From Agromyces humi (lineage in GTDB: Bacteria; Actinomycetota; Actinomycetes; Actinomycetales; Microbacteriaceae), in NCBI RefSeq assembly GCF_009720255.1, contig NZ_WJSP02000003.1, positions 1 through 46,887 of the forward strand: a stretch of 46,887 nt of DNA, in the 5' to 3' direction. The notes beneath the pieces were generated by a model. That model had not been told where the DNA came from. It did no database searches and saw only the letters and a list, made by a program, of their open reading frames with translations. The translations under genes and the position numbers were made by a program. Below, piece after piece: positions 1-46,887 of the stretch (positions within the stretch are counted from its first letter, which is position 1; the number at the start of each line of letters is the position of its first letter).

Positions 1-51
1 CTGATGTAGCCGGAGCCCCGATGGGCCGTCCGGAATCTGATCCAACCTGCT

Positions 52-60
52 CGCCGCATG
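52..60 (+). promoter_or_regulatory. CGCATG-class promoter-like element (CGCCGCATG)
   Basis: First of 15 copies of the recurrent CCGCGCATG/CGCCGCATG element. Eight bases later, at 69, a GTG begins. That GTG is out of frame with the downstream lipoprotein, so 69 is read as a likely transcription start giving a leader of about 32 nt with a CGGAGA ribosome site before the ATG at 101. Confidence 0.5.
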
Positions 61-100
61 TCCACCGGGTGTCCCTCGCGCCCACCCGGAGACCTGTCGT

Positions 101-706
101 ATGCACCTCACCGTCCGCCGCACCGGCGCGATCGCCGCGCTGGCTGCCGCCGCGCTCGGACTGACCGGTTGCGTCAGCGTGAAGCTGCCTGGTGAAAACA
201 TCGAGACGGCGACCGCGACACCCGCACTCCTCGACCTCAGCTTCGAAGCAGGTGCGAACCTGCAGGCGGACGCGCACCCTGAGCTCGTCGACACGATCGA
301 CGGTCAGGACGGCTGGCTGCTGAACGGCACCGCGACCGGCGCCCGGGTCTACAAGGACACGTCCGGCGGGTGCGTCGTCACTGTGCACAACGGATCGGTT
401 CCGGCGTCGGTGACCGTGGACGGCGACGACCGCGCGAACACCGACAGGTATCTCGCGCACCTGTACTCCGCGCCGGAGCCGCGCATCGCCGAGTCCGCCG
501 CTGACGCCGGGATCCCGTACGCCGGCGGTTCGGCGGCGTTCCGTCAGGTGGCAGGCGCTGACCCGGACGGCACCCGGTGGGCGACGATCGCCCGGGTGTT
601 CGCGAAGATCAACGTCGCCGTGTTCGCGGACATCGACTGCGCGGCCGGTGCTGACGCGGACGGCGCGGTGGCGTACGTGACAACCCACGTCCACGTCGCA
701 GGCTGA
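101..706 (+). CDS. Putative secreted lipoprotein, unknown function
   Basis: 201 aa. Basic N-terminus, hydrophobic stretch and a lipobox LTGC with the lipid-modified cysteine at residue 24, so it should be anchored on the outer face of the cytoplasmic membrane. The rest is a small soluble domain with two further cysteines (in SGGC and ADIDC) that could form a disulfide. The block DLSFEAG near residue 46 resembles DLTFDAG in the next gene, and both proteins keep the same cysteine spacing, so they look like distant paralogs. The ATG at 101 follows a CGGAGA ribosome site. No family recognised; partner unknown. Confidence 0.75.
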   Translation: MHLTVRRTGAIAALAAAALGLTGCVSVKLPGENIETATATPALLDLSFEAGANLQADAHPELVDTIDGQDGWLLNGTATGARVYKDTSGGCVVTVHNGSVPASVTVDGDDRANTDRYLAHLYSAPEPRIAESAADAGIPYAGGSAAFRQVAGADPDGTRWATIARVFAKINVAVFADIDCAAGADADGAVAYVTTHVHVAG

Positions 707-710
707 GCTT

Positions 711-719
711 CGCCGCATG
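711..719 (+). promoter_or_regulatory. CGCATG-class promoter-like element (CGCCGCATG)
   Basis: Second copy, 6 nt after the lipoprotein stop codon. A GTG begins exactly 8 bases after it (728) and is in frame with the next gene, so either a leaderless GTG start or a 36-nt leader to the ATG at 764 is possible. Confidence 0.5.
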
Positions 720-763
720 GCTTCAGGGTGTTCCACCCCTCGTCACCCAGGAAGCACCGACCC

Positions 764-1348
764 ATGAGCAAGCAGGCCACCCGAGCGATCCTCTTCACCG
801 TCGCGACGACGGTGTCGGTCGTGGCGCTGGTGGGCACACTGTACGTCTGGGCGGCACCGAAGTCAGAGGCGGACATCGTCGACCTCACGTTCGACGCCGG
901 CAACCTCGTCCACGAAGTCGGCTCCATCGGGGTGAAGACAACCCTCGGCGACGATGACCTCTGGCAGGAAGTGGAAACCGCCAGGACGAAGCGGTTCCAA
1001 CGGTTCGAGTCGAAGGACGGCTGGTGCTGGGCTGAGGTGTCGACCGTCGATCTCACCGGCGATGCGGCGCAGTTCGGCGACGACGAGGCGAGCACCAGGT
1101 TGTGGTTCGCGCAGTGGACCCCGAAGGCTGACCCGGTCATCGACCGTCGGATCAAGTTCAACGAGCAGACCAGCCCCCGGCACGTTGAAACACTCACCTG
1201 GGAATCCGGGACCAGCTACCTCACCCTTCGCGCGGTCGCGCGTGCCGGCGTCGGAACCGCCATCCAGGTCGGCTGCATGGGTGACGGGGAGCTCACCGAC
1301 GCGCTCACCGAGAACGTCCGCTTGCGGACCGTCATCGCCGAACTGTGA
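764..1348 (+). CDS. Membrane-anchored secreted protein, paralog of the upstream lipoprotein
   Basis: 194 aa from the ATG at 764, which has an AGGAAG ribosome site; a GTG at 728, placed 8 bases after the promoter-like element, is in frame and would add 12 residues. One N-terminal membrane segment (about residues 8-31) acts as signal anchor with no lipobox. The external domain starts with DLTFDAG, close to DLSFEAG of the neighbour at 101-706, and has two cysteines (GWCW and VGCM) at matching places. Probably a duplicated extracytoplasmic domain with a different anchor. Function unknown. Confidence 0.7.
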   Translation: MSKQATRAILFTVATTVSVVALVGTLYVWAAPKSEADIVDLTFDAGNLVHEVGSIGVKTTLGDDDLWQEVETARTKRFQRFESKDGWCWAEVSTVDLTGDAAQFGDDEASTRLWFAQWTPKADPVIDRRIKFNEQTSPRHVETLTWESGTSYLTLRAVARAGVGTAIQVGCMGDGELTDALTENVRLRTVIAEL

Positions 1349-1384
1349 CCCGGCACGTCCGGGCCGGCAGGAGGGGGCCCGACC

Positions 1385-1621
1385 GTGGATGACGTATCCG
1401 GCCTCCCGTTCCTCCCGGGCATGGCGATCGTCGAGACATCCGTCGGGCTGTTCTGGTGGGCTGTCATCGCCGTCATCGTCGTGATCGTCTGCGCCGTCGT
1501 GGACATCGGATCGTGGGGGAAGAAGTGGTGGCCGCCCCGTCTGGCGGCGTTCTCCGCGTTCGCGGCGACGTCAATGCTCATCGCCGCCATCATCTTCCAG
1601 ATGGTGTTCGACGCCCGCTAG
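1385..1621 (+). CDS. Small two-helix membrane protein
   Basis: 78 aa from a GTG at 1385, preceded by a GGAGGGGG ribosome site. Two hydrophobic segments (about residues 18-42 and 53-74) are separated by a short basic loop containing GKKWWPPR. This is a hairpin membrane protein with no recognised family. It sits 36 nt after the previous gene and 28 nt before the DUF805 gene, probably in one operon with both. Confidence 0.55.
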   Translation: MDDVSGLPFLPGMAIVETSVGLFWWAVIAVIVVIVCAVVDIGSWGKKWWPPRLAAFSAFAATSMLIAAIIFQMVFDAR

Positions 1622-1649
1622 TCTTCGAGCAACCGCGAGAGGATCCCGA

Positions 1650-2396
1650 ATGTACGGCGGACAGCCAACAACGACGCTCGACCAGTTCGCCAACTCCATC
1701 CGCAACCCCGTCGCCCGGCAACAGCTCGGGTTCACCTTCAGCGACGCCGAAGCAGAATGGATCGTCACCCACGGTCCGGTCCTGCAATCGATGTATGACG
1801 CATGGCTGAGCGGCAAGCCGGTTCCTTCACCACCCGCCGCGCCAAGCGTCACGTCTGCGCCGAGCGCGCCAACGGGGCCGTACCGTGCCGAGCAGTCACC
1901 GTATGGCCGTCCTCCCATCGCCGCGTACCCGCCGGCGCCGGCCGGCGGCGCTCCGGCGCAAGCACAGCCTGTCTACCTCGTCCCCGCGCCGCAGCCGATG
2001 TACGCCGGCCCGCAGTACAGCAGGCCCGCATCTGATCCAGCACCATACGTGGGGAATCTGCTCGTCGCGGTCCGCTCGGTCTTCTCGAAGTTCGCAGACT
2101 TCACCGGCCGAGCCGGCCGACCGGAGTACTGGTGGTGGGTTCTGTTCACGTTCGCGGTCGCACTCAACGCCGTGGTGATCGACGCGGCCATCGATGCGCC
2201 AGCGTTCACCACTGCAACGTGGCTCATCCTGCTTCTGCCGTCCCTCGCTGTCACGGTCAGACGTCTCCGGGATGCAGGCTTCGGGTGGGGGTGGATCTTC
2301 ATATCCCTCGCCCCGTTCGGCGGGATCGCACTGCTCGTGATGACGCTCCAGGGCCCATACGAGGAGCGGCAGGCGAGCCAGTCGTGGGCAGGATAG
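1650..2396 (+). CDS. DUF805 membrane protein with an N-terminal cytoplasmic extension
   Basis: 248 aa. Residues 1-50 form a small polar domain and residues 52-125 a Pro/Ala/Gln-rich linker. From about residue 140 the protein shows a typical DUF805 membrane domain: the signature FTGRAGRPEYWWW, then RRLRDAGFGWGW, and three or four hydrophobic helices. DUF805 proteins are common in bacteria and have no settled function. The N-terminal addition is the unusual part. Likely co-transcribed with the genes on either side. Confidence 0.8.
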   Translation: MYGGQPTTTLDQFANSIRNPVARQQLGFTFSDAEAEWIVTHGPVLQSMYDAWLSGKPVPSPPAAPSVTSAPSAPTGPYRAEQSPYGRPPIAAYPPAPAGGAPAQAQPVYLVPAPQPMYAGPQYSRPASDPAPYVGNLLVAVRSVFSKFADFTGRAGRPEYWWWVLFTFAVALNAVVIDAAIDAPAFTTATWLILLLPSLAVTVRRLRDAGFGWGWIFISLAPFGGIALLVMTLQGPYEERQASQSWAG

Positions 2397-2406
2397 GGTT
2401 TCGCCG

Positions 2407-2886
2407 ATGAACGGCACCATCGAATCGCTGCAGAACGACGGTTTCACCGGCTTCCGCCGCATCACCGACCTCGGCGATGACCTCCCCACCGACGGTGGTG
2501 TGTACGTCGTCGTCCGCCGATCCACCGACGAACCGGTGTTTCTCGGGACGAGCACAGCGGGCCGGTACCGTGAGAAGGACCCGACCGTATCCCAGACGGA
2601 CCTCCGCAACGCTTGGGTGCCCGGGGTGCAGCTCCTCTACGTCGGGGCGTCCGGTGACATCCGACGCCGGCTCTACGAGCTCGCACGGTTCGGGGCTGGC
2701 CATCCGGCAGCGCACTGGGGAGGCCGGTTCCTCTGGCAGCTCCATGACGCCGAAGACCTCGAGGTGGCGTGGAAGGCCACACCGGAACACGCAACCGAAA
2801 AGGCGACGATCCTCGACGAGTTCCGCGCCGAGCACGGTGCGGCACCGTTCGCTAACCGGACGGTCGGAGAAGCAGGACTCGCCTAG
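2407..2886 (+). CDS. GIY-YIG-like nuclease family protein
   Basis: 159 aa. The order of motifs fits the GIY-YIG fold: GVYVVV near residue 31, then LLYVGAS with DIRRRLYEL near 76-90 (the YIG strand and catalytic arginine region), a glutamate in the ATEKATILDEF helix, and a late asparagine in PFANR. Family members cleave or process DNA, but this stand-alone version has no attached DNA-binding domain and its role cannot be inferred. It starts 10 nt after the DUF805 gene and is probably the last gene of that operon. Confidence 0.65.
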   Translation: MNGTIESLQNDGFTGFRRITDLGDDLPTDGGVYVVVRRSTDEPVFLGTSTAGRYREKDPTVSQTDLRNAWVPGVQLLYVGASGDIRRRLYELARFGAGHPAAHWGGRFLWQLHDAEDLEVAWKATPEHATEKATILDEFRAEHGAAPFANRTVGEAGLA

Positions 2887-2923
2887 CGGCTTGCGGGCGC
2901 GAACCGACGCCGCCACCTCGCTT

Positions 2924-2932
2924 CCGCGCATG
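2924..2932 (+). promoter_or_regulatory. CGCATG-class promoter-like element (CCGCGCATG)
   Basis: Copy with the fuller consensus TTCCGCGCATG. The ATG of the next gene begins exactly 8 bases later (2941) and there is no ribosome site, which suggests a leaderless transcript. Confidence 0.6.
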
Positions 2933-2940
2933 CACTCTTC

Positions 2941-3228
2941 ATGGATGAAGAGAAGATCGCCAACGCGGTCGCGAAGCAACTGGACTACCTCGTCGGCCTG
3001 TACGGCCCGCGGGACGCATGGCTGAACGTGTCCGTCTTCGCCAACTTCGTCGCGAACGCCGCCCGCATCGGCGGCCGCGACAAGGACCGACTGCAGGAGA
3101 AGATCCGCAAGCACCTCGAGAAGCTCGCCGAAGCCGGCGAGGTGCAGCGCTGGACGGATCTCTGGGGCGCCGGAAGCCCTCGTAGGAAGCTGCTGTACCG
3201 CCGCACGGTTTCCGCTCCCGTCCGATAG
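2941..3228 (+). CDS. Small winged-helix-like protein, unknown function
   Basis: 95 aa, rich in charged helices and ending in a basic tail, with DKDRLQEKIRKHLEKLAEAGEVQR followed by RRKLLYRR; this pattern resembles a small winged-helix fold that could bind nucleic acid, though no family is recognised. Translation appears to start at the predicted first base of the mRNA: the ATG is 8 nt after a CCGCGCATG element and has no Shine-Dalgarno sequence. A strong hairpin terminator follows the stop codon, so it is a single-gene unit. Confidence 0.6.
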   Translation: MDEEKIANAVAKQLDYLVGLYGPRDAWLNVSVFANFVANAARIGGRDKDRLQEKIRKHLEKLAEAGEVQRWTDLWGAGSPRRKLLYRRTVSAPVR

Positions 3229-3230
3229 GC

Positions 3231-3268
3231 AACGACACAGGCCTTCAGAACCCGGGGCCTGTGTCGTT
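3231..3268 (+). terminator. Hairpin terminator after 2941-3228
   Basis: Perfect 13-bp inverted repeat: 3231-3243 pairs with 3256-3268, with a 12-nt loop. It starts 3 nt after the stop codon. No long T tract, as usual in high-GC actinobacteria. The following stretch to 3418 holds no gene I can support. Confidence 0.85.
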
Positions 3269-3418
3269 CCAGTCAGCGGGAGCGCGGCACAGCGCTCGGA
3301 TTGCGAGCAGGCCGCGGTGACGGATCGGCGTCCGCAACCGACAGTGATGTGTGAACCGCGCCGCACTGGGATCTTCCTGTTCGAACACGGCGCTCAGGGC
3401 CGACAGGAAGGGGCCGGG

Positions 3419-4162
3419 ATGGGGAGACGACTCGGGGACGGCGGACGCCGTCGCGGCGGCATCCTCATCGACGCCGCCGTCGGCCTTGCCGTGGTCACAA
3501 CCACCGTTGCCGGGCTCGCAGCGGTCAGCACCGCCGCTGAGCAGGCCGTCACAGCAACGGCCACCAGCACCGAACGGGCGGCATGGGCGCGAACCGAAGC
3601 GGCGACGCTGTCACGGGACCCTAGCCAGGTCCCAGCCGGGACGCCCGTCGGCGCGGACACCACCATCGGCGCCGGAACCGTCCCGGTGTTCCGGTGGAGG
3701 GAAGACCTCACCGGCATCGCCAAGATCAACGTCTCCGTACCGACCGGTGACTCCGCAGACTGCGCCGACCCGGACATCCGGGCCACCGCATGCTTCACCG
3801 CCACCGTGTCCGTCACAACCGCCGATCCCGGGATCATCACCACGCCGGTGGATGCTGAATTCGCACCCGCCGAGGTGGCGCTCGGCGCCGGCGCCGCCGT
3901 CGCCTCGACGACCCTCACCTCGTTCACCGTCCCGGACGTCGGAGAGGTGCGCTACGTCGTGAGAGTCGACGCGGCTACCGGTGTCGGCGAGGTGCGCTTC
4001 GTGTCCGGCGGCCGTGTCCTCGAGGCGATCCTGTTCGACGAGTCCGATGACACGTACTTCTACGGTTCGGTGTTCGCCACGCCAGACGACACGGTCGACG
4101 TAGAAGTTGTCGGCGCCTCCGTCCACCTGTCCCGGTTCACGCTGTACGAGGCGGCACGATGA
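3419..4162 (+). CDS. Pseudopilin-like membrane protein
   Basis: 247 aa from the ATG at 3419, which has a GGAAGG ribosome site 6 nt upstream. A longer in-frame start at 3317 lacks such a site. The N-terminus has a short basic leader, then RRRGG and a long hydrophobic helix beginning ILIDAAVGLAVV, the layout of type IV prepilins and pseudopilins (small residue at the cut site, acidic residue near +5). The rest is a Thr/Ala/Val-rich beta domain. It overlaps the next gene by ATGA and heads a three-gene cluster ending in an RCC1-repeat protein. No pilus ATPase or prepilin peptidase is in the window, so export by a type IV machine is inference. Confidence 0.6.
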   Translation: MGRRLGDGGRRRGGILIDAAVGLAVVTTTVAGLAAVSTAAEQAVTATATSTERAAWARTEAATLSRDPSQVPAGTPVGADTTIGAGTVPVFRWREDLTGIAKINVSVPTGDSADCADPDIRATACFTATVSVTTADPGIITTPVDAEFAPAEVALGAGAAVASTTLTSFTVPDVGEVRYVVRVDAATGVGEVRFVSGGRVLEAILFDESDDTYFYGSVFATPDDTVDVEVVGASVHLSRFTLYEAAR

Positions 4163-4815
4163 GGATCCCGAACACGCATTTCGCGACCGCGGCGGTCACC
4201 GTCGCGACACTGACAGTCCTGACGGTCGGCACGGCCGGCTTCGCGTTCTGGAAGCTGCAAACAGACACGGCAGCGACCGACCATTCCCGGGTCGTCGCCG
4301 CAGAGTCCCGGTGGCGTGCGGACGTCACCGACGCAGTCGGGATTCGGCCAGGCGAACGGCAGGTGACGTTCGTAGTCGAACGCGACGGACGCTGCATCGA
4401 GTCGCTCTGGCAGGTGAAGCCTGAGAACGGACGGTTCGACCTCGCCCTGACCGAAACCACCTTCGGAGTCGACGGTGGGCTGGCTCCCACCGGGTGCCTC
4501 GGCACCGTCGAGGACACCTCCGCCGCGACCTTGTTCACCGACATCGCCGACGCTGACCCGTTCGGGTACGAGAACGTCGGCGGACGCACCTTCACTCGCA
4601 CAGGAGACCTCCTCACCCTCGACCCAGTCCCCAATCCGGCGGGGATCAGCGAAGTGAAATGGTCGAGCTCGGCCGTCAAGCGAGTCTCCGTGCACATCAC
4701 CGCCGGGGTCTCACTACCCGCACCGTCCGCCGATCAGGTGTTCGTGGAGAACGCCCCGCGCATGTCCGTCCTGAACGGTGCCGCGTCCGGCACGTCCACG
4801 TTCGTCGCCCCATGA
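4159..4815 (+). CDS. Membrane-anchored extracellular protein of the pseudopilin/RCC1 cluster
   Basis: 218 aa. One N-terminal hydrophobic helix (about residues 9-30) and a large external domain with three cysteines (GRCIES, TGCLG and neighbourhood). It lacks a clear prepilin cleavage motif but matches its neighbours in topology: short cytoplasmic tail, one helix, external domain. It overlaps the genes on both sides by the ATGA stop/start junction, which implies translational coupling and equal dosage. Function unknown; a minor pseudopilin or surface-anchor role is a guess from context. Confidence 0.6.
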   Translation: MRIPNTHFATAAVTVATLTVLTVGTAGFAFWKLQTDTAATDHSRVVAAESRWRADVTDAVGIRPGERQVTFVVERDGRCIESLWQVKPENGRFDLALTETTFGVDGGLAPTGCLGTVEDTSAATLFTDIADADPFGYENVGGRTFTRTGDLLTLDPVPNPAGISEVKWSSSAVKRVSVHITAGVSLPAPSADQVFVENAPRMSVLNGAASGTSTFVAP

Positions 4816-6512
4816 GGACCCAGATGACCAGCATCCGAACACTCCTCCGCTCCAACCGCGGTTCGATGACCGCCGGAGTGTCCTTCATCGCCGTCGCAGC
4901 GGTGATCGCGTCGACGCTGGCGCTCACGGCCGCGACCACCATCGCCGAGCAGCACACCTACGCGGACACGATCCGGACTGGAGCGGCGATCGACGCGAGG
5001 TACTCCCAGTACCTCGCCGAGTTGAACGCCGGCGTACCAGCGACAACCGGCCCGGTGTCGTACAACGGCGTCGATGTCGAAGCCGCGGTCGTCACCGCCA
5101 CGGACGGCACCCCCAAGCTGCAGCTGACCGCCGTGAACGCATCCGGCGCGACGGTGGAGGAGACCCGTGAGCTCACCTCCGCCGCAGGGACCCACATCAC
5201 CGGGTTCACGAACGAGGGCGCACCCACCTGGGGTTCCGTCGACCGAGTCATCGAAGGGCGCTTCTCCACCGCCGGCGGACACGCGATCGCCACCGGCCCG
5301 AGCCGCGCTTGCATCCTCGACACCGCAGGCGCCGCCTGGTGCTGGGGTGCGACCGTCGGCGACGGCACCCCGAACGGACGACCTACCCCCACCCGAGTCG
5401 ACATGGGCGCAGTCCCGTCGGGACGCAAGCTCACCGCACTGTTCGCGGAGCAGTCCAACGCCGGTGCGAGCGGAGTGTGCGCCCTCGACAACGCCGGAAC
5501 CGCCTACTGCTGGGGTCCGAACTCGAGCGGACAGCTCGGCGTCGGCGCCGGCGCGGCGAACCGCCCCACCCCGGTTCTCGGCGATCACCGCTTCACCACA
5601 CTCACCATGGATTCCGGCACCATCTGCGGGATCCGCACCGACCTCGTCGGGATGTGCTGGGGCGAGAACACCGACGGGCAGGTCGGGAACGGCGAAGTCG
5701 GAGCGGTGACCGCACCGACCGCCACGGAGAACAACCGCAAGTTCGTCTGGCTTGAGACCCGCGCGCACACCACCTGCGGCATCGCCGCAGGCGGGGACAC
5801 CGCAGCCGGGGGCCTGCTCTGCTGGGGCCTGAACGAGGCATCAGGGCGGATCTCCCCGACCCGCGTCGACGAGAACCTCAACCTGACCACCGGCTCCTTC
5901 ACCCACGACGGTCACCTCTGCGCGATCGACGGCGCCGCACGCGCCTGGTGCCTGAACGGGTTCGGCGGCGGGTCCGACCGGAACGGTCTGCTCACCCGAG
6001 TCGCCGGGGACACCCGCTTCCAGAACCTCACCGTCCGCGCCGGCACCGCCTGCGGGCTCACCACCGCCTCCACGGTCGTCTGCTGGGGTGAAGGCTCCGC
6101 CGGGCAGCTCGGCAACGGGCAGGCCGCTGACAGCAACGCACCGGTGCAGGTCGCGCTCCCGCACCTCGCAACGGATCTCGCCGTGGGCGACCGGTTCGCC
6201 TGCGCCTTGGATGACCACCGTCACGTCTCCTGCTGGGGTGAAGGCTCCGACGGGCAGCTCGGCAACGCCGACACCGGCAACGCCGCCGCACCCGTCGAAA
6301 CCGCCGGTGCGCTCCGTCTCGCTCACGTCGCCGCGGGACCCGGCACCGGCTACGCCGTCGATTGGAAGGGCCGCCTGTACGGGTGGGGGCTCAACCAGCA
6401 GGGCCAGGCCGGCGTCGGCTCCACCGCTGATGTGGCCCGTCCGACTATCGCGCAGACCGCAACAACCGTGAACACCCCCGGCTACACCCCGTTCGCTTCC
6501 TACGGACGCTGA
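4812..6512 (+). CDS. Membrane-anchored RCC1-repeat surface protein
   Basis: 566 aa from the ATG at 4812, which overlaps the previous stop codon. Residues 1-16 are basic, then RNRGSMTAGVSF opens a hydrophobic helix (about 17-42) like those of pilins or TadE-type anchors. From about residue 155 there are at least seven repeats of about 50 residues with the RCC1 signature CALD..G..CWG.N..GQLG. This is the bacterial alpha-tubulin-suppressor-like form, with a cysteine in nearly every repeat. Such beta propellers usually bind proteins or glycans at the cell surface. Two repeats are almost identical at DNA level (see 6081-6267). Confidence 0.75.
   Translation: MRTQMTSIRTLLRSNRGSMTAGVSFIAVAAVIASTLALTAATTIAEQHTYADTIRTGAAIDARYSQYLAELNAGVPATTGPVSYNGVDVEAAVVTATDGTPKLQLTAVNASGATVEETRELTSAAGTHITGFTNEGAPTWGSVDRVIEGRFSTAGGHAIATGPSRACILDTAGAAWCWGATVGDGTPNGRPTPTRVDMGAVPSGRKLTALFAEQSNAGASGVCALDNAGTAYCWGPNSSGQLGVGAGAANRPTPVLGDHRFTTLTMDSGTICGIRTDLVGMCWGENTDGQVGNGEVGAVTAPTATENNRKFVWLETRAHTTCGIAAGGDTAAGGLLCWGLNEASGRISPTRVDENLNLTTGSFTHDGHLCAIDGAARAWCLNGFGGGSDRNGLLTRVAGDTRFQNLTVRAGTACGLTTASTVVCWGEGSAGQLGNGQAADSNAPVQVALPHLATDLAVGDRFACALDDHRHVSCWGEGSDGQLGNADTGNAAAPVETAGALRLAHVAAGPGTGYAVDWKGRLYGWGLNQQGQAGVGSTADVARPTIAQTATTVNTPGYTPFASYGR
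6081..6267 (+). repeat. Near-identical DNA segments in adjacent RCC1 repeats
   Basis: Positions 6081-6117 and 6231-6267 are 37-bp segments differing at one base (6100 versus 6250). They are 150 bp apart, which is one 50-codon propeller blade. This points to recent blade duplication or gene conversion within the repeat array. Confidence 0.8.
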
Positions 6513-6531
6513 CCCAACCGAAAGGCCTCGC

Positions 6532-6858
6532 ATGTCCGCTGACAACTACTGGCTGATCCGCCGCACCCAGAACGGGTTCGTGCCCGTGATGGGGTTCGCC
6601 TCCGACGACTGGAAACCCCAGCCGAGAAGCGACGCACCCGTGTTCGCCACACCGGACGAGGCTCTCGACTCGGTGATCGACGAGTACGCCGAGTACGGCC
6701 ACTCCATCGACCCGGAATGCTACCTCGACGACGCCGACTGGGCGGCGAAGCTCGAAACCCGCACCAGCCTCCTGGAGGACTTCGAATGGCTGCTTCAGCA
6801 GGAAGACGTCGACGCGCGCGACCTCCTCGGCGTCGTCGAGCACCACGCGAACTTCTGA
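6532..6858 (+). CDS. Small acidic cytoplasmic protein, unknown function
   Basis: 108 aa, acidic, with no signal or membrane segment. It starts MSADNYWLIRR and has a helical C-terminal half rich in Asp and Glu (SLLEDFEWLLQQEDVDARDLL). Third-position G/C is high to the stop codon, so the reading frame is genuine. It follows the RCC1 protein by 19 nt with an AAAGG ribosome site and is probably in the same operon. Its 3' end overlaps the likely start region of the DivIC-like gene. No family recognised. Confidence 0.6.
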   Translation: MSADNYWLIRRTQNGFVPVMGFASDDWKPQPRSDAPVFATPDEALDSVIDEYAEYGHSIDPECYLDDADWAAKLETRTSLLEDFEWLLQQEDVDARDLLGVVEHHANF

Positions 6859-7241
6859 CCGGAGCCCTCCGCCTCCTCGTCACCCCGGCCGGGCTCGTCA
6901 CCGTCGCCGTGATCGCGCTCGCATCCGTCGTCGTCGGCCCGCCGATCGCGGTGTTCGCCGATCAGCGTGCGGACATCGCTGCCGCGGAGTCGCGCGTCTC
7001 CAAGCAGGAGCGGAACCTAACCAGGCTGCAGGGCGAGCGCGCCCGGTGGGACGACCCTACGTTCATCGCCGCCGAGGCGAGGAAGCGGCTCTACTTTGTC
7101 ATGCCGGGGGAGACGCTGTACCTCACGGTCGGTGAGAAGCCTGAGGAGAAGCCTCTCCCTGAGATCCTGCCTGAGATCACAGAGGTCACCCCGGATTGGA
7201 TGGACGACCTGCTTGTGTCAGTCTGGGACGCCGCGCAGTGA
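6786..7241 (+). CDS. DivIC/FtsB-like septum-formation protein
   Basis: 151 aa from the ATG at 6786, which has a GGAGG site 7 nt upstream but overlaps the previous gene by 73 nt. Codon use in the overlap favours the other frame, so a CTG at 6855 (overlapping the upstream stop as CTGA) is the alternative. Order: basic N-terminus, one membrane helix (SVVVGPPIAVF region), a coiled coil (ADIAAAESRVSKQERNLTRL), then DDPTFIAAEARKRLYFVMPGE, the hallmark of DivIC/FtsB proteins that bridge FtsL and FtsQ at the septum. The usual actinobacterial neighbours (eno, DUF501) are absent, so this may be an extra copy. Confidence 0.7.
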   Translation: MAASAGRRRRARPPRRRRAPRELLTGALRLLVTPAGLVTVAVIALASVVVGPPIAVFADQRADIAAAESRVSKQERNLTRLQGERARWDDPTFIAAEARKRLYFVMPGETLYLTVGEKPEEKPLPEILPEITEVTPDWMDDLLVSVWDAAQ

Positions 7242-7268
7242 CGTACGGCGCCGCGCACGTATGACCGA

Positions 7269-8822
7269 ATGGGATCTCCTGATGAGTACAGCCGTGACCG
7301 CGCCGGCCGTTTCGCACGCGAGCACACTCCGGCCGGCATGATGTTGCACGCCGACGAGCAGGTCACCTGCCCGAACTGTGGGACGTCACGGGAGCGAGGC
7401 GCCGCGCACCGCTGCGCCGCACCTGACCTCCTCGAGCTGAGCGCCGCCACCCAGCAGGTCATCGCGGCGTGCAGCGCGGCCGGCGGGACACCGCTGATCG
7501 TCGGCGGTGCAGTCCGGGACGCACTCCGCGCCCCGGGAACGCAGCCGAAGGACGTCGACATCGAGGTGCACGGGCTCACGGGCTTCGACGAACTCCGGGA
7601 CGAGCTCGCCGCGACCGGCGCGAAGGTGGACCTGACCGGTGTGTCGTTCGGCGTCCTGAAGACGGTCCTCGACGGTGAGGACTTCGACGTTTCCCTGCCG
7701 CGACGCGACTCGAAGGTCGGTGACGGGCACCGCGGGTTCACCGTGGACGTGGACCCCACCCTCGACGAGGTGGACGCGTTCGCCCGTCGAGACTTCACGA
7801 TCAACGCCATCGGGTACGACCCGACCACCGGGGAGGTCGTCGACCCGTTCGGGGGAATGGCCGACCTGGAAGCGGGGATCCTCCGCCACACCAGCGACGC
7901 GTTCAGCGAAGACCCGCTCCGGGTGCTTCGTGCCGCGCAATTCTGCGCACGGATGGGCCTCACTCTCGACGAGGACACCGCCCGTCTGGCCGAGTCGATC
8001 TCCGATACGTTCGACGAGCTGGCGACCGAACGTGTGTGGCAGGAGTTCCGGAAGCTCGCCCGCGCAGGCACGAGCATCACCGCAGCCCTTGACGTCCTAG
8101 AACGCACCGGATGGCTTCGCCACTTCCCAGCTCTCGCAGCGACCCGCGGGTGCGTGCAGGACGCCCACTGGCACCCGGAAGGTGACGTCTTCACCCATCT
8201 CGGCCAGGCAGCGGACGCCGCAGCAGCCGCGGCGGCGGCAGCCGGCCTCGAGCCGGCAGCCAGGGAACGGGTCGTCCTCGCTGCTCTCTGCCACGACCTG
8301 GGGAAGCCGGACACCACCCGCGTCCACGACGACGGGAAGGTGACCAGCTACGAACATGAAGACGTCGGATCCGTTATCGCCCGCGACTTCCTCCGTTCGA
8401 TCGGCGCACCCGCGGACGTGGCCGAGCATGTCGGCATCATCGTCCGTGAGCACATGGTCGTCGCCGGCACCGGAGGAAAGGCACCATCCAAGCGGGCGGT
8501 CCGAGGCCTTCTTCGACGTCTCGGGGACGTCCCGGTAGCCGAGTGGGCGGCCGTCGTCGCAGCCGACCATGCAGGCCGCGGCACAGCATCCGGTTCTTCA
8601 CCAGCTGACGCATGGCTCGCGCTTGTCGACCAGCTGGGCCCGGCGGCAGCTCCGCCACGACTGGTCCGCGGAGAGCACCTGATCGCCCGTGGGCTGCGCC
8701 CGGGGCCGGCGTTCAAGGACATCCTTGCCGCGTCGCTGGACGCGCAGGACTCCGACGTGTTCGACGACGAAGCCGGCGCCGTCCGCTGGCTCGACGGGTA
8801 CCTGGCCGCCGCCAACGGCTGA
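7269..8822 (+). CDS. CCA-adding-type nucleotidyltransferase with zinc ribbon and HD domain
   Basis: 517 aa. Residues 1-20 contain SRDRAGRFAREH; residues 38-53 a possible zinc knuckle CPNCG with a later HRC. From about 65 the class II nucleotidyltransferase core appears: LIVGGAVRDAL, the metal-binding DVDIEVHG, the RRDFTINAIGYD motif and SEDPLRVLRAAQF. The C-terminal half holds an HD phosphohydrolase domain (ALCHDLGKPDT, then YEHEDVG), as in gamma-proteobacterial CCA enzymes. The expected reaction is addition or repair of tRNA 3' CCA. The zinc ribbon and the position beside surface and flagellar genes are odd for the housekeeping enzyme. The ATG lies 9 nt after a degenerate element (CCGCGCACG, 7251-7259) and has no ribosome site. 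Confidence 0.75.
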   Translation: MGSPDEYSRDRAGRFAREHTPAGMMLHADEQVTCPNCGTSRERGAAHRCAAPDLLELSAATQQVIAACSAAGGTPLIVGGAVRDALRAPGTQPKDVDIEVHGLTGFDELRDELAATGAKVDLTGVSFGVLKTVLDGEDFDVSLPRRDSKVGDGHRGFTVDVDPTLDEVDAFARRDFTINAIGYDPTTGEVVDPFGGMADLEAGILRHTSDAFSEDPLRVLRAAQFCARMGLTLDEDTARLAESISDTFDELATERVWQEFRKLARAGTSITAALDVLERTGWLRHFPALAATRGCVQDAHWHPEGDVFTHLGQAADAAAAAAAAAGLEPAARERVVLAALCHDLGKPDTTRVHDDGKVTSYEHEDVGSVIARDFLRSIGAPADVAEHVGIIVREHMVVAGTGGKAPSKRAVRGLLRRLGDVPVAEWAAVVAADHAGRGTASGSSPADAWLALVDQLGPAAAPPRLVRGEHLIARGLRPGPAFKDILAASLDAQDSDVFDDEAGAVRWLDGYLAAANG

Positions 8823-8843
8823 AAGGTCCAACCCGGCACGTAC

Positions 8844-8852
8844 CCGCGCATG
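8844..8852 (+). promoter_or_regulatory. CGCATG-class promoter-like element (CCGCGCATG)
   Basis: A GTG opening a 47-codon frame begins exactly 8 bases after this copy (8861). It lies 21 nt after the nucleotidyltransferase stop codon. Confidence 0.55.
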
Positions 8853-8860
8853 GGTACGGT

Positions 8861-9004
8861 GTGAGCCTCACCCTGCCCTCCCGCACCCCGTCTCCGACGC
8901 TTGAGATGATCCTCGCGCTCGAGGCGTACCTCGCCAACGTCCCCGAAGGCGAGGTGGGTTCGGTCGCCGGATTCACCGCCGCGACCGGAGGTGAGACCCG
9001 ATGA
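8861..9004 (+). CDS. 47-residue protein, probably leaderless
   Basis: 47 aa from the GTG at 8861, chosen because it lies exactly 8 nt after a CCGCGCATG element, as in five other genes or short ORFs here. No ribosome site precedes it. The protein is short and mostly helical (TLEMILALEAYLANVPEGEV) with a GGETR tail. Its stop codon overlaps the ATG of the next gene (ATGA), so one use may be to deliver ribosomes to that gene. No family recognised. Confidence 0.5.
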   Translation: MSLTLPSRTPSPTLEMILALEAYLANVPEGEVGSVAGFTAATGGETR

Positions 9005-10206
9005 GCATGTTCAAGGTGGTTCCCGCCCGGAAGCGGAAAGCGGACGACGTCGAGCCCGCGCCCGAGGCACCGGGTCAAGTGAACCCGTGGGCAGCGGTCG
9101 CCGGGGCTGTCGAAGCACCAGCCGATGGACCAGGAACCCCGGAAGAGGACTACTCACCCAAGCCTGCAGTGAAACTCCCCGCCCGCGAGCTCATCGGAGC
9201 ATCCGACGACCCTGAGGAGATGAAGCACTTCCCGGCAAAGAAGCCCGGCGTGCCGACCACGCAGGAGACCGCGGCGGAAACCGCTGCGGACGCAGAGGCG
9301 GCGCTCCGCTCCGCCGACTGGAACCCGGCGCCGAAGCCGGCCACTTCGAACCCGTTCATCGACGCCGCCGCAGCCGACTTCACTCCCCTTGAGCAGGACC
9401 CCACCGACGGTGACCGCTGGCATCGAGGCTTTACCACCGACGTCATCGAAGCCGAGATCACCGGCCCCGCCGAACCCGCCCTCGAGGACCCTCAGCGGAT
9501 CGCACCGACCTACCCGGCGATCGGGATGGACGAGACGATCCTCACCGCCATCCCGGAAGGCCAACCCACCGACGAGGACCGTTTGTCGCTCGCCCTCACC
9601 CACGGCCACTCCGTGCACGGCCACGATGAAGCGGACCGCATCATCGCTGCAGCGAAGGCCGGCAGCGCATCCGACCTCGCCACAGTCGCCCGGTGGCTCG
9701 CCATCATCGACACGATGCTCGGCCTGTCCCACACGCCGGTCCCCGCCGAGGAGATCGCAGCCGAGATCGCGGGAACAGCGCACGTCGGAGAGACTCCGCT
9801 GCCAGCCCTGCAGCCGCTGCCGGCAGAGCAGCCGGCAGACCCTGTTCCCGCGACCCACCCTGAGCCTCCAGTAGCCCCGGTCAGCACCAACGGCTCCGAA
9901 GCACCGTCCGACGACCTGTTCCGCGGCCCCGCCCGGCCGGGCCGCGACCGGATGGTCACCGCCATCGCGACCGGCTTGAACGGCCCAGCCGACCTCGCCG
10001 AATGGGACGACGAGGAAGCCAAGGACGTCGTCCGCTTCGCCGACCACATGCTCGACCTCGGATACACCTCCAAGACGGAACTCCTGGACGAACTGAAGGA
10101 GATCATCACCTCAGCCGCCCTCGCCGCAACCGCGTCGGACCGATCCGACGCGGAAGGGCTCCTGTCCGCCCTGGACCTCATCGAAGACTTCCGCGGCCGC
10201 AACTGA
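9001..10206 (+). CDS. Large acidic low-complexity protein, unknown function
   Basis: 401 aa, soluble, strongly acidic and rich in Ala, Pro, Glu and Asp. Pro-rich linkers (residues 75-115 and 265-300) separate a short N-terminal segment, a helical middle domain (about 190-245, DEDRLSLALTHGHSVHGHDEADRI) and a helical C-terminal domain (about 315-400). No signal, membrane helix or known motif. It is coupled to the 47-aa protein upstream and ends 17 nt before the sigma28 promoter of flgN, but nothing shows that it is flagellar. Confidence 0.6.
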   Translation: MSMFKVVPARKRKADDVEPAPEAPGQVNPWAAVAGAVEAPADGPGTPEEDYSPKPAVKLPARELIGASDDPEEMKHFPAKKPGVPTTQETAAETAADAEAALRSADWNPAPKPATSNPFIDAAAADFTPLEQDPTDGDRWHRGFTTDVIEAEITGPAEPALEDPQRIAPTYPAIGMDETILTAIPEGQPTDEDRLSLALTHGHSVHGHDEADRIIAAAKAGSASDLATVARWLAIIDTMLGLSHTPVPAEEIAAEIAGTAHVGETPLPALQPLPAEQPADPVPATHPEPPVAPVSTNGSEAPSDDLFRGPARPGRDRMVTAIATGLNGPADLAEWDDEEAKDVVRFADHMLDLGYTSKTELLDELKEIITSAALAATASDRSDAEGLLSALDLIEDFRGRN

Positions 10207-10223
10207 ACCCTCCTCACCGGGCC

Positions 10224-10250
10224 TAACGAACCCCACCTCCCTGCCGATAG
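10224..10250 (+). promoter_or_regulatory. Sigma28-type promoter of flgN-flgK-flgL-fliW
   Basis: TAAC at 10224-10227, a 15-nt spacer, then GCCGATAG at 10243-10250. This closely matches the FliA consensus TAAA-N15-GCCGATAA. It leaves a leader of about 55 nt before flgN. Confidence 0.8.
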
Positions 10251-10311
10251 TTCTCGGTGAAACGCCGGACCCCGCATTCCGGCGCGCACCGGAAGAAGGA
10301 GGTGGGGCGCG

Positions 10312-10797
10312 GTGAGCATGCACGAAGCATCCGCCTTGCTCTGGGAGGAACGCGAACTCCTCGACGTCCTCCTGTTCAAGCTCGAGGCCGAGCAGATGAT
10401 GCTCACCGCCGGCAACACCCGGTGGTTGAACCGCGCCACCCAGGAGGTCGCAGCAGTTCAGGAACGCCTCAGCCGCGTCGGACTCGCCCGAGCGGTCGAA
10501 CTGAACGGCGTCGCCGCGGAATGGAACGCACCGGAAGGCGCCGGGCTCCGCGAACTCGCCGAGCACGCCCCGGACGGACCGTGGGGAGAGATCCTCACCA
10601 GCCACGCCGCAGGCCTCGCCGCGACCGTCTCCGAGGTCGAGCAGGTCCGCTCCGCGAACGAACACCTGATCCGCGGGGCGCTTCGCGCAACCCAGGAGAC
10701 CCTCGCCGACTCGAGCACGTCGACGAGCACGTACAACGCCAGAGGCGTCACCGACCAAGGCCGCGGCGTCGCCCGGCTCATCGACAAGGAGATGTAG
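10312..10797 (+). CDS. flgN: FlgN-like flagellar chaperone
   Basis: 161 aa from the GTG at 10312, preceded by a strong AAGGAGGTG site. All-helical with two long amphipathic helices (WEERELLDVLLFKLEAEQ and LRATQETLADS regions), the size and shape of FlgN, the export chaperone that holds hook-filament junction proteins FlgK and FlgL. Position supports the call: it is first in the operon and its stop codon overlaps the flgK start (TAGTG). Sequence similarity to FlgN is weak, as usual for this family. Confidence 0.75.
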   Translation: MSMHEASALLWEERELLDVLLFKLEAEQMMLTAGNTRWLNRATQEVAAVQERLSRVGLARAVELNGVAAEWNAPEGAGLRELAEHAPDGPWGEILTSHAAGLAATVSEVEQVRSANEHLIRGALRATQETLADSSTSTSTYNARGVTDQGRGVARLIDKEM

Positions 10798-12206
10798 TGG
10801 GTAGCACTTTCAGCGGCCTGAACGTCGCATACCTCGGCCTCACCGCAGCCCGCATGGGGCTGGAGATCGCAGGCCAGAACATCAGCAACGCGAAGACGCC
10901 CGGATACACCAGACAACGCGCCGAGCTGAGCTCCAACCCGTCCGTCGGCCGGGCCGGCATGTTCGCCCAGCCGCTCCCAACACCCGGCGGTGGCGTCACC
11001 GTCGACAGCATCTCCCGGCTCGGGAACATCCACGCGGACGCACGCGTCCGCACCGCATCAGCGTCGTACGGGTTCCACGGGGTCCGAGCTGAGGCGCTCC
11101 GCACCCTCGAGACCAGGCTGAACGAACCAGGGGAGAACGGGCTGAGCGCCGCCCTCGACAAGTTCTGGTCGTCCTGGTCGGACCTCGCGAACAACCCCGG
11201 GAAGCCCGCAGCCGCCGGAGTCGTCATCGAGCAGGCGACCGTCATCGCCTCCCAGATCGCCGAAGGGTACCGCGGCGTCGACCAGCAGTGGTCGTCCGTC
11301 CGCGCGACCGTGAACACCGCCACCGACGAGCTGAACAACGTCGGCCGGCAGATCGCCGAACTGAACGACCTCATCCGCTACACCGCAGCCGCTGGCGGCT
11401 CCGTGAACGAACTCGTCGACAAGCGCGCCCTCCTGGCAACCACGGTCGCGCAGATCGCCGGCGGGCAGACCATCAACCGCGAGGACGGCTCGATCGACGT
11501 CCTCATCGGAGGCAACCCACTCGTCACCGGACCCGACTTCAACGAGGTCCGGATCGTCGGCGGAACCACCCTCGGCGACAACGTCCAACTCGAGTGGACG
11601 AAGCACCCAGGGCTTGCGATCCCACTCGACGGCGGCGAACTCGGCGCGAACCTCAACCTGCTCCTTCCAGCCGCGTCCGGCGGTGTGCTCGCCCAGGCGG
11701 CACAAGCGTTCAACGACGTCGCGACCACCCTCGCCGCCACCGTGAACGCCGTCCACCAGACCGGTGCCACCCCGACAGGCACCACCGGGTTGGACTTCTT
11801 CAGCCTCACCACTGGAGCAGCCCCGGCGCTCGGACTCAATGTGATCGCAACCGGGGTGAACGACATCGCCGCCGGGAAGGTCGGAGGCGGGGCGTTGGAC
11901 AGCTCGATCGCCGACAAGATCAGCCAGCTCGGCACCGGGCCAGGATCCGCGGACAACATCTGGGCGACGTTCGTCACCGGCGTCGGCGTCATCGCCCAGG
12001 CGGAGAACCAGCAGGCAACCCTCGCCGAGCTCGCATCGAACAACGCGTTCAACGCCCAGCAGGCGCAAGCCGGAGTGGACCTCGACGAAGAGAACCTCCA
12101 GATTGTGGAGTCGCAGACCGCGTACCAGGCGGCCGCGAGGGTGATGACCGCGATCGACGAAATGCTCGACACCCTCATCAACAAGACAGGACTCGTGGGC
12201 CGCTGA
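10797..12206 (+). CDS. flgK: Flagellar hook-associated protein 1 (FlgK)
   Basis: 469 aa from the GTG at 10797. The N-terminus MGSTFSGLNVAYLGLTAARMGLEIAGQNISNAKTPGY is the FlgK/axial-protein signature, and the C-terminus (VDLDEENLQIVESQTAYQAAARVMTAIDEMLDTLIN) forms the paired coiled-coil D0. FlgK is the first junction protein between hook and filament. It is at the short end for the family, with a reduced central domain. Overlaps flgN and flgL by one base at each end. Confidence 0.95.
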   Translation: MGSTFSGLNVAYLGLTAARMGLEIAGQNISNAKTPGYTRQRAELSSNPSVGRAGMFAQPLPTPGGGVTVDSISRLGNIHADARVRTASASYGFHGVRAEALRTLETRLNEPGENGLSAALDKFWSSWSDLANNPGKPAAAGVVIEQATVIASQIAEGYRGVDQQWSSVRATVNTATDELNNVGRQIAELNDLIRYTAAAGGSVNELVDKRALLATTVAQIAGGQTINREDGSIDVLIGGNPLVTGPDFNEVRIVGGTTLGDNVQLEWTKHPGLAIPLDGGELGANLNLLLPAASGGVLAQAAQAFNDVATTLAATVNAVHQTGATPTGTTGLDFFSLTTGAAPALGLNVIATGVNDIAAGKVGGGALDSSIADKISQLGTGPGSADNIWATFVTGVGVIAQAENQQATLAELASNNAFNAQQAQAGVDLDEENLQIVESQTAYQAAARVMTAIDEMLDTLINKTGLVGR

Positions 12207-13090
12207 TGATCACCAGAACCACCTCCCTCATGCGGATGGTCTCCGCAGGCCGCCACATGCAGACCGCCGGCGGGCAGCTCGCAGAGCTGCAGGACCAGGC
12301 GACCACTTTCCGGAAGCTGAACCGCCCCTCCGACGACCCGGCCGGCACCGCGAACGCGGTCGCGATCCGCTCGTCGCAGAACGCGAACGAGCAGCACTCC
12401 AGGAACGTCCAGGACGGCCTCGGCTGGCTGACCACCCTCGACTCGAGCCTCATCTCCGTCGACAGCCTCCTCGTCCGCGCACGCGACCTCACCCTGCAGG
12501 GAGCGAACGACGGGGCGATGTCGCCGGCAGCGAAGGAGGCGATCGCATCGGAGCTCGAAGCGATCCGCGACTCGCTCGTCAAGGAGGCGAACACCCAGTA
12601 CCAGGGGCGCTCCGTGTTCGCCGGTACGTCGGACGCCGGGGTGGCGTTCAACCCGGACTACAGCTTCAATGGGATCCCCGGATCCAGCGTGGAGCGCCGC
12701 GTGTCCGACCAGAAGACGGTTCGTGTCGACGTCGACGGGCAGCAGGTGTTCGGCGCCGGCGGCACCAGCGTGTTCGCCCTCCTCGACCAGGTCGCTGCGG
12801 ACCTCCGCTCCGGCGTCAGCGTCACCGGCCGCGTCACCCAGATCGACGTCGTCGCTGAGGGGGTCCGCAACGCCCAGGCGACCGTCGGCGCACGCCACGC
12901 GACCGTCCTCACCACGCAGGAGACCCTCGCCACCAAGAAGGTGGAGCTGGAATCCCAGCGATCCGACATCGAAGACATCGACATCAAGGAGGTGGCGATC
13001 CAACTGCAGATGCAGGAGCTCGTCTACCAGACCGCGTTGTCCGTGACCGCCCGATCCACCCAGATGAACCTCATGGAGTACCTCAGATGA
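12206..13090 (+). CDS. flgL: Flagellar hook-associated protein 3 (FlgL)
   Basis: 294 aa from the ATG at 12206 (TGATG overlap with flgK). The flagellin-like N-terminus has the LNRPSDDPAGTANAV motif and the C-terminus IQLQMQELVYQTALSVTARSTQMNLMEYLR, typical of FlgL. It is the second junction protein, between FlgK and the FliC filament. Its stop codon overlaps the fliW start (ATGA). Confidence 0.95.
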   Translation: MITRTTSLMRMVSAGRHMQTAGGQLAELQDQATTFRKLNRPSDDPAGTANAVAIRSSQNANEQHSRNVQDGLGWLTTLDSSLISVDSLLVRARDLTLQGANDGAMSPAAKEAIASELEAIRDSLVKEANTQYQGRSVFAGTSDAGVAFNPDYSFNGIPGSSVERRVSDQKTVRVDVDGQQVFGAGGTSVFALLDQVAADLRSGVSVTGRVTQIDVVAEGVRNAQATVGARHATVLTTQETLATKKVELESQRSDIEDIDIKEVAIQLQMQELVYQTALSVTARSTQMNLMEYLR

Positions 13091-13449
13091 GCAAGAAGCT
13101 GTCCTTCATCGCCCCGATGCCCGGCCTGGGCGACAACCTCACGTACACCCTCGATGAGATCGAGGGTGCTGAGGGGCTGTACCGGTTCGACGGTGAAGGC
13201 GGGGTCGGTTTCTACGCGATCGCGGCCGCCGATCACCTGCCGACATACAAGCCGGCGTTCGACGAGTTCGACCTCGAAGCGCTCGGCGCTGCACCTGAGG
13301 ATGTCGAGGTGTTCGTCATCGCGAACTCCGGCGCGGGCGAGCTCACCGTGAACCTGCTCGCACCGGTCGCGGTCTACCAGGACCGTGCCCTGCAGGTGAT
13401 CCTCGACGGGCAGGACTTCCCGATGAGGGCGACCCTCAGCTACGCCTGA
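13087..13449 (+). CDS. fliW: Flagellar assembly factor FliW
   Basis: 120 aa. The C-terminal half NLLAPVAVYQDRALQVILDGQDFPMRATL matches the FliW core. FliW binds CsrA to relieve its repression of flagellin translation, and is itself displaced by newly made flagellin. Last gene of the flgN operon, coupled to flgL by ATGA. Its last 10 bases overlap the 3' end of csrA on the opposite strand. Confidence 0.9.
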   Translation: MSKKLSFIAPMPGLGDNLTYTLDEIEGAEGLYRFDGEGGVGFYAIAAADHLPTYKPAFDEFDLEALGAAPEDVEVFVIANSGAGELTVNLLAPVAVYQDRALQVILDGQDFPMRATLSYA

Positions 13450-13706
13450 CCAGTTCCCTCGTCCCGCTTCGGGATGCGGGGGACCTGTACGCCTGCGACC
13501 AGCGCGGCCAGCTGCCCGTCCGCGGCGATCGCTTCGCGGTTCTGACGCTCCACCTCGTCGCGCACCTCGGCGCGGAGGATCCTGACGGTCTTCGGTGCGT
13601 CGATGTGCACTCGGACCTGGTCGCCGGCACGGCCGCGTTCGATGGTGATGGTGATGTCGTCTCCGATGAGGAGCTTCTCTCCGAACTTCCTTGCGAGGAT
13701 CAGCAC
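13440..13706 (-). CDS. csrA: Carbon storage regulator CsrA
   Basis: 88 aa from a GTG at 13706, placed 4 nt after AGGGAGGGG. Upstream in-frame starts would add residues not found in the family. N-terminal MLILARKFGEKLLIGDDITITI and a later RVHIDAPKTVRILRAEV are diagnostic of the RNA-binding CsrA dimer, which binds GGA in hairpin loops. The C-terminal tail (from about residue 60) is longer than the common 61-residue form. It is convergent with fliW, its antagonist, and has its own CCGCGCATG element, so it is not in the export operon. Confidence 0.95.
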   Translation of the reverse strand: MLILARKFGEKLLIGDDITITIERGRAGDQVRVHIDAPKTVRILRAEVRDEVERQNREAIAADGQLAALVAGVQVPRIPKRDEGTGQA

Positions 13707-13754
13707 GAGTCCCCTCCCTTCCATGGGTGATCGATGGTTCAGTGCTGTCCGTAC

Positions 13755-13763
13755 CATGCGCGG
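13755..13763 (-). promoter_or_regulatory. CGCATG-class promoter-like element of csrA
   Basis: Minus-strand TTCCGCGCATG. Eight bases later the next base (13746) is A. That gives a 40-nt leader to the csrA GTG, with its strong ribosome site. The element lies just before the flhF-like stop, in the direction of csrA. Confidence 0.6.
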
Positions 13764-13770
13764 AAGGGCT

Positions 13771-14649
13771 TCAGAGCGTCGGCGTGTCTGCCGGCTTCCC
13801 GTCCACGTACCCGACCGGGACCTGCAGCAGGTTCACGGTGCCGGGTGTGAGCGTCTCTGAGGCGCGGATGACGATGAGCCCGTCGACGTGCTGCGCCGCG
13901 ATCAACGGTCGCGCCCACGCGGCGGTGTCCTCCGGCTTCATCGCCGCGTCGACGACCAGCCAGAGCTCGTCCGGCGACACCGACTCCAGGTCGGCGTACC
14001 CAGCCGCCGCGACACCGTACGCGACGTACACCGGTCGTTCCCGCTCAACTGCTGCGGCGCGTGCGTGCAGGCTGCTGCGCCGGTCGACAACCGGCTCTGC
14101 GGAGCGGATGGTGGCTTCACCTCCCGGCCGGACGTCCGCGTAGCGTCCGCCCCGTGACAGGGTCTTCGCTGCAGCGACGACATCGTCGGGCCGGCCGACG
14201 AGTACGACCAGATCGCCGGGGCGCTTGGAGATGACCGGCACCTGCACGGCCCGCTCGAGCACGTCGACTGGGGACGGCTGGAAGAGGTCCAGACCGTACC
14301 GGTCCGTCGTGGTGTCCTCGGTGCCGTCGGTGAGGTCTCGCAGGCCCGCGATCACCTGCTCGAACCGGTCGGGTGCGGCCGGCTTCTCGTAGCCGTCAGC
14401 GGCGTCCTCGGCGGCGAGGAGCGCTTGGAGGCCACCGGAGGCAGAGTTCAACGTGTACGCGGACGCCGGGTCCTCATCGTCTACCTCGACGACGATCTCG
14501 TACCTCGTCTTCGCGAAGAAGCCGCCGAATCCTGGCCGGCTGACCTCCTCCGCGGAGATCACCTCCACCTTGGATCCGTCAGTGTGCGCGGCGCGGACCT
14601 TCGCCTTCGCCTCCTCGAGCGTCACTCCGTCATACGTGTGCCGGCTCAT
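13771..14649 (-). CDS. FlhF-like protein with a degenerate GTPase domain
   Basis: 292 aa. The first 40 residues (MSRHTYDGVTLEEAKAKVRAAHTDG, then FGGFFAKTRYEIVV) match the FlhF B domain, which starts similarly before the SRP-type NG domain. In the G domain the strand LVVLVG is followed by RPDDVVAAAK where an active FlhF has GxxGxGKT, so the P-loop lysine-threonine is missing. The end VPVGYVDGKPADTPTL still resembles the final strand and VPDDL motif. Position after flhA also fits flhF. Probably a nucleotide-independent FlhF relative controlling flagellar placement or export; function inferred. Its start overlaps flhA by 20 nt. Confidence 0.7.
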   Translation of the reverse strand: MSRHTYDGVTLEEAKAKVRAAHTDGSKVEVISAEEVSRPGFGGFFAKTRYEIVVEVDDEDPASAYTLNSASGGLQALLAAEDAADGYEKPAAPDRFEQVIAGLRDLTDGTEDTTTDRYGLDLFQPSPVDVLERAVQVPVISKRPGDLVVLVGRPDDVVAAAKTLSRGGRYADVRPGGEATIRSAEPVVDRRSSLHARAAAVERERPVYVAYGVAAAGYADLESVSPDELWLVVDAAMKPEDTAAWARPLIAAQHVDGLIVIRASETLTPGTVNLLQVPVGYVDGKPADTPTL

Positions 14650-16681
14650 CGCGGATCACCCCTACCGTGTCGATCGTGATGTTCCCGGAAGCGGTCGCCT
14701 CCGAGTAGGAAAGGACGGTGACGCCGTGCTTCTGCGCGGCGATCATCCGGCGGACCGCGGGCCGGAGCGGCGGGGCGCAAACGACCACCGGGTTCAGGCC
14801 TTCCGCCTCAGCGGCGTCCAGGGTCCGGTTCACCGAGTCGAGGACCCGGGCGACGCTTTCGGGCCCGAGGAGGATCTGCGTGCCCTGGTCGGTGGGGCGG
14901 AGCCCTTCGAGCATCTGCTGCTCGAGCATCGGGTCGATCGTCACCACGGTCAGCTTCCGGTCCGTGATGTGCTGGGCGGCCACGGCGGGGCCGAGCGCCG
15001 CGCGGGCGGCTTCGACGAGTTGCTCCGGGTCGGTGGTGACCTTCGCACGCAGTGAAAGGGCTTCGTAGATCCGGCCGAGGTCGTTGATCGGGACGAGTTC
15101 GGTGAGCAGCCCCTGCAGGACACGCTGCACCTCGGCGAGGGACAGCGGTGCCGGGGTGAGCTCGTCGACCGCGGACGGGTTCGACTGCTTCAGGTGGTCG
15201 GTGAGGGTGCGTACATCCTCCCGGGAGAGCAGGCGGGCGGCGTTCGCGAGGACCACCTGGTTGAGGTGGGTGACGACGACGGAGACTCGGTCGATGACGG
15301 TGGCGCCGGCGAGCTCGGCGGTGCGGCGCATCTCGCCGGGGATCCACTTGCCCTCGAGGCCGAACACCGGCTCGTGGGTGATCTGACCGGGAAGCCCGGC
15401 GAGGGACTGTTCGGCGCCGATCGCGAGGACACGACCGGTCGGTGCGACTCCGCGCGCTTCCTCGACGCCGGCGATGCTGATCGCGTACGTGGAAGCAGGA
15501 AGTTCCACCGAGTCGCGGGTGCGGACCCGGGGGATGATGAAGCCGTAGTCGCGGCTGATCTTCTTCCTGAGGGCCTTCACCCGGGCGAGGAGGTCGTCGC
15601 TGGCGCCGGAGACGATGTCGACGACGTCGGGTGCGAGGCTGATCTCGAGGTTGTGGACCTGCATCTGGTCGATGAGATCCTCGGTCGTCTCAGGCTGCGC
15701 GGGGGACGTCTGGCCGGGCGTTGCCTCGCGGGCTGCTGCACGGGCCTCTGCGGCCTTCAAACGGCGGCTGACGAGGATGAGGGTCACCCCGACCGCGGCG
15801 AACGCCAGGAACGGCATCCCAGGGATCAAGCCCATGACGATCGCGGCGACACCGGCGATCAGGATCGCCACCTGCGACTGCGACAGCTGCTTCGATGCGG
15901 CAGAGCCCAGGTCGCTCTCCGCGGTAGAGCGGGTCACGATCATGCCGGTGGACACCGCCATGAGCAGCGCCGGGATCTGGGTGACGAGACCGTCGCCGAT
16001 GGTGAGGATCGTGTAGTGCTCGAGCGCCTCGGTGATCTCCATGCCGTTCTGCAGCATGCCGATGGCGATACCGCCGATGACGTTGATGACGATGATGATG
16101 ATGCCGGCGATCGCGTCACCCTTGACGAACTTCGACGCACCGTCCATGGCGCCGTAGAAGTCCGCTTCGGCGGCGACTTCCGCGCGGCGGGTGCGTGCCT
16201 GCTCTTCGGTGATGAGCCCGGCGTTCAGGTCCGCGTCGATGGCCATCTGCTTGCCGGGCATCGCGTCAAGGGTGAACCGTGCGCCGACCTCGGCGACTCG
16301 TTCGGCGCCCTTGGTGACGACGACGAACTGGATGACCACGAGGATGAGGAACACGACGGCGCCGATGATCACGGACCCGGAGACGGCGACGTGACCGAAC
16401 GCCTGGATGACGTCTCCGGCGAACCCTTCACCGAGCACCAGTCGGGTCGATGCGACGTTCAGCCCGAGCCTAAACAGGGTCGCGACCAGCAAAAGCGACG
16501 GGAACACGGAGAAGTCCAGCGGCTTCCGCACGAACATCGTGGTGAGCAGGATGACCAACGCGAACAGGATGTTCACGATGATCAGGATGTCGAGCAGCCA
16601 CGAGGGGATCGGGACGATCAGCAGCAGGAGGATGCCGACGACCCCGACTGGGACGCCGATCTTCATCAGGATGGACTTCAC
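14630..16681 (-). CDS. flhA: Flagellar export gate protein FlhA
   Basis: 683 aa. Eight N-terminal membrane helices, with the FHIPEP signature LDFSVFPSLLLVATLFRLGLNVASTR near residue 55 and the conserved cytoplasmic loop DAMPGKQMAIDADLNAGLI near 150. The C-terminal cytoplasmic domain (about 340-683) forms the nonameric ring that docks chaperone-substrate complexes. GTG start overlapping the flhB stop (GTGA). Full length and apparently intact. Confidence 0.97.
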   Translation of the reverse strand: MKSILMKIGVPVGVVGILLLLIVPIPSWLLDILIIVNILFALVILLTTMFVRKPLDFSVFPSLLLVATLFRLGLNVASTRLVLGEGFAGDVIQAFGHVAVSGSVIIGAVVFLILVVIQFVVVTKGAERVAEVGARFTLDAMPGKQMAIDADLNAGLITEEQARTRRAEVAAEADFYGAMDGASKFVKGDAIAGIIIIVINVIGGIAIGMLQNGMEITEALEHYTILTIGDGLVTQIPALLMAVSTGMIVTRSTAESDLGSAASKQLSQSQVAILIAGVAAIVMGLIPGMPFLAFAAVGVTLILVSRRLKAAEARAAAREATPGQTSPAQPETTEDLIDQMQVHNLEISLAPDVVDIVSGASDDLLARVKALRKKISRDYGFIIPRVRTRDSVELPASTYAISIAGVEEARGVAPTGRVLAIGAEQSLAGLPGQITHEPVFGLEGKWIPGEMRRTAELAGATVIDRVSVVVTHLNQVVLANAARLLSREDVRTLTDHLKQSNPSAVDELTPAPLSLAEVQRVLQGLLTELVPINDLGRIYEALSLRAKVTTDPEQLVEAARAALGPAVAAQHITDRKLTVVTIDPMLEQQMLEGLRPTDQGTQILLGPESVARVLDSVNRTLDAAEAEGLNPVVVCAPPLRPAVRRMIAAQKHGVTVLSYSEATASGNITIDTVGVIRDEPAHV

Positions 16682-17778
16682 GTGGTTGCTCCCAGCGTCA
16701 GGGTCGGACGGTTCATGGTGTGAATGCCGGAGATGGAGCCGCGGCGCTTCAGCGCGGCGACGAAGTGGAGGACGAGCGCGACGGCCTGGTACAGGTCGAC
16801 AGGGATCTCGTGGCCGAGCTTGCAGGTGTCATGGATGGCGCGGGCGAGCGGGACGTCCTTGACCATCGGGACGTTCTTCCGTTCCGCTTCCTGGCGGATC
16901 CGGGACGCGATCGCGCCCTTACCCTTCGCGACGACGCGTGGGGCACCCTTGCCGGCTTCGTACTTCAGTGCGACGGCGACATGGGTGGGGTTCACGAGGA
17001 CGACATCGGCGTCGGCGACCGCAGCGATCATCCGGTTCCGGCTCATCGCGAGCTGACGGGAGCGGCGCTGCGCCTTGATCAGGGGGTCGCCGTCCGAGTT
17101 CTTCATCTCGTCCCGGACTTCCTTCTTCGTCATCATCGTCTGCTTGCGGTTCTTCTTCCAGACGACGAACACGTCGAACCCGGCGATGATCAAACCCGCG
17201 GCGACAGCCGTGACCAGCAGCGATGTGACTCCGGACGCGGCCGCCTCCAGCAGTGAGGTGATGTTCAAGCCACCGGCCTGCGTGAGGACCGGCATCAGCG
17301 CTTGGATGACCAGATAGAGGGCCAGGCCGACAACCGCGGTCTTCAGGAGCGCCTTCACGCCCTGCCAGAGCGACTGCAGCCCGAACACCCGCTTCACCCC
17401 GGCGACGAGGTTGAACTGTTCGTACTTGCCCTTGAACTTCCGCGGGTGGATGCCACCCTGCGCTGCTGAGCCGACGATGACGGCGACCGCGACGACGGCG
17501 AGCATCATCCCGAGGATCCCGAGCACCGATCCGAGTCCCTGCCCGAGCATCTCAACGGCGGCTTCCGGGTTCGGGTTCGCCGTCACCGCGAACGCTTGGT
17601 GGATCTGCGCGGACGTCGCGGATGCCGCGGACGCGATCGTCGCGGGGAGGACCGCGGCTGCGGCGCCGATACCGAGCCACGCCGTGACGTCCTGCGACTT
17701 CTGGAGCTTCCCCTTCTCGCGGACGTCCTTCATCCGCTTCTGGCTGGCTTGCTCTGTCCGTTCCTCGGAGTCGCTCAT
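16678..17778 (-). CDS. flhB: Flagellar export switch protein FlhB
   Basis: 366 aa. N-terminal SDSEERTEQASQKRMKDVREKGKLQKSQD, four membrane helices, then the self-cleavage site NPTH (in VLVNPTHVAVALKYE, about residue 275). Cleavage at N/P is known to switch export from hook to filament subunits, normally with FliK. Its ATG overlaps the fliR stop (ATGA). Confidence 0.97.
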   Translation of the reverse strand: MSDSEERTEQASQKRMKDVREKGKLQKSQDVTAWLGIGAAAAVLPATIASAASATSAQIHQAFAVTANPNPEAAVEMLGQGLGSVLGILGMMLAVVAVAVIVGSAAQGGIHPRKFKGKYEQFNLVAGVKRVFGLQSLWQGVKALLKTAVVGLALYLVIQALMPVLTQAGGLNITSLLEAAASGVTSLLVTAVAAGLIIAGFDVFVVWKKNRKQTMMTKKEVRDEMKNSDGDPLIKAQRRSRQLAMSRNRMIAAVADADVVLVNPTHVAVALKYEAGKGAPRVVAKGKGAIASRIRQEAERKNVPMVKDVPLARAIHDTCKLGHEIPVDLYQAVALVLHFVAALKRRGSISGIHTMNRPTLTLGATT

Positions 17779-18536
17779 CCGCCCGTCACCCCCTGGATGG
17801 CGTGGATCGCGTCACCGGTGAGGGAGGCGATCGTGGCGGGCAACGCCACGAAGATCAGCACGCCGAGGGTGAGGGTCAGCAGGATCTTCAACGGGAACCC
17901 GAGCGCGAACGCATTCAGCGCGGGGGCGACCCGGGTGAGCAGACCCAGTCCGATGTCGGCGAGGAACAGGACGATCAGCAGTGGGCCTGCGATCTGCACG
18001 GCGGCGACCAGCACCCCGGACACCGCTGCGACGACCGTCTCGATGTTCAGGTCGTCGAACCCGGCGCCGAGCGGCACCGACTCGAACGTCGACATGAGCC
18101 CGCCGATGATCACCTGGTACGCGCCGGTGGAGAACGTCAACGCGATCGCCGCCATCCCGAAGAGGCGGGAGAACTGGGCGCCGTGGATGTTCAGTTGCGG
18201 GTCGAACCCCTGAGCGATCTGGAACCCGCCGAACGTGTCGATGAGCCCGCCGGCGTCCTGCACGGCGGCGAACAGGACGTAGACGATGAAGCCCAGGCAC
18301 GCGCCGACGGCGAACTCGGCGATGAGGGAGCCGAGGAATGCGACGTCGCCGAGCTCTTCGAACCCTGACGTCACCCGAGGCGCGGCCGCGAGCGCCAGAC
18401 CGATCGCGATGACCGCTTTCACACGACCCGGGAACGACTTGTGCGAGAACGGCGGGGCAATCACCACGAACGCGATCACGCGGACCGAGGCGAGCATCAC
18501 TGCCTGGATCCACGGCAAGTCCACCGGGATGTACAT
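17775..18536 (-). CDS. fliR: Flagellar export gate protein FliR
   Basis: 253 aa with six hydrophobic helices, normal for FliR. Signatures include RVIAFVVIAPPFSHKSFPGRVKAVIAIGLA near the start and QIAGPLLIVLFLADIGLGLLTRVAPALNAF later. It is part of the FliP-FliQ-FliR export channel. Starts 4 nt after fliQ and overlaps flhB. Confidence 0.95.
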   Translation of the reverse strand: MYIPVDLPWIQAVMLASVRVIAFVVIAPPFSHKSFPGRVKAVIAIGLALAAAPRVTSGFEELGDVAFLGSLIAEFAVGACLGFIVYVLFAAVQDAGGLIDTFGGFQIAQGFDPQLNIHGAQFSRLFGMAAIALTFSTGAYQVIIGGLMSTFESVPLGAGFDDLNIETVVAAVSGVLVAAVQIAGPLLIVLFLADIGLGLLTRVAPALNAFALGFPLKILLTLTLGVLIFVALPATIASLTGDAIHAIQGVTGG

Positions 18537-18540
18537 CGGC

Positions 18541-18816
18541 TCAACCGCCCCCGACGAGGGAGGGGATCCGCGCGAACAGCTCGTTCGTGAACGTCACCGC
18601 TTCGGAGATCATCCAGTGCCCGCAGATGACCAGTGCCACCGCGACAGCAACCGCCTTCGGGACGAATGACAGCGTGACTTCCTGCACCTGCGTGATCGAC
18701 TGGACCAGCGAGATCGCGAACCCGACGACGAGGCTGGTGATGAGGATGGGTGCGGCGAGCTTCCCGGCGAGGAGGAGCCCCTGCACGCCGATGTCCATGA
18801 CCTGGTTGGTGTCCAC
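18541..18816 (-). CDS. fliQ: Flagellar export gate protein FliQ
   Basis: 91 aa from a GTG at 18816, which has GGGAG 6 nt upstream and lies 2 nt after the fliP stop. Two membrane helices with the family pattern KLAAPILITSLVVGFAISLVQSITQVQEVTLSFVPK. Component of the export channel. Confidence 0.95.
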   Translation of the reverse strand: MDTNQVMDIGVQGLLLAGKLAAPILITSLVVGFAISLVQSITQVQEVTLSFVPKAVAVAVALVICGHWMISEAVTFTNELFARIPSLVGGG

Positions 18817-18818
18817 GC

Positions 18819-19646
18819 TCAGCTCCCGTTGTAAGAAGACACGAGGGTGGTGGCGAGGATGCCCCACCCGTCGACGAGGATGAACAGGAGGATCTTGAAC
18901 GGCAACGAGATCATCACCGGCGGGAGCATCATCATGCCCATCGACATCAACGCGCTCGAGACGACGAGGTCGATGACGAGGAACGGGACGAAGATGACGA
19001 ACCCGATGATGAACGCCGCGCGGAGCTCTGAGATCAGGAACGCCGGGATCAGGGTGATCATGTCGACGTCCTGCGGGGTGCCGGGGTTGTCCAGCCCTGC
19101 AGCCCGGGTCATCAGCGCGATGTCCTCCTCGCGGGTGAACCCGAGCATCCACTGACGGAGCGGCTCTGTGCCGGCGGTCATTGCCTGGTCGAAGGTCATG
19201 TCGCCTGCGAGGTACGGCTGCACACCGGCGTTGTTCACATCGGTGAGTACCGGCCACATGATGAACGCGGTCAGGAACAGCGCGAGACCTGCGAGCACCT
19301 GCGTGGGCGGGATCGACGGGAGCCCGAGCGCATTCCGGGTCATGCCGAGCACCACGAAGATCTTCGTGAATGACGTCATCATCAGCAGCAGCGCCGGGGC
19401 GACGCTGAGGACGGTGATGGTCAGCAGAGTGACGATCGCCGATGACGGGGTGCCGTCCGGGCCGTTGATCGTCACCCCGAAGGAGCCGGTGCCGGGCGCG
19501 GCCGGGTCCGTCGGTGGGGTCGGGTCGATGGGCGCGGCGAAGCTCGGCACGGCGGTCGCGAGGACTGCGGTGACGGTGACTGCCGCGAAGATCGCGGCGT
19601 ACCAGGCGAGCTTCCGCGACCGGGACGTGGTCGCGGCAGCTGTCAT
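18819..19646 (-). CDS. fliP: Flagellar export gate protein FliP
   Basis: 275 aa. Signal peptide (about residues 1-38, ending SFAAP), a Pro/Thr-rich linker, then the FliP core: SVAPALLLMMTSFTKIFVVLGMTRNALGLPSIPPTQVLAGLALFLT and FLISELRAAFIIGFVIFVPFLVIDLVVSSALMSMGM. Four membrane helices after signal removal. Overlaps fliO (ATGA). Confidence 0.97.
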   Translation of the reverse strand: MTAAATTSRSRKLAWYAAIFAAVTVTAVLATAVPSFAAPIDPTPPTDPAAPGTGSFGVTINGPDGTPSSAIVTLLTITVLSVAPALLLMMTSFTKIFVVLGMTRNALGLPSIPPTQVLAGLALFLTAFIMWPVLTDVNNAGVQPYLAGDMTFDQAMTAGTEPLRQWMLGFTREEDIALMTRAAGLDNPGTPQDVDMITLIPAFLISELRAAFIIGFVIFVPFLVIDLVVSSALMSMGMMMLPPVMISLPFKILLFILVDGWGILATTLVSSYNGS

Positions 19647-20065
19647 TGGGCGGGTCCCTGCCTCACGGCTTCTGCTGTCCGCATCCGTGCGGCGAGCGAA
19701 AGGGCGACCCCGCGGAGCGATCCGTGCGTTGCGGGTGTGGTTATGGTGTCGGCGGCGTGACGTTCGCCGAGCTCGGCGGCCGCTTCGTCGTCGAGGGTGA
19801 ACTCTGGCGCTTCGGGGAGTTCGGTGTCGTGGAGGAGCGTGACCTGCTGGTCTGCGACACCGATCAGGAGCCGGCGGCCGCCGTGGTCGACGACGACGAG
19901 GGAGGCGCGCTTGCCGAGCGCCTGCTTACGCACGACGGTGAGGTCACCGCCGACGGGTCGGCGGGCGCCGGTCTTGCCGCGGTCCAGGCGGCCCTTCAGC
20001 CACCAGAGCAGCGCTAGGACCGCCGCCAAGGCGACGACGCTGCGGCCGATCATCATGAGGTCCAT
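19643..20065 (-). CDS. fliO: Flagellar biosynthesis protein FliO
   Basis: 140 aa. One N-terminal membrane helix (RSVVALAAVLALLWWLKGRLDRG), then a small beta domain VVRKQALGKRASLVVVDHGGRRLLIGVADQQVTLLHD, typical of FliO, which helps assemble FliP. Overlaps fliN by one base (TGATG). Confidence 0.9.
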   Translation of the reverse strand: MDLMMIGRSVVALAAVLALLWWLKGRLDRGKTGARRPVGGDLTVVRKQALGKRASLVVVDHGGRRLLIGVADQQVTLLHDTELPEAPEFTLDDEAAAELGERHAADTITTPATHGSLRGVALSLAARMRTAEAVRQGPAQ

Positions 20066-20721
20066 CAGGCGATGGCGTCCTCGTCGAGGATCCGGGTGAT
20101 GCGGACGCCATAGTCCTGGTCGACGACGACTACTTCGCCGTGCGCGACGAGCTTGTTGTTCACGCGGATGTCGGCTGGGGCGCCGGCGGCGCGGTCCAGT
20201 TCGACGACGTCGCCGGGCTTGAACCCGAGGACGTCCTTGATGAGGAGCTTCCGGGTGCCGATGACGACGGTGAGGGTCACTTCGACGTTGCTGACCCGGG
20301 GGAGCCGGTCGGCGAGCCCGTCGAGTCCGCCGTTGCCGCCTTCGCGGACGTGGACGGCAAACCAGCCGACTCGCTTGGTTCCGTCTCGGAGCTCGAACCG
20401 GCCGGTGGTGTCAGGGTTGTCGATGATCGCGGCGCCACCGGCGCTCACGTCGCTGATCTGGCCGACACCGATCACATCGGCTGCGGACGCGAACGCGGAC
20501 GCGACCGCCACTTCCACGGACAGGCCGGTCGAGGAGAGCAGATCCTTGTCATCGAACGCGACGACGAGGTCGGCGCTGGTCGCACCGACCAGGGTCACTT
20601 GGTAGGCGTTCGTCGCCGCGCTCGCACCGTCCGCCGGCACTGGCACGGCGGTCAGCTGCTTCGAGGTGGGAAGCGACTTCACGAGCGCGTCGGCGACCGC
20701 CGACAGGTCGATGGTGGTCAA
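20065..20721 (-). CDS. fliN: Flagellar motor switch protein FliN
   Basis: 218 aa from a TTG at 20721, placed after AAGGAGAC and overlapping the fliM stop (TTGA). The C-terminal SpoA domain (about 135-218) has RVSNVEVTLTVVIGTRKLLIKDVLGFKPGDVVELD, typical of FliN of the C-ring. Residues 1-125 are an extra domain, as in FliY-type proteins, but without obvious CheC phosphatase active-site motifs. Confidence 0.92.
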   Translation of the reverse strand: MTTIDLSAVADALVKSLPTSKQLTAVPVPADGASAATNAYQVTLVGATSADLVVAFDDKDLLSSTGLSVEVAVASAFASAADVIGVGQISDVSAGGAAIIDNPDTTGRFELRDGTKRVGWFAVHVREGGNGGLDGLADRLPRVSNVEVTLTVVIGTRKLLIKDVLGFKPGDVVELDRAAGAPADIRVNNKLVAHGEVVVVDQDYGVRITRILDEDAIA

Positions 20722-21620
20722 CGGTTCGTCTCCTTGGTGTCGGTGATGGTGCATGCCAGACGGGTTCCGGCTTTGCCGAGCGCGGCGGAGCCGACCGGTT
20801 GGCCGTCCACGGCGACCAGCATCGGTCGATCGGTCGGGTGGGTGAGCTTGATCAGCTGGCCTACCTCGAGCTGGAGGATGTCCTTGGTGGTGACCTCGAA
20901 CGGGGTGAGGTTCAGTGTCAGGTCGACGGGGACTTCCGCGATCTGGCGTTCCAGCAGCGGCCGTGCTTCGCCGTCGCGGATCACGGGGTTCGCGTCGCCG
21001 AGGCGGCGGAGCAGCACCTCGGACGGGAACGCGAGGGTGGCACGGGCGACCCGTTCGGCGGTCTGGACGGTGAACGAGGCGATCACCATCAGCTCGGCGG
21101 GGGCGGCCGCCTGCGCGAACTGTGAGTTCGACGCGACCGAGCTCATCTGGATGTCGCCTTCGAGCAGCCCGTTCAGGCAGTAGCGGAGGTCGTCGATGAG
21201 GTCTTCGACGAGCTTGCGGAGGAGCGCCTGCTCGATCTGGGTGAACGGGCGTTCCGGCTCTTCATGGGATCCGTCGCCGCCGAGCATGTGGGAGAACCAG
21301 GACAGCGCTGCCGCTCCGGGGAACTGGACGACCGCCTTCGCGGGCTCCTCGCCGAGGTCGCAGAGGACCATCGTGGTCAGTGAAGGCAGCGCTGCGGCGT
21401 ACTCGTCGTACGTGGTCATGGTGACCTCGTCGAACGTCACCTGTGAGCGGGTGCGGATGTTCGCGGTGAGCTGGGTGCCCCATTGGCGGGCGAACGTCTC
21501 GAACGCGACCTCGAGCACACGGGAGTGCTCCCGGGCCAAGGTCGTCGGTCGACGGAAGTCGTAGAGCTCTGGCGGCTTGGGAGCGGGGTGGTTCAAGGAT
21601 CTCGCGTCTCGGTTGCTCAC
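20718..21620 (-). CDS. fliM: Flagellar motor switch protein FliM
   Basis: 300 aa from the GTG at 21620. This is 7 nt after the minus-strand GCCGATAG box of the sigma28 promoter, so the mRNA from that promoter would be leaderless; longer in-frame starts lie upstream of the promoter. PELYDFRRPTTLAREH opens the FliM core, and the C-terminal SpoA domain is present. The first 20 residues lack the EIDALL-type CheY-P binding peptide that normally precedes YDFRRP. First gene of the export operon. Confidence 0.92.
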   Translation of the reverse strand: MSNRDARSLNHPAPKPPELYDFRRPTTLAREHSRVLEVAFETFARQWGTQLTANIRTRSQVTFDEVTMTTYDEYAAALPSLTTMVLCDLGEEPAKAVVQFPGAAALSWFSHMLGGDGSHEEPERPFTQIEQALLRKLVEDLIDDLRYCLNGLLEGDIQMSSVASNSQFAQAAAPAELMVIASFTVQTAERVARATLAFPSEVLLRRLGDANPVIRDGEARPLLERQIAEVPVDLTLNLTPFEVTTKDILQLEVGQLIKLTHPTDRPMLVAVDGQPVGSAALGKAGTRLACTITDTKETNR

Positions 21621-21627
21621 GTCAGAA

Positions 21628-21655
21628 CTATCGGCAGCACGGCCCGGTGACGTAA
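21628..21655 (-). promoter_or_regulatory. Sigma28-type promoter of the fliM operon
   Basis: Minus strand: TTAC at 21655-21652, a 16-nt spacer, then GCCGATAG at 21635-21628. The fliM GTG begins 7 nt later. One base off the TAAC of the other copies. Confidence 0.7.
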
Positions 21656-21677
21656 GACCGGGAAGGCTCACCGATCA

Positions 21678-21686
21678 CATGCGCGG
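21678..21686 (-). promoter_or_regulatory. CGCATG-class promoter-like element, fliM proximal
   Basis: Minus-strand TTTCCGCGCATG; eight bases later is G (21669). It shares the longer context CGCCGGCA.GGTTTTCCGCGCATG, allowing one gap, with the copy at 40803-40811. Confidence 0.55.
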
Positions 21687-21715
21687 AAACCGTGCCGGCG
21701 AAGGTGAACGTCTCC

Positions 21716-21724
21716 CATGCGCGG
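21716..21724 (-). promoter_or_regulatory. CGCATG-class promoter-like element, fliM distal
   Basis: Minus-strand CCCGCGCATG just after the methyltransferase stop codon and 38 nt upstream of the next copy. The base after the 8-nt spacer is T, the only non-purine among 15 copies. Confidence 0.45.
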
Positions 21725-21725
21725 G

Positions 21726-22733
21726 TTACGCCATTTGGAGAGCCTCCTGCGGGGTGTGGATCCGGTTCAGGTGCTCTCGCACCGGCTGGCGGGCGTCAAC
21801 GTTCAGGGCGGCGCCGAGGACACCTGCGGCGACCACGGGGGAGACGACGTCAGCGGCCTGCAGGAACTGGGAAGACCGGGAGCCCTGCCACGGGTACGAC
21901 CGGTCGAACCCGACGAGCAGCCCCGCCTCCGCCGGGGTGAGCCGCAGCCCGTCCTCGCGCTCCCAGGTCCGTGATGAACCGGTCAGGCACCAGGACGTCT
22001 TGTCCGCAGAGAACCGGTTCCCGCCGGTCGGCTTGCGGTTCCCGCGAGTGACGATCTGGTGGCCTAGGCCCCAACCGAGCGCCTCCGCCATCGTCGTGGT
22101 GCGCTCCTCCAGCTGGAAGCCGACAGTGGACGGGGAATGCTTCCGGGCGACGAGGAACGTCCGGCGCCGGCGTGAGGCGACACCGTAGTCGGCGGAGTCG
22201 ACGTCCAGGACATCGCACCAGTCCCACCCGACACTGAACAGTTCTGCGGACAGGTCCTCCCATGCGAACTCGACGGACGGCACCTGCTCGAACACCGCCC
22301 ACTCGAGGTTCGGGAGGGTCAGCGCCCAGAGGCCCGCCTCGGCGAGGAGTGCGGTGCGCCGGTCCTCGACGTCCGCGACCGACTCCAGCGCCTCCTCGAT
22401 CGGGATGTCCCAACCGACGGAGGTCCACACGTCTAGGACCTTCTGGTAGTCCTCACCGTTGCCGGTCCGGCGGCCGCTCGCTGAGAACGTCGGACACGGC
22501 GCCGAAGCGATCAGGCCGGTCGCCGACCGGAACCGGTCGTACCGGAGCGCGCGGACGTCACCGAGCTCACGGCGGTGCCCGGCCGCAGTCGCGGTGGCAC
22601 AGGCGTCCTTCGAGATGTCGAACCCGGCGATGTCGAGGTCCTGGCCGAGGATCCGGGCGCCTTCATCCCAGCCGCCAGGACCGGCGAACAGGTCGACGGT
22701 GCGGGGGCTGGCGGCGGTCAAGGTCTGCTTCAT
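21726..22733 (-). CDS. C5-cytosine DNA methyltransferase
   Basis: 335 aa from the ATG at 22733, exactly 8 nt after a CCGCGCATG element. Dcm-family motifs in order: DLFAGPGGWDEG (SAM binding, about residue 15), SAPCPTFSASG (catalytic Pro-Cys, about 95), FEQVPSV in the ENV position (about 170), and GVASRRRRTFLVAR (motif VIII, about 217). It methylates cytosine C5; the target cannot be read from sequence. No restriction gene is adjacent. It lies between the fliM operon and a foreign-looking gene, suggesting a cargo insert in the flagellar cluster. Confidence 0.9.
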   Translation of the reverse strand: MKQTLTAASPRTVDLFAGPGGWDEGARILGQDLDIAGFDISKDACATATAAGHRRELGDVRALRYDRFRSATGLIASAPCPTFSASGRRTGNGEDYQKVLDVWTSVGWDIPIEEALESVADVEDRRTALLAEAGLWALTLPNLEWAVFEQVPSVEFAWEDLSAELFSVGWDWCDVLDVDSADYGVASRRRRTFLVARKHSPSTVGFQLEERTTTMAEALGWGLGHQIVTRGNRKPTGGNRFSADKTSWCLTGSSRTWEREDGLRLTPAEAGLLVGFDRSYPWQGSRSSQFLQAADVVSPVVAAGVLGAALNVDARQPVREHLNRIHTPQEALQMA

Positions 22734-22741
22734 GCCACGCT

Positions 22742-22750
22742 CATGCGCGG
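22742..22750 (-). promoter_or_regulatory. CGCATG-class promoter-like element of the methyltransferase
   Basis: Minus-strand CGCCGCGCATG. The methyltransferase ATG begins exactly 8 bases later, so the transcript should be leaderless. Confidence 0.65.
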
Positions 22751-22811
22751 CGTGGGGCTGGCCCACCCAGGCTTTCCGGCCTCTGGTCGGCGTCAGCCGG
22801 TCCGCACTAAG

Positions 22812-22822
22812 GTGTTGCCCAA
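22812..22822 (+). promoter_or_regulatory. Possible housekeeping -10 box for 22918-24117
   Basis: The sequence CTAAGGTG contains TAAGGT, which fits the actinobacterial TANNNT -10 pattern, about 95 nt upstream of the gene. No CGCATG element precedes this gene on the plus strand. Weak evidence by itself. Confidence 0.3.
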
Positions 22823-22917
22823 CGGCGCTGACCAGTCGATCGTCGGTGCGAGCGTGGGCTCGCAGACATCCGGCTCGACGGGGCGGGGCGCCAAGTTGAC
22901 CCCGGGGGAGGGGTGTC

Positions 22918-24117
22918 ATGTCAGCAGACCTTGGAACGCCGGAAGCATGGCTGCGGGTGGGCAGATGGACCGGGGAGACCCGGGTCACGAACGTCGCTCA
23001 GGGTGTCGAGGAAGTCGTCGACTGCACGAACCTCGACATGGTCGCGGTCCAGGAGGACGAATATTCTCGACGGCCTGGACGACGCAAATGGGTTGGAACT
23101 GCCGATACCAAAGTCGCGTGGACGCACACCGCTTACGCCGGAATCTGGACCGGCAAAGGGCGGGCGTCCGCGAAGGCTGAGGTCGAGATTGTGGTCGAGC
23201 TCAATGCCTTGCACGGCTCGAGCCGCGGCACTGTCTTCAGTTTCAACGTCAGCCTTCCAGATTCAACAGCCCGCAGAATCGGGCGATCGGGCCAAAGCCA
23301 AATGGAGGACGAATACTCGCCGCATGGGAGCCTGGGCAGCGTCACGCACTTCCTGCCTGACCCTCCTTCGAACCTCGACGAATGGGTGGCGGAAGGCACT
23401 GAGCAAACCACCCTCGGTGATTTCACCGAGACTTCCCAGTGGTTGTTGCGCGGGAAACCGGGCATACGGAAGGTCCTCTTCTGGGTGAACGCATTCATTC
23501 CGCGTGATGTGCCGGGAGTCACCAAGACGATCCCCGGCTCGGGCGAGCATGCCGGGAAGACGATGATCCCATCCACAGTCTGGGGTGACTGTTTCCGTAC
23601 CGACCAGAGGACGTTCGACTCGGACAGAAACGCTTCCACTCGACTCCACAGCGAAGCGGAAATCGACGTCGTAACCCAGGCCCTTACTCAGAAACACTGG
23701 TGCAACGAGACCATCGAAATCGACTGCGAGGACGGGACCGAGGAGGCGAGAGCGAAGGGGAGAACCGACCGCATGAAGTTCGAGGACCCGAAAATCAGCT
23801 CCGACGCGCGGACATTCAACATCGCTGCGAGTGCTGCATCAAGCAACCCGCTCGTCCGCGCCTCGCGAGCGGTGGGGGACATTGACTGGAGCGGAGACGT
23901 GAGGCTCGCCATGAGCGCGGATGGGCGTGGGGCAGAGTTCACCTTCACCGGAAAAGTAGACGAGTTTCCCGCCTACGAGATGTACGTGCAAGCCGACGAT
24001 CAGAAGCCGAAGGAGGTATTCACCGAGGTCCCGCGCACGGGTGCGTCGGCCATGAATCTCGTAGGAGACGCCAATCGGCACGTGTCGTCGACTGTCCACC
24101 TGCACGTCGACCCTTGA
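22918..24117 (+). CDS. DUF3238-like protein, probable acquired cargo
   Basis: 399 aa with no signal or membrane helix. Residues about 185-265 hold NAFIPRDVPG, then WGDCFRTDQRTFDSDRNASTRLHSEAEIDV, and the end has EFPAYEMYV and GDANRHV; this order resembles DUF3238 proteins, whose function is unknown. Residues 1-170 are an unrecognised N-terminal region. Codons use A/T at the third position more than neighbours, and no CGCATG element precedes it, so it looks transferred in. A strong GGGGGAGGGG ribosome site supports the start. It converges with motB, leaving only 13 nt between the stop codons. Confidence 0.65.
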   Translation: MSADLGTPEAWLRVGRWTGETRVTNVAQGVEEVVDCTNLDMVAVQEDEYSRRPGRRKWVGTADTKVAWTHTAYAGIWTGKGRASAKAEVEIVVELNALHGSSRGTVFSFNVSLPDSTARRIGRSGQSQMEDEYSPHGSLGSVTHFLPDPPSNLDEWVAEGTEQTTLGDFTETSQWLLRGKPGIRKVLFWVNAFIPRDVPGVTKTIPGSGEHAGKTMIPSTVWGDCFRTDQRTFDSDRNASTRLHSEAEIDVVTQALTQKHWCNETIEIDCEDGTEEARAKGRTDRMKFEDPKISSDARTFNIAASAASSNPLVRASRAVGDIDWSGDVRLAMSADGRGAEFTFTGKVDEFPAYEMYVQADDQKPKEVFTEVPRTGASAMNLVGDANRHVSSTVHLHVDP

Positions 24118-24130
24118 ATCAGACACTGGC

Positions 24131-25015
24131 TTAGTGCCCGCCCGACTCCTTCTTCGGCTCGCTCTTCTTGCCGCCCTCGGCTTCCTTCTCAGCCGCCTTG
24201 TGTGACGCGTCGCTGGCAGCTTGCCGGTCGGCGTTGACGAGGCCGGGGATGAGCGCGCGGACCGATTCGGGTTCGTCGGAGAGGATAACGACGTCGACGC
24301 GGCGGTTCATCTGCTGGCCGGCTGGTGAGGCGTCGGAGGTGATCGGCCGCGCGGATCCGAAGCCGACTGCGCCGGTGCGGGTCTGCGCGACCCCGGTGCG
24401 TTCGACGAAGAACCGTACGACCTGGGTGGCGCGGCCGGAGGAGAGCTCCCAGTCGGTCGGGAACGGCGCGGGGGATCCGTGCGGGTCGGCGTGCCCTTCG
24501 ACGGACACCTCGTGCGGGATGGGGGCGATGACGCCGCCGATGGAGGAGAGGACGTCGATCGCTTTCGTGGAGAGGTCGGTGCTGTTGCCTTGGAAGAACG
24601 TCTCTGCGCCGACGAGGCGGACGGTGAGGCCACGCTGGTCGATGGTGTAGTTGACGGCGCCGGCGAGGCCCTTCCCGGCGAGCGACGCGTCGATCTGGTC
24701 GCGGATCGCTTCGAGGGACTCGATCTCGCGGATTGCGAGGTCGACGTCGGTGATGAGCTCGCCTTCTTCGTCGACGAGGTCTGGCGGGACGATGACGCCG
24801 TCAGCGGTGTCGATGGTGTCGGATGACTCCACACCGAAGCCGGTGGCGAGGGACTCCTTCAACTTCTCGTACTTCTCAGCGCTGGGGGAGGACATCGCGA
24901 AGAGCACGATGAACAGGCACATCAGGACGGTGACCATGTCCATGTAGGACGCCATCCATCGCTCATCGACGTGATGTTCGATGCTTCCGCTGCCGCGGCG
25001 CTTCCGCGTGGCCAT
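24131..25015 (-). CDS. motB: Flagellar stator protein MotB
   Basis: 294 aa. One membrane helix with the proton-binding aspartate in RWMASYMDMVTVLMCLFIVLFAMS (Asp about residue 22), then a plug/linker and the OmpA-type peptidoglycan-binding domain with EVSVEGHADPHG and NRRVDVVI. MotB anchors the stator to the wall and carries the proton path. The charged C-terminal tail (EKEAEGGKKSEPKKESG) is extra. Follows motA by 6 nt. Confidence 0.95.
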   Translation of the reverse strand: MATRKRRGSGSIEHHVDERWMASYMDMVTVLMCLFIVLFAMSSPSAEKYEKLKESLATGFGVESSDTIDTADGVIVPPDLVDEEGELITDVDLAIREIESLEAIRDQIDASLAGKGLAGAVNYTIDQRGLTVRLVGAETFFQGNSTDLSTKAIDVLSSIGGVIAPIPHEVSVEGHADPHGSPAPFPTDWELSSGRATQVVRFFVERTGVAQTRTGAVGFGSARPITSDASPAGQQMNRRVDVVILSDEPESVRALIPGLVNADRQAASDASHKAAEKEAEGGKKSEPKKESGGH

Positions 25016-25021
25016 GCCGGG

Positions 25022-25786
25022 CTACTTCTCCTTGGTGAGCAAGTGGTCCGGCACCATCGCGCGGAGACGTTCACCGAGCAGGCGGGACTGGATGCCGTTC
25101 TGGATGGCGAGGACACCTTCGAGGGCGAGGATCTTGTTCTCCTCCTCGACCTGCGCGAGCCGGCCGAGGCGGTCACCGAGGGGGAGCCAGATGAAGTTCG
25201 CGGACACGAGACCCCAGAGGGTGGCGACGAACGCGGTGGCGATCGACGGGCCGAGGGTTTCGGGGGAGTCGAGGTTCTCGAGCACGTGGGTGAGGGATAC
25301 GACGGTACCGATGATGCCGATGGTCGGTGCGTACCCGCCGAGGGTCTTGAAGAACTTCGCGGAGAGCTTCATGTCGGCGACCCTGGAGTGGATGTCGGCG
25401 TCGAGGAGTTCGCGGAGCTCGTCGGAGTCGGTGCCGTCGGCGATGTTCTGCAGTGCGTTCTTCAGGAACTCGTCGTCGGTCTTGTTCGCGTCTTCCTCGA
25501 GGGAGAGCAGGCCCTCCCGGCGGGCCTTATCGGCGACGCCGACGAGCTGGTCGATGATGTCCTGCGGCTTCTGGCTGCGGCCGATGAGAGCCCTGGGGAT
25601 CGACCCGAACGCGCGGAGTGCATCCTTCAGTCGTCCCGAGGCGAACCCGACGGCGATGGTGGCGCCGAACACGAGGATCATCGGCGGGGCCAGGAGAAGC
25701 GATTCGACGTGCGCGCCCTCCATGGTGATCATGGCGAACACGGACCCGAACGCGAGGAGGATCCCGACGATCAGTGCGACATCCAT
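25022..25786 (-). CDS. motA: Flagellar stator protein MotA
   Basis: 254 aa, four membrane helices. Includes ESLLLAPPMILVFGATIAVGFASG, the cytoplasmic loop with REGLLSLEED that contacts FliG, and GGYAPTIGIIGTVVSLTHVLENLDSPETLG with the conserved proline. It is the ion-channel partner of MotB. ATG overlaps the flbD stop (TGATG). Confidence 0.96.
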   Translation of the reverse strand: MDVALIVGILLAFGSVFAMITMEGAHVESLLLAPPMILVFGATIAVGFASGRLKDALRAFGSIPRALIGRSQKPQDIIDQLVGVADKARREGLLSLEEDANKTDDEFLKNALQNIADGTDSDELRELLDADIHSRVADMKLSAKFFKTLGGYAPTIGIIGTVVSLTHVLENLDSPETLGPSIATAFVATLWGLVSANFIWLPLGDRLGRLAQVEEENKILALEGVLAIQNGIQSRLLGERLRAMVPDHLLTKEK

Positions 25787-26061
25787 CAGCGTGCCTTCCT
25801 GTCAGTACCAGGAGGCACGATCGGGTCGAGTCGGAGGAGCGTGGCGACGGACGGGTCGGCGTCCCGCATCTGGAACGCCGCGGCGAGCACTCGGGCGCGG
25901 TGGCCTTGGATGAGCTCGATGACGTCGGCGACGTGCTCTCGGACGTTGTAGGTGGACCCGTCGACCATGAACAGGGTCGTGTCCGGGGCTTCTTGGACTC
26001 GTTCGATCAAGTCCGGGTTGACTGCGAACGTCGTCCCGTTCAAGCGCGTGACGACGATCAT
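25786..26061 (-). CDS. flbD: FlbD/SwrD family flagellar protein
   Basis: 91 aa. The first 60 residues (MIVVTRLNGTTFAVNPDLIERVQEAPDTTLFMVDGSTYNVREHVADVIELI) match the short FlbD/SwrD family. In Bacillus, SwrD increases motor torque through the stators, which agrees with its place upstream of motA-motB. A 30-residue C-terminal extension is present. First gene after the sigma28 promoter at 26108-26134. Confidence 0.88.
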   Translation of the reverse strand: MIVVTRLNGTTFAVNPDLIERVQEAPDTTLFMVDGSTYNVREHVADVIELIQGHRARVLAAAFQMRDADPSVATLLRLDPIVPPGTDRKAR

Positions 26062-26107
26062 GTACAGGCTCTCCTAGAGGGTGGTGACGCGGGTGCGCCT
26101 GACTGCA

Positions 26108-26134
26108 CCATCGGCTGTGAGAGCCGTTTCGTTA
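26108..26134 (-). promoter_or_regulatory. Sigma28-type promoter of flbD-motA-motB
   Basis: Minus strand: TAAC at 26134-26131, 15-nt spacer, GCCGATGG at 26115-26108, in the wider match CCTAACGA. Leader of about 40 nt to flbD. Confidence 0.8.
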
Positions 26135-26156
26135 GGCTGCGCGGGGTGGGGACGGC

Positions 26157-26187
26157 TCTGGCCGGCACCTATCCGATGCCGGCCAGA
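26157..26187 (-). terminator. Terminator of the flgB-flgE operon
   Basis: Perfect 11-bp stem (26157-26167 with 26177-26187, 9-nt loop) located 25 nt after the flgE stop codon and before the flbD promoter on the same strand. Confidence 0.8.
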
Positions 26188-26211
26188 ATTGCCTGCTGAG
26201 CGGGTCGAGCC

Positions 26212-27372
26212 TTACCGCTTGAGGTTCGTGACCTCTTCGAGGATCTGGTCGCCGGTGGTGATGATGCGGGCGTTCGCCTGGAAGCCGCGCTGGGCGACGA
26301 TGAGGTCGGCGAACTCCTGGGACAGGTCGACGTTCGACATCTCGAGGTACCCGGATGCGAGCTTCCCGTACCCGGCGGATCCGGCGGTGCCGTACTGGAC
26401 GGCGCCGGAGTTCGCGGTGGCTTCGTAGGTGGACCCGCCAGCCTTCATCAGACCGCCGGGGTTGATGAAGGTGGCCATGGCGATCCGGGCGAGCGGTTCG
26501 TTCGCACCGTTGGAGAAGGTGCCGACGATGGTGCCGTCGGGGGAGATGGCGTACGAGTCGAGCGAACCGACGGCGCGGCCGTCCTGGCCGGTGACGCCGA
26601 CGGTGGTGAGCTTCGCGAACCCTGTGGTGGTGGTGAAGTCGATCGGGAGGCCGCCGATGGTGAGGTTGCCGGCGGAGGTGAGCGCTCCCGACGCGTAGGT
26701 GAGCGTGCCGGCGCTCGTCCCCCCTTCCGAGACGTCCCACCCTGTGGCGTTCCGGGTGAACGTGATCGAGAGGGTGGTCTTGTTGCCGGCGGCGTCGAAG
26801 ACGTCGAGGTCGCGGATCAGGGTGTCACCGACCGCGGCGTCGTCGGGCAGGTTCCCGCCGAAGGTTGCAGCGGTGGTGGCTCGCGCCGGGGAGATCGCCT
26901 TCAGCGGAAGGGTGATGTCCTGCATCGGCCCGCCCGGGTTGATCACCCCGTTCGTGCCGATCCAACCCTGCACGAGGTCACCGGATGGGCTGACGAGACG
27001 GCCTAGCGGGTCGAACTCGAACGCTCCGGCCCGGGTGTACAGGGTCTGCTCTCCGGAGCGGACGGTGAAGACCCCGTCGCCGGAGATCATGAGGTCGGTG
27101 GGCCGGCCTGTCGCCTTCGCGGAGCCCTGAGCGAAGTTCGTGGAGATACCGGCCACCTGGACGCCGAGACCGACCTGCGCCGGGTTGGTGCCGCCGATCT
27201 CCGGGGTGCCGGCGCCGCCGCCTCGGAGGATCTGCGACAGGGTGTCCTGGAACTGCGCCTGGGAACCCTTGAATCCGGGGGTGTTGACGTTGGCGATGTT
27301 GTTGCCGACGACGTCGATCATCGTCTGGTGCGAGCGGAGGCCGGAGACTCCGGAGAAGAGTGCGCGAAGCAT
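26212..27372 (-). CDS. flgE: Flagellar hook protein FlgE
   Basis: 386 aa. Starts MLRALFSGVSGLRSHQTMIDVVGNNIANVNTPGFKGSQAQFQDTL and ends VDLSQEFADLIVAQRGFQANARIITTGDQILEEVTNLKR, the classic paired N- and C-terminal rod/hook motifs. Length suits a hook protein, not the 260-residue rod proteins FlgF or FlgG. It is last in the flgB operon, right after the hook cap gene flgD. Confidence 0.95.
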   Translation of the reverse strand: MLRALFSGVSGLRSHQTMIDVVGNNIANVNTPGFKGSQAQFQDTLSQILRGGGAGTPEIGGTNPAQVGLGVQVAGISTNFAQGSAKATGRPTDLMISGDGVFTVRSGEQTLYTRAGAFEFDPLGRLVSPSGDLVQGWIGTNGVINPGGPMQDITLPLKAISPARATTAATFGGNLPDDAAVGDTLIRDLDVFDAAGNKTTLSITFTRNATGWDVSEGGTSAGTLTYASGALTSAGNLTIGGLPIDFTTTTGFAKLTTVGVTGQDGRAVGSLDSYAISPDGTIVGTFSNGANEPLARIAMATFINPGGLMKAGGSTYEATANSGAVQYGTAGSAGYGKLASGYLEMSNVDLSQEFADLIVAQRGFQANARIITTGDQILEEVTNLKR

Positions 27373-27393
27373 GGGTGCCTTTCGGTGGTTCGG

Positions 27394-27807
27394 TCAGGAG
27401 CCCTTGATGCCGGAGATGGCGTCGAGGGAGATCTCGGTGTCACCGACGGTGACGGTGGGTACGGATCCGGTGAAGGAGACGGACGAGGCAATCCCGGTGA
27501 CCTCGTCGCCGTTCTTGTCCTTGTAGGTGACCTCACGGCCGATCAGGGCGCTGGCAGAGCTTCGCATGTTGAGCGCGAACGACTCTTCGCTGAGCTTGGA
27601 CATGTTCGTCAGCTGCTCCATGGACGCGAGTTGCGCGGTCTGCGCCATCATCTGGCTGGTGTCCATCGGGCTGGTCGGGTCCTGGTACTGCATCTGCGTG
27701 ATCAGCAGTTGCAGGAACATCTCCCCATCCATCTCCTGCTTGGGCGCCCTGGTCTGCGGGGTCGAGTACATGCTCGCGCCGGTGGAGCTGACAGCTTCGA
27801 CGGTCAT
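27394..27807 (-). CDS. flgD: Hook cap / scaffolding protein FlgD
   Basis: 137 aa. Contains FLQLLITQMQYQDPTSPMDTSQMMAQTAQLASMEQL, the conserved FlgD N-terminal block. It lacks the Tudor and FnIII domains of longer FlgD forms and is close to the short Gram-positive type. It caps the growing hook. Between fliK and flgE, as usual. Confidence 0.93.
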   Translation of the reverse strand: MTVEAVSSTGASMYSTPQTRAPKQEMDGEMFLQLLITQMQYQDPTSPMDTSQMMAQTAQLASMEQLTNMSKLSEESFALNMRSSASALIGREVTYKDKNGDEVTGIASSVSFTGSVPTVTVGDTEISLDAISGIKGS

Positions 27808-27821
27808 TCCGGTGGAGCTCC

Positions 27822-28997
27822 TTAGGCGAGGATGTCGAGGGTGGTGGTCGGGCGGTGCGCCGGGCGTTCCCGGTCGCGGCTCTCCTGAGACTGTCGGCCG
27901 CCTGCAGGCTCTCGGTTAGCAGGGCCCTGGTCGCGGCCGCCGGCCTGCTGTTCCCGGAACCCGTGCCCTGGCTGGTCTGTGACGCTGCGGCCGCCCAGCT
28001 GCACGTCAGCGTTCATCCCGGCAGCGGCGAGGTCGCGCCGGAGGTCGCCGATGATCTGCTTCACCGCGTCTCTGCCGTCCGAGCTTGGGGTGAGGAGTTC
28101 GATGCGAATGTGCTCCCCGTCGATGTGCGCCTTCACCGTGACCGGCCCGAGCTTCTCAGGGGTGACCTGCATGGTGACGGTGTGGGTGCCGTCTCCTTGC
28201 CGGGCGAGGTTTCGTACGGGTTCGGTGAGTTGGGCGTGCAGTGTGCCGCTGGTGGTGGTGGCGGGCGGTGTCGTGGCCGGCGGTGTGGGTGGTGCGGTTG
28301 TGGTTGCGGTGGTGACGGCCGGCGCTGCGCTTTGGGGTGCGGTGGGTGCGGCGGGTGCTTCCGTGTCGGTGTTCGGGGTGTTGGTCGTGGCGGCGGCTGG
28401 TGCGCCGGGGGTGATTTCCGCGGCCGGTTGTTGGGGCTGCTGGGTGGGTGTTGGGGTGCTGGCGGCCGCGGGTTCGGTGACTGGCCGGTGTGTCGCTGAG
28501 GGCCGCTGTTCGGGTGCTGGTGCGCCGGATGTGGCGTGGGTAGGTTCGGTGGTGGCTGGGATGCGCCGGGCAGGACCGGCAGTGGTCGTGGGCGGGGTGG
28601 TGGGAGTTGCTGCTGTGGCGGCTTCGATCGCCCCGTTCTCCTTGGGTGCTGGGTTGGTTGTGGTCTGCTGTGGGTCGGCGACGGCCGCGGTGGGGGTTGC
28701 GTCGGCTGGTACTGCACCTGGGATGGGTTGTGGGGTTGCGACCGGTGCCGGGTCGGCGATGGTGAAGACCTGCGCGGTGAGGTCAAGCGTCTGCGGTTCG
28801 CCGCCGTTGACGTCTTCGGGCCCCGGCTCGTTGTCGGCGGGTGCGTCCTCTGCTGGCGCTGGCGCCGCGAACAACCCCGGCTGGCCGGTGAGGGCGCCGA
28901 ACATCTCTGCGAACAGGCCGGGCTGCCCGACGGTCGGGGCGCCCGCGCCGGCGGGTGTGCTGGTGGGGATGAGCCCTGGGATGACGGCCACGTTCAT
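27822..28997 (-). CDS. fliK: Hook-length control protein FliK
   Basis: 391 aa. Residues about 60-260 are a Pro/Ala/Thr low-complexity stretch of the kind expected for a molecular ruler. From about 265 the Flg_hook domain appears: HTVTMQVTPEKLGPVTVKAHIDGEHIRIELL. The tail is Gln/Arg/Gly rich. FliK measures the hook and tells FlhB to switch substrate. The repeat-like low-complexity DNA (about 28230-28700) may be prone to length changes. ATG overlaps the NlpC/P60 stop. Confidence 0.92.
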   Translation of the reverse strand: MNVAVIPGLIPTSTPAGAGAPTVGQPGLFAEMFGALTGQPGLFAAPAPAEDAPADNEPGPEDVNGGEPQTLDLTAQVFTIADPAPVATPQPIPGAVPADATPTAAVADPQQTTTNPAPKENGAIEAATAATPTTPPTTTAGPARRIPATTEPTHATSGAPAPEQRPSATHRPVTEPAAASTPTPTQQPQQPAAEITPGAPAAATTNTPNTDTEAPAAPTAPQSAAPAVTTATTTAPPTPPATTPPATTTSGTLHAQLTEPVRNLARQGDGTHTVTMQVTPEKLGPVTVKAHIDGEHIRIELLTPSSDGRDAVKQIIGDLRRDLAAAGMNADVQLGGRSVTDQPGHGFREQQAGGRDQGPANREPAGGRQSQESRDRERPAHRPTTTLDILA

Positions 28998-29659
28998 GAG
29001 GTCCTTCCGAAGGCGGTCAGTTGGGACGCGCCGATCAGGTCGATGAGGGAGTTGCTGCTGCCGGTTGTGGTGGAGCCTGCGATGAGCTTCTGGAGTGCTT
29101 CGAGCTGTGCGTTCTGCGCGGAGGTTACGGTGGACGCCGTCGACGGTGCTGGGGCGTCCGGGACGACCCGGCGGATGGTCTGGATGTCGGCGTCGGTGAG
29201 CCAGTTCTTCTGGTACGACACGGTCCGCCCTTCGTAAGGGGCGTGGACGACCATGCCGTCGCCGGCGTAGATGACGATGTGGTCGGCGTTGTGGGTGACG
29301 ATCAGGTCGCCTGGTTTCGCGTCGGCGAGAGAGCCGACTTCGGTGCCGATGTTCTGCTGGTCCCTGACGAGTCTGGGGGAGTCGATCCCGAGGCTGTTCA
29401 GGACGGTCTGGACAAGCCCGGAGCAGTCCATGCCGGTGGAGTCTTCTCCGCCGAGGACGTAGGGGACGCCGAGGTACTTCTTGGCTTCGGCGACGATGTC
29501 CTCACCGCTGACGCCGGTCGGCGCGGATGCGGTGAGGGTGGCGTCGAACTCAGCGGCGGTGGTCGCGGACACCTCCTGGCTCTTGGGTGTGGTGGCGGGT
29601 TCGAAACCGAGGGTGGTGCGGATCTCATCGATCCGTGAGAGCGCGTCGGTGTAGCTCAC
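28994..29659 (-). CDS. NlpC/P60 peptidoglycan peptidase in the flagellar operon
   Basis: 221 aa from a GTG overlapping the fliJ stop (GTGA). The NlpC/P60 domain (about 50-165) shows LGVPYVLGGEDSTGMDCSGLVQTVLNSLG with the catalytic cysteine, and KPGDLIVTHNADHIVIYAG with the catalytic histidine. It cuts cell-wall stem peptides. No signal peptide is visible, so export through the flagellar system is possible. Its place between fliJ and fliK suggests it opens the wall for the rod, the job FlgJ has in Gram-negatives. Confidence 0.88.
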   Translation of the reverse strand: MSYTDALSRIDEIRTTLGFEPATTPKSQEVSATTAAEFDATLTASAPTGVSGEDIVAEAKKYLGVPYVLGGEDSTGMDCSGLVQTVLNSLGIDSPRLVRDQQNIGTEVGSLADAKPGDLIVTHNADHIVIYAGDGMVVHAPYEGRTVSYQKNWLTDADIQTIRRVVPDAPAPSTASTVTSAQNAQLEALQKLIAGSTTTGSSNSLIDLIGASQLTAFGRTS

Positions 29660-30087
29660 CGGTTTCCCTTCCGGGCGCCGGCGTTCCGTGCGGCGATCTC
29701 GTCGATGGCGGCTTGTTCGTCGCGGAGGTCCGCGGCGTGCTCCGCCTCGAGGTGGCGGTCGTGGAGCTTGTCGAGGCTCTTCGTCGCCCGGCGGGCTCGT
29801 TCAGCTTCGAACGCTTTGGCTCGGGCGTCGGCTTCGTCGAGTTTCACGACGGCGTTGAGCTCTTGCACCATGGCAGCGCCGGTGGAGCGTGCGGCGGCGA
29901 TCGCGCGGAGCTGTTCGACAGTGACGGCGGAGTCGCCGTAGCCGGCGAGGTTGTTCCGGGCCCGGTTCACCGCATGCTCTGAGGAGCGGAGCCGGTGGTT
30001 TGCTTCGGCGAGGTCGGCTTCGGCTTGGTCCTGCTCGAGCCGTCGGAATCGGAGCAGACCGTCGAGCGGCCAGCGGGAACCCATCAT
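29656..30087 (-). CDS. fliJ: Flagellar export stalk protein FliJ
   Basis: 143 aa, almost entirely coiled coil (LLRFRRLEQDQAEADLAEANHRLRSSEHAVNRARNNLAGY and a second long helix), the shape of FliJ, which sits in the FliI hexamer and links it to FlhA. Two adjacent ATGs (30087, 30084) follow GGAGGTGC; either could be the start. Overlaps fliI upstream and the NlpC gene downstream. Confidence 0.85.
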   Translation of the reverse strand: MMGSRWPLDGLLRFRRLEQDQAEADLAEANHRLRSSEHAVNRARNNLAGYGDSAVTVEQLRAIAAARSTGAAMVQELNAVVKLDEADARAKAFEAERARRATKSLDKLHDRHLEAEHAADLRDEQAAIDEIAARNAGARKGNR

Positions 30088-31394
30088 GCACCTCCGAGGT
30101 CGGTGGTCAGGCGGGCGATCTGCGCCCAAGAGGTGTCGTACGGGGCTTGCTCGTCCATGGACTGACGGAGGAACGCGGTGATCTGCGCGTCGTGGGCGAT
30201 CGCCTGGTCGACGAGCCGGTTCGCGCCTTCCCGGTACGCGCCGACGTCGATGAGGTCTTGGACGCCTTGTTTCGCGGCGAGGTGCTGGCGGAGGGTGGTG
30301 GCGTGCTGCCGCTGTTCGGCGGTGGTGACCTTCGACGCGACACGGCTGATCGACGCGAGCGGGTCGATGGCTGGGAAGTGACCGGCGACGGCGAGGCGGC
30401 GGTCCAGGACGACGTGCCCGTCGAGGATGGATCGGGCGGCGTCGGCGATCGGTTCGTTGTGGTCGTCACCGTCGACGAGGACGGTGTAGATCCCGGTGAC
30501 GGAGCCGGTCTCGGCGGTGCCTGCGCGTTCGAGGAGGCGGGCGAGGGTGGAGAACGTCGACGGCGGGTACCCGCGGGTGGCGGGTGGTTCTCCGACGGAC
30601 AGGCCGATCTCTCGTTGCGCCATCGCGACACGGGTGAGGGAGTCCATCATGAGGACGACGTCGGCGTTGTCGTCGCGGAATGACTCGGCGATCCTCGTGG
30701 CGGTGAACGCTGCGCGGAGTCGCATGAGGGCTGGTTCGTCGCTGGTGGCGACGATGACGACGGAGCGGGCGAGGCCTTCTTCGCCGAGGTCGTCTTCGAG
30801 GAACTCGCGGACTTCGCGGCCGCGTTCGCCGATGAGGGCGATGACGGACACTTCCGCGTCGGTGCCGCGGGCGATCATGGAGAGGAGGCTGGACTTGCCG
30901 ACACCGGATCCGGCGAACAGGCCGATGCGTTGTCCGCGGCCGAGGGTGGTGAGGGTGTCGAGGACGCGGACGCCGGTCTGCACCGGTGCGGTGATCCTGG
31001 CTCGGGTCATCGCGTTCGGTGAGGAGTTCGCGGGGGACACGTACCGTGGTGCGGTGAGCGGCCCCTTCCCGTCGATGGGGCGGCCGAGCCCGTCGAGCAC
31101 CCGTCCGAACAGGTGCCGGCCGGTGGGGATGGTGGCGCCGCTGCGGAGCGGGCGGACGCGCATCCCTACGCGGAGGTGCCCGGCGGTGGAGACGGGCATG
31201 CAGCGGGCGGTGCCGGCTTGGACGGCGACGACTTCGAGTTCGGGGCCGTGGTCGACGGTGAGGAGGTCACCGACGGCGGCGCCGGTGCCGGTGACGTCGA
31301 CGGACAGGCCGACCGCGGCGGAGACGGTGCCGACTCGTTCCGGTGCGGCTGCTGCGGCGACCGCGTCAAGCCGGTCGGTGAGGAGGATGGTCAT
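30084..31394 (-). CDS. fliI: Flagellar export ATPase FliI
   Basis: 436 aa. Walker A GLFAGSGVGKSSLL (about residues 159-170), ALIGERGREVREFLED, and Walker B region DVVLMMDSLTRVAMAQREIGL; closely related to F1 beta subunits. It energises and unloads export cargo with FliH and FliJ. Overlaps fliH (ATGA). Confidence 0.97.
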   Translation of the reverse strand: MTILLTDRLDAVAAAAAPERVGTVSAAVGLSVDVTGTGAAVGDLLTVDHGPELEVVAVQAGTARCMPVSTAGHLRVGMRVRPLRSGATIPTGRHLFGRVLDGLGRPIDGKGPLTAPRYVSPANSSPNAMTRARITAPVQTGVRVLDTLTTLGRGQRIGLFAGSGVGKSSLLSMIARGTDAEVSVIALIGERGREVREFLEDDLGEEGLARSVVIVATSDEPALMRLRAAFTATRIAESFRDDNADVVLMMDSLTRVAMAQREIGLSVGEPPATRGYPPSTFSTLARLLERAGTAETGSVTGIYTVLVDGDDHNEPIADAARSILDGHVVLDRRLAVAGHFPAIDPLASISRVASKVTTAEQRQHATTLRQHLAAKQGVQDLIDVGAYREGANRLVDQAIAHDAQITAFLRQSMDEQAPYDTSWAQIARLTTDLGGA

Positions 31395-31984
31395 CGGGCG
31401 CCTCCGCGGAGTGCGTCGGCGGCGCGTTCGTATGCGGCGGTGATGGTGGCGTCGAGGTATCCGCCGTCAAGGTCGACGGTGGAGTCGCCGCGGTTTAGGC
31501 CGGCGCCTGGTGCGAGCGTGACACCTTCGGGGAGTGTGATGTCGCTGAGGACGGTGATGTCGTCGGGGTGGAGCCGGACGGTCTTGGAGAGTTCCCCGGT
31601 CGGGTGCTGCAACGCACGGGTGAGCGCGGCGTGGGCGGCGTGGGCGGTGTCGGAGAGTTCCGCGTCGATGATGTGGCGGGCGACCTCGAGCGCGACGTAC
31701 GTGGCGGATTCCGTGGCGGTGGCTGCTTCCGCGGCGGCGCGGGCGTCGAGAGCTGCTGCGGCTACGGCGAGGACGTCCAGGGCGGCGTTCACCCGGGCGT
31801 CGCGGTGCTTCTCCGCGGCGTCATGCTCGGCTTGCAGAGCGGTGCGGAGCGCGGCGTTGTCCTGCTCGGCGGCGCGGGCGCCGTCGGCGTACCCGGCGGC
31901 GAATCCGTCCTTCCGCCCGGACAGGCCGGGCATCCCGCGGTCCGCGCGGACGTCCGGGATCTCCAACGACCGCGCGTCAGTCAA
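31391..31984 (-). CDS. fliH: Flagellar export protein FliH
   Basis: 197 aa from a TTG at 31984, with GAGGAGG about 9 nt upstream and within the fliG 3' end. A Gly-rich helix GFAAGYADGARAAEQDNAALRTAL (the repeated GxxxG-type stretch of FliH) is followed by a long Ala-rich helix and a C-terminal domain VRLHPDDITVLSD. FliH regulates FliI. Weakly conserved, but position is decisive. Confidence 0.85.
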   Translation of the reverse strand: MTDARSLEIPDVRADRGMPGLSGRKDGFAAGYADGARAAEQDNAALRTALQAEHDAAEKHRDARVNAALDVLAVAAAALDARAAAEAATATESATYVALEVARHIIDAELSDTAHAAHAALTRALQHPTGELSKTVRLHPDDITVLSDITLPEGVTLAPGAGLNRGDSTVDLDGGYLDATITAAYERAADALRGGAR

Positions 31985-32999
31985 CGAACACGTCCTCCTC
32001 GGCGCGGTGCACGGTGATCTGCCCCTCCTGCTCGAGGGAGCGGATCGCACGGACCACCTCTGCGCGGGCTTCCTCCACCTGGGAGGCGCGGACCTGCCCG
32101 AGGGTGTTCAGTTCGTCGCCGAGGAGGTCGCGGTTGCGCTCCGACAGGTTCGAGCGGATCTTCTCCTGCACCGGTTCCGGGGAGCCCTTCATCGCGACGG
32201 CGAGGACGGCGATTTCGATGCCGCGGAGCACCAGCTGCACGTCGCGGGCTTCAAGGCGGACGATGTCGGCGAAGGTGAGCAGGCGGGAGCGGATTTCCTC
32301 CGCAAGCTCCGGGTTCCGGGCTTCCAGCCCGTCGAGGACGGCCTTCTCGGTGTCCACCGGGGCGCGGTTGATGATGTCGACGAGCGGCTGGATGCCGCCG
32401 GCGACCTCAGCGGAGGAGCGGGGACTGACGACCGCGGCTGCTCGGGACTTCAACGACGTCGCGAGGAGCGACACCGCTTCCGGGGTGGCTGCGGACATCT
32501 TCGCGATCGCCTCGGCGACATCGGTGCGGGAGGACGCCTTCAGCTGGGAGAGGATGTTCGACGCGTGCACCGGGCGGAGGTGCACCATCACCGTGGCGAT
32601 CGACACCGGCATCTCACCCTCGAGGAGCGCGGCGACCTGTGCGGCGTCGGCGGCGTCGAGGAACTCGAACGACCGGCCGGCCATGGAGGAGTTCACCTTC
32701 CCCATGAGCCCGGCAGCCTTCTCGGCACCGAACGACGCGGTCAGCAGGTCCTCAGCGAAGTCGCGGCCGCCCCGGGAACCGACACGGCCTTCGACGACCA
32801 TCTCGTGGTAGTCGAGGAGGGCTTGCTCGACGATGTCCGCGTCGACCTTCCGCATCTTCACGATCTCCGACGCGATCTCCTGCGCCTCGTCCTCAGAGAA
32901 CTGGCGGAGCACCTCAGCGGCGGTGTCGGAGTCCAGGTTCATCAGGACGATCGCGGTCGTCTGGATGCCGGTGAGGGAGTCCTTCGTCAGGGTCGTCAC
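31977..32999 (-). CDS. fliG: Flagellar motor switch protein FliG
   Basis: 340 aa. N-terminal domain (LTGIQTTAIVLMNLDSDTAAEVLRQFSEDEAQEIASEI) binds FliF, the middle domain has the EHPQ-like region, and the C-terminal domain (RDVQLVLRGIEIAVLAVAMKGSPEPVQEKIRSNLSERNRDLL) carries the charged torque helix facing MotA. GTG start overlapping the fliF stop. Confidence 0.96.
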   Translation of the reverse strand: MTTLTKDSLTGIQTTAIVLMNLDSDTAAEVLRQFSEDEAQEIASEIVKMRKVDADIVEQALLDYHEMVVEGRVGSRGGRDFAEDLLTASFGAEKAAGLMGKVNSSMAGRSFEFLDAADAAQVAALLEGEMPVSIATVMVHLRPVHASNILSQLKASSRTDVAEAIAKMSAATPEAVSLLATSLKSRAAAVVSPRSSAEVAGGIQPLVDIINRAPVDTEKAVLDGLEARNPELAEEIRSRLLTFADIVRLEARDVQLVLRGIEIAVLAVAMKGSPEPVQEKIRSNLSERNRDLLGDELNTLGQVRASQVEEARAEVVRAIRSLEQEGQITVHRAEEDVFVD

Positions 33000-34555
33000 T
33001 TGGTGTCCTCCATGATCGCGCGGAGGTGCGCGGCCATCTTCTGCGGGTCAGACGTTGCCAGGCGGGCGAGGGACGCCCTGGCGATGTCCACCTGGGGCGG
33101 GGCTTGCGGGATGTCGAGCTCGTCGAGGATGGGCTCCTCCACGGCGACCGGGGCGGGCTCCGGTGCGGGGAACAAGTCCAGCTCTGCCGGGTCGAGCGGT
33201 TCACGGCGGGACCGGCCGCGACGGAAGAGGAGGATCATCCCGAGGACGGCAATGATCGCGACAGCCGCTGCGATGATCGACGTGCGGATGATGTCGGACA
33301 GCTGCTCGTTCCGTTCCGCTTCGTCCGCGTCGGAGAGCGCGTCCTGCGCCTCCTGGGCGGCGTCACCGTTGAACTGCACCAGCTCGACCGCGACCTCGTC
33401 GCCGCGGTCCTCGTCGATGCCGGCGGCTGCGGCGACGATCGCCTCGAGGGTGGCGCGGGTGACACCGTCGAGGGATTCCTCGTTGACGGCGACGGACACT
33501 GTCTGCCGTGCCACCTGACCGGCCGGGACGTTCCGGACCTCTGTCTCCTTGTTCACGGAGTTGTTCCGGACCGTCTTCTCGGAGTTGTACGTGCCGGCGT
33601 CCTGCTCGCCGTTCGGCACTGCGATGTTGTCCGGGCCGAGGACGCCGGTGGCGTTCCCTGCACCGCCGGTGTACTCCTCCGTCTCGGTGGATTCCGACAG
33701 CGGCGGGACGTCATCCGTGGCGGTGAACGTCTCGGAGGTGACCTGCGACGTGTCCTTCGACACGGTCGCGGCGACCGCGACGGTTGAGTTGCCCGGCCCG
33801 ACGATCCGGTCCAGCATCTGCTGGACGCTCGCGCGGGTCCGGTCCTCGAAGTCGGCGGCGACCTTGTCAGCGGCGCCGGAACCGTCAGCCTGAGTGGACA
33901 GAACAGCACCGGAGGAGTCGATGACAGACACCCCGGCGACGTCCATCCCCTCGATGGAAGCGGACGTGAGGTGGGCGATGGAGTTCACCTGGTCGGAGGT
34001 GAGAGTGATCCCGGCTTTCGTGCGGATGAACACCGACGCGGTCGGGTCTTCCTTCTGCTTCGCGAACACCGTCTCCTCGGGGATGGCGATCTGCACCCGG
34101 GCGGCTTGGACGCCGTCCATCGCGGAGATCGTCTTCTCCAGCTCACCTTCGAGAGCCCGCTTGTACGTGACGGACTGCTGGAACTCAGAGGAGGTGACAC
34201 CCATCTTGTCGAGGAGGGCGTACCCGCCGGTCTCCGACGCCGGCAGGCCTTCCGATGCGGCCTTCAGCCGCTGCTCGTACACGACGTCCTGCGGGACCAT
34301 GATGGTCGCGCCGCCGTCTGCGAGCTCGTACTGGACCCCGTCAGCCTGCAGCTGCTCCACGATCGCGGAGGCGTCCTCCCCGGCAAGGCCGGTGAACAGC
34401 GGGGTGAGGGTCGGCTTGGTCGCGAACGTCGCGAAGGCGACGATCCCGAGGGTGACGACGGCGACGCCGATGACCGCGAGAGCCTTCTGCGCGGTGGTGA
34501 ACCCGCCGACCGTGGACTTCAGCCGGCCGAACATGGAGGTGATCTGGCGGGGCAT
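32996..34555 (-). CDS. fliF: Flagellar MS-ring protein FliF
   Basis: 519 aa. Membrane helix near the N-terminus (ALAVIGVAVVTLGIVAFATFA), ring-building motif domains with LFTGLAGEDASAIVEQLQADGVQYEL and ETVFAKQKEDPTASVFIRTKAG, a second helix near residue 425-450, and a C-terminal tail that binds FliG. Forms the MS ring on which the motor is built. Overlaps fliE (TGATG). Confidence 0.97.
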   Translation of the reverse strand: MPRQITSMFGRLKSTVGGFTTAQKALAVIGVAVVTLGIVAFATFATKPTLTPLFTGLAGEDASAIVEQLQADGVQYELADGGATIMVPQDVVYEQRLKAASEGLPASETGGYALLDKMGVTSSEFQQSVTYKRALEGELEKTISAMDGVQAARVQIAIPEETVFAKQKEDPTASVFIRTKAGITLTSDQVNSIAHLTSASIEGMDVAGVSVIDSSGAVLSTQADGSGAADKVAADFEDRTRASVQQMLDRIVGPGNSTVAVAATVSKDTSQVTSETFTATDDVPPLSESTETEEYTGGAGNATGVLGPDNIAVPNGEQDAGTYNSEKTVRNNSVNKETEVRNVPAGQVARQTVSVAVNEESLDGVTRATLEAIVAAAAGIDEDRGDEVAVELVQFNGDAAQEAQDALSDADEAERNEQLSDIIRTSIIAAAVAIIAVLGMILLFRRGRSRREPLDPAELDLFPAPEPAPVAVEEPILDELDIPQAPPQVDIARASLARLATSDPQKMAAHLRAIMEDTK

Positions 34556-34860
34556 CAGGCCTGCATCCGGAGGATCTCGTTGAACGCGTCGACACCCTTG
34601 TTGCGTACCGCGGCGACCAGTTCGAGGGTGACCGCGGCGCGGGTCGACGCGATCGTGGCGGCGTGAATGTCGTTCAGGTCGCCGGTGATCGCCTGCATCG
34701 CCAGGGTCGACGATTCACCCTGCAGGGCCTGGGCGTTGTCGATCGCACCGGTGAGGGCGTTCTCGAACCCGGTGCCGGTCACCGCGGCGGGCTGGTCGAC
34801 CTGGGCAAGGTAGCCGGTGCCGGCGACCTGGGAGATGGAGGTGATGGCGTCGATGGTCAT
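34555..34860 (-). CDS. fliE: MS-ring/rod adapter FliE
   Basis: 101 aa. Central FENALTGAIDNAQALQGESSTLAMQAITGDLNDIHAATIASTRAAVTLELVAAVRNKGVDAFNEILRMQ matches FliE along its length. It is the first exported rod component. Lies 5 nt after flgC. Confidence 0.95.
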   Translation of the reverse strand: MTIDAITSISQVAGTGYLAQVDQPAAVTGTGFENALTGAIDNAQALQGESSTLAMQAITGDLNDIHAATIASTRAAVTLELVAAVRNKGVDAFNEILRMQA

Positions 34861-34865
34861 GGGGG

Positions 34866-35255
34866 TCAGTTGCGTCCGATCTGCAAGGCTGCCTCGTAGG
34901 TGGTCTTCGCGCGGTCCACGACAGCGGCGTTGGCTTCATATCCGCGCTGCGCCATGATCAGCGAGGTCATCTGGGTGGACATGTCGATGTCCGGCATCCG
35001 CACGTACCCTTCCTCGTCAGCGAGGGGGTTGTCCGGGTCGTACGCGAGGCGGCCTTCCGCATCACCGAACCGGGTCGCGGCGACGTACACGCCGCCGCCG
35101 TCACCGGCGGTCGCTTCGATGTACCGCGCCTGGAACGCCGCACCGTCGGTCGGGGCGGCGGTGTTGATGTTCGCGAGGTTGTCGCTGACCGCGTCCAACC
35201 ACTTCCGGTGCACCGTCAACGCGGTCCCGGCGATCCCGATCGCGTCGAACGTCAT
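34866..35255 (-). CDS. flgC: Proximal rod protein FlgC
   Basis: 129 aa. MTFDAIGIAGTALTVHRKWLDAVSDNLANINT at the start and EGYVRMPDIDMSTQMTSLIMAQRGYEANAAVVDRAKTTYEAALQIGRN at the end are the FlgC rod motifs. Overlaps flgB by one base (TGATG). Confidence 0.96.
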   Translation of the reverse strand: MTFDAIGIAGTALTVHRKWLDAVSDNLANINTAAPTDGAAFQARYIEATAGDGGGVYVAATRFGDAEGRLAYDPDNPLADEEGYVRMPDIDMSTQMTSLIMAQRGYEANAAVVDRAKTTYEAALQIGRN

Positions 35256-35596
35256 CAGCTGCTCCTCAGGGCGGTTCGGACCGCGGAGAACTTCCCATCG
35301 ATCGCCTGCGAAGCGAACTGGAACCGGAGGACCGTGTCGATGTTCGACAGGGTCTCCGTGTCGAGGTTCACGTTGTTGCCGTTCAGCTTCGTCGGCTCGA
35401 GCGACTCCTTCGTCGTCGCGACCGCGCGGCCGTCACCGGCGGAGATCGACTCCGCAAGCGCATCCTCGAACTGCACCCGCTTCGAGTGGTAATCCGGGGT
35501 GTTCACGTTGGCGATGTTGTCGGCGATCGCACGCTGCCGGGCGGCGAGCCCATCCAACGCGCTTTCAAGCGCGACCGCGGACACGGAGTCGAACAC
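35255..35596 (-). CDS. flgB: Proximal rod protein FlgB
   Basis: 113 aa from a GTG at 35596 (MFDSVSAVALESALDGLAARQ), which follows GAGG; a TTG at 35608 is in frame but fits the family less well. Carries NIANVNTPDYHSKRVQFEDALAESI. First gene of the large basal-body operon, about 70 nt downstream of a sigma28 promoter. Confidence 0.94.
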   Translation of the reverse strand: MFDSVSAVALESALDGLAARQRAIADNIANVNTPDYHSKRVQFEDALAESISAGDGRAVATTKESLEPTKLNGNNVNLDTETLSNIDTVLRFQFASQAIDGKFSAVRTALRSS

Positions 35597-35672
35597 GTGG
35601 AGCCTCAAACTTCCCGGCAGGTGGTGGCCTATCCCTGGCCATGAACAGTGAGCGATCCGTGCTCGAAGAACA

Positions 35673-35700
35673 CTGTCGGCAGCGTGCGCCGGGGATGTTA
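35673..35700 (-). promoter_or_regulatory. Sigma28-type promoter of the flgB-flgE operon
   Basis: Minus strand: TAAC at 35700-35697, 16-nt spacer, GCCGACAG at 35680-35673. Located between the fliT-like stop codon and flgB. Confidence 0.75.
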
Positions 35701-35713
35701 GAGGCGGTGTGGG

Positions 35714-36004
35714 TCAGCCTGCGATGTCGAGGTACACCGGCTGGTCGCTGCTGCCCTTCGGGACAGCCTTGATCCCTCGGAGCTCGCGGGCGACGGAGCC
35801 GCGACGCTTGGCGAGTTCGGCGTGGAGCTTCTGCTGCATCGAGAGGAGACGTTCCGCGCGGGCACGGAGTTCGTCGGGGATCGGTCCGAGATGCTCGGGT
35901 GCCTGCCACAGCGGCTGGATGAGCTCGGTGCGGCCGGCGGACGCGAACTCGTAGTCCGCTTCCATCTGATCGAGCAGGCTGGCCCAGTCGGCCGGTTCAG
36001 GCAC
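35714..36004 (-). CDS. FliT-like small flagellar protein
   Basis: 96 aa from a GTG at 36004, overlapping the fliS stop by 8 nt. Two helices (WASLLDQMEADYEFASAGRTE and PDELRARAERLLSMQQKLHAELAKRRGSVARELRGI) in a short protein, the usual form of the FliT chaperone that follows fliD-fliS. Sequence similarity to known FliT is weak, so the call rests on length, helical content and position. Confidence 0.55.
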   Translation of the reverse strand: MPEPADWASLLDQMEADYEFASAGRTELIQPLWQAPEHLGPIPDELRARAERLLSMQQKLHAELAKRRGSVARELRGIKAVPKGSSDQPVYLDIAG

Positions 36005-36398
36005 CGTGGCCGCCGGTGTGAGCGGCCGGCATCGACTCGAGCGCCTGATGCCACGACTGACGGATCGGCTCGAGCAGGCTGATCGCTTCCTCGGTGCGCT
36101 TCACGTCACGGGAAGTGTTCGCGTTCACCAGCGCCCGGTACACGTAGTCGTAGAGGGCGTACAAGGCGGGGCCGCCCGACCAGGCGTCAACGTTCAGTGT
36201 TGACTGCAGCTCGAAGACGATGTCCTGCGCGTGGATCAACTGCTTCGACGCCTCAGCCCAGTCCGCGGCTTCTTGCGCGATCCGCGCGCGCTCCAGGTCG
36301 AGGAGGAGGCGGTCGTACAGCATCGTCAACAGCTGCGTGGGGGAGGCGGACAGCACGGCGTTGCGCTGGTACTCATTGACACGATTGGCGGGGTTCAA
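35997..36398 (-). CDS. fliS: Flagellin chaperone FliS
   Basis: 133 aa from a TTG at 36398 with AGGAAG 8 nt upstream. NEYQRNAVLSASPTQLLTMLYDRLLLDLERARIA and ALYALYDYVYRALVNANTSRDVKRTEEAISLLEPIRQSW are characteristic of FliS, which caps flagellin before export. Confidence 0.95.
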   Translation of the reverse strand: MNPANRVNEYQRNAVLSASPTQLLTMLYDRLLLDLERARIAQEAADWAEASKQLIHAQDIVFELQSTLNVDAWSGGPALYALYDYVYRALVNANTSRDVKRTEEAISLLEPIRQSWHQALESMPAAHTGGHGA

Positions 36399-36434
36399 TT
36401 CAGGAGCTTCCTTGCGGTTGTGGTGCGGGTGGGG

Positions 36435-37829
36435 CTAGTCGTCGTCGCCGGACGAGTACTTCGGCAGGTTCGCCAGTTGCCCGGCGAGGTACGTTGACTG
36501 GGAGTTCAGCTTCGACATCGCTACCTCGAGCGCGGAGTACTGACGTTCGAGGTTCGCCTGTCGTGTGGCGAGACGGGTGTCCCACTTCTCGATCTGCTGG
36601 CCGAGGTCCTTGATCGTGGACTCTTCGCCCTTGATCTTGGAGGTGAGCGACCCGTCGTACTTGTCGGAGATCCCCTTCGAGGTCGTCTGTACACGGTCTG
36701 CGACGGCGGCGAACAGGGTCTGCACCTTGTCGGGATTCTCGGTGATTGCCGCGGCGAACTTCTCCGCGTCGAACTTCAGGACGCCGTCCTTGTCGAAGCT
36801 GATCCCGATGGTGGAGGGGCTGATGCCGTCGACCGGTGCTTGGATTGCAGATGCGAGGGCCTGGCGTGCTGTTCGCACCGTGGAGTCACCAGTGAAGTTG
36901 CCCCCGGTGGCGGAGCTCTTGCCGTCGGAACCGGTTGTGGTCTTCACCGCGGATTTCGCGGCGATAAGGGCGAAGATCGACGCGGCGTCGTCTACGAACT
37001 TCTTCACGATGTCGGCGCTTGCTTTCGCGTCGTCCGCGACGCTGACGGTGACCGGTGCGCTCGTCAGTTTGGAAACCGTGATCTCGACGCCAGGTAGCAC
37101 GTCGGCGAAGGTGTTCGAGCTGCTCGTGACGATCTGCTCAGCGGTGGTTCCGGCGAACAATGTGAGCTCGGCGTCCGAGCCCTGGCTGATGAGGGCAGAG
37201 CCCGCACCGCTCAGGAGGTTCGTCGCCGTGCCGGCATCGACGTCAGCGGCAGACCCTTGGTAGGCCTCGAACGCAGCTTCCTCTCCGGGCTTGGTGGCGG
37301 TGAACTGGATCCGGTACAACGGATTCCCGGACGCATCGGCGCCGGACGCGATCTTCGTAGCCTTCACACCGAGGTCGTGATTGTTGACTGCCCTGACAAT
37401 GTCGTCGATCGAGCTTGAGGCGGCGGTAACCGAGATCTTCTCGCCCGCCGAGTCGACGAACGTCATGGTGGCGGGAACGACCGGCCACGCACTGATGGCG
37501 CCGGTGACGATCGTGTGGGTCTTCGCGAGCTTGGTGACCTCGACGTCGAGTTCAGAAGCCTGAGCGGTGGAACCGGCCTTCACAGTCACCGAATCGTCGG
37601 ACGCCTTCGCTGAGAACGCGCGGATCGCTCCTGGCTTGCCGATGTTCTTCGCTGACTCTACGAACGCGGCGATCTTCGTGTTGAGAGCCTGAAGATCTGT
37701 GACCGAAGACTGCGCCTTGGCGACCTTGTTCTTGAGGAGGGTCTGTGGGGCTGCCTCCACCTGCATCAACTGTGCGATCAGGTCAGCGCTGTTGAGCCCG
37801 GATGCGAGTCCGGGGAGTGAGATGCCCAC
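36435..37829 (-). CDS. fliD: Filament cap protein FliD
   Basis: 464 aa from a GTG at 37829 (GAAGGAAC ribosome site). N-terminus ISLPGLASGLNSADLIAQLMQVEAAPQTLLKNKVAKAQ and C-terminus WDTRLATRQANLERQYSALEVAMSKLNSQSTYLAGQLANLP match FliD. It caps the filament and promotes flagellin folding. No sigma28 box lies between fliC and fliD, so it may depend on read-through past the long-loop hairpin. Confidence 0.95.
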   Translation of the reverse strand: MGISLPGLASGLNSADLIAQLMQVEAAPQTLLKNKVAKAQSSVTDLQALNTKIAAFVESAKNIGKPGAIRAFSAKASDDSVTVKAGSTAQASELDVEVTKLAKTHTIVTGAISAWPVVPATMTFVDSAGEKISVTAASSSIDDIVRAVNNHDLGVKATKIASGADASGNPLYRIQFTATKPGEEAAFEAYQGSAADVDAGTATNLLSGAGSALISQGSDAELTLFAGTTAEQIVTSSSNTFADVLPGVEITVSKLTSAPVTVSVADDAKASADIVKKFVDDAASIFALIAAKSAVKTTTGSDGKSSATGGNFTGDSTVRTARQALASAIQAPVDGISPSTIGISFDKDGVLKFDAEKFAAAITENPDKVQTLFAAVADRVQTTSKGISDKYDGSLTSKIKGEESTIKDLGQQIEKWDTRLATRQANLERQYSALEVAMSKLNSQSTYLAGQLANLPKYSSGDDD

Positions 37830-37868
37830 GAGTTCCTTCTCTCGATGTGTTTTGGTGCCGGGAAGAGC

Positions 37869-37931
37869 GAGAGCCTGGCGGCTTCACGGGATGGAGGTCC
37901 AGTTCCGTCCGCGATCGTCCGCCAGGCTCTC
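37869..37931 (-). terminator. Long-loop hairpin between fliC and fliD
   Basis: Perfect 13-bp inverted repeat: 37869-37881 pairs with 37919-37931, with a 37-nt loop, 16 nt after the fliC stop. Probably the fliC terminator or attenuator; the large loop is unusual. Confidence 0.65.
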
Positions 37932-37947
37932 AGCTGGCTGCTTCGGC

Positions 37948-38790
37948 CTAGCCGAGCAGCTTCAGCACGCCCTGGTTGGCCTGGTTGGCCTGCGCGAGCA
38001 TCGCCGTGCCGGCCTGGCTGAGGATGTTGGCCCGGGTGAAGGCGACCATCTCCGAGGCCATGTCCGTGTCGCGGATGCGCGACTCGGCGGCGGCCAGGTT
38101 CTCACCGGCGACGGCCAGCGAGTTGATCGTCGACTCGAAGCGGTTCTGGGCCGCACCGAGCGTGGCGCGGCTCGTCGAGATCGCGGTGATCGCGGTGTCG
38201 ATCGCAGTGATCGAACCCTTCGCGGCTGCGTTGTCGGTCACGTCGAAGACACCGGCAGCGTCGAGGCCACCGAGGTCTGCCCCGGCGTCCGCGAGCGTGA
38301 CGTCGATGCTGTCGTTCGCGGTGTCACCCGCGCCGACCTGGAAGGTGACCACGCCAGCGGCGCCGGCGGTGCCGTCGAGCAGCTGGATGCCGTTGAAGTT
38401 CGCGCCTCCGACCACACGGGCGAGCTCGAGCGACAGGTCGTCGGCTTCCTTCGTGATCGCGGCACGCGAGTCGGTGTTGTTCGAGTCGTTACCACCCTGC
38501 ACCGCGAGGTCACGCATGCGGTGGAGGATGTTGTGCACCTCGGTGAGGGCACCTTCCGCGGTCTGGATGACCGAGATGCCGTCCTGCGCGTTGCGCTGGG
38601 CGACCTTGATGCCGGAGATCTGCGAACGCAGGCCCTCCGAGATCGCGAGGCCGGCGGCGTCGTCCGCGGCGCGGTTGATGCGGAGGCCGGACGAGAGCTT
38701 CTCGAGCGACTTCGACAGGGCGTTCTGCGTGCTGTTGAGGTTGCGGTGCGCGTTCAGCGCGGCCACGTTGGTGTTGATCTGGGTACCCAT
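37948..38790 (-). CDS. fliC: Flagellin FliC
   Basis: 280 aa. MGTQINTNVAALNAHRNLNSTQNALSKSLEKLSSGLRINRAADDAAGLAISE is the D0/D1 N-terminus and DTDMASEMVAFTRANILSQAGTAMLAQANQANQGVLKLLG the C-terminus. The central variable region (about 145-195) is very short, so the filament surface should be smooth. Own sigma28 promoter and a leader with two apparent CsrA sites. Confidence 0.98.
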   Translation of the reverse strand: MGTQINTNVAALNAHRNLNSTQNALSKSLEKLSSGLRINRAADDAAGLAISEGLRSQISGIKVAQRNAQDGISVIQTAEGALTEVHNILHRMRDLAVQGGNDSNNTDSRAAITKEADDLSLELARVVGGANFNGIQLLDGTAGAAGVVTFQVGAGDTANDSIDVTLADAGADLGGLDAAGVFDVTDNAAAKGSITAIDTAITAISTSRATLGAAQNRFESTINSLAVAGENLAAAESRIRDTDMASEMVAFTRANILSQAGTAMLAQANQANQGVLKLLG

Positions 38791-38800
38791 GGTGTGTTTC

Positions 38801-38839
38801 TTCCTTGATCGGTCGGGATGTCGGCCCGTCCATGGGCCG
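38801..38839 (-). promoter_or_regulatory. Putative CsrA-binding region in the fliC leader
   Basis: Minus-strand hairpin at 38839-38822: 6-bp stem CGGCCC/GGGCCG with loop ATGGAC, so GGA is presented in the loop as CsrA prefers. A second GGA lies in the ribosome site AAGGAA at 38806-38801, 10 nt before the fliC ATG. This matches the two-site layout of the Bacillus hag leader. Confidence 0.6.
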
Positions 38840-38850
38840 TTCGAGATACA

Positions 38851-38877
38851 CCCTCGGCAGTGGCTGCCGGATCGTTA
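38851..38877 (-). promoter_or_regulatory. Sigma28-type promoter of fliC
   Basis: Minus strand: TAAC at 38877-38874 (in CCTAACGAT), 15-nt spacer, GCCGAGGG at 38858-38851. Leader of about 52 nt. Confidence 0.8.
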
Positions 38878-38903
38878 GGTCGAGGAAGAAATCGTGTTGC
38901 GGG

Positions 38904-39410
38904 TTACCCGATGAGGCTGGTGATGGTGGTGTGCGCTGTCCCGCCGGAGATCTTCACTTCGCACGTGTACTGAGATCGGACGAGCGCGCCGAAGGCGTTA
39001 TCGGCGTCGACGTACCCGGTGACGATCCAAGGGCTGCGACCTCGGGCGCTGGACTCGAAGTCCGCGGTCGCCGGGGCTTTCAGGTTCTGCTTCACCGCGT
39101 CTTCGCAGGCGAGGATCGCGGCGAACTCGTTGTTGTTCCGGTCCGGGTCGTTCGCGCGCTGCCCGTTCCATGCTTGGAACGCGATGATCGCGATGACGAT
39201 GAACGGGGTCGCGATCATGAACTTCGCGAAGAAGGACAGCGGCTTCTTCGCCGGCAACGGCGGCGCGATGTGACCACCAGGCGGCTGAGCCGCCGGCGCG
39301 GCCGGGAGCGGTGTTCGATGCTCGGTCCACTGGCTGCCGTCCCACCAGCGCAACCCTTCCTGCTCGGTGTCGGGGTACCAGCCTGCAGGGGCCACGCCTG
39401 TGTCGTCCAT
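38904..39410 (-). CDS. DUF2510 membrane protein
   Basis: 168 aa from the ATG at 39410 with GGAAAGG upstream. N-terminal DUF2510 motif PAGWYPDTEQEGLRWWDGSQWTEH (about 8-32), a Pro/Ala linker, one membrane helix (FMIATPFIVIAIIAFQAW, about 67-85), then an external domain with a cysteine pair. Common actinobacterial architecture; function not established. It has its own CGCATG element and sits between fliA and fliC. Confidence 0.75.
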   Translation of the reverse strand: MDDTGVAPAGWYPDTEQEGLRWWDGSQWTEHRTPLPAAPAAQPPGGHIAPPLPAKKPLSFFAKFMIATPFIVIAIIAFQAWNGQRANDPDRNNNEFAAILACEDAVKQNLKAPATADFESSARGRSPWIVTGYVDADNAFGALVRSQYTCEVKISGGTAHTTITSLIG

Positions 39411-39446
39411 CCGCGCCTTTCCGGTTGTCGCGCTGATCCTATGAGC

Positions 39447-39455
39447 CATGCGCGG
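39447..39455 (-). promoter_or_regulatory. CGCATG-class promoter-like element of the DUF2510 gene
   Basis: Minus-strand GGCCGCGCATG; eight bases later is G (39438), giving a 28-nt leader. A TAGGAT at the end of the spacer could also act as a housekeeping -10. Confidence 0.5.
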
Positions 39456-39469
39456 CCGGTGGGGGAAGA

Positions 39470-40270
39470 TCAGGCGGTGGACGCCACCCCAGTTGGGGTG
39501 AGCCCGTCGACCTTCTCAGCGAACCGGGCGAGGTACTGGTTCCTGCGAGGAGACGCCGGCCGCGACTCCCATGCCGGCGGTGCGGGCCGGTCACCGTCGC
39601 CGTAGTGGGTGTCGAACCCTTCGCGGAGGAGGCGGAGCGCCTCGGTCTTCTGCTGTGACACGGCGGAATGGGTGACACCGAGCTCAGCGGCGACCTCACC
39701 GACGGTTCGGCCCTCGAGGTAGATGGTCTCGATGATGTACCGCATCCGCTCGGGCAGGGAGGTGACGGCGGCGTCGAGGTACTGGAGGCGTTCTGCGACG
39801 AGAAGGTCGGTACCCGGCAGGGAGATGTCAGCGGCCAACTGCTCGGAGAAGGTTGCGTCGAGGGTTGTGACCGTGCGGGATGCCAGGTCGAGGCCTTCGC
39901 GGGCCTTGTCGCGTGTGACGCCGAGCGCACCGGCGACCTCGTCGACGGTGGGGCGGCGTCCGAGCTGCGCGGCGAGGCCTTCAGCGACCTCGGTGGTGTC
40001 CTTGATCTGCTTCCGGGTGGACCGTTTCGCCCAGTCGAACGCTCGCATCTCATCGCGGATCCCGCCGATGATGCGTTCACGGGCGAACGACCCGAACGGG
40101 ATGCCCCGGCCGGAGTCGAACGAGTCGGCGGCTTGGATGAGCGCGAGGGAACCTGCTTGCGCGAGGTCTTCCCTGGACAGGTGGGTGGCGCCGACCATCA
40201 CTCGGTTGACGAGGTAGCCGACGAGCGGAAGGTTCTCAACGACCATCCGATTGCGTTCCTGGCGATTCAA
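39470..40270 (-). CDS. fliA: Flagellar sigma factor FliA (sigma28 type)
   Basis: 266 aa from a TTG at 40270, which keeps RQERNRMVVENLPLVGYLVNRV as in the family; an ATG at 40246 with AGGAA upstream is the alternative. Region 2 has LSREDLAQAGSLALIQAADSFDSGRGIPFGSFARERIIGGIRDEMRAFDW, region 3 RPTVDEVAGALGV, and region 4 LPERMRYIIETIYLEGRTVGEVAAELGVTHSAVSQQKTEALRLLR. It should direct RNA polymerase to the five TAAC-N15/16-GCCGA promoters here. No anti-sigma FlgM is recognised in the window. Confidence 0.93.
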   Translation of the reverse strand: MNRQERNRMVVENLPLVGYLVNRVMVGATHLSREDLAQAGSLALIQAADSFDSGRGIPFGSFARERIIGGIRDEMRAFDWAKRSTRKQIKDTTEVAEGLAAQLGRRPTVDEVAGALGVTRDKAREGLDLASRTVTTLDATFSEQLAADISLPGTDLLVAERLQYLDAAVTSLPERMRYIIETIYLEGRTVGEVAAELGVTHSAVSQQKTEALRLLREGFDTHYGDGDRPAPPAWESRPASPRRNQYLARFAEKVDGLTPTGVASTA

Positions 40271-40284
40271 GAGCTTGCTGGACC

Positions 40285-40362
40285 TTACTGATGACTTGCC
40301 AATGCGCCGCGTGCGGCACCCTGCCGCCGTTTCCCCCGCGTGGAGCGCCTGGCCGCAGGCAT
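40285..40362 (-). CDS. Possible 25-residue leader peptide upstream of fliA
   Basis: An ATG lies exactly 8 nt after the minus-strand CGCCGCATG element and opens a 25-codon frame (MPAARRSTRGKRRQGAARG and six more residues) ending with TAA 14 nt before the fliA TTG. The peptide is very basic. Either it is simply the fliA leader RNA or a translated peptide that couples to fliA. Coding is not proven: codon bias cannot be judged at this length. Confidence 0.35.
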   Translation of the reverse strand: MPAARRSTRGKRRQGAARGALASHQ

Positions 40363-40370
40363 TCGGGGGA

Positions 40371-40379
40371 CATGCGGCG
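40371..40379 (-). promoter_or_regulatory. CGCATG-class promoter-like element of fliA
   Basis: Minus-strand CGCCGCATG, forming one arm of a perfect 9-bp inverted repeat with the plus-strand copy at 40389-40397 (9-nt gap). Predicted start 40362. Confidence 0.6.
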
Positions 40380-40388
40380 AACGGCATC

Positions 40389-40397
40389 CGCCGCATG
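40389..40397 (+). promoter_or_regulatory. CGCATG-class promoter-like element of 40408-40746
   Basis: Plus-strand CGCCGCATG, the other arm of the inverted repeat. The eighth base ends at 40405; G follows and the gene's ATG is at 40408. Confidence 0.55.
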
Positions 40398-40407
40398 CCC
40401 AACAGGC

Positions 40408-40746
40408 ATGAGCGACATCGAAGCGGGGGCGTTGAGTTCTGCAGAGGAACTCGTGGTCGAAGCGTTGGTGGCACGGGCGAGGACAGGGGAGTCCTCGTGG
40501 GTGCTGCCGCTCAGGCATAGAAGGACGATCGCTTCGCTGGAACGCGGCGGGGTGGTCACCGTCCTGGAAGCACCGACGGACGATGGGTGCCGGGTGGCGC
40601 TCACCGACGCCGGCAAGGACCGGTTCACCGCGCCGGGGTACGCATCACCGCTCGAGCTTCAGCTGGCCGGTCTCAGAGCCGAACTGGCCGACCTTCGACA
40701 TGCAATCCGGTACGCCGGGCATGCGTGCGTCCCGGGTTCATGCTGA
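40408..40746 (+). CDS. Small soluble protein divergent from fliA
   Basis: 112 aa, nearly leaderless (ATG 2 nt after the predicted start). Helical N-terminus SSAEELVVEALVARARTG, then a strand-turn-strand segment VLPLRHRRTIASLERGGVVTVLEAPTDDGCRVALTDAGKDRF that resembles a small winged-helix domain, and a C-terminal helix ELQLAGLRAELADLRHAI. A DNA-binding role is plausible but unproven. It shares a bidirectional promoter region with fliA. Confidence 0.6.
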   Translation: MSDIEAGALSSAEELVVEALVARARTGESSWVLPLRHRRTIASLERGGVVTVLEAPTDDGCRVALTDAGKDRFTAPGYASPLELQLAGLRAELADLRHAIRYAGHACVPGSC

Positions 40747-40802
40747 GCCTTGTCCGCGCGGTCCGTCTTCACCGCGCCATCAGCACGTCGCCGGCAGGTT
40801 TT

Positions 40803-40811
40803 CCGCGCATG
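40803..40811 (+). promoter_or_regulatory. CGCATG-class promoter-like element of 40845-41282
   Basis: TTTTCCGCGCATG; eight bases later is G (40820), giving a 25-nt leader with a CGGAGG ribosome site. Shares upstream context CGCCGGCA.GGTTT with 21678-21686. Confidence 0.55.
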
Positions 40812-40844
40812 GGTGAGGCGTCCACTCACCCCCGCGGAGGCTCC

Positions 40845-41282
40845 ATGCGTACCCAAGTTCCCTCGTTGTCCAACTTCGCCCGCCAGCAGGCACGCACGGA
40901 ACGGCCGACCGCCGCGTCGGCGCTCCTGACGCCGACGACCGGCCCGATCCAGCAGCACACGACCCGGGAGGCGGCGCCGGAGCCCGGCCTCGTCGACATC
41001 GCCGCGAACGAGATCACCGAGGAGCACGTCGGCGACGACATCACCTTCAGCGTCAGCGGAACCCCGGTCGGAGGGAAGCTCGAGGCGCTCGGCTCCGTGT
41101 TCGGCCTCACCGCGGTGAAGGTCGACGGGGTCTCGTTCCTCCTGGACAACACCGTGACCGTGCAGGTCCGCGAGACGAACATCCGCGAGAAGATCCTCAC
41201 GATCTCCGACCCGGGCCGTCGCGCTCAGCTGATCCACCAGATGTACCTGCGGAAGGGCGGAGCCGCCGGCGACGGTGAGTGA
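40845..41282 (+). CDS. Small soluble protein, unknown function
   Basis: 145 aa. Flexible Gln/Thr/Pro-rich N-terminus (1-50), then a compact beta-rich domain VGDDITFSVSGTPVGGKLEALGSVFGLTAVKVDGVSFLLDNTVTVQVRE and a C-terminal helix ISDPGRRAQLIHQMYLRKGG. No signal, helix anchor or known motif. Followed by a hairpin that can end transcription from both sides. Single-gene unit. Confidence 0.6.
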   Translation: MRTQVPSLSNFARQQARTERPTAASALLTPTTGPIQQHTTREAAPEPGLVDIAANEITEEHVGDDITFSVSGTPVGGKLEALGSVFGLTAVKVDGVSFLLDNTVTVQVRETNIREKILTISDPGRRAQLIHQMYLRKGGAAGDGE

Positions 41283-41301
41283 CCTACCGCTGCAACGCGA
41301 A

Positions 41302-41335
41302 ACGGCCCGCCCCTGCGATGCAGGATGCGGGCCGT
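41302..41335. terminator. Bidirectional terminator hairpin
   Basis: 9-bp stem ACGGCCCGC (41302-41310) with GCGGGCCGT (41327-41335), between convergent genes 40845-41282 and 41351-41917. A at the 5' flank and T-rich 3' flank suit either direction. Confidence 0.75.
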
Positions 41336-41350
41336 CGCTGTTTCCGATGC

Positions 41351-41917
41351 TCACCGTTTCGGGCGAAGCCACCCGCCCTGCAGCCGATCCAGCGAATCGA
41401 CCTGCTCGCGTCGGGCGAGACCGAGCGCGACCTTCGCGCCGACGAGTGCGTCTTCGCCGGCGTCATGGTGCTTGAACGTCGGGAGGTCCAGCATCCGGGC
41501 GACCTTGTCCAGCTTGTGGCTGGGTGCGTTCCGGAACGTCCGTCGCGCCTGCTGCAGGGTGCAGAAGTACCGGAACGGTGGGACGTCCACCTTCACAGCC
41601 GCGGACGCCTGGTCGATGCAGGAACGCTCGAACGACGCGTTGTGCGCGACCAGCGGCAGTTCGCCGTCGCGGCTGAACTTCACCAGGCGACGCAGCACCT
41701 CCGGCCACTCCGGAGCACCGACCACGTCGGACGCGGTGATCCCGTGCACTGCCACGTTCGCCGGGGCGAAGTACGCCCGGCCGACCGGAGGGGTGACGAA
41801 GACGCTGGACGTCTTCACCACCTCACCGTCGACGACCTTCGTCACGCCGATCTGGCAGACCGACCCGCGGGCTGAGTTCGCGGTCTCGAAGTCGATCGCG
41901 ACGAAGGACAGGCTCAC
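41351..41917 (-). CDS. DEDD-family 3'-5' exonuclease
   Basis: 188 aa from a GTG at 41917 overlapping the upstream stop (GTGA). FVAIDFETAN holds the first two acidic residues (Asp9, Glu11), HNASFERSCID the third region, and HHDAGEDALVGAKV the HxxxxD motif, so a DnaQ/epsilon-like exonuclease active site is complete. Resembles the stand-alone DNA polymerase III epsilon-like family. It is co-translated with two membrane proteins, an unusual partnership for a DNA repair enzyme. Confidence 0.88.
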   Translation of the reverse strand: MSLSFVAIDFETANSARGSVCQIGVTKVVDGEVVKTSSVFVTPPVGRAYFAPANVAVHGITASDVVGAPEWPEVLRRLVKFSRDGELPLVAHNASFERSCIDQASAAVKVDVPPFRYFCTLQQARRTFRNAPSHKLDKVARMLDLPTFKHHDAGEDALVGAKVALGLARREQVDSLDRLQGGWLRPKR

Positions 41918-42510
41918 AGGGCCGGCGCCTCTTCGGGACGGTCGATGAAGGCCTTTGTCATCAGGTGGGTTCCGACCCGGTACGCGAACACAGCACCGAA
42001 GACGATGTCCGTCATCCAGATGCCACCGTTGAGCCGGTCGTTCATGGCGGCCCACACGGTGATGCCGGCAGGAACGAGAGCCAGGGCGGCGTTCCACGCG
42101 GCGGCGGTGATCAGCACCTGCAGGACCGTGCGGTTCCGCAGCGTGCTCTCGTACCCGCGGCGGACGTCGTCCCGGATGGCGTCCCGCTGCTCGGGAGCCA
42201 ACCGGTGACGCCACGTACGGGCAGTCACTGCGAGCTGGTTCCCGCCCTTCGCCTCGAAGACCGTCGACAGTCGACCAGAGGCGCTCGACAGCGCAGCGCA
42301 CGCACCGAAAACGGCTGCGAGCAGCAGTGGGTTCAACGTTGCGTCGTCAGAGATCAGCGCCCATGCGATCGCACCGGTGAACGTCACAGCAGTCAGCCAG
42401 ATGTTCCAGCGGAGCCGGCTGTAGTCGACGAACGCCTCCCACGTCGCCACGGCTTCGCGGGCGTCACGTGCTGGCGCGGCGGCGGGCAGCGGAGGTGCGA
42501 ATGAGGTCAC
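41914..42510 (-). CDS. Four-helix membrane protein coupled to the exonuclease
   Basis: 198 aa from a GTG at 42510 (GTGA overlap). Two membrane helix pairs (about residues 37-75 and 125-175: WLTAVTFTGAIAWALI, LLLAAVFGACAALSSASG, VLQVLITAAAWNAALALV, VFGAVFAYRVG) separated by a basic cytoplasmic domain with APEQRDAIRDDVRRGYESTLRNR. The layout is reminiscent of SLATT-type membrane effectors, but no signature is certain. Function unknown. Confidence 0.6.
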   Translation of the reverse strand: MTSFAPPLPAAAPARDAREAVATWEAFVDYSRLRWNIWLTAVTFTGAIAWALISDDATLNPLLLAAVFGACAALSSASGRLSTVFEAKGGNQLAVTARTWRHRLAPEQRDAIRDDVRRGYESTLRNRTVLQVLITAAAWNAALALVPAGITVWAAMNDRLNGGIWMTDIVFGAVFAYRVGTHLMTKAFIDRPEEAPAL

Positions 42511-42893
42511 GCGGCGGTCACCTCGACCGGCATCTCCGGGGTGCGGAGGGCGTTGTACGCCTCCCGCTTGGCGAGGATCGTGTCGCCGAGCTCCTTGATG
42601 CGTGCGGGCAGCGCCGTGAACGCCGAGTACTCGAGGAGACCGAGGGTCAGCAGCACGCCGGCGACCAGCGCAGACGGGACCGAGATCAGCACGAAGTTCA
42701 GCAGCCCGAAGACGAGCGCGAGAGCGACCGCGAAGACCGCGGCGGACAGGAGGATGCCGTACGAACGCCACCACCCGAACAGGCGGAGCGTCTCCAGCCG
42801 CTGAACCTCAGCGACACCGGCGTTCACCTCCTCCTTCAGCTGCACCTTGCGGTGGAGGTCGATCGACGGTGATACGGGGGTGGGAGAGGTCAT
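42507..42893 (-). CDS. Small membrane protein, first gene of the exonuclease operon
   Basis: 128 aa from the ATG at 42893, exactly 8 nt after CCGCGCATG and without a ribosome site, so predicted leaderless. Two or three hydrophobic helices (about 47-95, ILLSAAVFAVALALVFGLLNFVLISVPSALVAGVLLTLGLL) lie between amphipathic cytoplasmic ends. It overlaps the next gene by GTGA. Function unknown. Confidence 0.6.
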   Translation of the reverse strand: MTSPTPVSPSIDLHRKVQLKEEVNAGVAEVQRLETLRLFGWWRSYGILLSAAVFAVALALVFGLLNFVLISVPSALVAGVLLTLGLLEYSAFTALPARIKELGDTILAKREAYNALRTPEMPVEVTAA

Positions 42894-42901
42894 GCCCTGT
42901 T

Positions 42902-42910
42902 CATGCGCGG
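42902..42910 (-). promoter_or_regulatory. CGCATG-class promoter-like element of the exonuclease operon
   Basis: Minus-strand GGTTCCGCGCATG, with the operon ATG exactly 8 bases later. The terminator of the PARP gene ends only 4 nt upstream of the element, so any -35 would have to lie inside that hairpin. This argues for a compact promoter. Confidence 0.65.
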
Positions 42911-42914
42911 AACC

Positions 42915-42947
42915 ACGGCCGCCGCGACGATTGGCCACGGCGGCCGT
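42915..42947 (-). terminator. Terminator of the PARP gene
   Basis: Perfect 10-bp stem ACGGCCGCCG/CGGCGGCCGT (42915-42924 with 42938-42947), 7 nt after the PARP stop codon, 13-nt loop. Confidence 0.8.
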
Positions 42948-42953
42948 AGTGGG

Positions 42954-44270
42954 TCACGCGTCCAGTTCGACGAGGTAGCGCACCTTCACCTGGCGGGTGT
43001 CCCAGACGATCGCCTCGTGGTTGCGGACGCCGGCGGTGCCTGCCTTGACGTTGATCGAGTTCCACGGCTTCCCGAACTGGTTTTTGCTCGAGTGCGCCTT
43101 GGGCCAGTCGGAGTGGGAGGCAGGCCGGTACTCGGACCCCATGGCCACGTCCGCGAGAAGCATGAAGCAGTTCGTCTCCCGTCGGCCAGCGGTCCAGTAT
43201 CCCGTCGAGTACATTGCCGACTTCGACGACTGTGACGACAGGTAGAGCCCATCACCGAACATCCGTCCCGCGATCTGGATCCCCGACCCGGAGCGAGGCG
43301 GGATGAACAGACCCTTCTGCAGGATCGACAGGAGGTTCGCTGCACGGGTGCCGTGCCACAGCTGCTGCTCGTTGCGGATCTCGTCGGCGATCGCCTTGTA
43401 CTCCTTGGCGCCGACCGGGTCGATGAGCTCGAACACGTGCTTGACCTTCAGACGTGACGCGTCGTGGTTCGTGTTCTTCGTCGACTCGAACTTCTCGCTG
43501 ATCCGCTTGAACACGTCTCCGCCGTCCGCGACCGCGCGGATGCGGTACTTGAACAGCGCGGCGATGTCATCCTCGTTCACGCTGTCGAGCGCAGCCGCCT
43601 CGGCAGCTTTCACCTGCGCGTCGAAGAACGACACGGAGTCGCGCAGCTGCTTCAGGAAGTCCCGCTGACGGCCGAGCTCGTCCGCACGGGCGAACTTCGC
43701 ATCCCACCCTGCGGTCCGGCCGACGTTCTGCGGGACGAGGGTGAGGTACCGCTCGAGCTCGCGGCGGCGCCGGTGGGCGTCCTGCTCGGCGGTGAACCGG
43801 TCGAGCACCCGCTCCGCCTCGCTGATCGACGACATCGTCACTAGACCGAGCGGGGTGCGGACCCGACCTGACAGGTCAACGGTGATCCGGCCTCCGGAGA
43901 TCGTCGCCACGTCGTGCGCGTTCACCTTGCAGATCCGCTCGATCAGGTCGGCGACGCGGGTGTCGGTGCGAGCCTTCCCCTTCGTCAGCCCGGTCTTCGC
44001 CAGGTCGGTGATCGCGGTGTTCGCGCTGCGGTTCGTGGTCACGGCGGGCTCGTCGGCGATCTGGACCTTCTGGTAGCCCTTCCGCATCTTCTGGCGGATG
44101 ATCGACTCGTACCCGGCGCGGCCGGACATGTCGGACAGCTTCGTGCCTGCAGCACCGACCCTGCCGTACTCCTTCTCGACCCGGCCTGTCGTGCCGTCGA
44201 GCACCACGCGGTAGAACTTATTGCTGTTCGCGACCGTGTCGACCAGCACCAACATCGTCTCTTCTCTCAT
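42954..44270 (-). CDS. WGR-domain poly(ADP-ribose) polymerase (PARP)
   Basis: 438 aa from the ATG at 44270, 8 nt after CCGCGCATG; an ATG 15 nt inside with an AGAAGAG site is possible. Residues 5-80 are a WGR domain (VDGT-type FYRVVLDGTTGRVEKEYGRVGAAGTK). A helical middle (about 85-300) is followed by the PARP catalytic domain: LWHGTRAANLLSILQKGL (His306), MFGDGLYLSSQSSKSAMY (Tyr343) and NHEAIVWDTRQVKVRYLVEL (Glu419). The H-Y-E triad is intact, so NAD-dependent ADP-ribosylation is likely, with WGR sensing nucleic acid ends. Adjacent Ter genes suggest a stress response. PARPs are uncommon in bacteria. Confidence 0.9.
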   Translation of the reverse strand: MREETMLVLVDTVANSNKFYRVVLDGTTGRVEKEYGRVGAAGTKLSDMSGRAGYESIIRQKMRKGYQKVQIADEPAVTTNRSANTAITDLAKTGLTKGKARTDTRVADLIERICKVNAHDVATISGGRITVDLSGRVRTPLGLVTMSSISEAERVLDRFTAEQDAHRRRRELERYLTLVPQNVGRTAGWDAKFARADELGRQRDFLKQLRDSVSFFDAQVKAAEAAALDSVNEDDIAALFKYRIRAVADGGDVFKRISEKFESTKNTNHDASRLKVKHVFELIDPVGAKEYKAIADEIRNEQQLWHGTRAANLLSILQKGLFIPPRSGSGIQIAGRMFGDGLYLSSQSSKSAMYSTGYWTAGRRETNCFMLLADVAMGSEYRPASHSDWPKAHSSKNQFGKPWNSINVKAGTAGVRNHEAIVWDTRQVKVRYLVELDA

Positions 44271-44278
44271 GGCACAGA

Positions 44279-44287
44279 CATGCGCGG
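44279..44287 (-). promoter_or_regulatory. CGCATG-class promoter-like element of the PARP gene
   Basis: Minus-strand TTCCCGCGCATG. The PARP ATG begins exactly 8 bases later. Confidence 0.65.
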
Positions 44288-44313
44288 GAAGCGGACGATT
44301 TCTGAGCGCAACG

Positions 44314-44346
44314 GAGGGCCCGCCGCATCGTTCACGACGGGCCCTC
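44314..44346 (-). terminator. Terminator of terD
   Basis: 9-bp stem GAGGGCCCG/CGGGCCCTC (44314-44322 with 44338-44346), 8 nt after the terD stop codon. Confidence 0.8.
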
Positions 44347-44354
44347 TGCCGGCA

Positions 44355-45014
44355 CTACTTGTACAGGTTGCGTGCGCCCTGGTCCATGACGAGCGACCCG
44401 CCGACGAGCGCGGGGCGGAGCTCGGATCCGGGCTTGGAGTACAGCTCGAGGGACTCGACCTGGATGCCGTCGGAGGTATTGCGGATCACGCCGATCGCGA
44501 CGGAGTAGATGGTGTCGTTGGCGTTCGCGTTCTTCGCATCGATCGTCACCTCGGAGCCGGCACCGTTCGACAGGGCGAGACCGACCTTGTACTTCCGGAA
44601 CGACCCGGTCCCGTTCGACTGGGCGGAGTACGCGACCGGGTACACGGCGGCGATCTCGTCCGTCATCCGGATCTCGATGGTCTCCTGCGCGACGCCCTTC
44701 GCCCCGCGGCCGACGTCGCCGAGGTGGCGGACGGCGCCGTTGTGGATCGACTGCTTCGGGTGGCGGTCCGCCTCCGAGCCGAAGGTTGCGACGGTCTGGA
44801 CGGACCCGTCACGAAGCTCGACGAGGGCGTAGATGTCGTAATCGGTGTTCGACGACCACGACACCGTGGCGGTCACCAGCGGGGACTTCTCGATCGTGAC
44901 GCGGGCGCCCTTCTCGAGGCTGATCTTCCCAGACTGCTTGCCGAGGTCGAGCCTGGCAGGCGCCGGCGGCGCGGTGGCAGCCGGGGCTGCGGTGTTGCGG
45001 TTGAACAGACCCAT
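44355..45014 (-). CDS. terD: TerD-family stress protein
   Basis: 219 aa from the ATG at 45014 with an AAGGACC site. After a 25-residue Pro/Ala linker, the TerD domain reads ISLEKGARVTIEKSPLVTATVSWSSNTDYDIYALVELRDGS and later VTIDAKNANANDTIYSVAIGVIRNTSDGIQVESLELYSKPGSEL. TerD proteins bind calcium and act in tellurite, phage and stress responses. One of the canonical calcium-binding segments looks modified. It has its own promoter directly after the HAD gene. Confidence 0.88.
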   Translation of the reverse strand: MGLFNRNTAAPAATAPPAPARLDLGKQSGKISLEKGARVTIEKSPLVTATVSWSSNTDYDIYALVELRDGSVQTVATFGSEADRHPKQSIHNGAVRHLGDVGRGAKGVAQETIEIRMTDEIAAVYPVAYSAQSNGTGSFRKYKVGLALSNGAGSEVTIDAKNANANDTIYSVAIGVIRNTSDGIQVESLELYSKPGSELRPALVGGSLVMDQGARNLYK

Positions 45015-45065
45015 GGAGGTCCTTTCGTGTCGGGGTGGGCGCCACAGATGCGGTGCCAGGTAGGA

Positions 45066-45074
45066 CATGCGCGG
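45066..45074 (-). promoter_or_regulatory. CGCATG-class promoter-like element of terD
   Basis: Minus-strand CCGCGCATG beginning right after the HAD stop codon. Eight bases later is G (45057); leader 43 nt. Confidence 0.6.
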
Positions 45075-45893
45075 CTAGGCTGCAGCCTCCCGATGCCATG
45101 TGATCTGCGAGTCGACATACGCGAGGATGTCCTCGCCCGCCACGGCTCCGGAGCGTGCCGTCACGGCGAGCCCTGAACCGCCGTGTTCAGCGAGTTCGCC
45201 GTGCGCTGGGCGGATCGCTATGTCCGCCCACTTCATCAGCCCGACGTCTGTGGCAGAGTCACCTGAGGCTGCGGTGACGGTCACACCGAGCCGCCTCGCA
45301 ACCTCCGCAGCTGCCGCCTCTTTCGTCACTCCGTTCGGGATCAGGTACACCTTCCCGCGGCCTTGGACCGACACCTGATATCCGGCACCCGCGGCGAACG
45401 CGCGAACGGTTGAGATGAACTCCTCTGGTGGGGTGTAGCCGGTTTCGGGCGCGACGCAGACGAACAGCCCTGCGGTGAGCTTAACGGTGCGAAGCCACGG
45501 GCTGCCGTGAGCGAAGCGGCTCACCCGGTCGAACACCTCCGCTGGCGCTGCCAGGTCTCGGATCTGCTCGGCCACCTGAGCGGTCCACGCTTCGTCCTTC
45601 ACTCCGTCGACGATGATCTGTCCGCCGTTCGCGACGATCGCGTACTCCGGGGTCACGCCGGGGATCCTCACCCGTTCGTACTGCACGAAGTCGCGGGTGG
45701 TCGTGGGGACGAATGCGACCCGGCTGGAGAAATCCTGCAATGCGAGGACCGCGTTCCATGTCATGAACGACGCAGGCTTGTCTCGGAACGTTTCCACGAC
45801 CACGGAGCCGGTGAACCCGTCGGGCTGGTCGTCGTAGTGGCGCGCGGAGAAGATCGTCGTGCCGTCCAGGTCGGCGAAGAAGGCCCCGGTCAC
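45075..45893 (-). CDS. HAD-family phosphatase of the Ter module
   Basis: 272 aa from a GTG at 45893 overlapping the upstream stop (GTGA). Motif I FFADLDGTT (Asp8, Asp10), a cap-type middle region with VRIPGVTPEYAIVANGGQIIVDG, and motif IV SGDSATDVGLMKWADIAI, as in Cof/trehalose-phosphatase-like HAD enzymes. Such a HAD next to a PRTase-like protein is typical of Ter operons, where they are thought to make or process a nucleoside-like metabolite. Confidence 0.88.
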   Translation of the reverse strand: MTGAFFADLDGTTIFSARHYDDQPDGFTGSVVVETFRDKPASFMTWNAVLALQDFSSRVAFVPTTTRDFVQYERVRIPGVTPEYAIVANGGQIIVDGVKDEAWTAQVAEQIRDLAAPAEVFDRVSRFAHGSPWLRTVKLTAGLFVCVAPETGYTPPEEFISTVRAFAAGAGYQVSVQGRGKVYLIPNGVTKEAAAAEVARRLGVTVTAASGDSATDVGLMKWADIAIRPAHGELAEHGGSGLAVTARSGAVAGEDILAYVDSQITWHREAAA

Positions 45894-46887
45894 GCGGCTG
45901 CCTTCCCGTCGAAGCCGGTGGCGCCGCGGGTGAACTTCGGGTGGATCAGACCGATCGCGGTGAAGGGCAAGTCTGCGACCTCTTCGACGGGGACGCCGCG
46001 GTCCTCGGCGAGGAGCCGGATGTGCGCGACTTCGGCGGTGGCGCCGGCGCGGACGAGCACCTTCCAGGGGACACGACGGAGCAGCACCCGGGTGGTCTCG
46101 CCGACGCCGGGCTTGACCAGGTTGACGCTGCCGATGCCGTACTCGTCGGAGATGCGCTCGACGGCGTCCCAGCCGCCCCAATCCGCCGCCTCGGCGGGCT
46201 GGGCAGCGGCTTCGCGGGCTGCCGTGACGAGCGCATCGTCGAACTCGGCGGAGACCTCGTCGATGAACGTCATGGTGACGTCCGCCACAGCGAGGTCGCG
46301 GTAGAACTTGGCGCCGTGGAAGTCTCCGGGGCCGATGAGGTCGTCGCGGAGCACTGTGCGGGACACCAGCCCGGAGACGGTGGAGTTCAGCGCTGCTGAA
46401 GGGATCAGGTAGTCGTCGCGGGTGCCTGAGATCGCGGCGCACCGGCCGGGGTCGGCGAGCACTGCGAGGTCTGAGGAGAACCGGTCGCCGGTGTGGGCGT
46501 TGTGGTCGATGACCGCGACGGCGAGCTCGCGCGAGATCGCACCTTTGCCGGTCCACCCGTCGACGAAGACGGCGTCGGCGGCGTTGTGGTGGGCGGCGAT
46601 GTAGCTGAGGGCGTTCGAATCGATGCCTTTGCCGCGGACGATCGAGACGGCGTAGTGGGGGACGTCGGCGCCGTAGGTGCGGGCGATGTACCGGCGGATG
46701 AGGACTCCGACGGGTGTGCCGGCGCGGGCGAGGGAGACGAGGACGGGATTCCCAGCGCGGGCGGTCCAGATGCGCTCCGCGGCGGTGGCGACGTGGAGAG
46801 CAACCTGTCGGCGGTGCTCGGTCAGCGAATGACGGAACAGGTCTTGGTATGCCGGGGTGGGCTGGTACTCGATCGGCAGCGCCTCGG
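45890..46887 (-). CDS. Ter-module phosphoribosyltransferase-like protein (StiP family), partial
   Basis: At least 331 residues; the N-terminus lies beyond the window edge, as the frame stays open to 46887. It shows LVSLARAGTPVGVLIRRYI, PHYAVSIVRGKGID, FVDGWTGKGAI (the PRPP loop region) and a C-terminal domain with IGSVNLVKPGVGETTRVLLRRVPWKVLV. This is the PRTase-like protein found with TerD and HAD genes, often annotated as cysteine protease StiP. It presumably uses PRPP, by family. Coupled to the HAD gene downstream. More Ter genes probably follow outside the window. Confidence 0.85.
   Translation of the reverse strand, partial: EALPIEYQPTPAYQDLFRHSLTEHRRQVALHVATAAERIWTARAGNPVLVSLARAGTPVGVLIRRYIARTYGADVPHYAVSIVRGKGIDSNALSYIAAHHNAADAVFVDGWTGKGAISRELAVAVIDHNAHTGDRFSSDLAVLADPGRCAAISGTRDDYLIPSAALNSTVSGLVSRTVLRDDLIGPGDFHGAKFYRDLAVADVTMTFIDEVSAEFDDALVTAAREAAAQPAEAADWGGWDAVERISDEYGIGSVNLVKPGVGETTRVLLRRVPWKVLVRAGATAEVAHIRLLAEDRGVPVEEVADLPFTAIGLIHPKFTRGATGFDGKAAA

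Follow-up and report, generated by a model that had tools for sequence, protein, structure and literature searches.

The window, the whole 46,887-nucleotide stretch of DNA analysed here, ends with a poly(ADP-ribose) polymerase (PARP) homologue beside genes of the Ter type, which raises the question of whether the two act in one response or are separate cassettes on a common carrier. The PARP gene (42954..44270, minus strand) encodes a catalytic domain (PF00644, 5e-28, 98.4 bits in Pfam) and a WGR domain (PF05406, 8e-7, 29.6 bits against a cut-off of 22), the latter region being predicted to fold into strands at residues 2-47 and a helix at 50-63. The triad H306-Y343-E419 is invariant in 15/15 and 21/21 aligned sequences, in agreement with the intact H-Y-E triad and WGR domain proposed in a sequence-only reading of this locus. 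A helical regulatory domain is also predicted: its sequence score is weak (PARP_reg, 16.2 bits, under the 26.8 cut-off; 27.6 bits in the ortholog from genome G745), and the predicted model has helices at residues 104-227, inside the range that aligns to PARP-1. In structure comparison the model comes closest to human PARP-1 (WGR+CAT, on a DNA break), with Z 25.6 over 380 residues. The protein thus combines WGR, a predicted helical domain and an ART domain with the H-Y-E triad, as in the C-terminal architecture of PARP1/2/3, and is a further member of a known family from jumbo phages and megaplasmids. Bacterial WGR-PARPs have been described in Herpetosiphon and C. difficile CD160, with Leifsonia sp. 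Leaf264 in an actinobacterial clade, and, as far as the accessible part of the source goes, few bacterial PARPs had been assayed for activity as of 2018 (PMC5966428). The window PARP shares with those in that part of the source the three regions and the triad, and its WGR motif reads YGR, tyrosine being common at position one (PMC5966428). It differs from them in its setting, a contig of the flagellar megaplasmid type with Ter genes alongside and a replicon-specific start motif ahead of the gene.

The gene next to PARP on the Ter side encodes a TerD-like protein (44355..45014, minus strand) that scores 15.5 bits against the TerD cut-off of 25.3 in Pfam. It has homologs at 50-53% on three Curtobacterium plasmids and one Rhodococcus plasmid, three of them annotated 'TerD family protein' and the fourth in an unannotated record, and no match among 149 relatives; it is a genuine but divergent subfamily. 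The following HAD-type protein (45075..45893, minus strand) is also weak in Pfam (18.9 bits against a cut-off of 20.9, with weak HAD-IIB models), and it matches ORFs adjoining StiP in Ter-bearing relatives. Its start overlaps the stop of a StiP + PELOTA_1 gene (45890..46885, minus strand; StiP 4.2e-88, PELOTA_1 1.4e-34) whose 5′ end is lost at the contig end, the StiP match beginning at profile position 39. Of the neighbours named earlier for PARP, TerD and HAD therefore stand, the one as a divergent and the other as a weak match, whereas the supposed PRTase-like protein at 45890-46885 is StiP with PELOTA_1. The PRTase-like gene is instead found on C800, another contig of the same genome, with TerC, TelA and three TerD genes, and the Ter module (StiP, HAD, PRTase-like, TerD/TerC/TelA) is present but split over C800 and the window contig, C223. 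From gene order in relatives, we infer that C800 adjoins C223 across an unassembled join, and C800 is probably the continuation of the window contig. Three other contigs (C60, C299 and C350) were rejected as continuations of the contig ends, since the joins look chimeric; in one example a HemL-type ORF (named from sequence) runs into a PRTase fragment. The further Ter genes that were to be looked for past the right end are probably those on C800. The ATP-grasp gene that was to be looked for with them gave no match: a model built from one FeN3W protein matched itself alone in the PARP loci scanned and nothing in the loci of Ter-bearing relatives, the PRTase-StiP gap being unsequenced. The set of StiP-PELOTA, HAD, PRTase-like, three TerD, TerC and TelA genes over the two contigs is like the Ter stress systems whose components are given in the accessible part of PMC7824862; PARP is absent among the components given there, and the divergent TerD beside PARP is unlike them.

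On the other side of PARP lies a small protein with hydrophobic stretches (42507..42893, minus strand), of no Pfam family, whose ATG is 8 nt past CCGCGCATG. The ORF list gives an alternative GTG start for it at 42938. The start of a second protein with hydrophobic stretches (41914..42510, minus strand) overlaps the stop of the first; it also belongs to no Pfam family and has no match among 99 relatives or in the plasmid collection. The exonuclease noticed in this stretch is indeed of the DnaQ/RNase_T type (41351..41917, minus strand; RNase_T 2e-17). It alone matches among the seven window proteins scanned with PADLOC (a CRISPR-associated DEDDh model and PDC-S48), PARP, TerD, HAD and StiP being without a match. 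It is 51% identical to its counterpart on contig C5 of G745 and the order exo-sigma-FliC-FliD is shared, which makes the exonuclease a syntenic gene belonging to the flagellar side and speaks against the joint response in which it had been placed. The flagellar gene region (13440..40474, minus strand) runs from csrA-like and FlhA genes to FliD, FliC and a sigma factor, with names mostly read from sequence and from annotated Curtobacterium plasmids. FlhA has matches of 64-68% on plasmids from Curtobacterium, Arthrobacter and Pseudarthrobacter, and gene order likewise supports the assignment of the region. The carrier is presumably a plasmid-like element, and three named Curtobacterium plasmids suggest that it belongs to Microbacteriaceae.

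PARP and Ter, adjacent in the window, had been read as one response to DNA damage or phage, in which Ter would make a nucleoside-type signal and PARP would be the ADP-ribose effector. The nearest PARP ortholog found (64%) lies at 195.1 kb of the 701-kb contig C5 of G745, which carries NADAR, NAPRTase, FlhA and FliC and over its whole length has no match to the StiP, TerD, TerC, TelA or PRT profiles. A 153-aa gene divergent from this PARP was rejected as a TerD relative, being TerD-like by eye and without a Pfam match. Conversely, the TerD/TerC/TelA cluster is present on three Curtobacterium megaplasmids in which PARP finds no match; StiP is found on one of the three, the other two being judged from the stretches available and from the best 60 of 2567 matches. 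PARP is found in 0 of the 149 relatives and StiP in seven. Ter genes occur in the flanks of 6 of 102 PARP loci, or 4 of 58 lineages, the window included, where flanks are of 10-15 kb, many ended by contig edges, and the count leaves out L058 (a duplicate of L033) and two partial WGR-type hits (L025 and L026). These results indicate that PARP and Ter are not kept together across relatives.

Co-occurrence is nevertheless seen in places. PARP lies inside a full Ter island on the Pseudomonas FeN3W megaplasmid, and two Klebsiella phages and two viral contigs also have Ter genes close to PARP. On the 13 records with both, PARP is closer to Ter than under uniform placement (Fisher P = 0.0014; P = 0.010 or 0.020 after removing kin). 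TerD occurs on eight of the 12 PARP plasmids, two of the five phages and three of the 32 viral contigs searched; this search used 49 of the 101 non-window PARP loci, which comprised named plasmids, phages and viral contigs above about 160 kb, and set aside the genome_contigs loci and one of two near-identical Stenotrophomonas phages. Weighing this proximity against the separation in the nearest relatives and the separate transcription signals described below, we consider one joint PARP-Ter response very unlikely.

Strong hairpins lie 3′ of three genes on the minus strand. Those 3′ of the TerD-like gene (44306..44353; -34.7 kcal/mol over 44295-44354, z -4.58) and of PARP (42912..42950; -34.8 kcal/mol over 42905-42953, z -4.61) have no T run and are possible U-less terminators; the third is 3′ of the exonuclease (41292..41350; -35.6 kcal/mol over 41290-41350, z -5.33). 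The gap between the HAD and TerD-like genes has no notable hairpin (z -1.09), and a common transcript of these two is therefore possible. Neither sigma-70 promoters nor T-tailed terminators were found in 40700-46887. Since hairpins flank it on both sides and it has its own start motif, PARP looks like its own transcription unit as judged from sequence signals.

This motif has the form CCGCGCATG-N8-ATG/GTG and is start-associated and replicon-specific. On the minus strand it is found at 44279..44287, 8 nt ahead of the PARP start codon, at 42902..42910, with the same spacing to the ATG of the 42507..42893 gene, and at 45066..45074, upstream of the TerD-like gene; on the plus strand it is at 40803..40811, upstream of an ORF at 40845-41282. 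Motif-start spacing is identical before the PARPs of G745 (CCGCACATG) and G794 (CCGCGCATA). In the window's replicon offset 8 collects 61 start codons, whereas the other 44 offsets average 3.1; the corresponding figures are 46 against 3.9 on G745 C5, which also has lesser peaks at offset 3 (32) and offset 6 (16), and 13 against 0.48 in Curtobacterium. The G000 contigs in the comparison were picked for motif hits and their motif density is selected accordingly, whereas the unselected comparison is that of G745 C5 with 140 kb of G745 C1, in which the motif is rare. An 8-mer enrichment scan gave mostly codon-bias words and also surfaced the Curtobacterium motif form. Contigs of the flagellar megaplasmid type thus carry the motif in three lineages (Curtobacterium, G745 and the window's genome), and it may act as a promoter. 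A phage source was considered and rejected: Microbacterium phage Pumpernickel encodes a macrodomain with 52% identity, and the 35 kb examined contain two motifs, neither of them at offset 8.

Genes of the eraser type are found on C800, which carries a macrodomain (Macro) gene and NADAR; the window contig has no match to either. The nearest solved chains of this macrodomain are an 'RNase III inhibitor' (5m3i), an 'Appr-1-p processing domain protein' (5m31) and O-acetyl-ADP-ribose deacetylase 1/C6orf130, which we take to be DarG macrodomains and TARG1. If C800 joins C223, the macrodomain gene would be about 9-10 kb from PARP. On G745 C5, macrodomain ORFs at 185.4-185.9 and 191.0-192.0 kb are about 3-10 kb from PARP. 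Eraser-type genes (Macro, NADAR or ARH) occur in the flanks of 17 of 102 PARP loci, or 11 of 58 lineages, a proximity counted without a matched control. A search for macrodomains of the C800 type matched 377 records out of 50,697 from phages and 86 out of 72,556 from plasmids. It is plausible that PARP, the DarG/TARG1-type macrodomain and NADAR make up a writer/eraser set. Such a set would be like DarT-DarG and DarT-NADAR, as given in the accessible text of PMC11125620 and PMC11833690, in its type of macrodomain and its NADAR. Unlike them, the writer here is a PARP, and no eraser gene adjoins it in the window.

Two other readings of PARP have to be weighed. As an abortive-infection toxin, PARP would burn NAD on phage DNA and be restrained by a linked antitoxin. 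That the window's replicon has genes for a macrodomain and NADAR fits this, as do NAD-recovery-type genes (NAPRTase, NADAR and NUDIX) on sister replicons and the order in G794, where a SocA_Panacea gene of the antitoxin type comes after PARP and a CCGCGCATA-N8-ATG site lies in the interval. No Panacea match was found, however, among the Pfam-scanned neighbours in the window and in G745 (a subset of the latter's neighbours), PARP lacks a match in the defence library, and its many homologs in viral contigs and phages would be odd for an anti-phage toxin, which leaves this account unlikely. The NAD-recovery genes have a parallel in NARP1 NAD+ reconstitution: on Curtobacterium plasmids the TerD homolog lies between PRPP-synthetase-like and NAPRTase/NAMPT_N genes, and by likeness to the systems in the accessible part of PMC12774641 these are candidate Adps and Namat genes. 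Unlike in NARP1, none was seen in the window.

Those same homologs suggest that PARP could be an enzyme for take-over or repair of the jumbo-phage type that was passed on to megaplasmids, where it would modify host machinery or protect replicating DNA or RNA ends. PARP matches 70 viral contigs and 15 phage records, two of the 15 covering only 32% of it, and DNA ligase-, RNA ligase-, topoisomerase- and thymidylate synthase-like neighbours (names read from sequence) recur in the phage lineages. Ligase-type genes are frequent in jumbo-type phages in any case, and this recurrence has no control. In up to 8 viral lineages a protein of about 200 aa recurs downstream of PARP; it was rejected as a conserved partner, none being seen beside the window PARP, and one member matches AbrB-like, under the cut-off. 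The PARP of jumbo phage XacN1 (BBA65562.1) matches in full length (35% identity, 100% of the query), and the accessible part of PMC7824862 mentions a jumbo-phage PARP and the suggestion that phage ARTs modify RNA polymerase. Unlike the window PARP, that of XacN1 lies in a phage genome, with neighbours including GMP reductase, thymidylate synthase and CCA tRNA nucleotidyltransferase. The window's replicon has a flagellar locus and no phage structural genes were noticed in the window, and we regard such a phage-type role as quite unlikely.

We think it moderately likely that the window comes from a flagellar megaplasmid with a stand-alone, break-sensing PARP, erasers on the same replicon and Ter as a separate cassette. 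PARP and its neighbours are probably separate cassettes on a common carrier, because the nearest relative is without Ter genes and its PARP is near gene types that bind or remove ADP-ribose. The WGR and helical domains would most likely keep PARP inactive until it meets a nucleic-acid break, either in the element itself or in an invading phage or plasmid. Activated PARP would then add ADP-ribose to protein or nucleic-acid ends in its vicinity, a modification that could be taken off by the replicon's own NADAR and DarG/TARG1-type macrodomain. The adjoining Ter genes would be a separate stress cassette, PARP and Ter each being switched on via the replicon's general start-associated motif and not as one pathway. 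Several observations speak against this reading: PARP is nearer Ter than under uniform placement on records with both; its WGR reads YGR, activation by DNA breaks being predicted from sequence; its PARP_reg score is under the cut-off; the eraser proximity was counted without a matched control and in the window's genome depends on the unassembled C800-C223 join; and G745 C5 has the lesser start-codon peaks at offsets 3 and 6.

The locus thus offers a testable picture instead of a single-locus guess, with a PARP on a large mobile-type replicon and candidate erasers alongside; the start motif and the writer/eraser set are its points of interest. The motif could tag contigs and genes that belong to such replicons, and it points to a dedicated regulator. 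More broadly, it is possible, if doubtful, that Microbacteriaceae flagellar megaplasmids run a private expression programme (CCGC[G/A]CAT[G/A]-N8-ATG/GTG, perhaps with a dedicated sigma factor or activator). This programme would include a private ADP-ribosylation economy made up of a PARP that senses breaks, erasers (NADAR and a macrodomain of the DarG/TARG1 type) and genes for NAD salvage, which together may guard the megaplasmid against breaks, phages and rival elements.

Read along the minus strand, the final 5.5 kb of the window begin with StiP-PELOTA, which the contig end interrupts, and continue with genes for a HAD-type protein, a divergent TerD-like protein and PARP; beyond these are two genes for small proteins bearing hydrophobic stretches and one for a DnaQ-type exonuclease. 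The PARP has three regions, WGR, helical and ART. Its triad (H306, Y343 and E419) does not vary in two sets of aligned sequences (15 of 15 and 21 of 21), and 380 residues of its predicted model (mean pLDDT 79.8) match human PARP-1 bound to a DNA break, with Z = 25.6 and rmsd 4.2. The sequence-only reading of a PARP with an intact H-Y-E triad and a WGR domain is thus borne out by the invariant residues and a PARP-1-like predicted fold. The neighbors it named, TerD, HAD and PRTase-like, hold for the TerD-like and HAD-type genes, but the "PRTase-like" gene is StiP with PELOTA_1. The PRTase-like gene of this genome sits on another contig, C800, with TerC, TelA and three TerD genes. The window PARP adds a new member to a family already known, which megaplasmids and jumbo phages carry. 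In viral lineages, the region downstream of PARP repeatedly encodes proteins of ~200 aa (L092, L099, L119, L115 and others), in clusters of 8 and 5 lineages, with a sub-threshold AbrB-like match in one member.

Hairpins of about -35 kcal/mol lie 3′ of three genes, TerD-like (z = -4.6), PARP (z = -4.6) and the exonuclease gene (z = -5.3), and the interval between the HAD-type and TerD-like genes has no hairpin of note (z = -1.1). No T runs were found at the three hairpins; terminators without U tracts are regarded as common in actinobacteria. The exonuclease was the sole match to the PADLOC library among the proteins scanned. It is 51% identical to its counterpart in G745, a relative with full-length PARP, and is syntenic there with the sigma-FliC-FliD block; it therefore belongs to the flagellar side and not to a PARP system.

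Full-length PARP is found in 3 of 398 family genomes (the window's, G745 and G794), and three further matches are short, covering the WGR region only. The G745 ortholog is 64.5% identical to the window PARP. Its 701-kb contig, profile-scanned in full, has no match to StiP, TerD, TerC, TelA or PRT; it carries FlhA, FliC, NAPRTase and NADAR, along with three ORFs for macrodomains, of which two are ~3-10 kb from PARP. The G794 PARP (41.6% identity) adjoins a SocA_Panacea gene, and the 40 kb around it show no match to Ter profiles. In this locus (L186 17636-19999), PARP is followed by the antitoxin-type SocA_Panacea gene, with the CCGCGCATA motif form at the PARP start and between both genes. Among 149 relatives, StiP occurs in 7 and PARP in none. 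The 102 PARP loci fall into 58 lineages at 60% identity; in the flanks examined, Ter genes appear at just 6 loci in 4 lineages, the window counted. On the other side, of the 49 PARP records searched, 13 have TerD somewhere (8 of the 12 plasmids, 2 of the 5 phages and 3 of the 32 viral contigs), and it is closer to PARP than under uniform placement (P = 0.0014; 0.010 or 0.020 without kin). Therefore, PARP and Ter show a weak tendency to occupy the same region of large elements and are not a fixed pair; at most, a single defence system of PARP and Ter has partial support. In the Pseudomonas sp. FeN3W megaplasmid (L034 5120-21730), PARP lies within a Ter island, with two VWA genes, HpcH/HpaI aldolase, StiP, phosphoribosyltransferase and ATP-grasp on one side and two TerD genes on the other; an RNA 2′-phosphotransferase gene adjoins this PARP.

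The window is the whole of contig C223 in a genome fragmented into 812 contigs. Its FlhA shares 64-65% identity with three Curtobacterium plasmids (546-608 kb) and 67-68% with Arthrobacter and Pseudarthrobacter plasmids, and the order of its genes between the flagellin region and csrA matches both annotated Curtobacterium plasmids. The TerD subfamily adjoining PARP has no match among the 149 relatives and is present on the same three Curtobacterium plasmids, all of which carry a TerC-TerD-TerD-TelA-hypothetical-TerD cluster; StiP was detected on one. On both annotated plasmids, that TerD is flanked on one side by a PRPP-synthetase- or phosphoribosyltransferase-type gene and on the other by a nicotinate phosphoribosyltransferase-NADAR pair and then a NUDIX gene, with a TnpB gene interposed in one. 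These arrangements (L141 16689-21081 and L138 19000-24989) resemble an NAD+ recovery cassette. In a Mycolicibacterium austroafricanum contig (L050 18153-21252), NAPRTase- and NUDIX-type genes lie <10 kb from PARP. Contigs C60, C299 and C350 (L006 1-127, L143 1-127 and L007 207-296) share short near-identical stretches with Ter genes and diverge beyond, a pattern resembling chimeric joins created during assembly at the genes for StiP and PRTase.

The window has 12 copies of the sequence CCGCGCATG where 1.22 would be expected (2924, 4756, 8844, 13755, 21678, 21716, 22742, 39447, 40803, 42902, 44279 and 45066), and at five sites, including that of PARP, ATG/GTG follows 8 nt past it. The TerD-like gene, PARP and the first membrane-type gene are each preceded by a separate motif. 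Genome-wide, CCGCGCATG-N8-ATG/GTG gives 68 matches, on 18 of the 812 contigs, versus 6 with the reversed pattern. Counting only starts that open at least 60 aa, offset 8 has 61 starts on 14 motif-bearing contigs of this genome (370 kb) versus an average of 3.1 across the remaining 44 offsets, 46 versus 3.9 on the G745 PARP contig (with lesser peaks at offsets 3 and 6, of 32 and 16), 13 versus 0.48 in the Curtobacterium stretches, and none in 35 kb of phage Pumpernickel. Motif density on the contigs of the window's genome is not independent evidence because they were chosen by motif; the G745 comparison is independent, with 199 copies of CCGCGCATG and CCGCACATG in the 701 kb of the PARP contig versus 2 in 140 kb of another. 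The form CCGC[G/A]CAT[G/A]-N8-ATG/GTG recurs on contigs of flagellar megaplasmid type in the window's genome, in Curtobacterium and in G745; loci with it include L016, L183 and L186. The simplest reading is a promoter of leaderless genes, and this replicon-specific motif deserves follow-up.

C800 also encodes NADAR and a macrodomain protein, whose nearest relatives among solved structures are the 5m3i, 5m31 and C6orf130 entries, corresponding to DarG macrodomains and TARG1. The closest phage macrodomain (52%) is in Microbacterium phage Pumpernickel (L249 16348-18220), one gene from an RtcB-like RNA ligase within a tRNA-rich stretch; this gene is annotated as "ADP-ribosyltransferase", though what it matches is a macrodomain. 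The PRTase-StiP order in relatives suggests that C800 joins C223, and if this unassembled join is real, the macrodomain lies ~9-10 kb from PARP. By raw counts without a matched control, Macro, NADAR or ARH genes occur in the examined flanks of 17 of the 102 PARP loci (11 of 58 lineages). NADARs are described as reversing guanosine ADP-ribosylation, and some macrodomains, including TARG1, as reversing phosphate-end marks (PMC11833690). In the proposed scheme, PARP would be the writer, and the C800 macrodomain and NADAR the erasers, on one replicon, with a chemistry, target and reversal that we infer. It is possible that the replicon carries a private ADP-ribose set, which merits follow-up.
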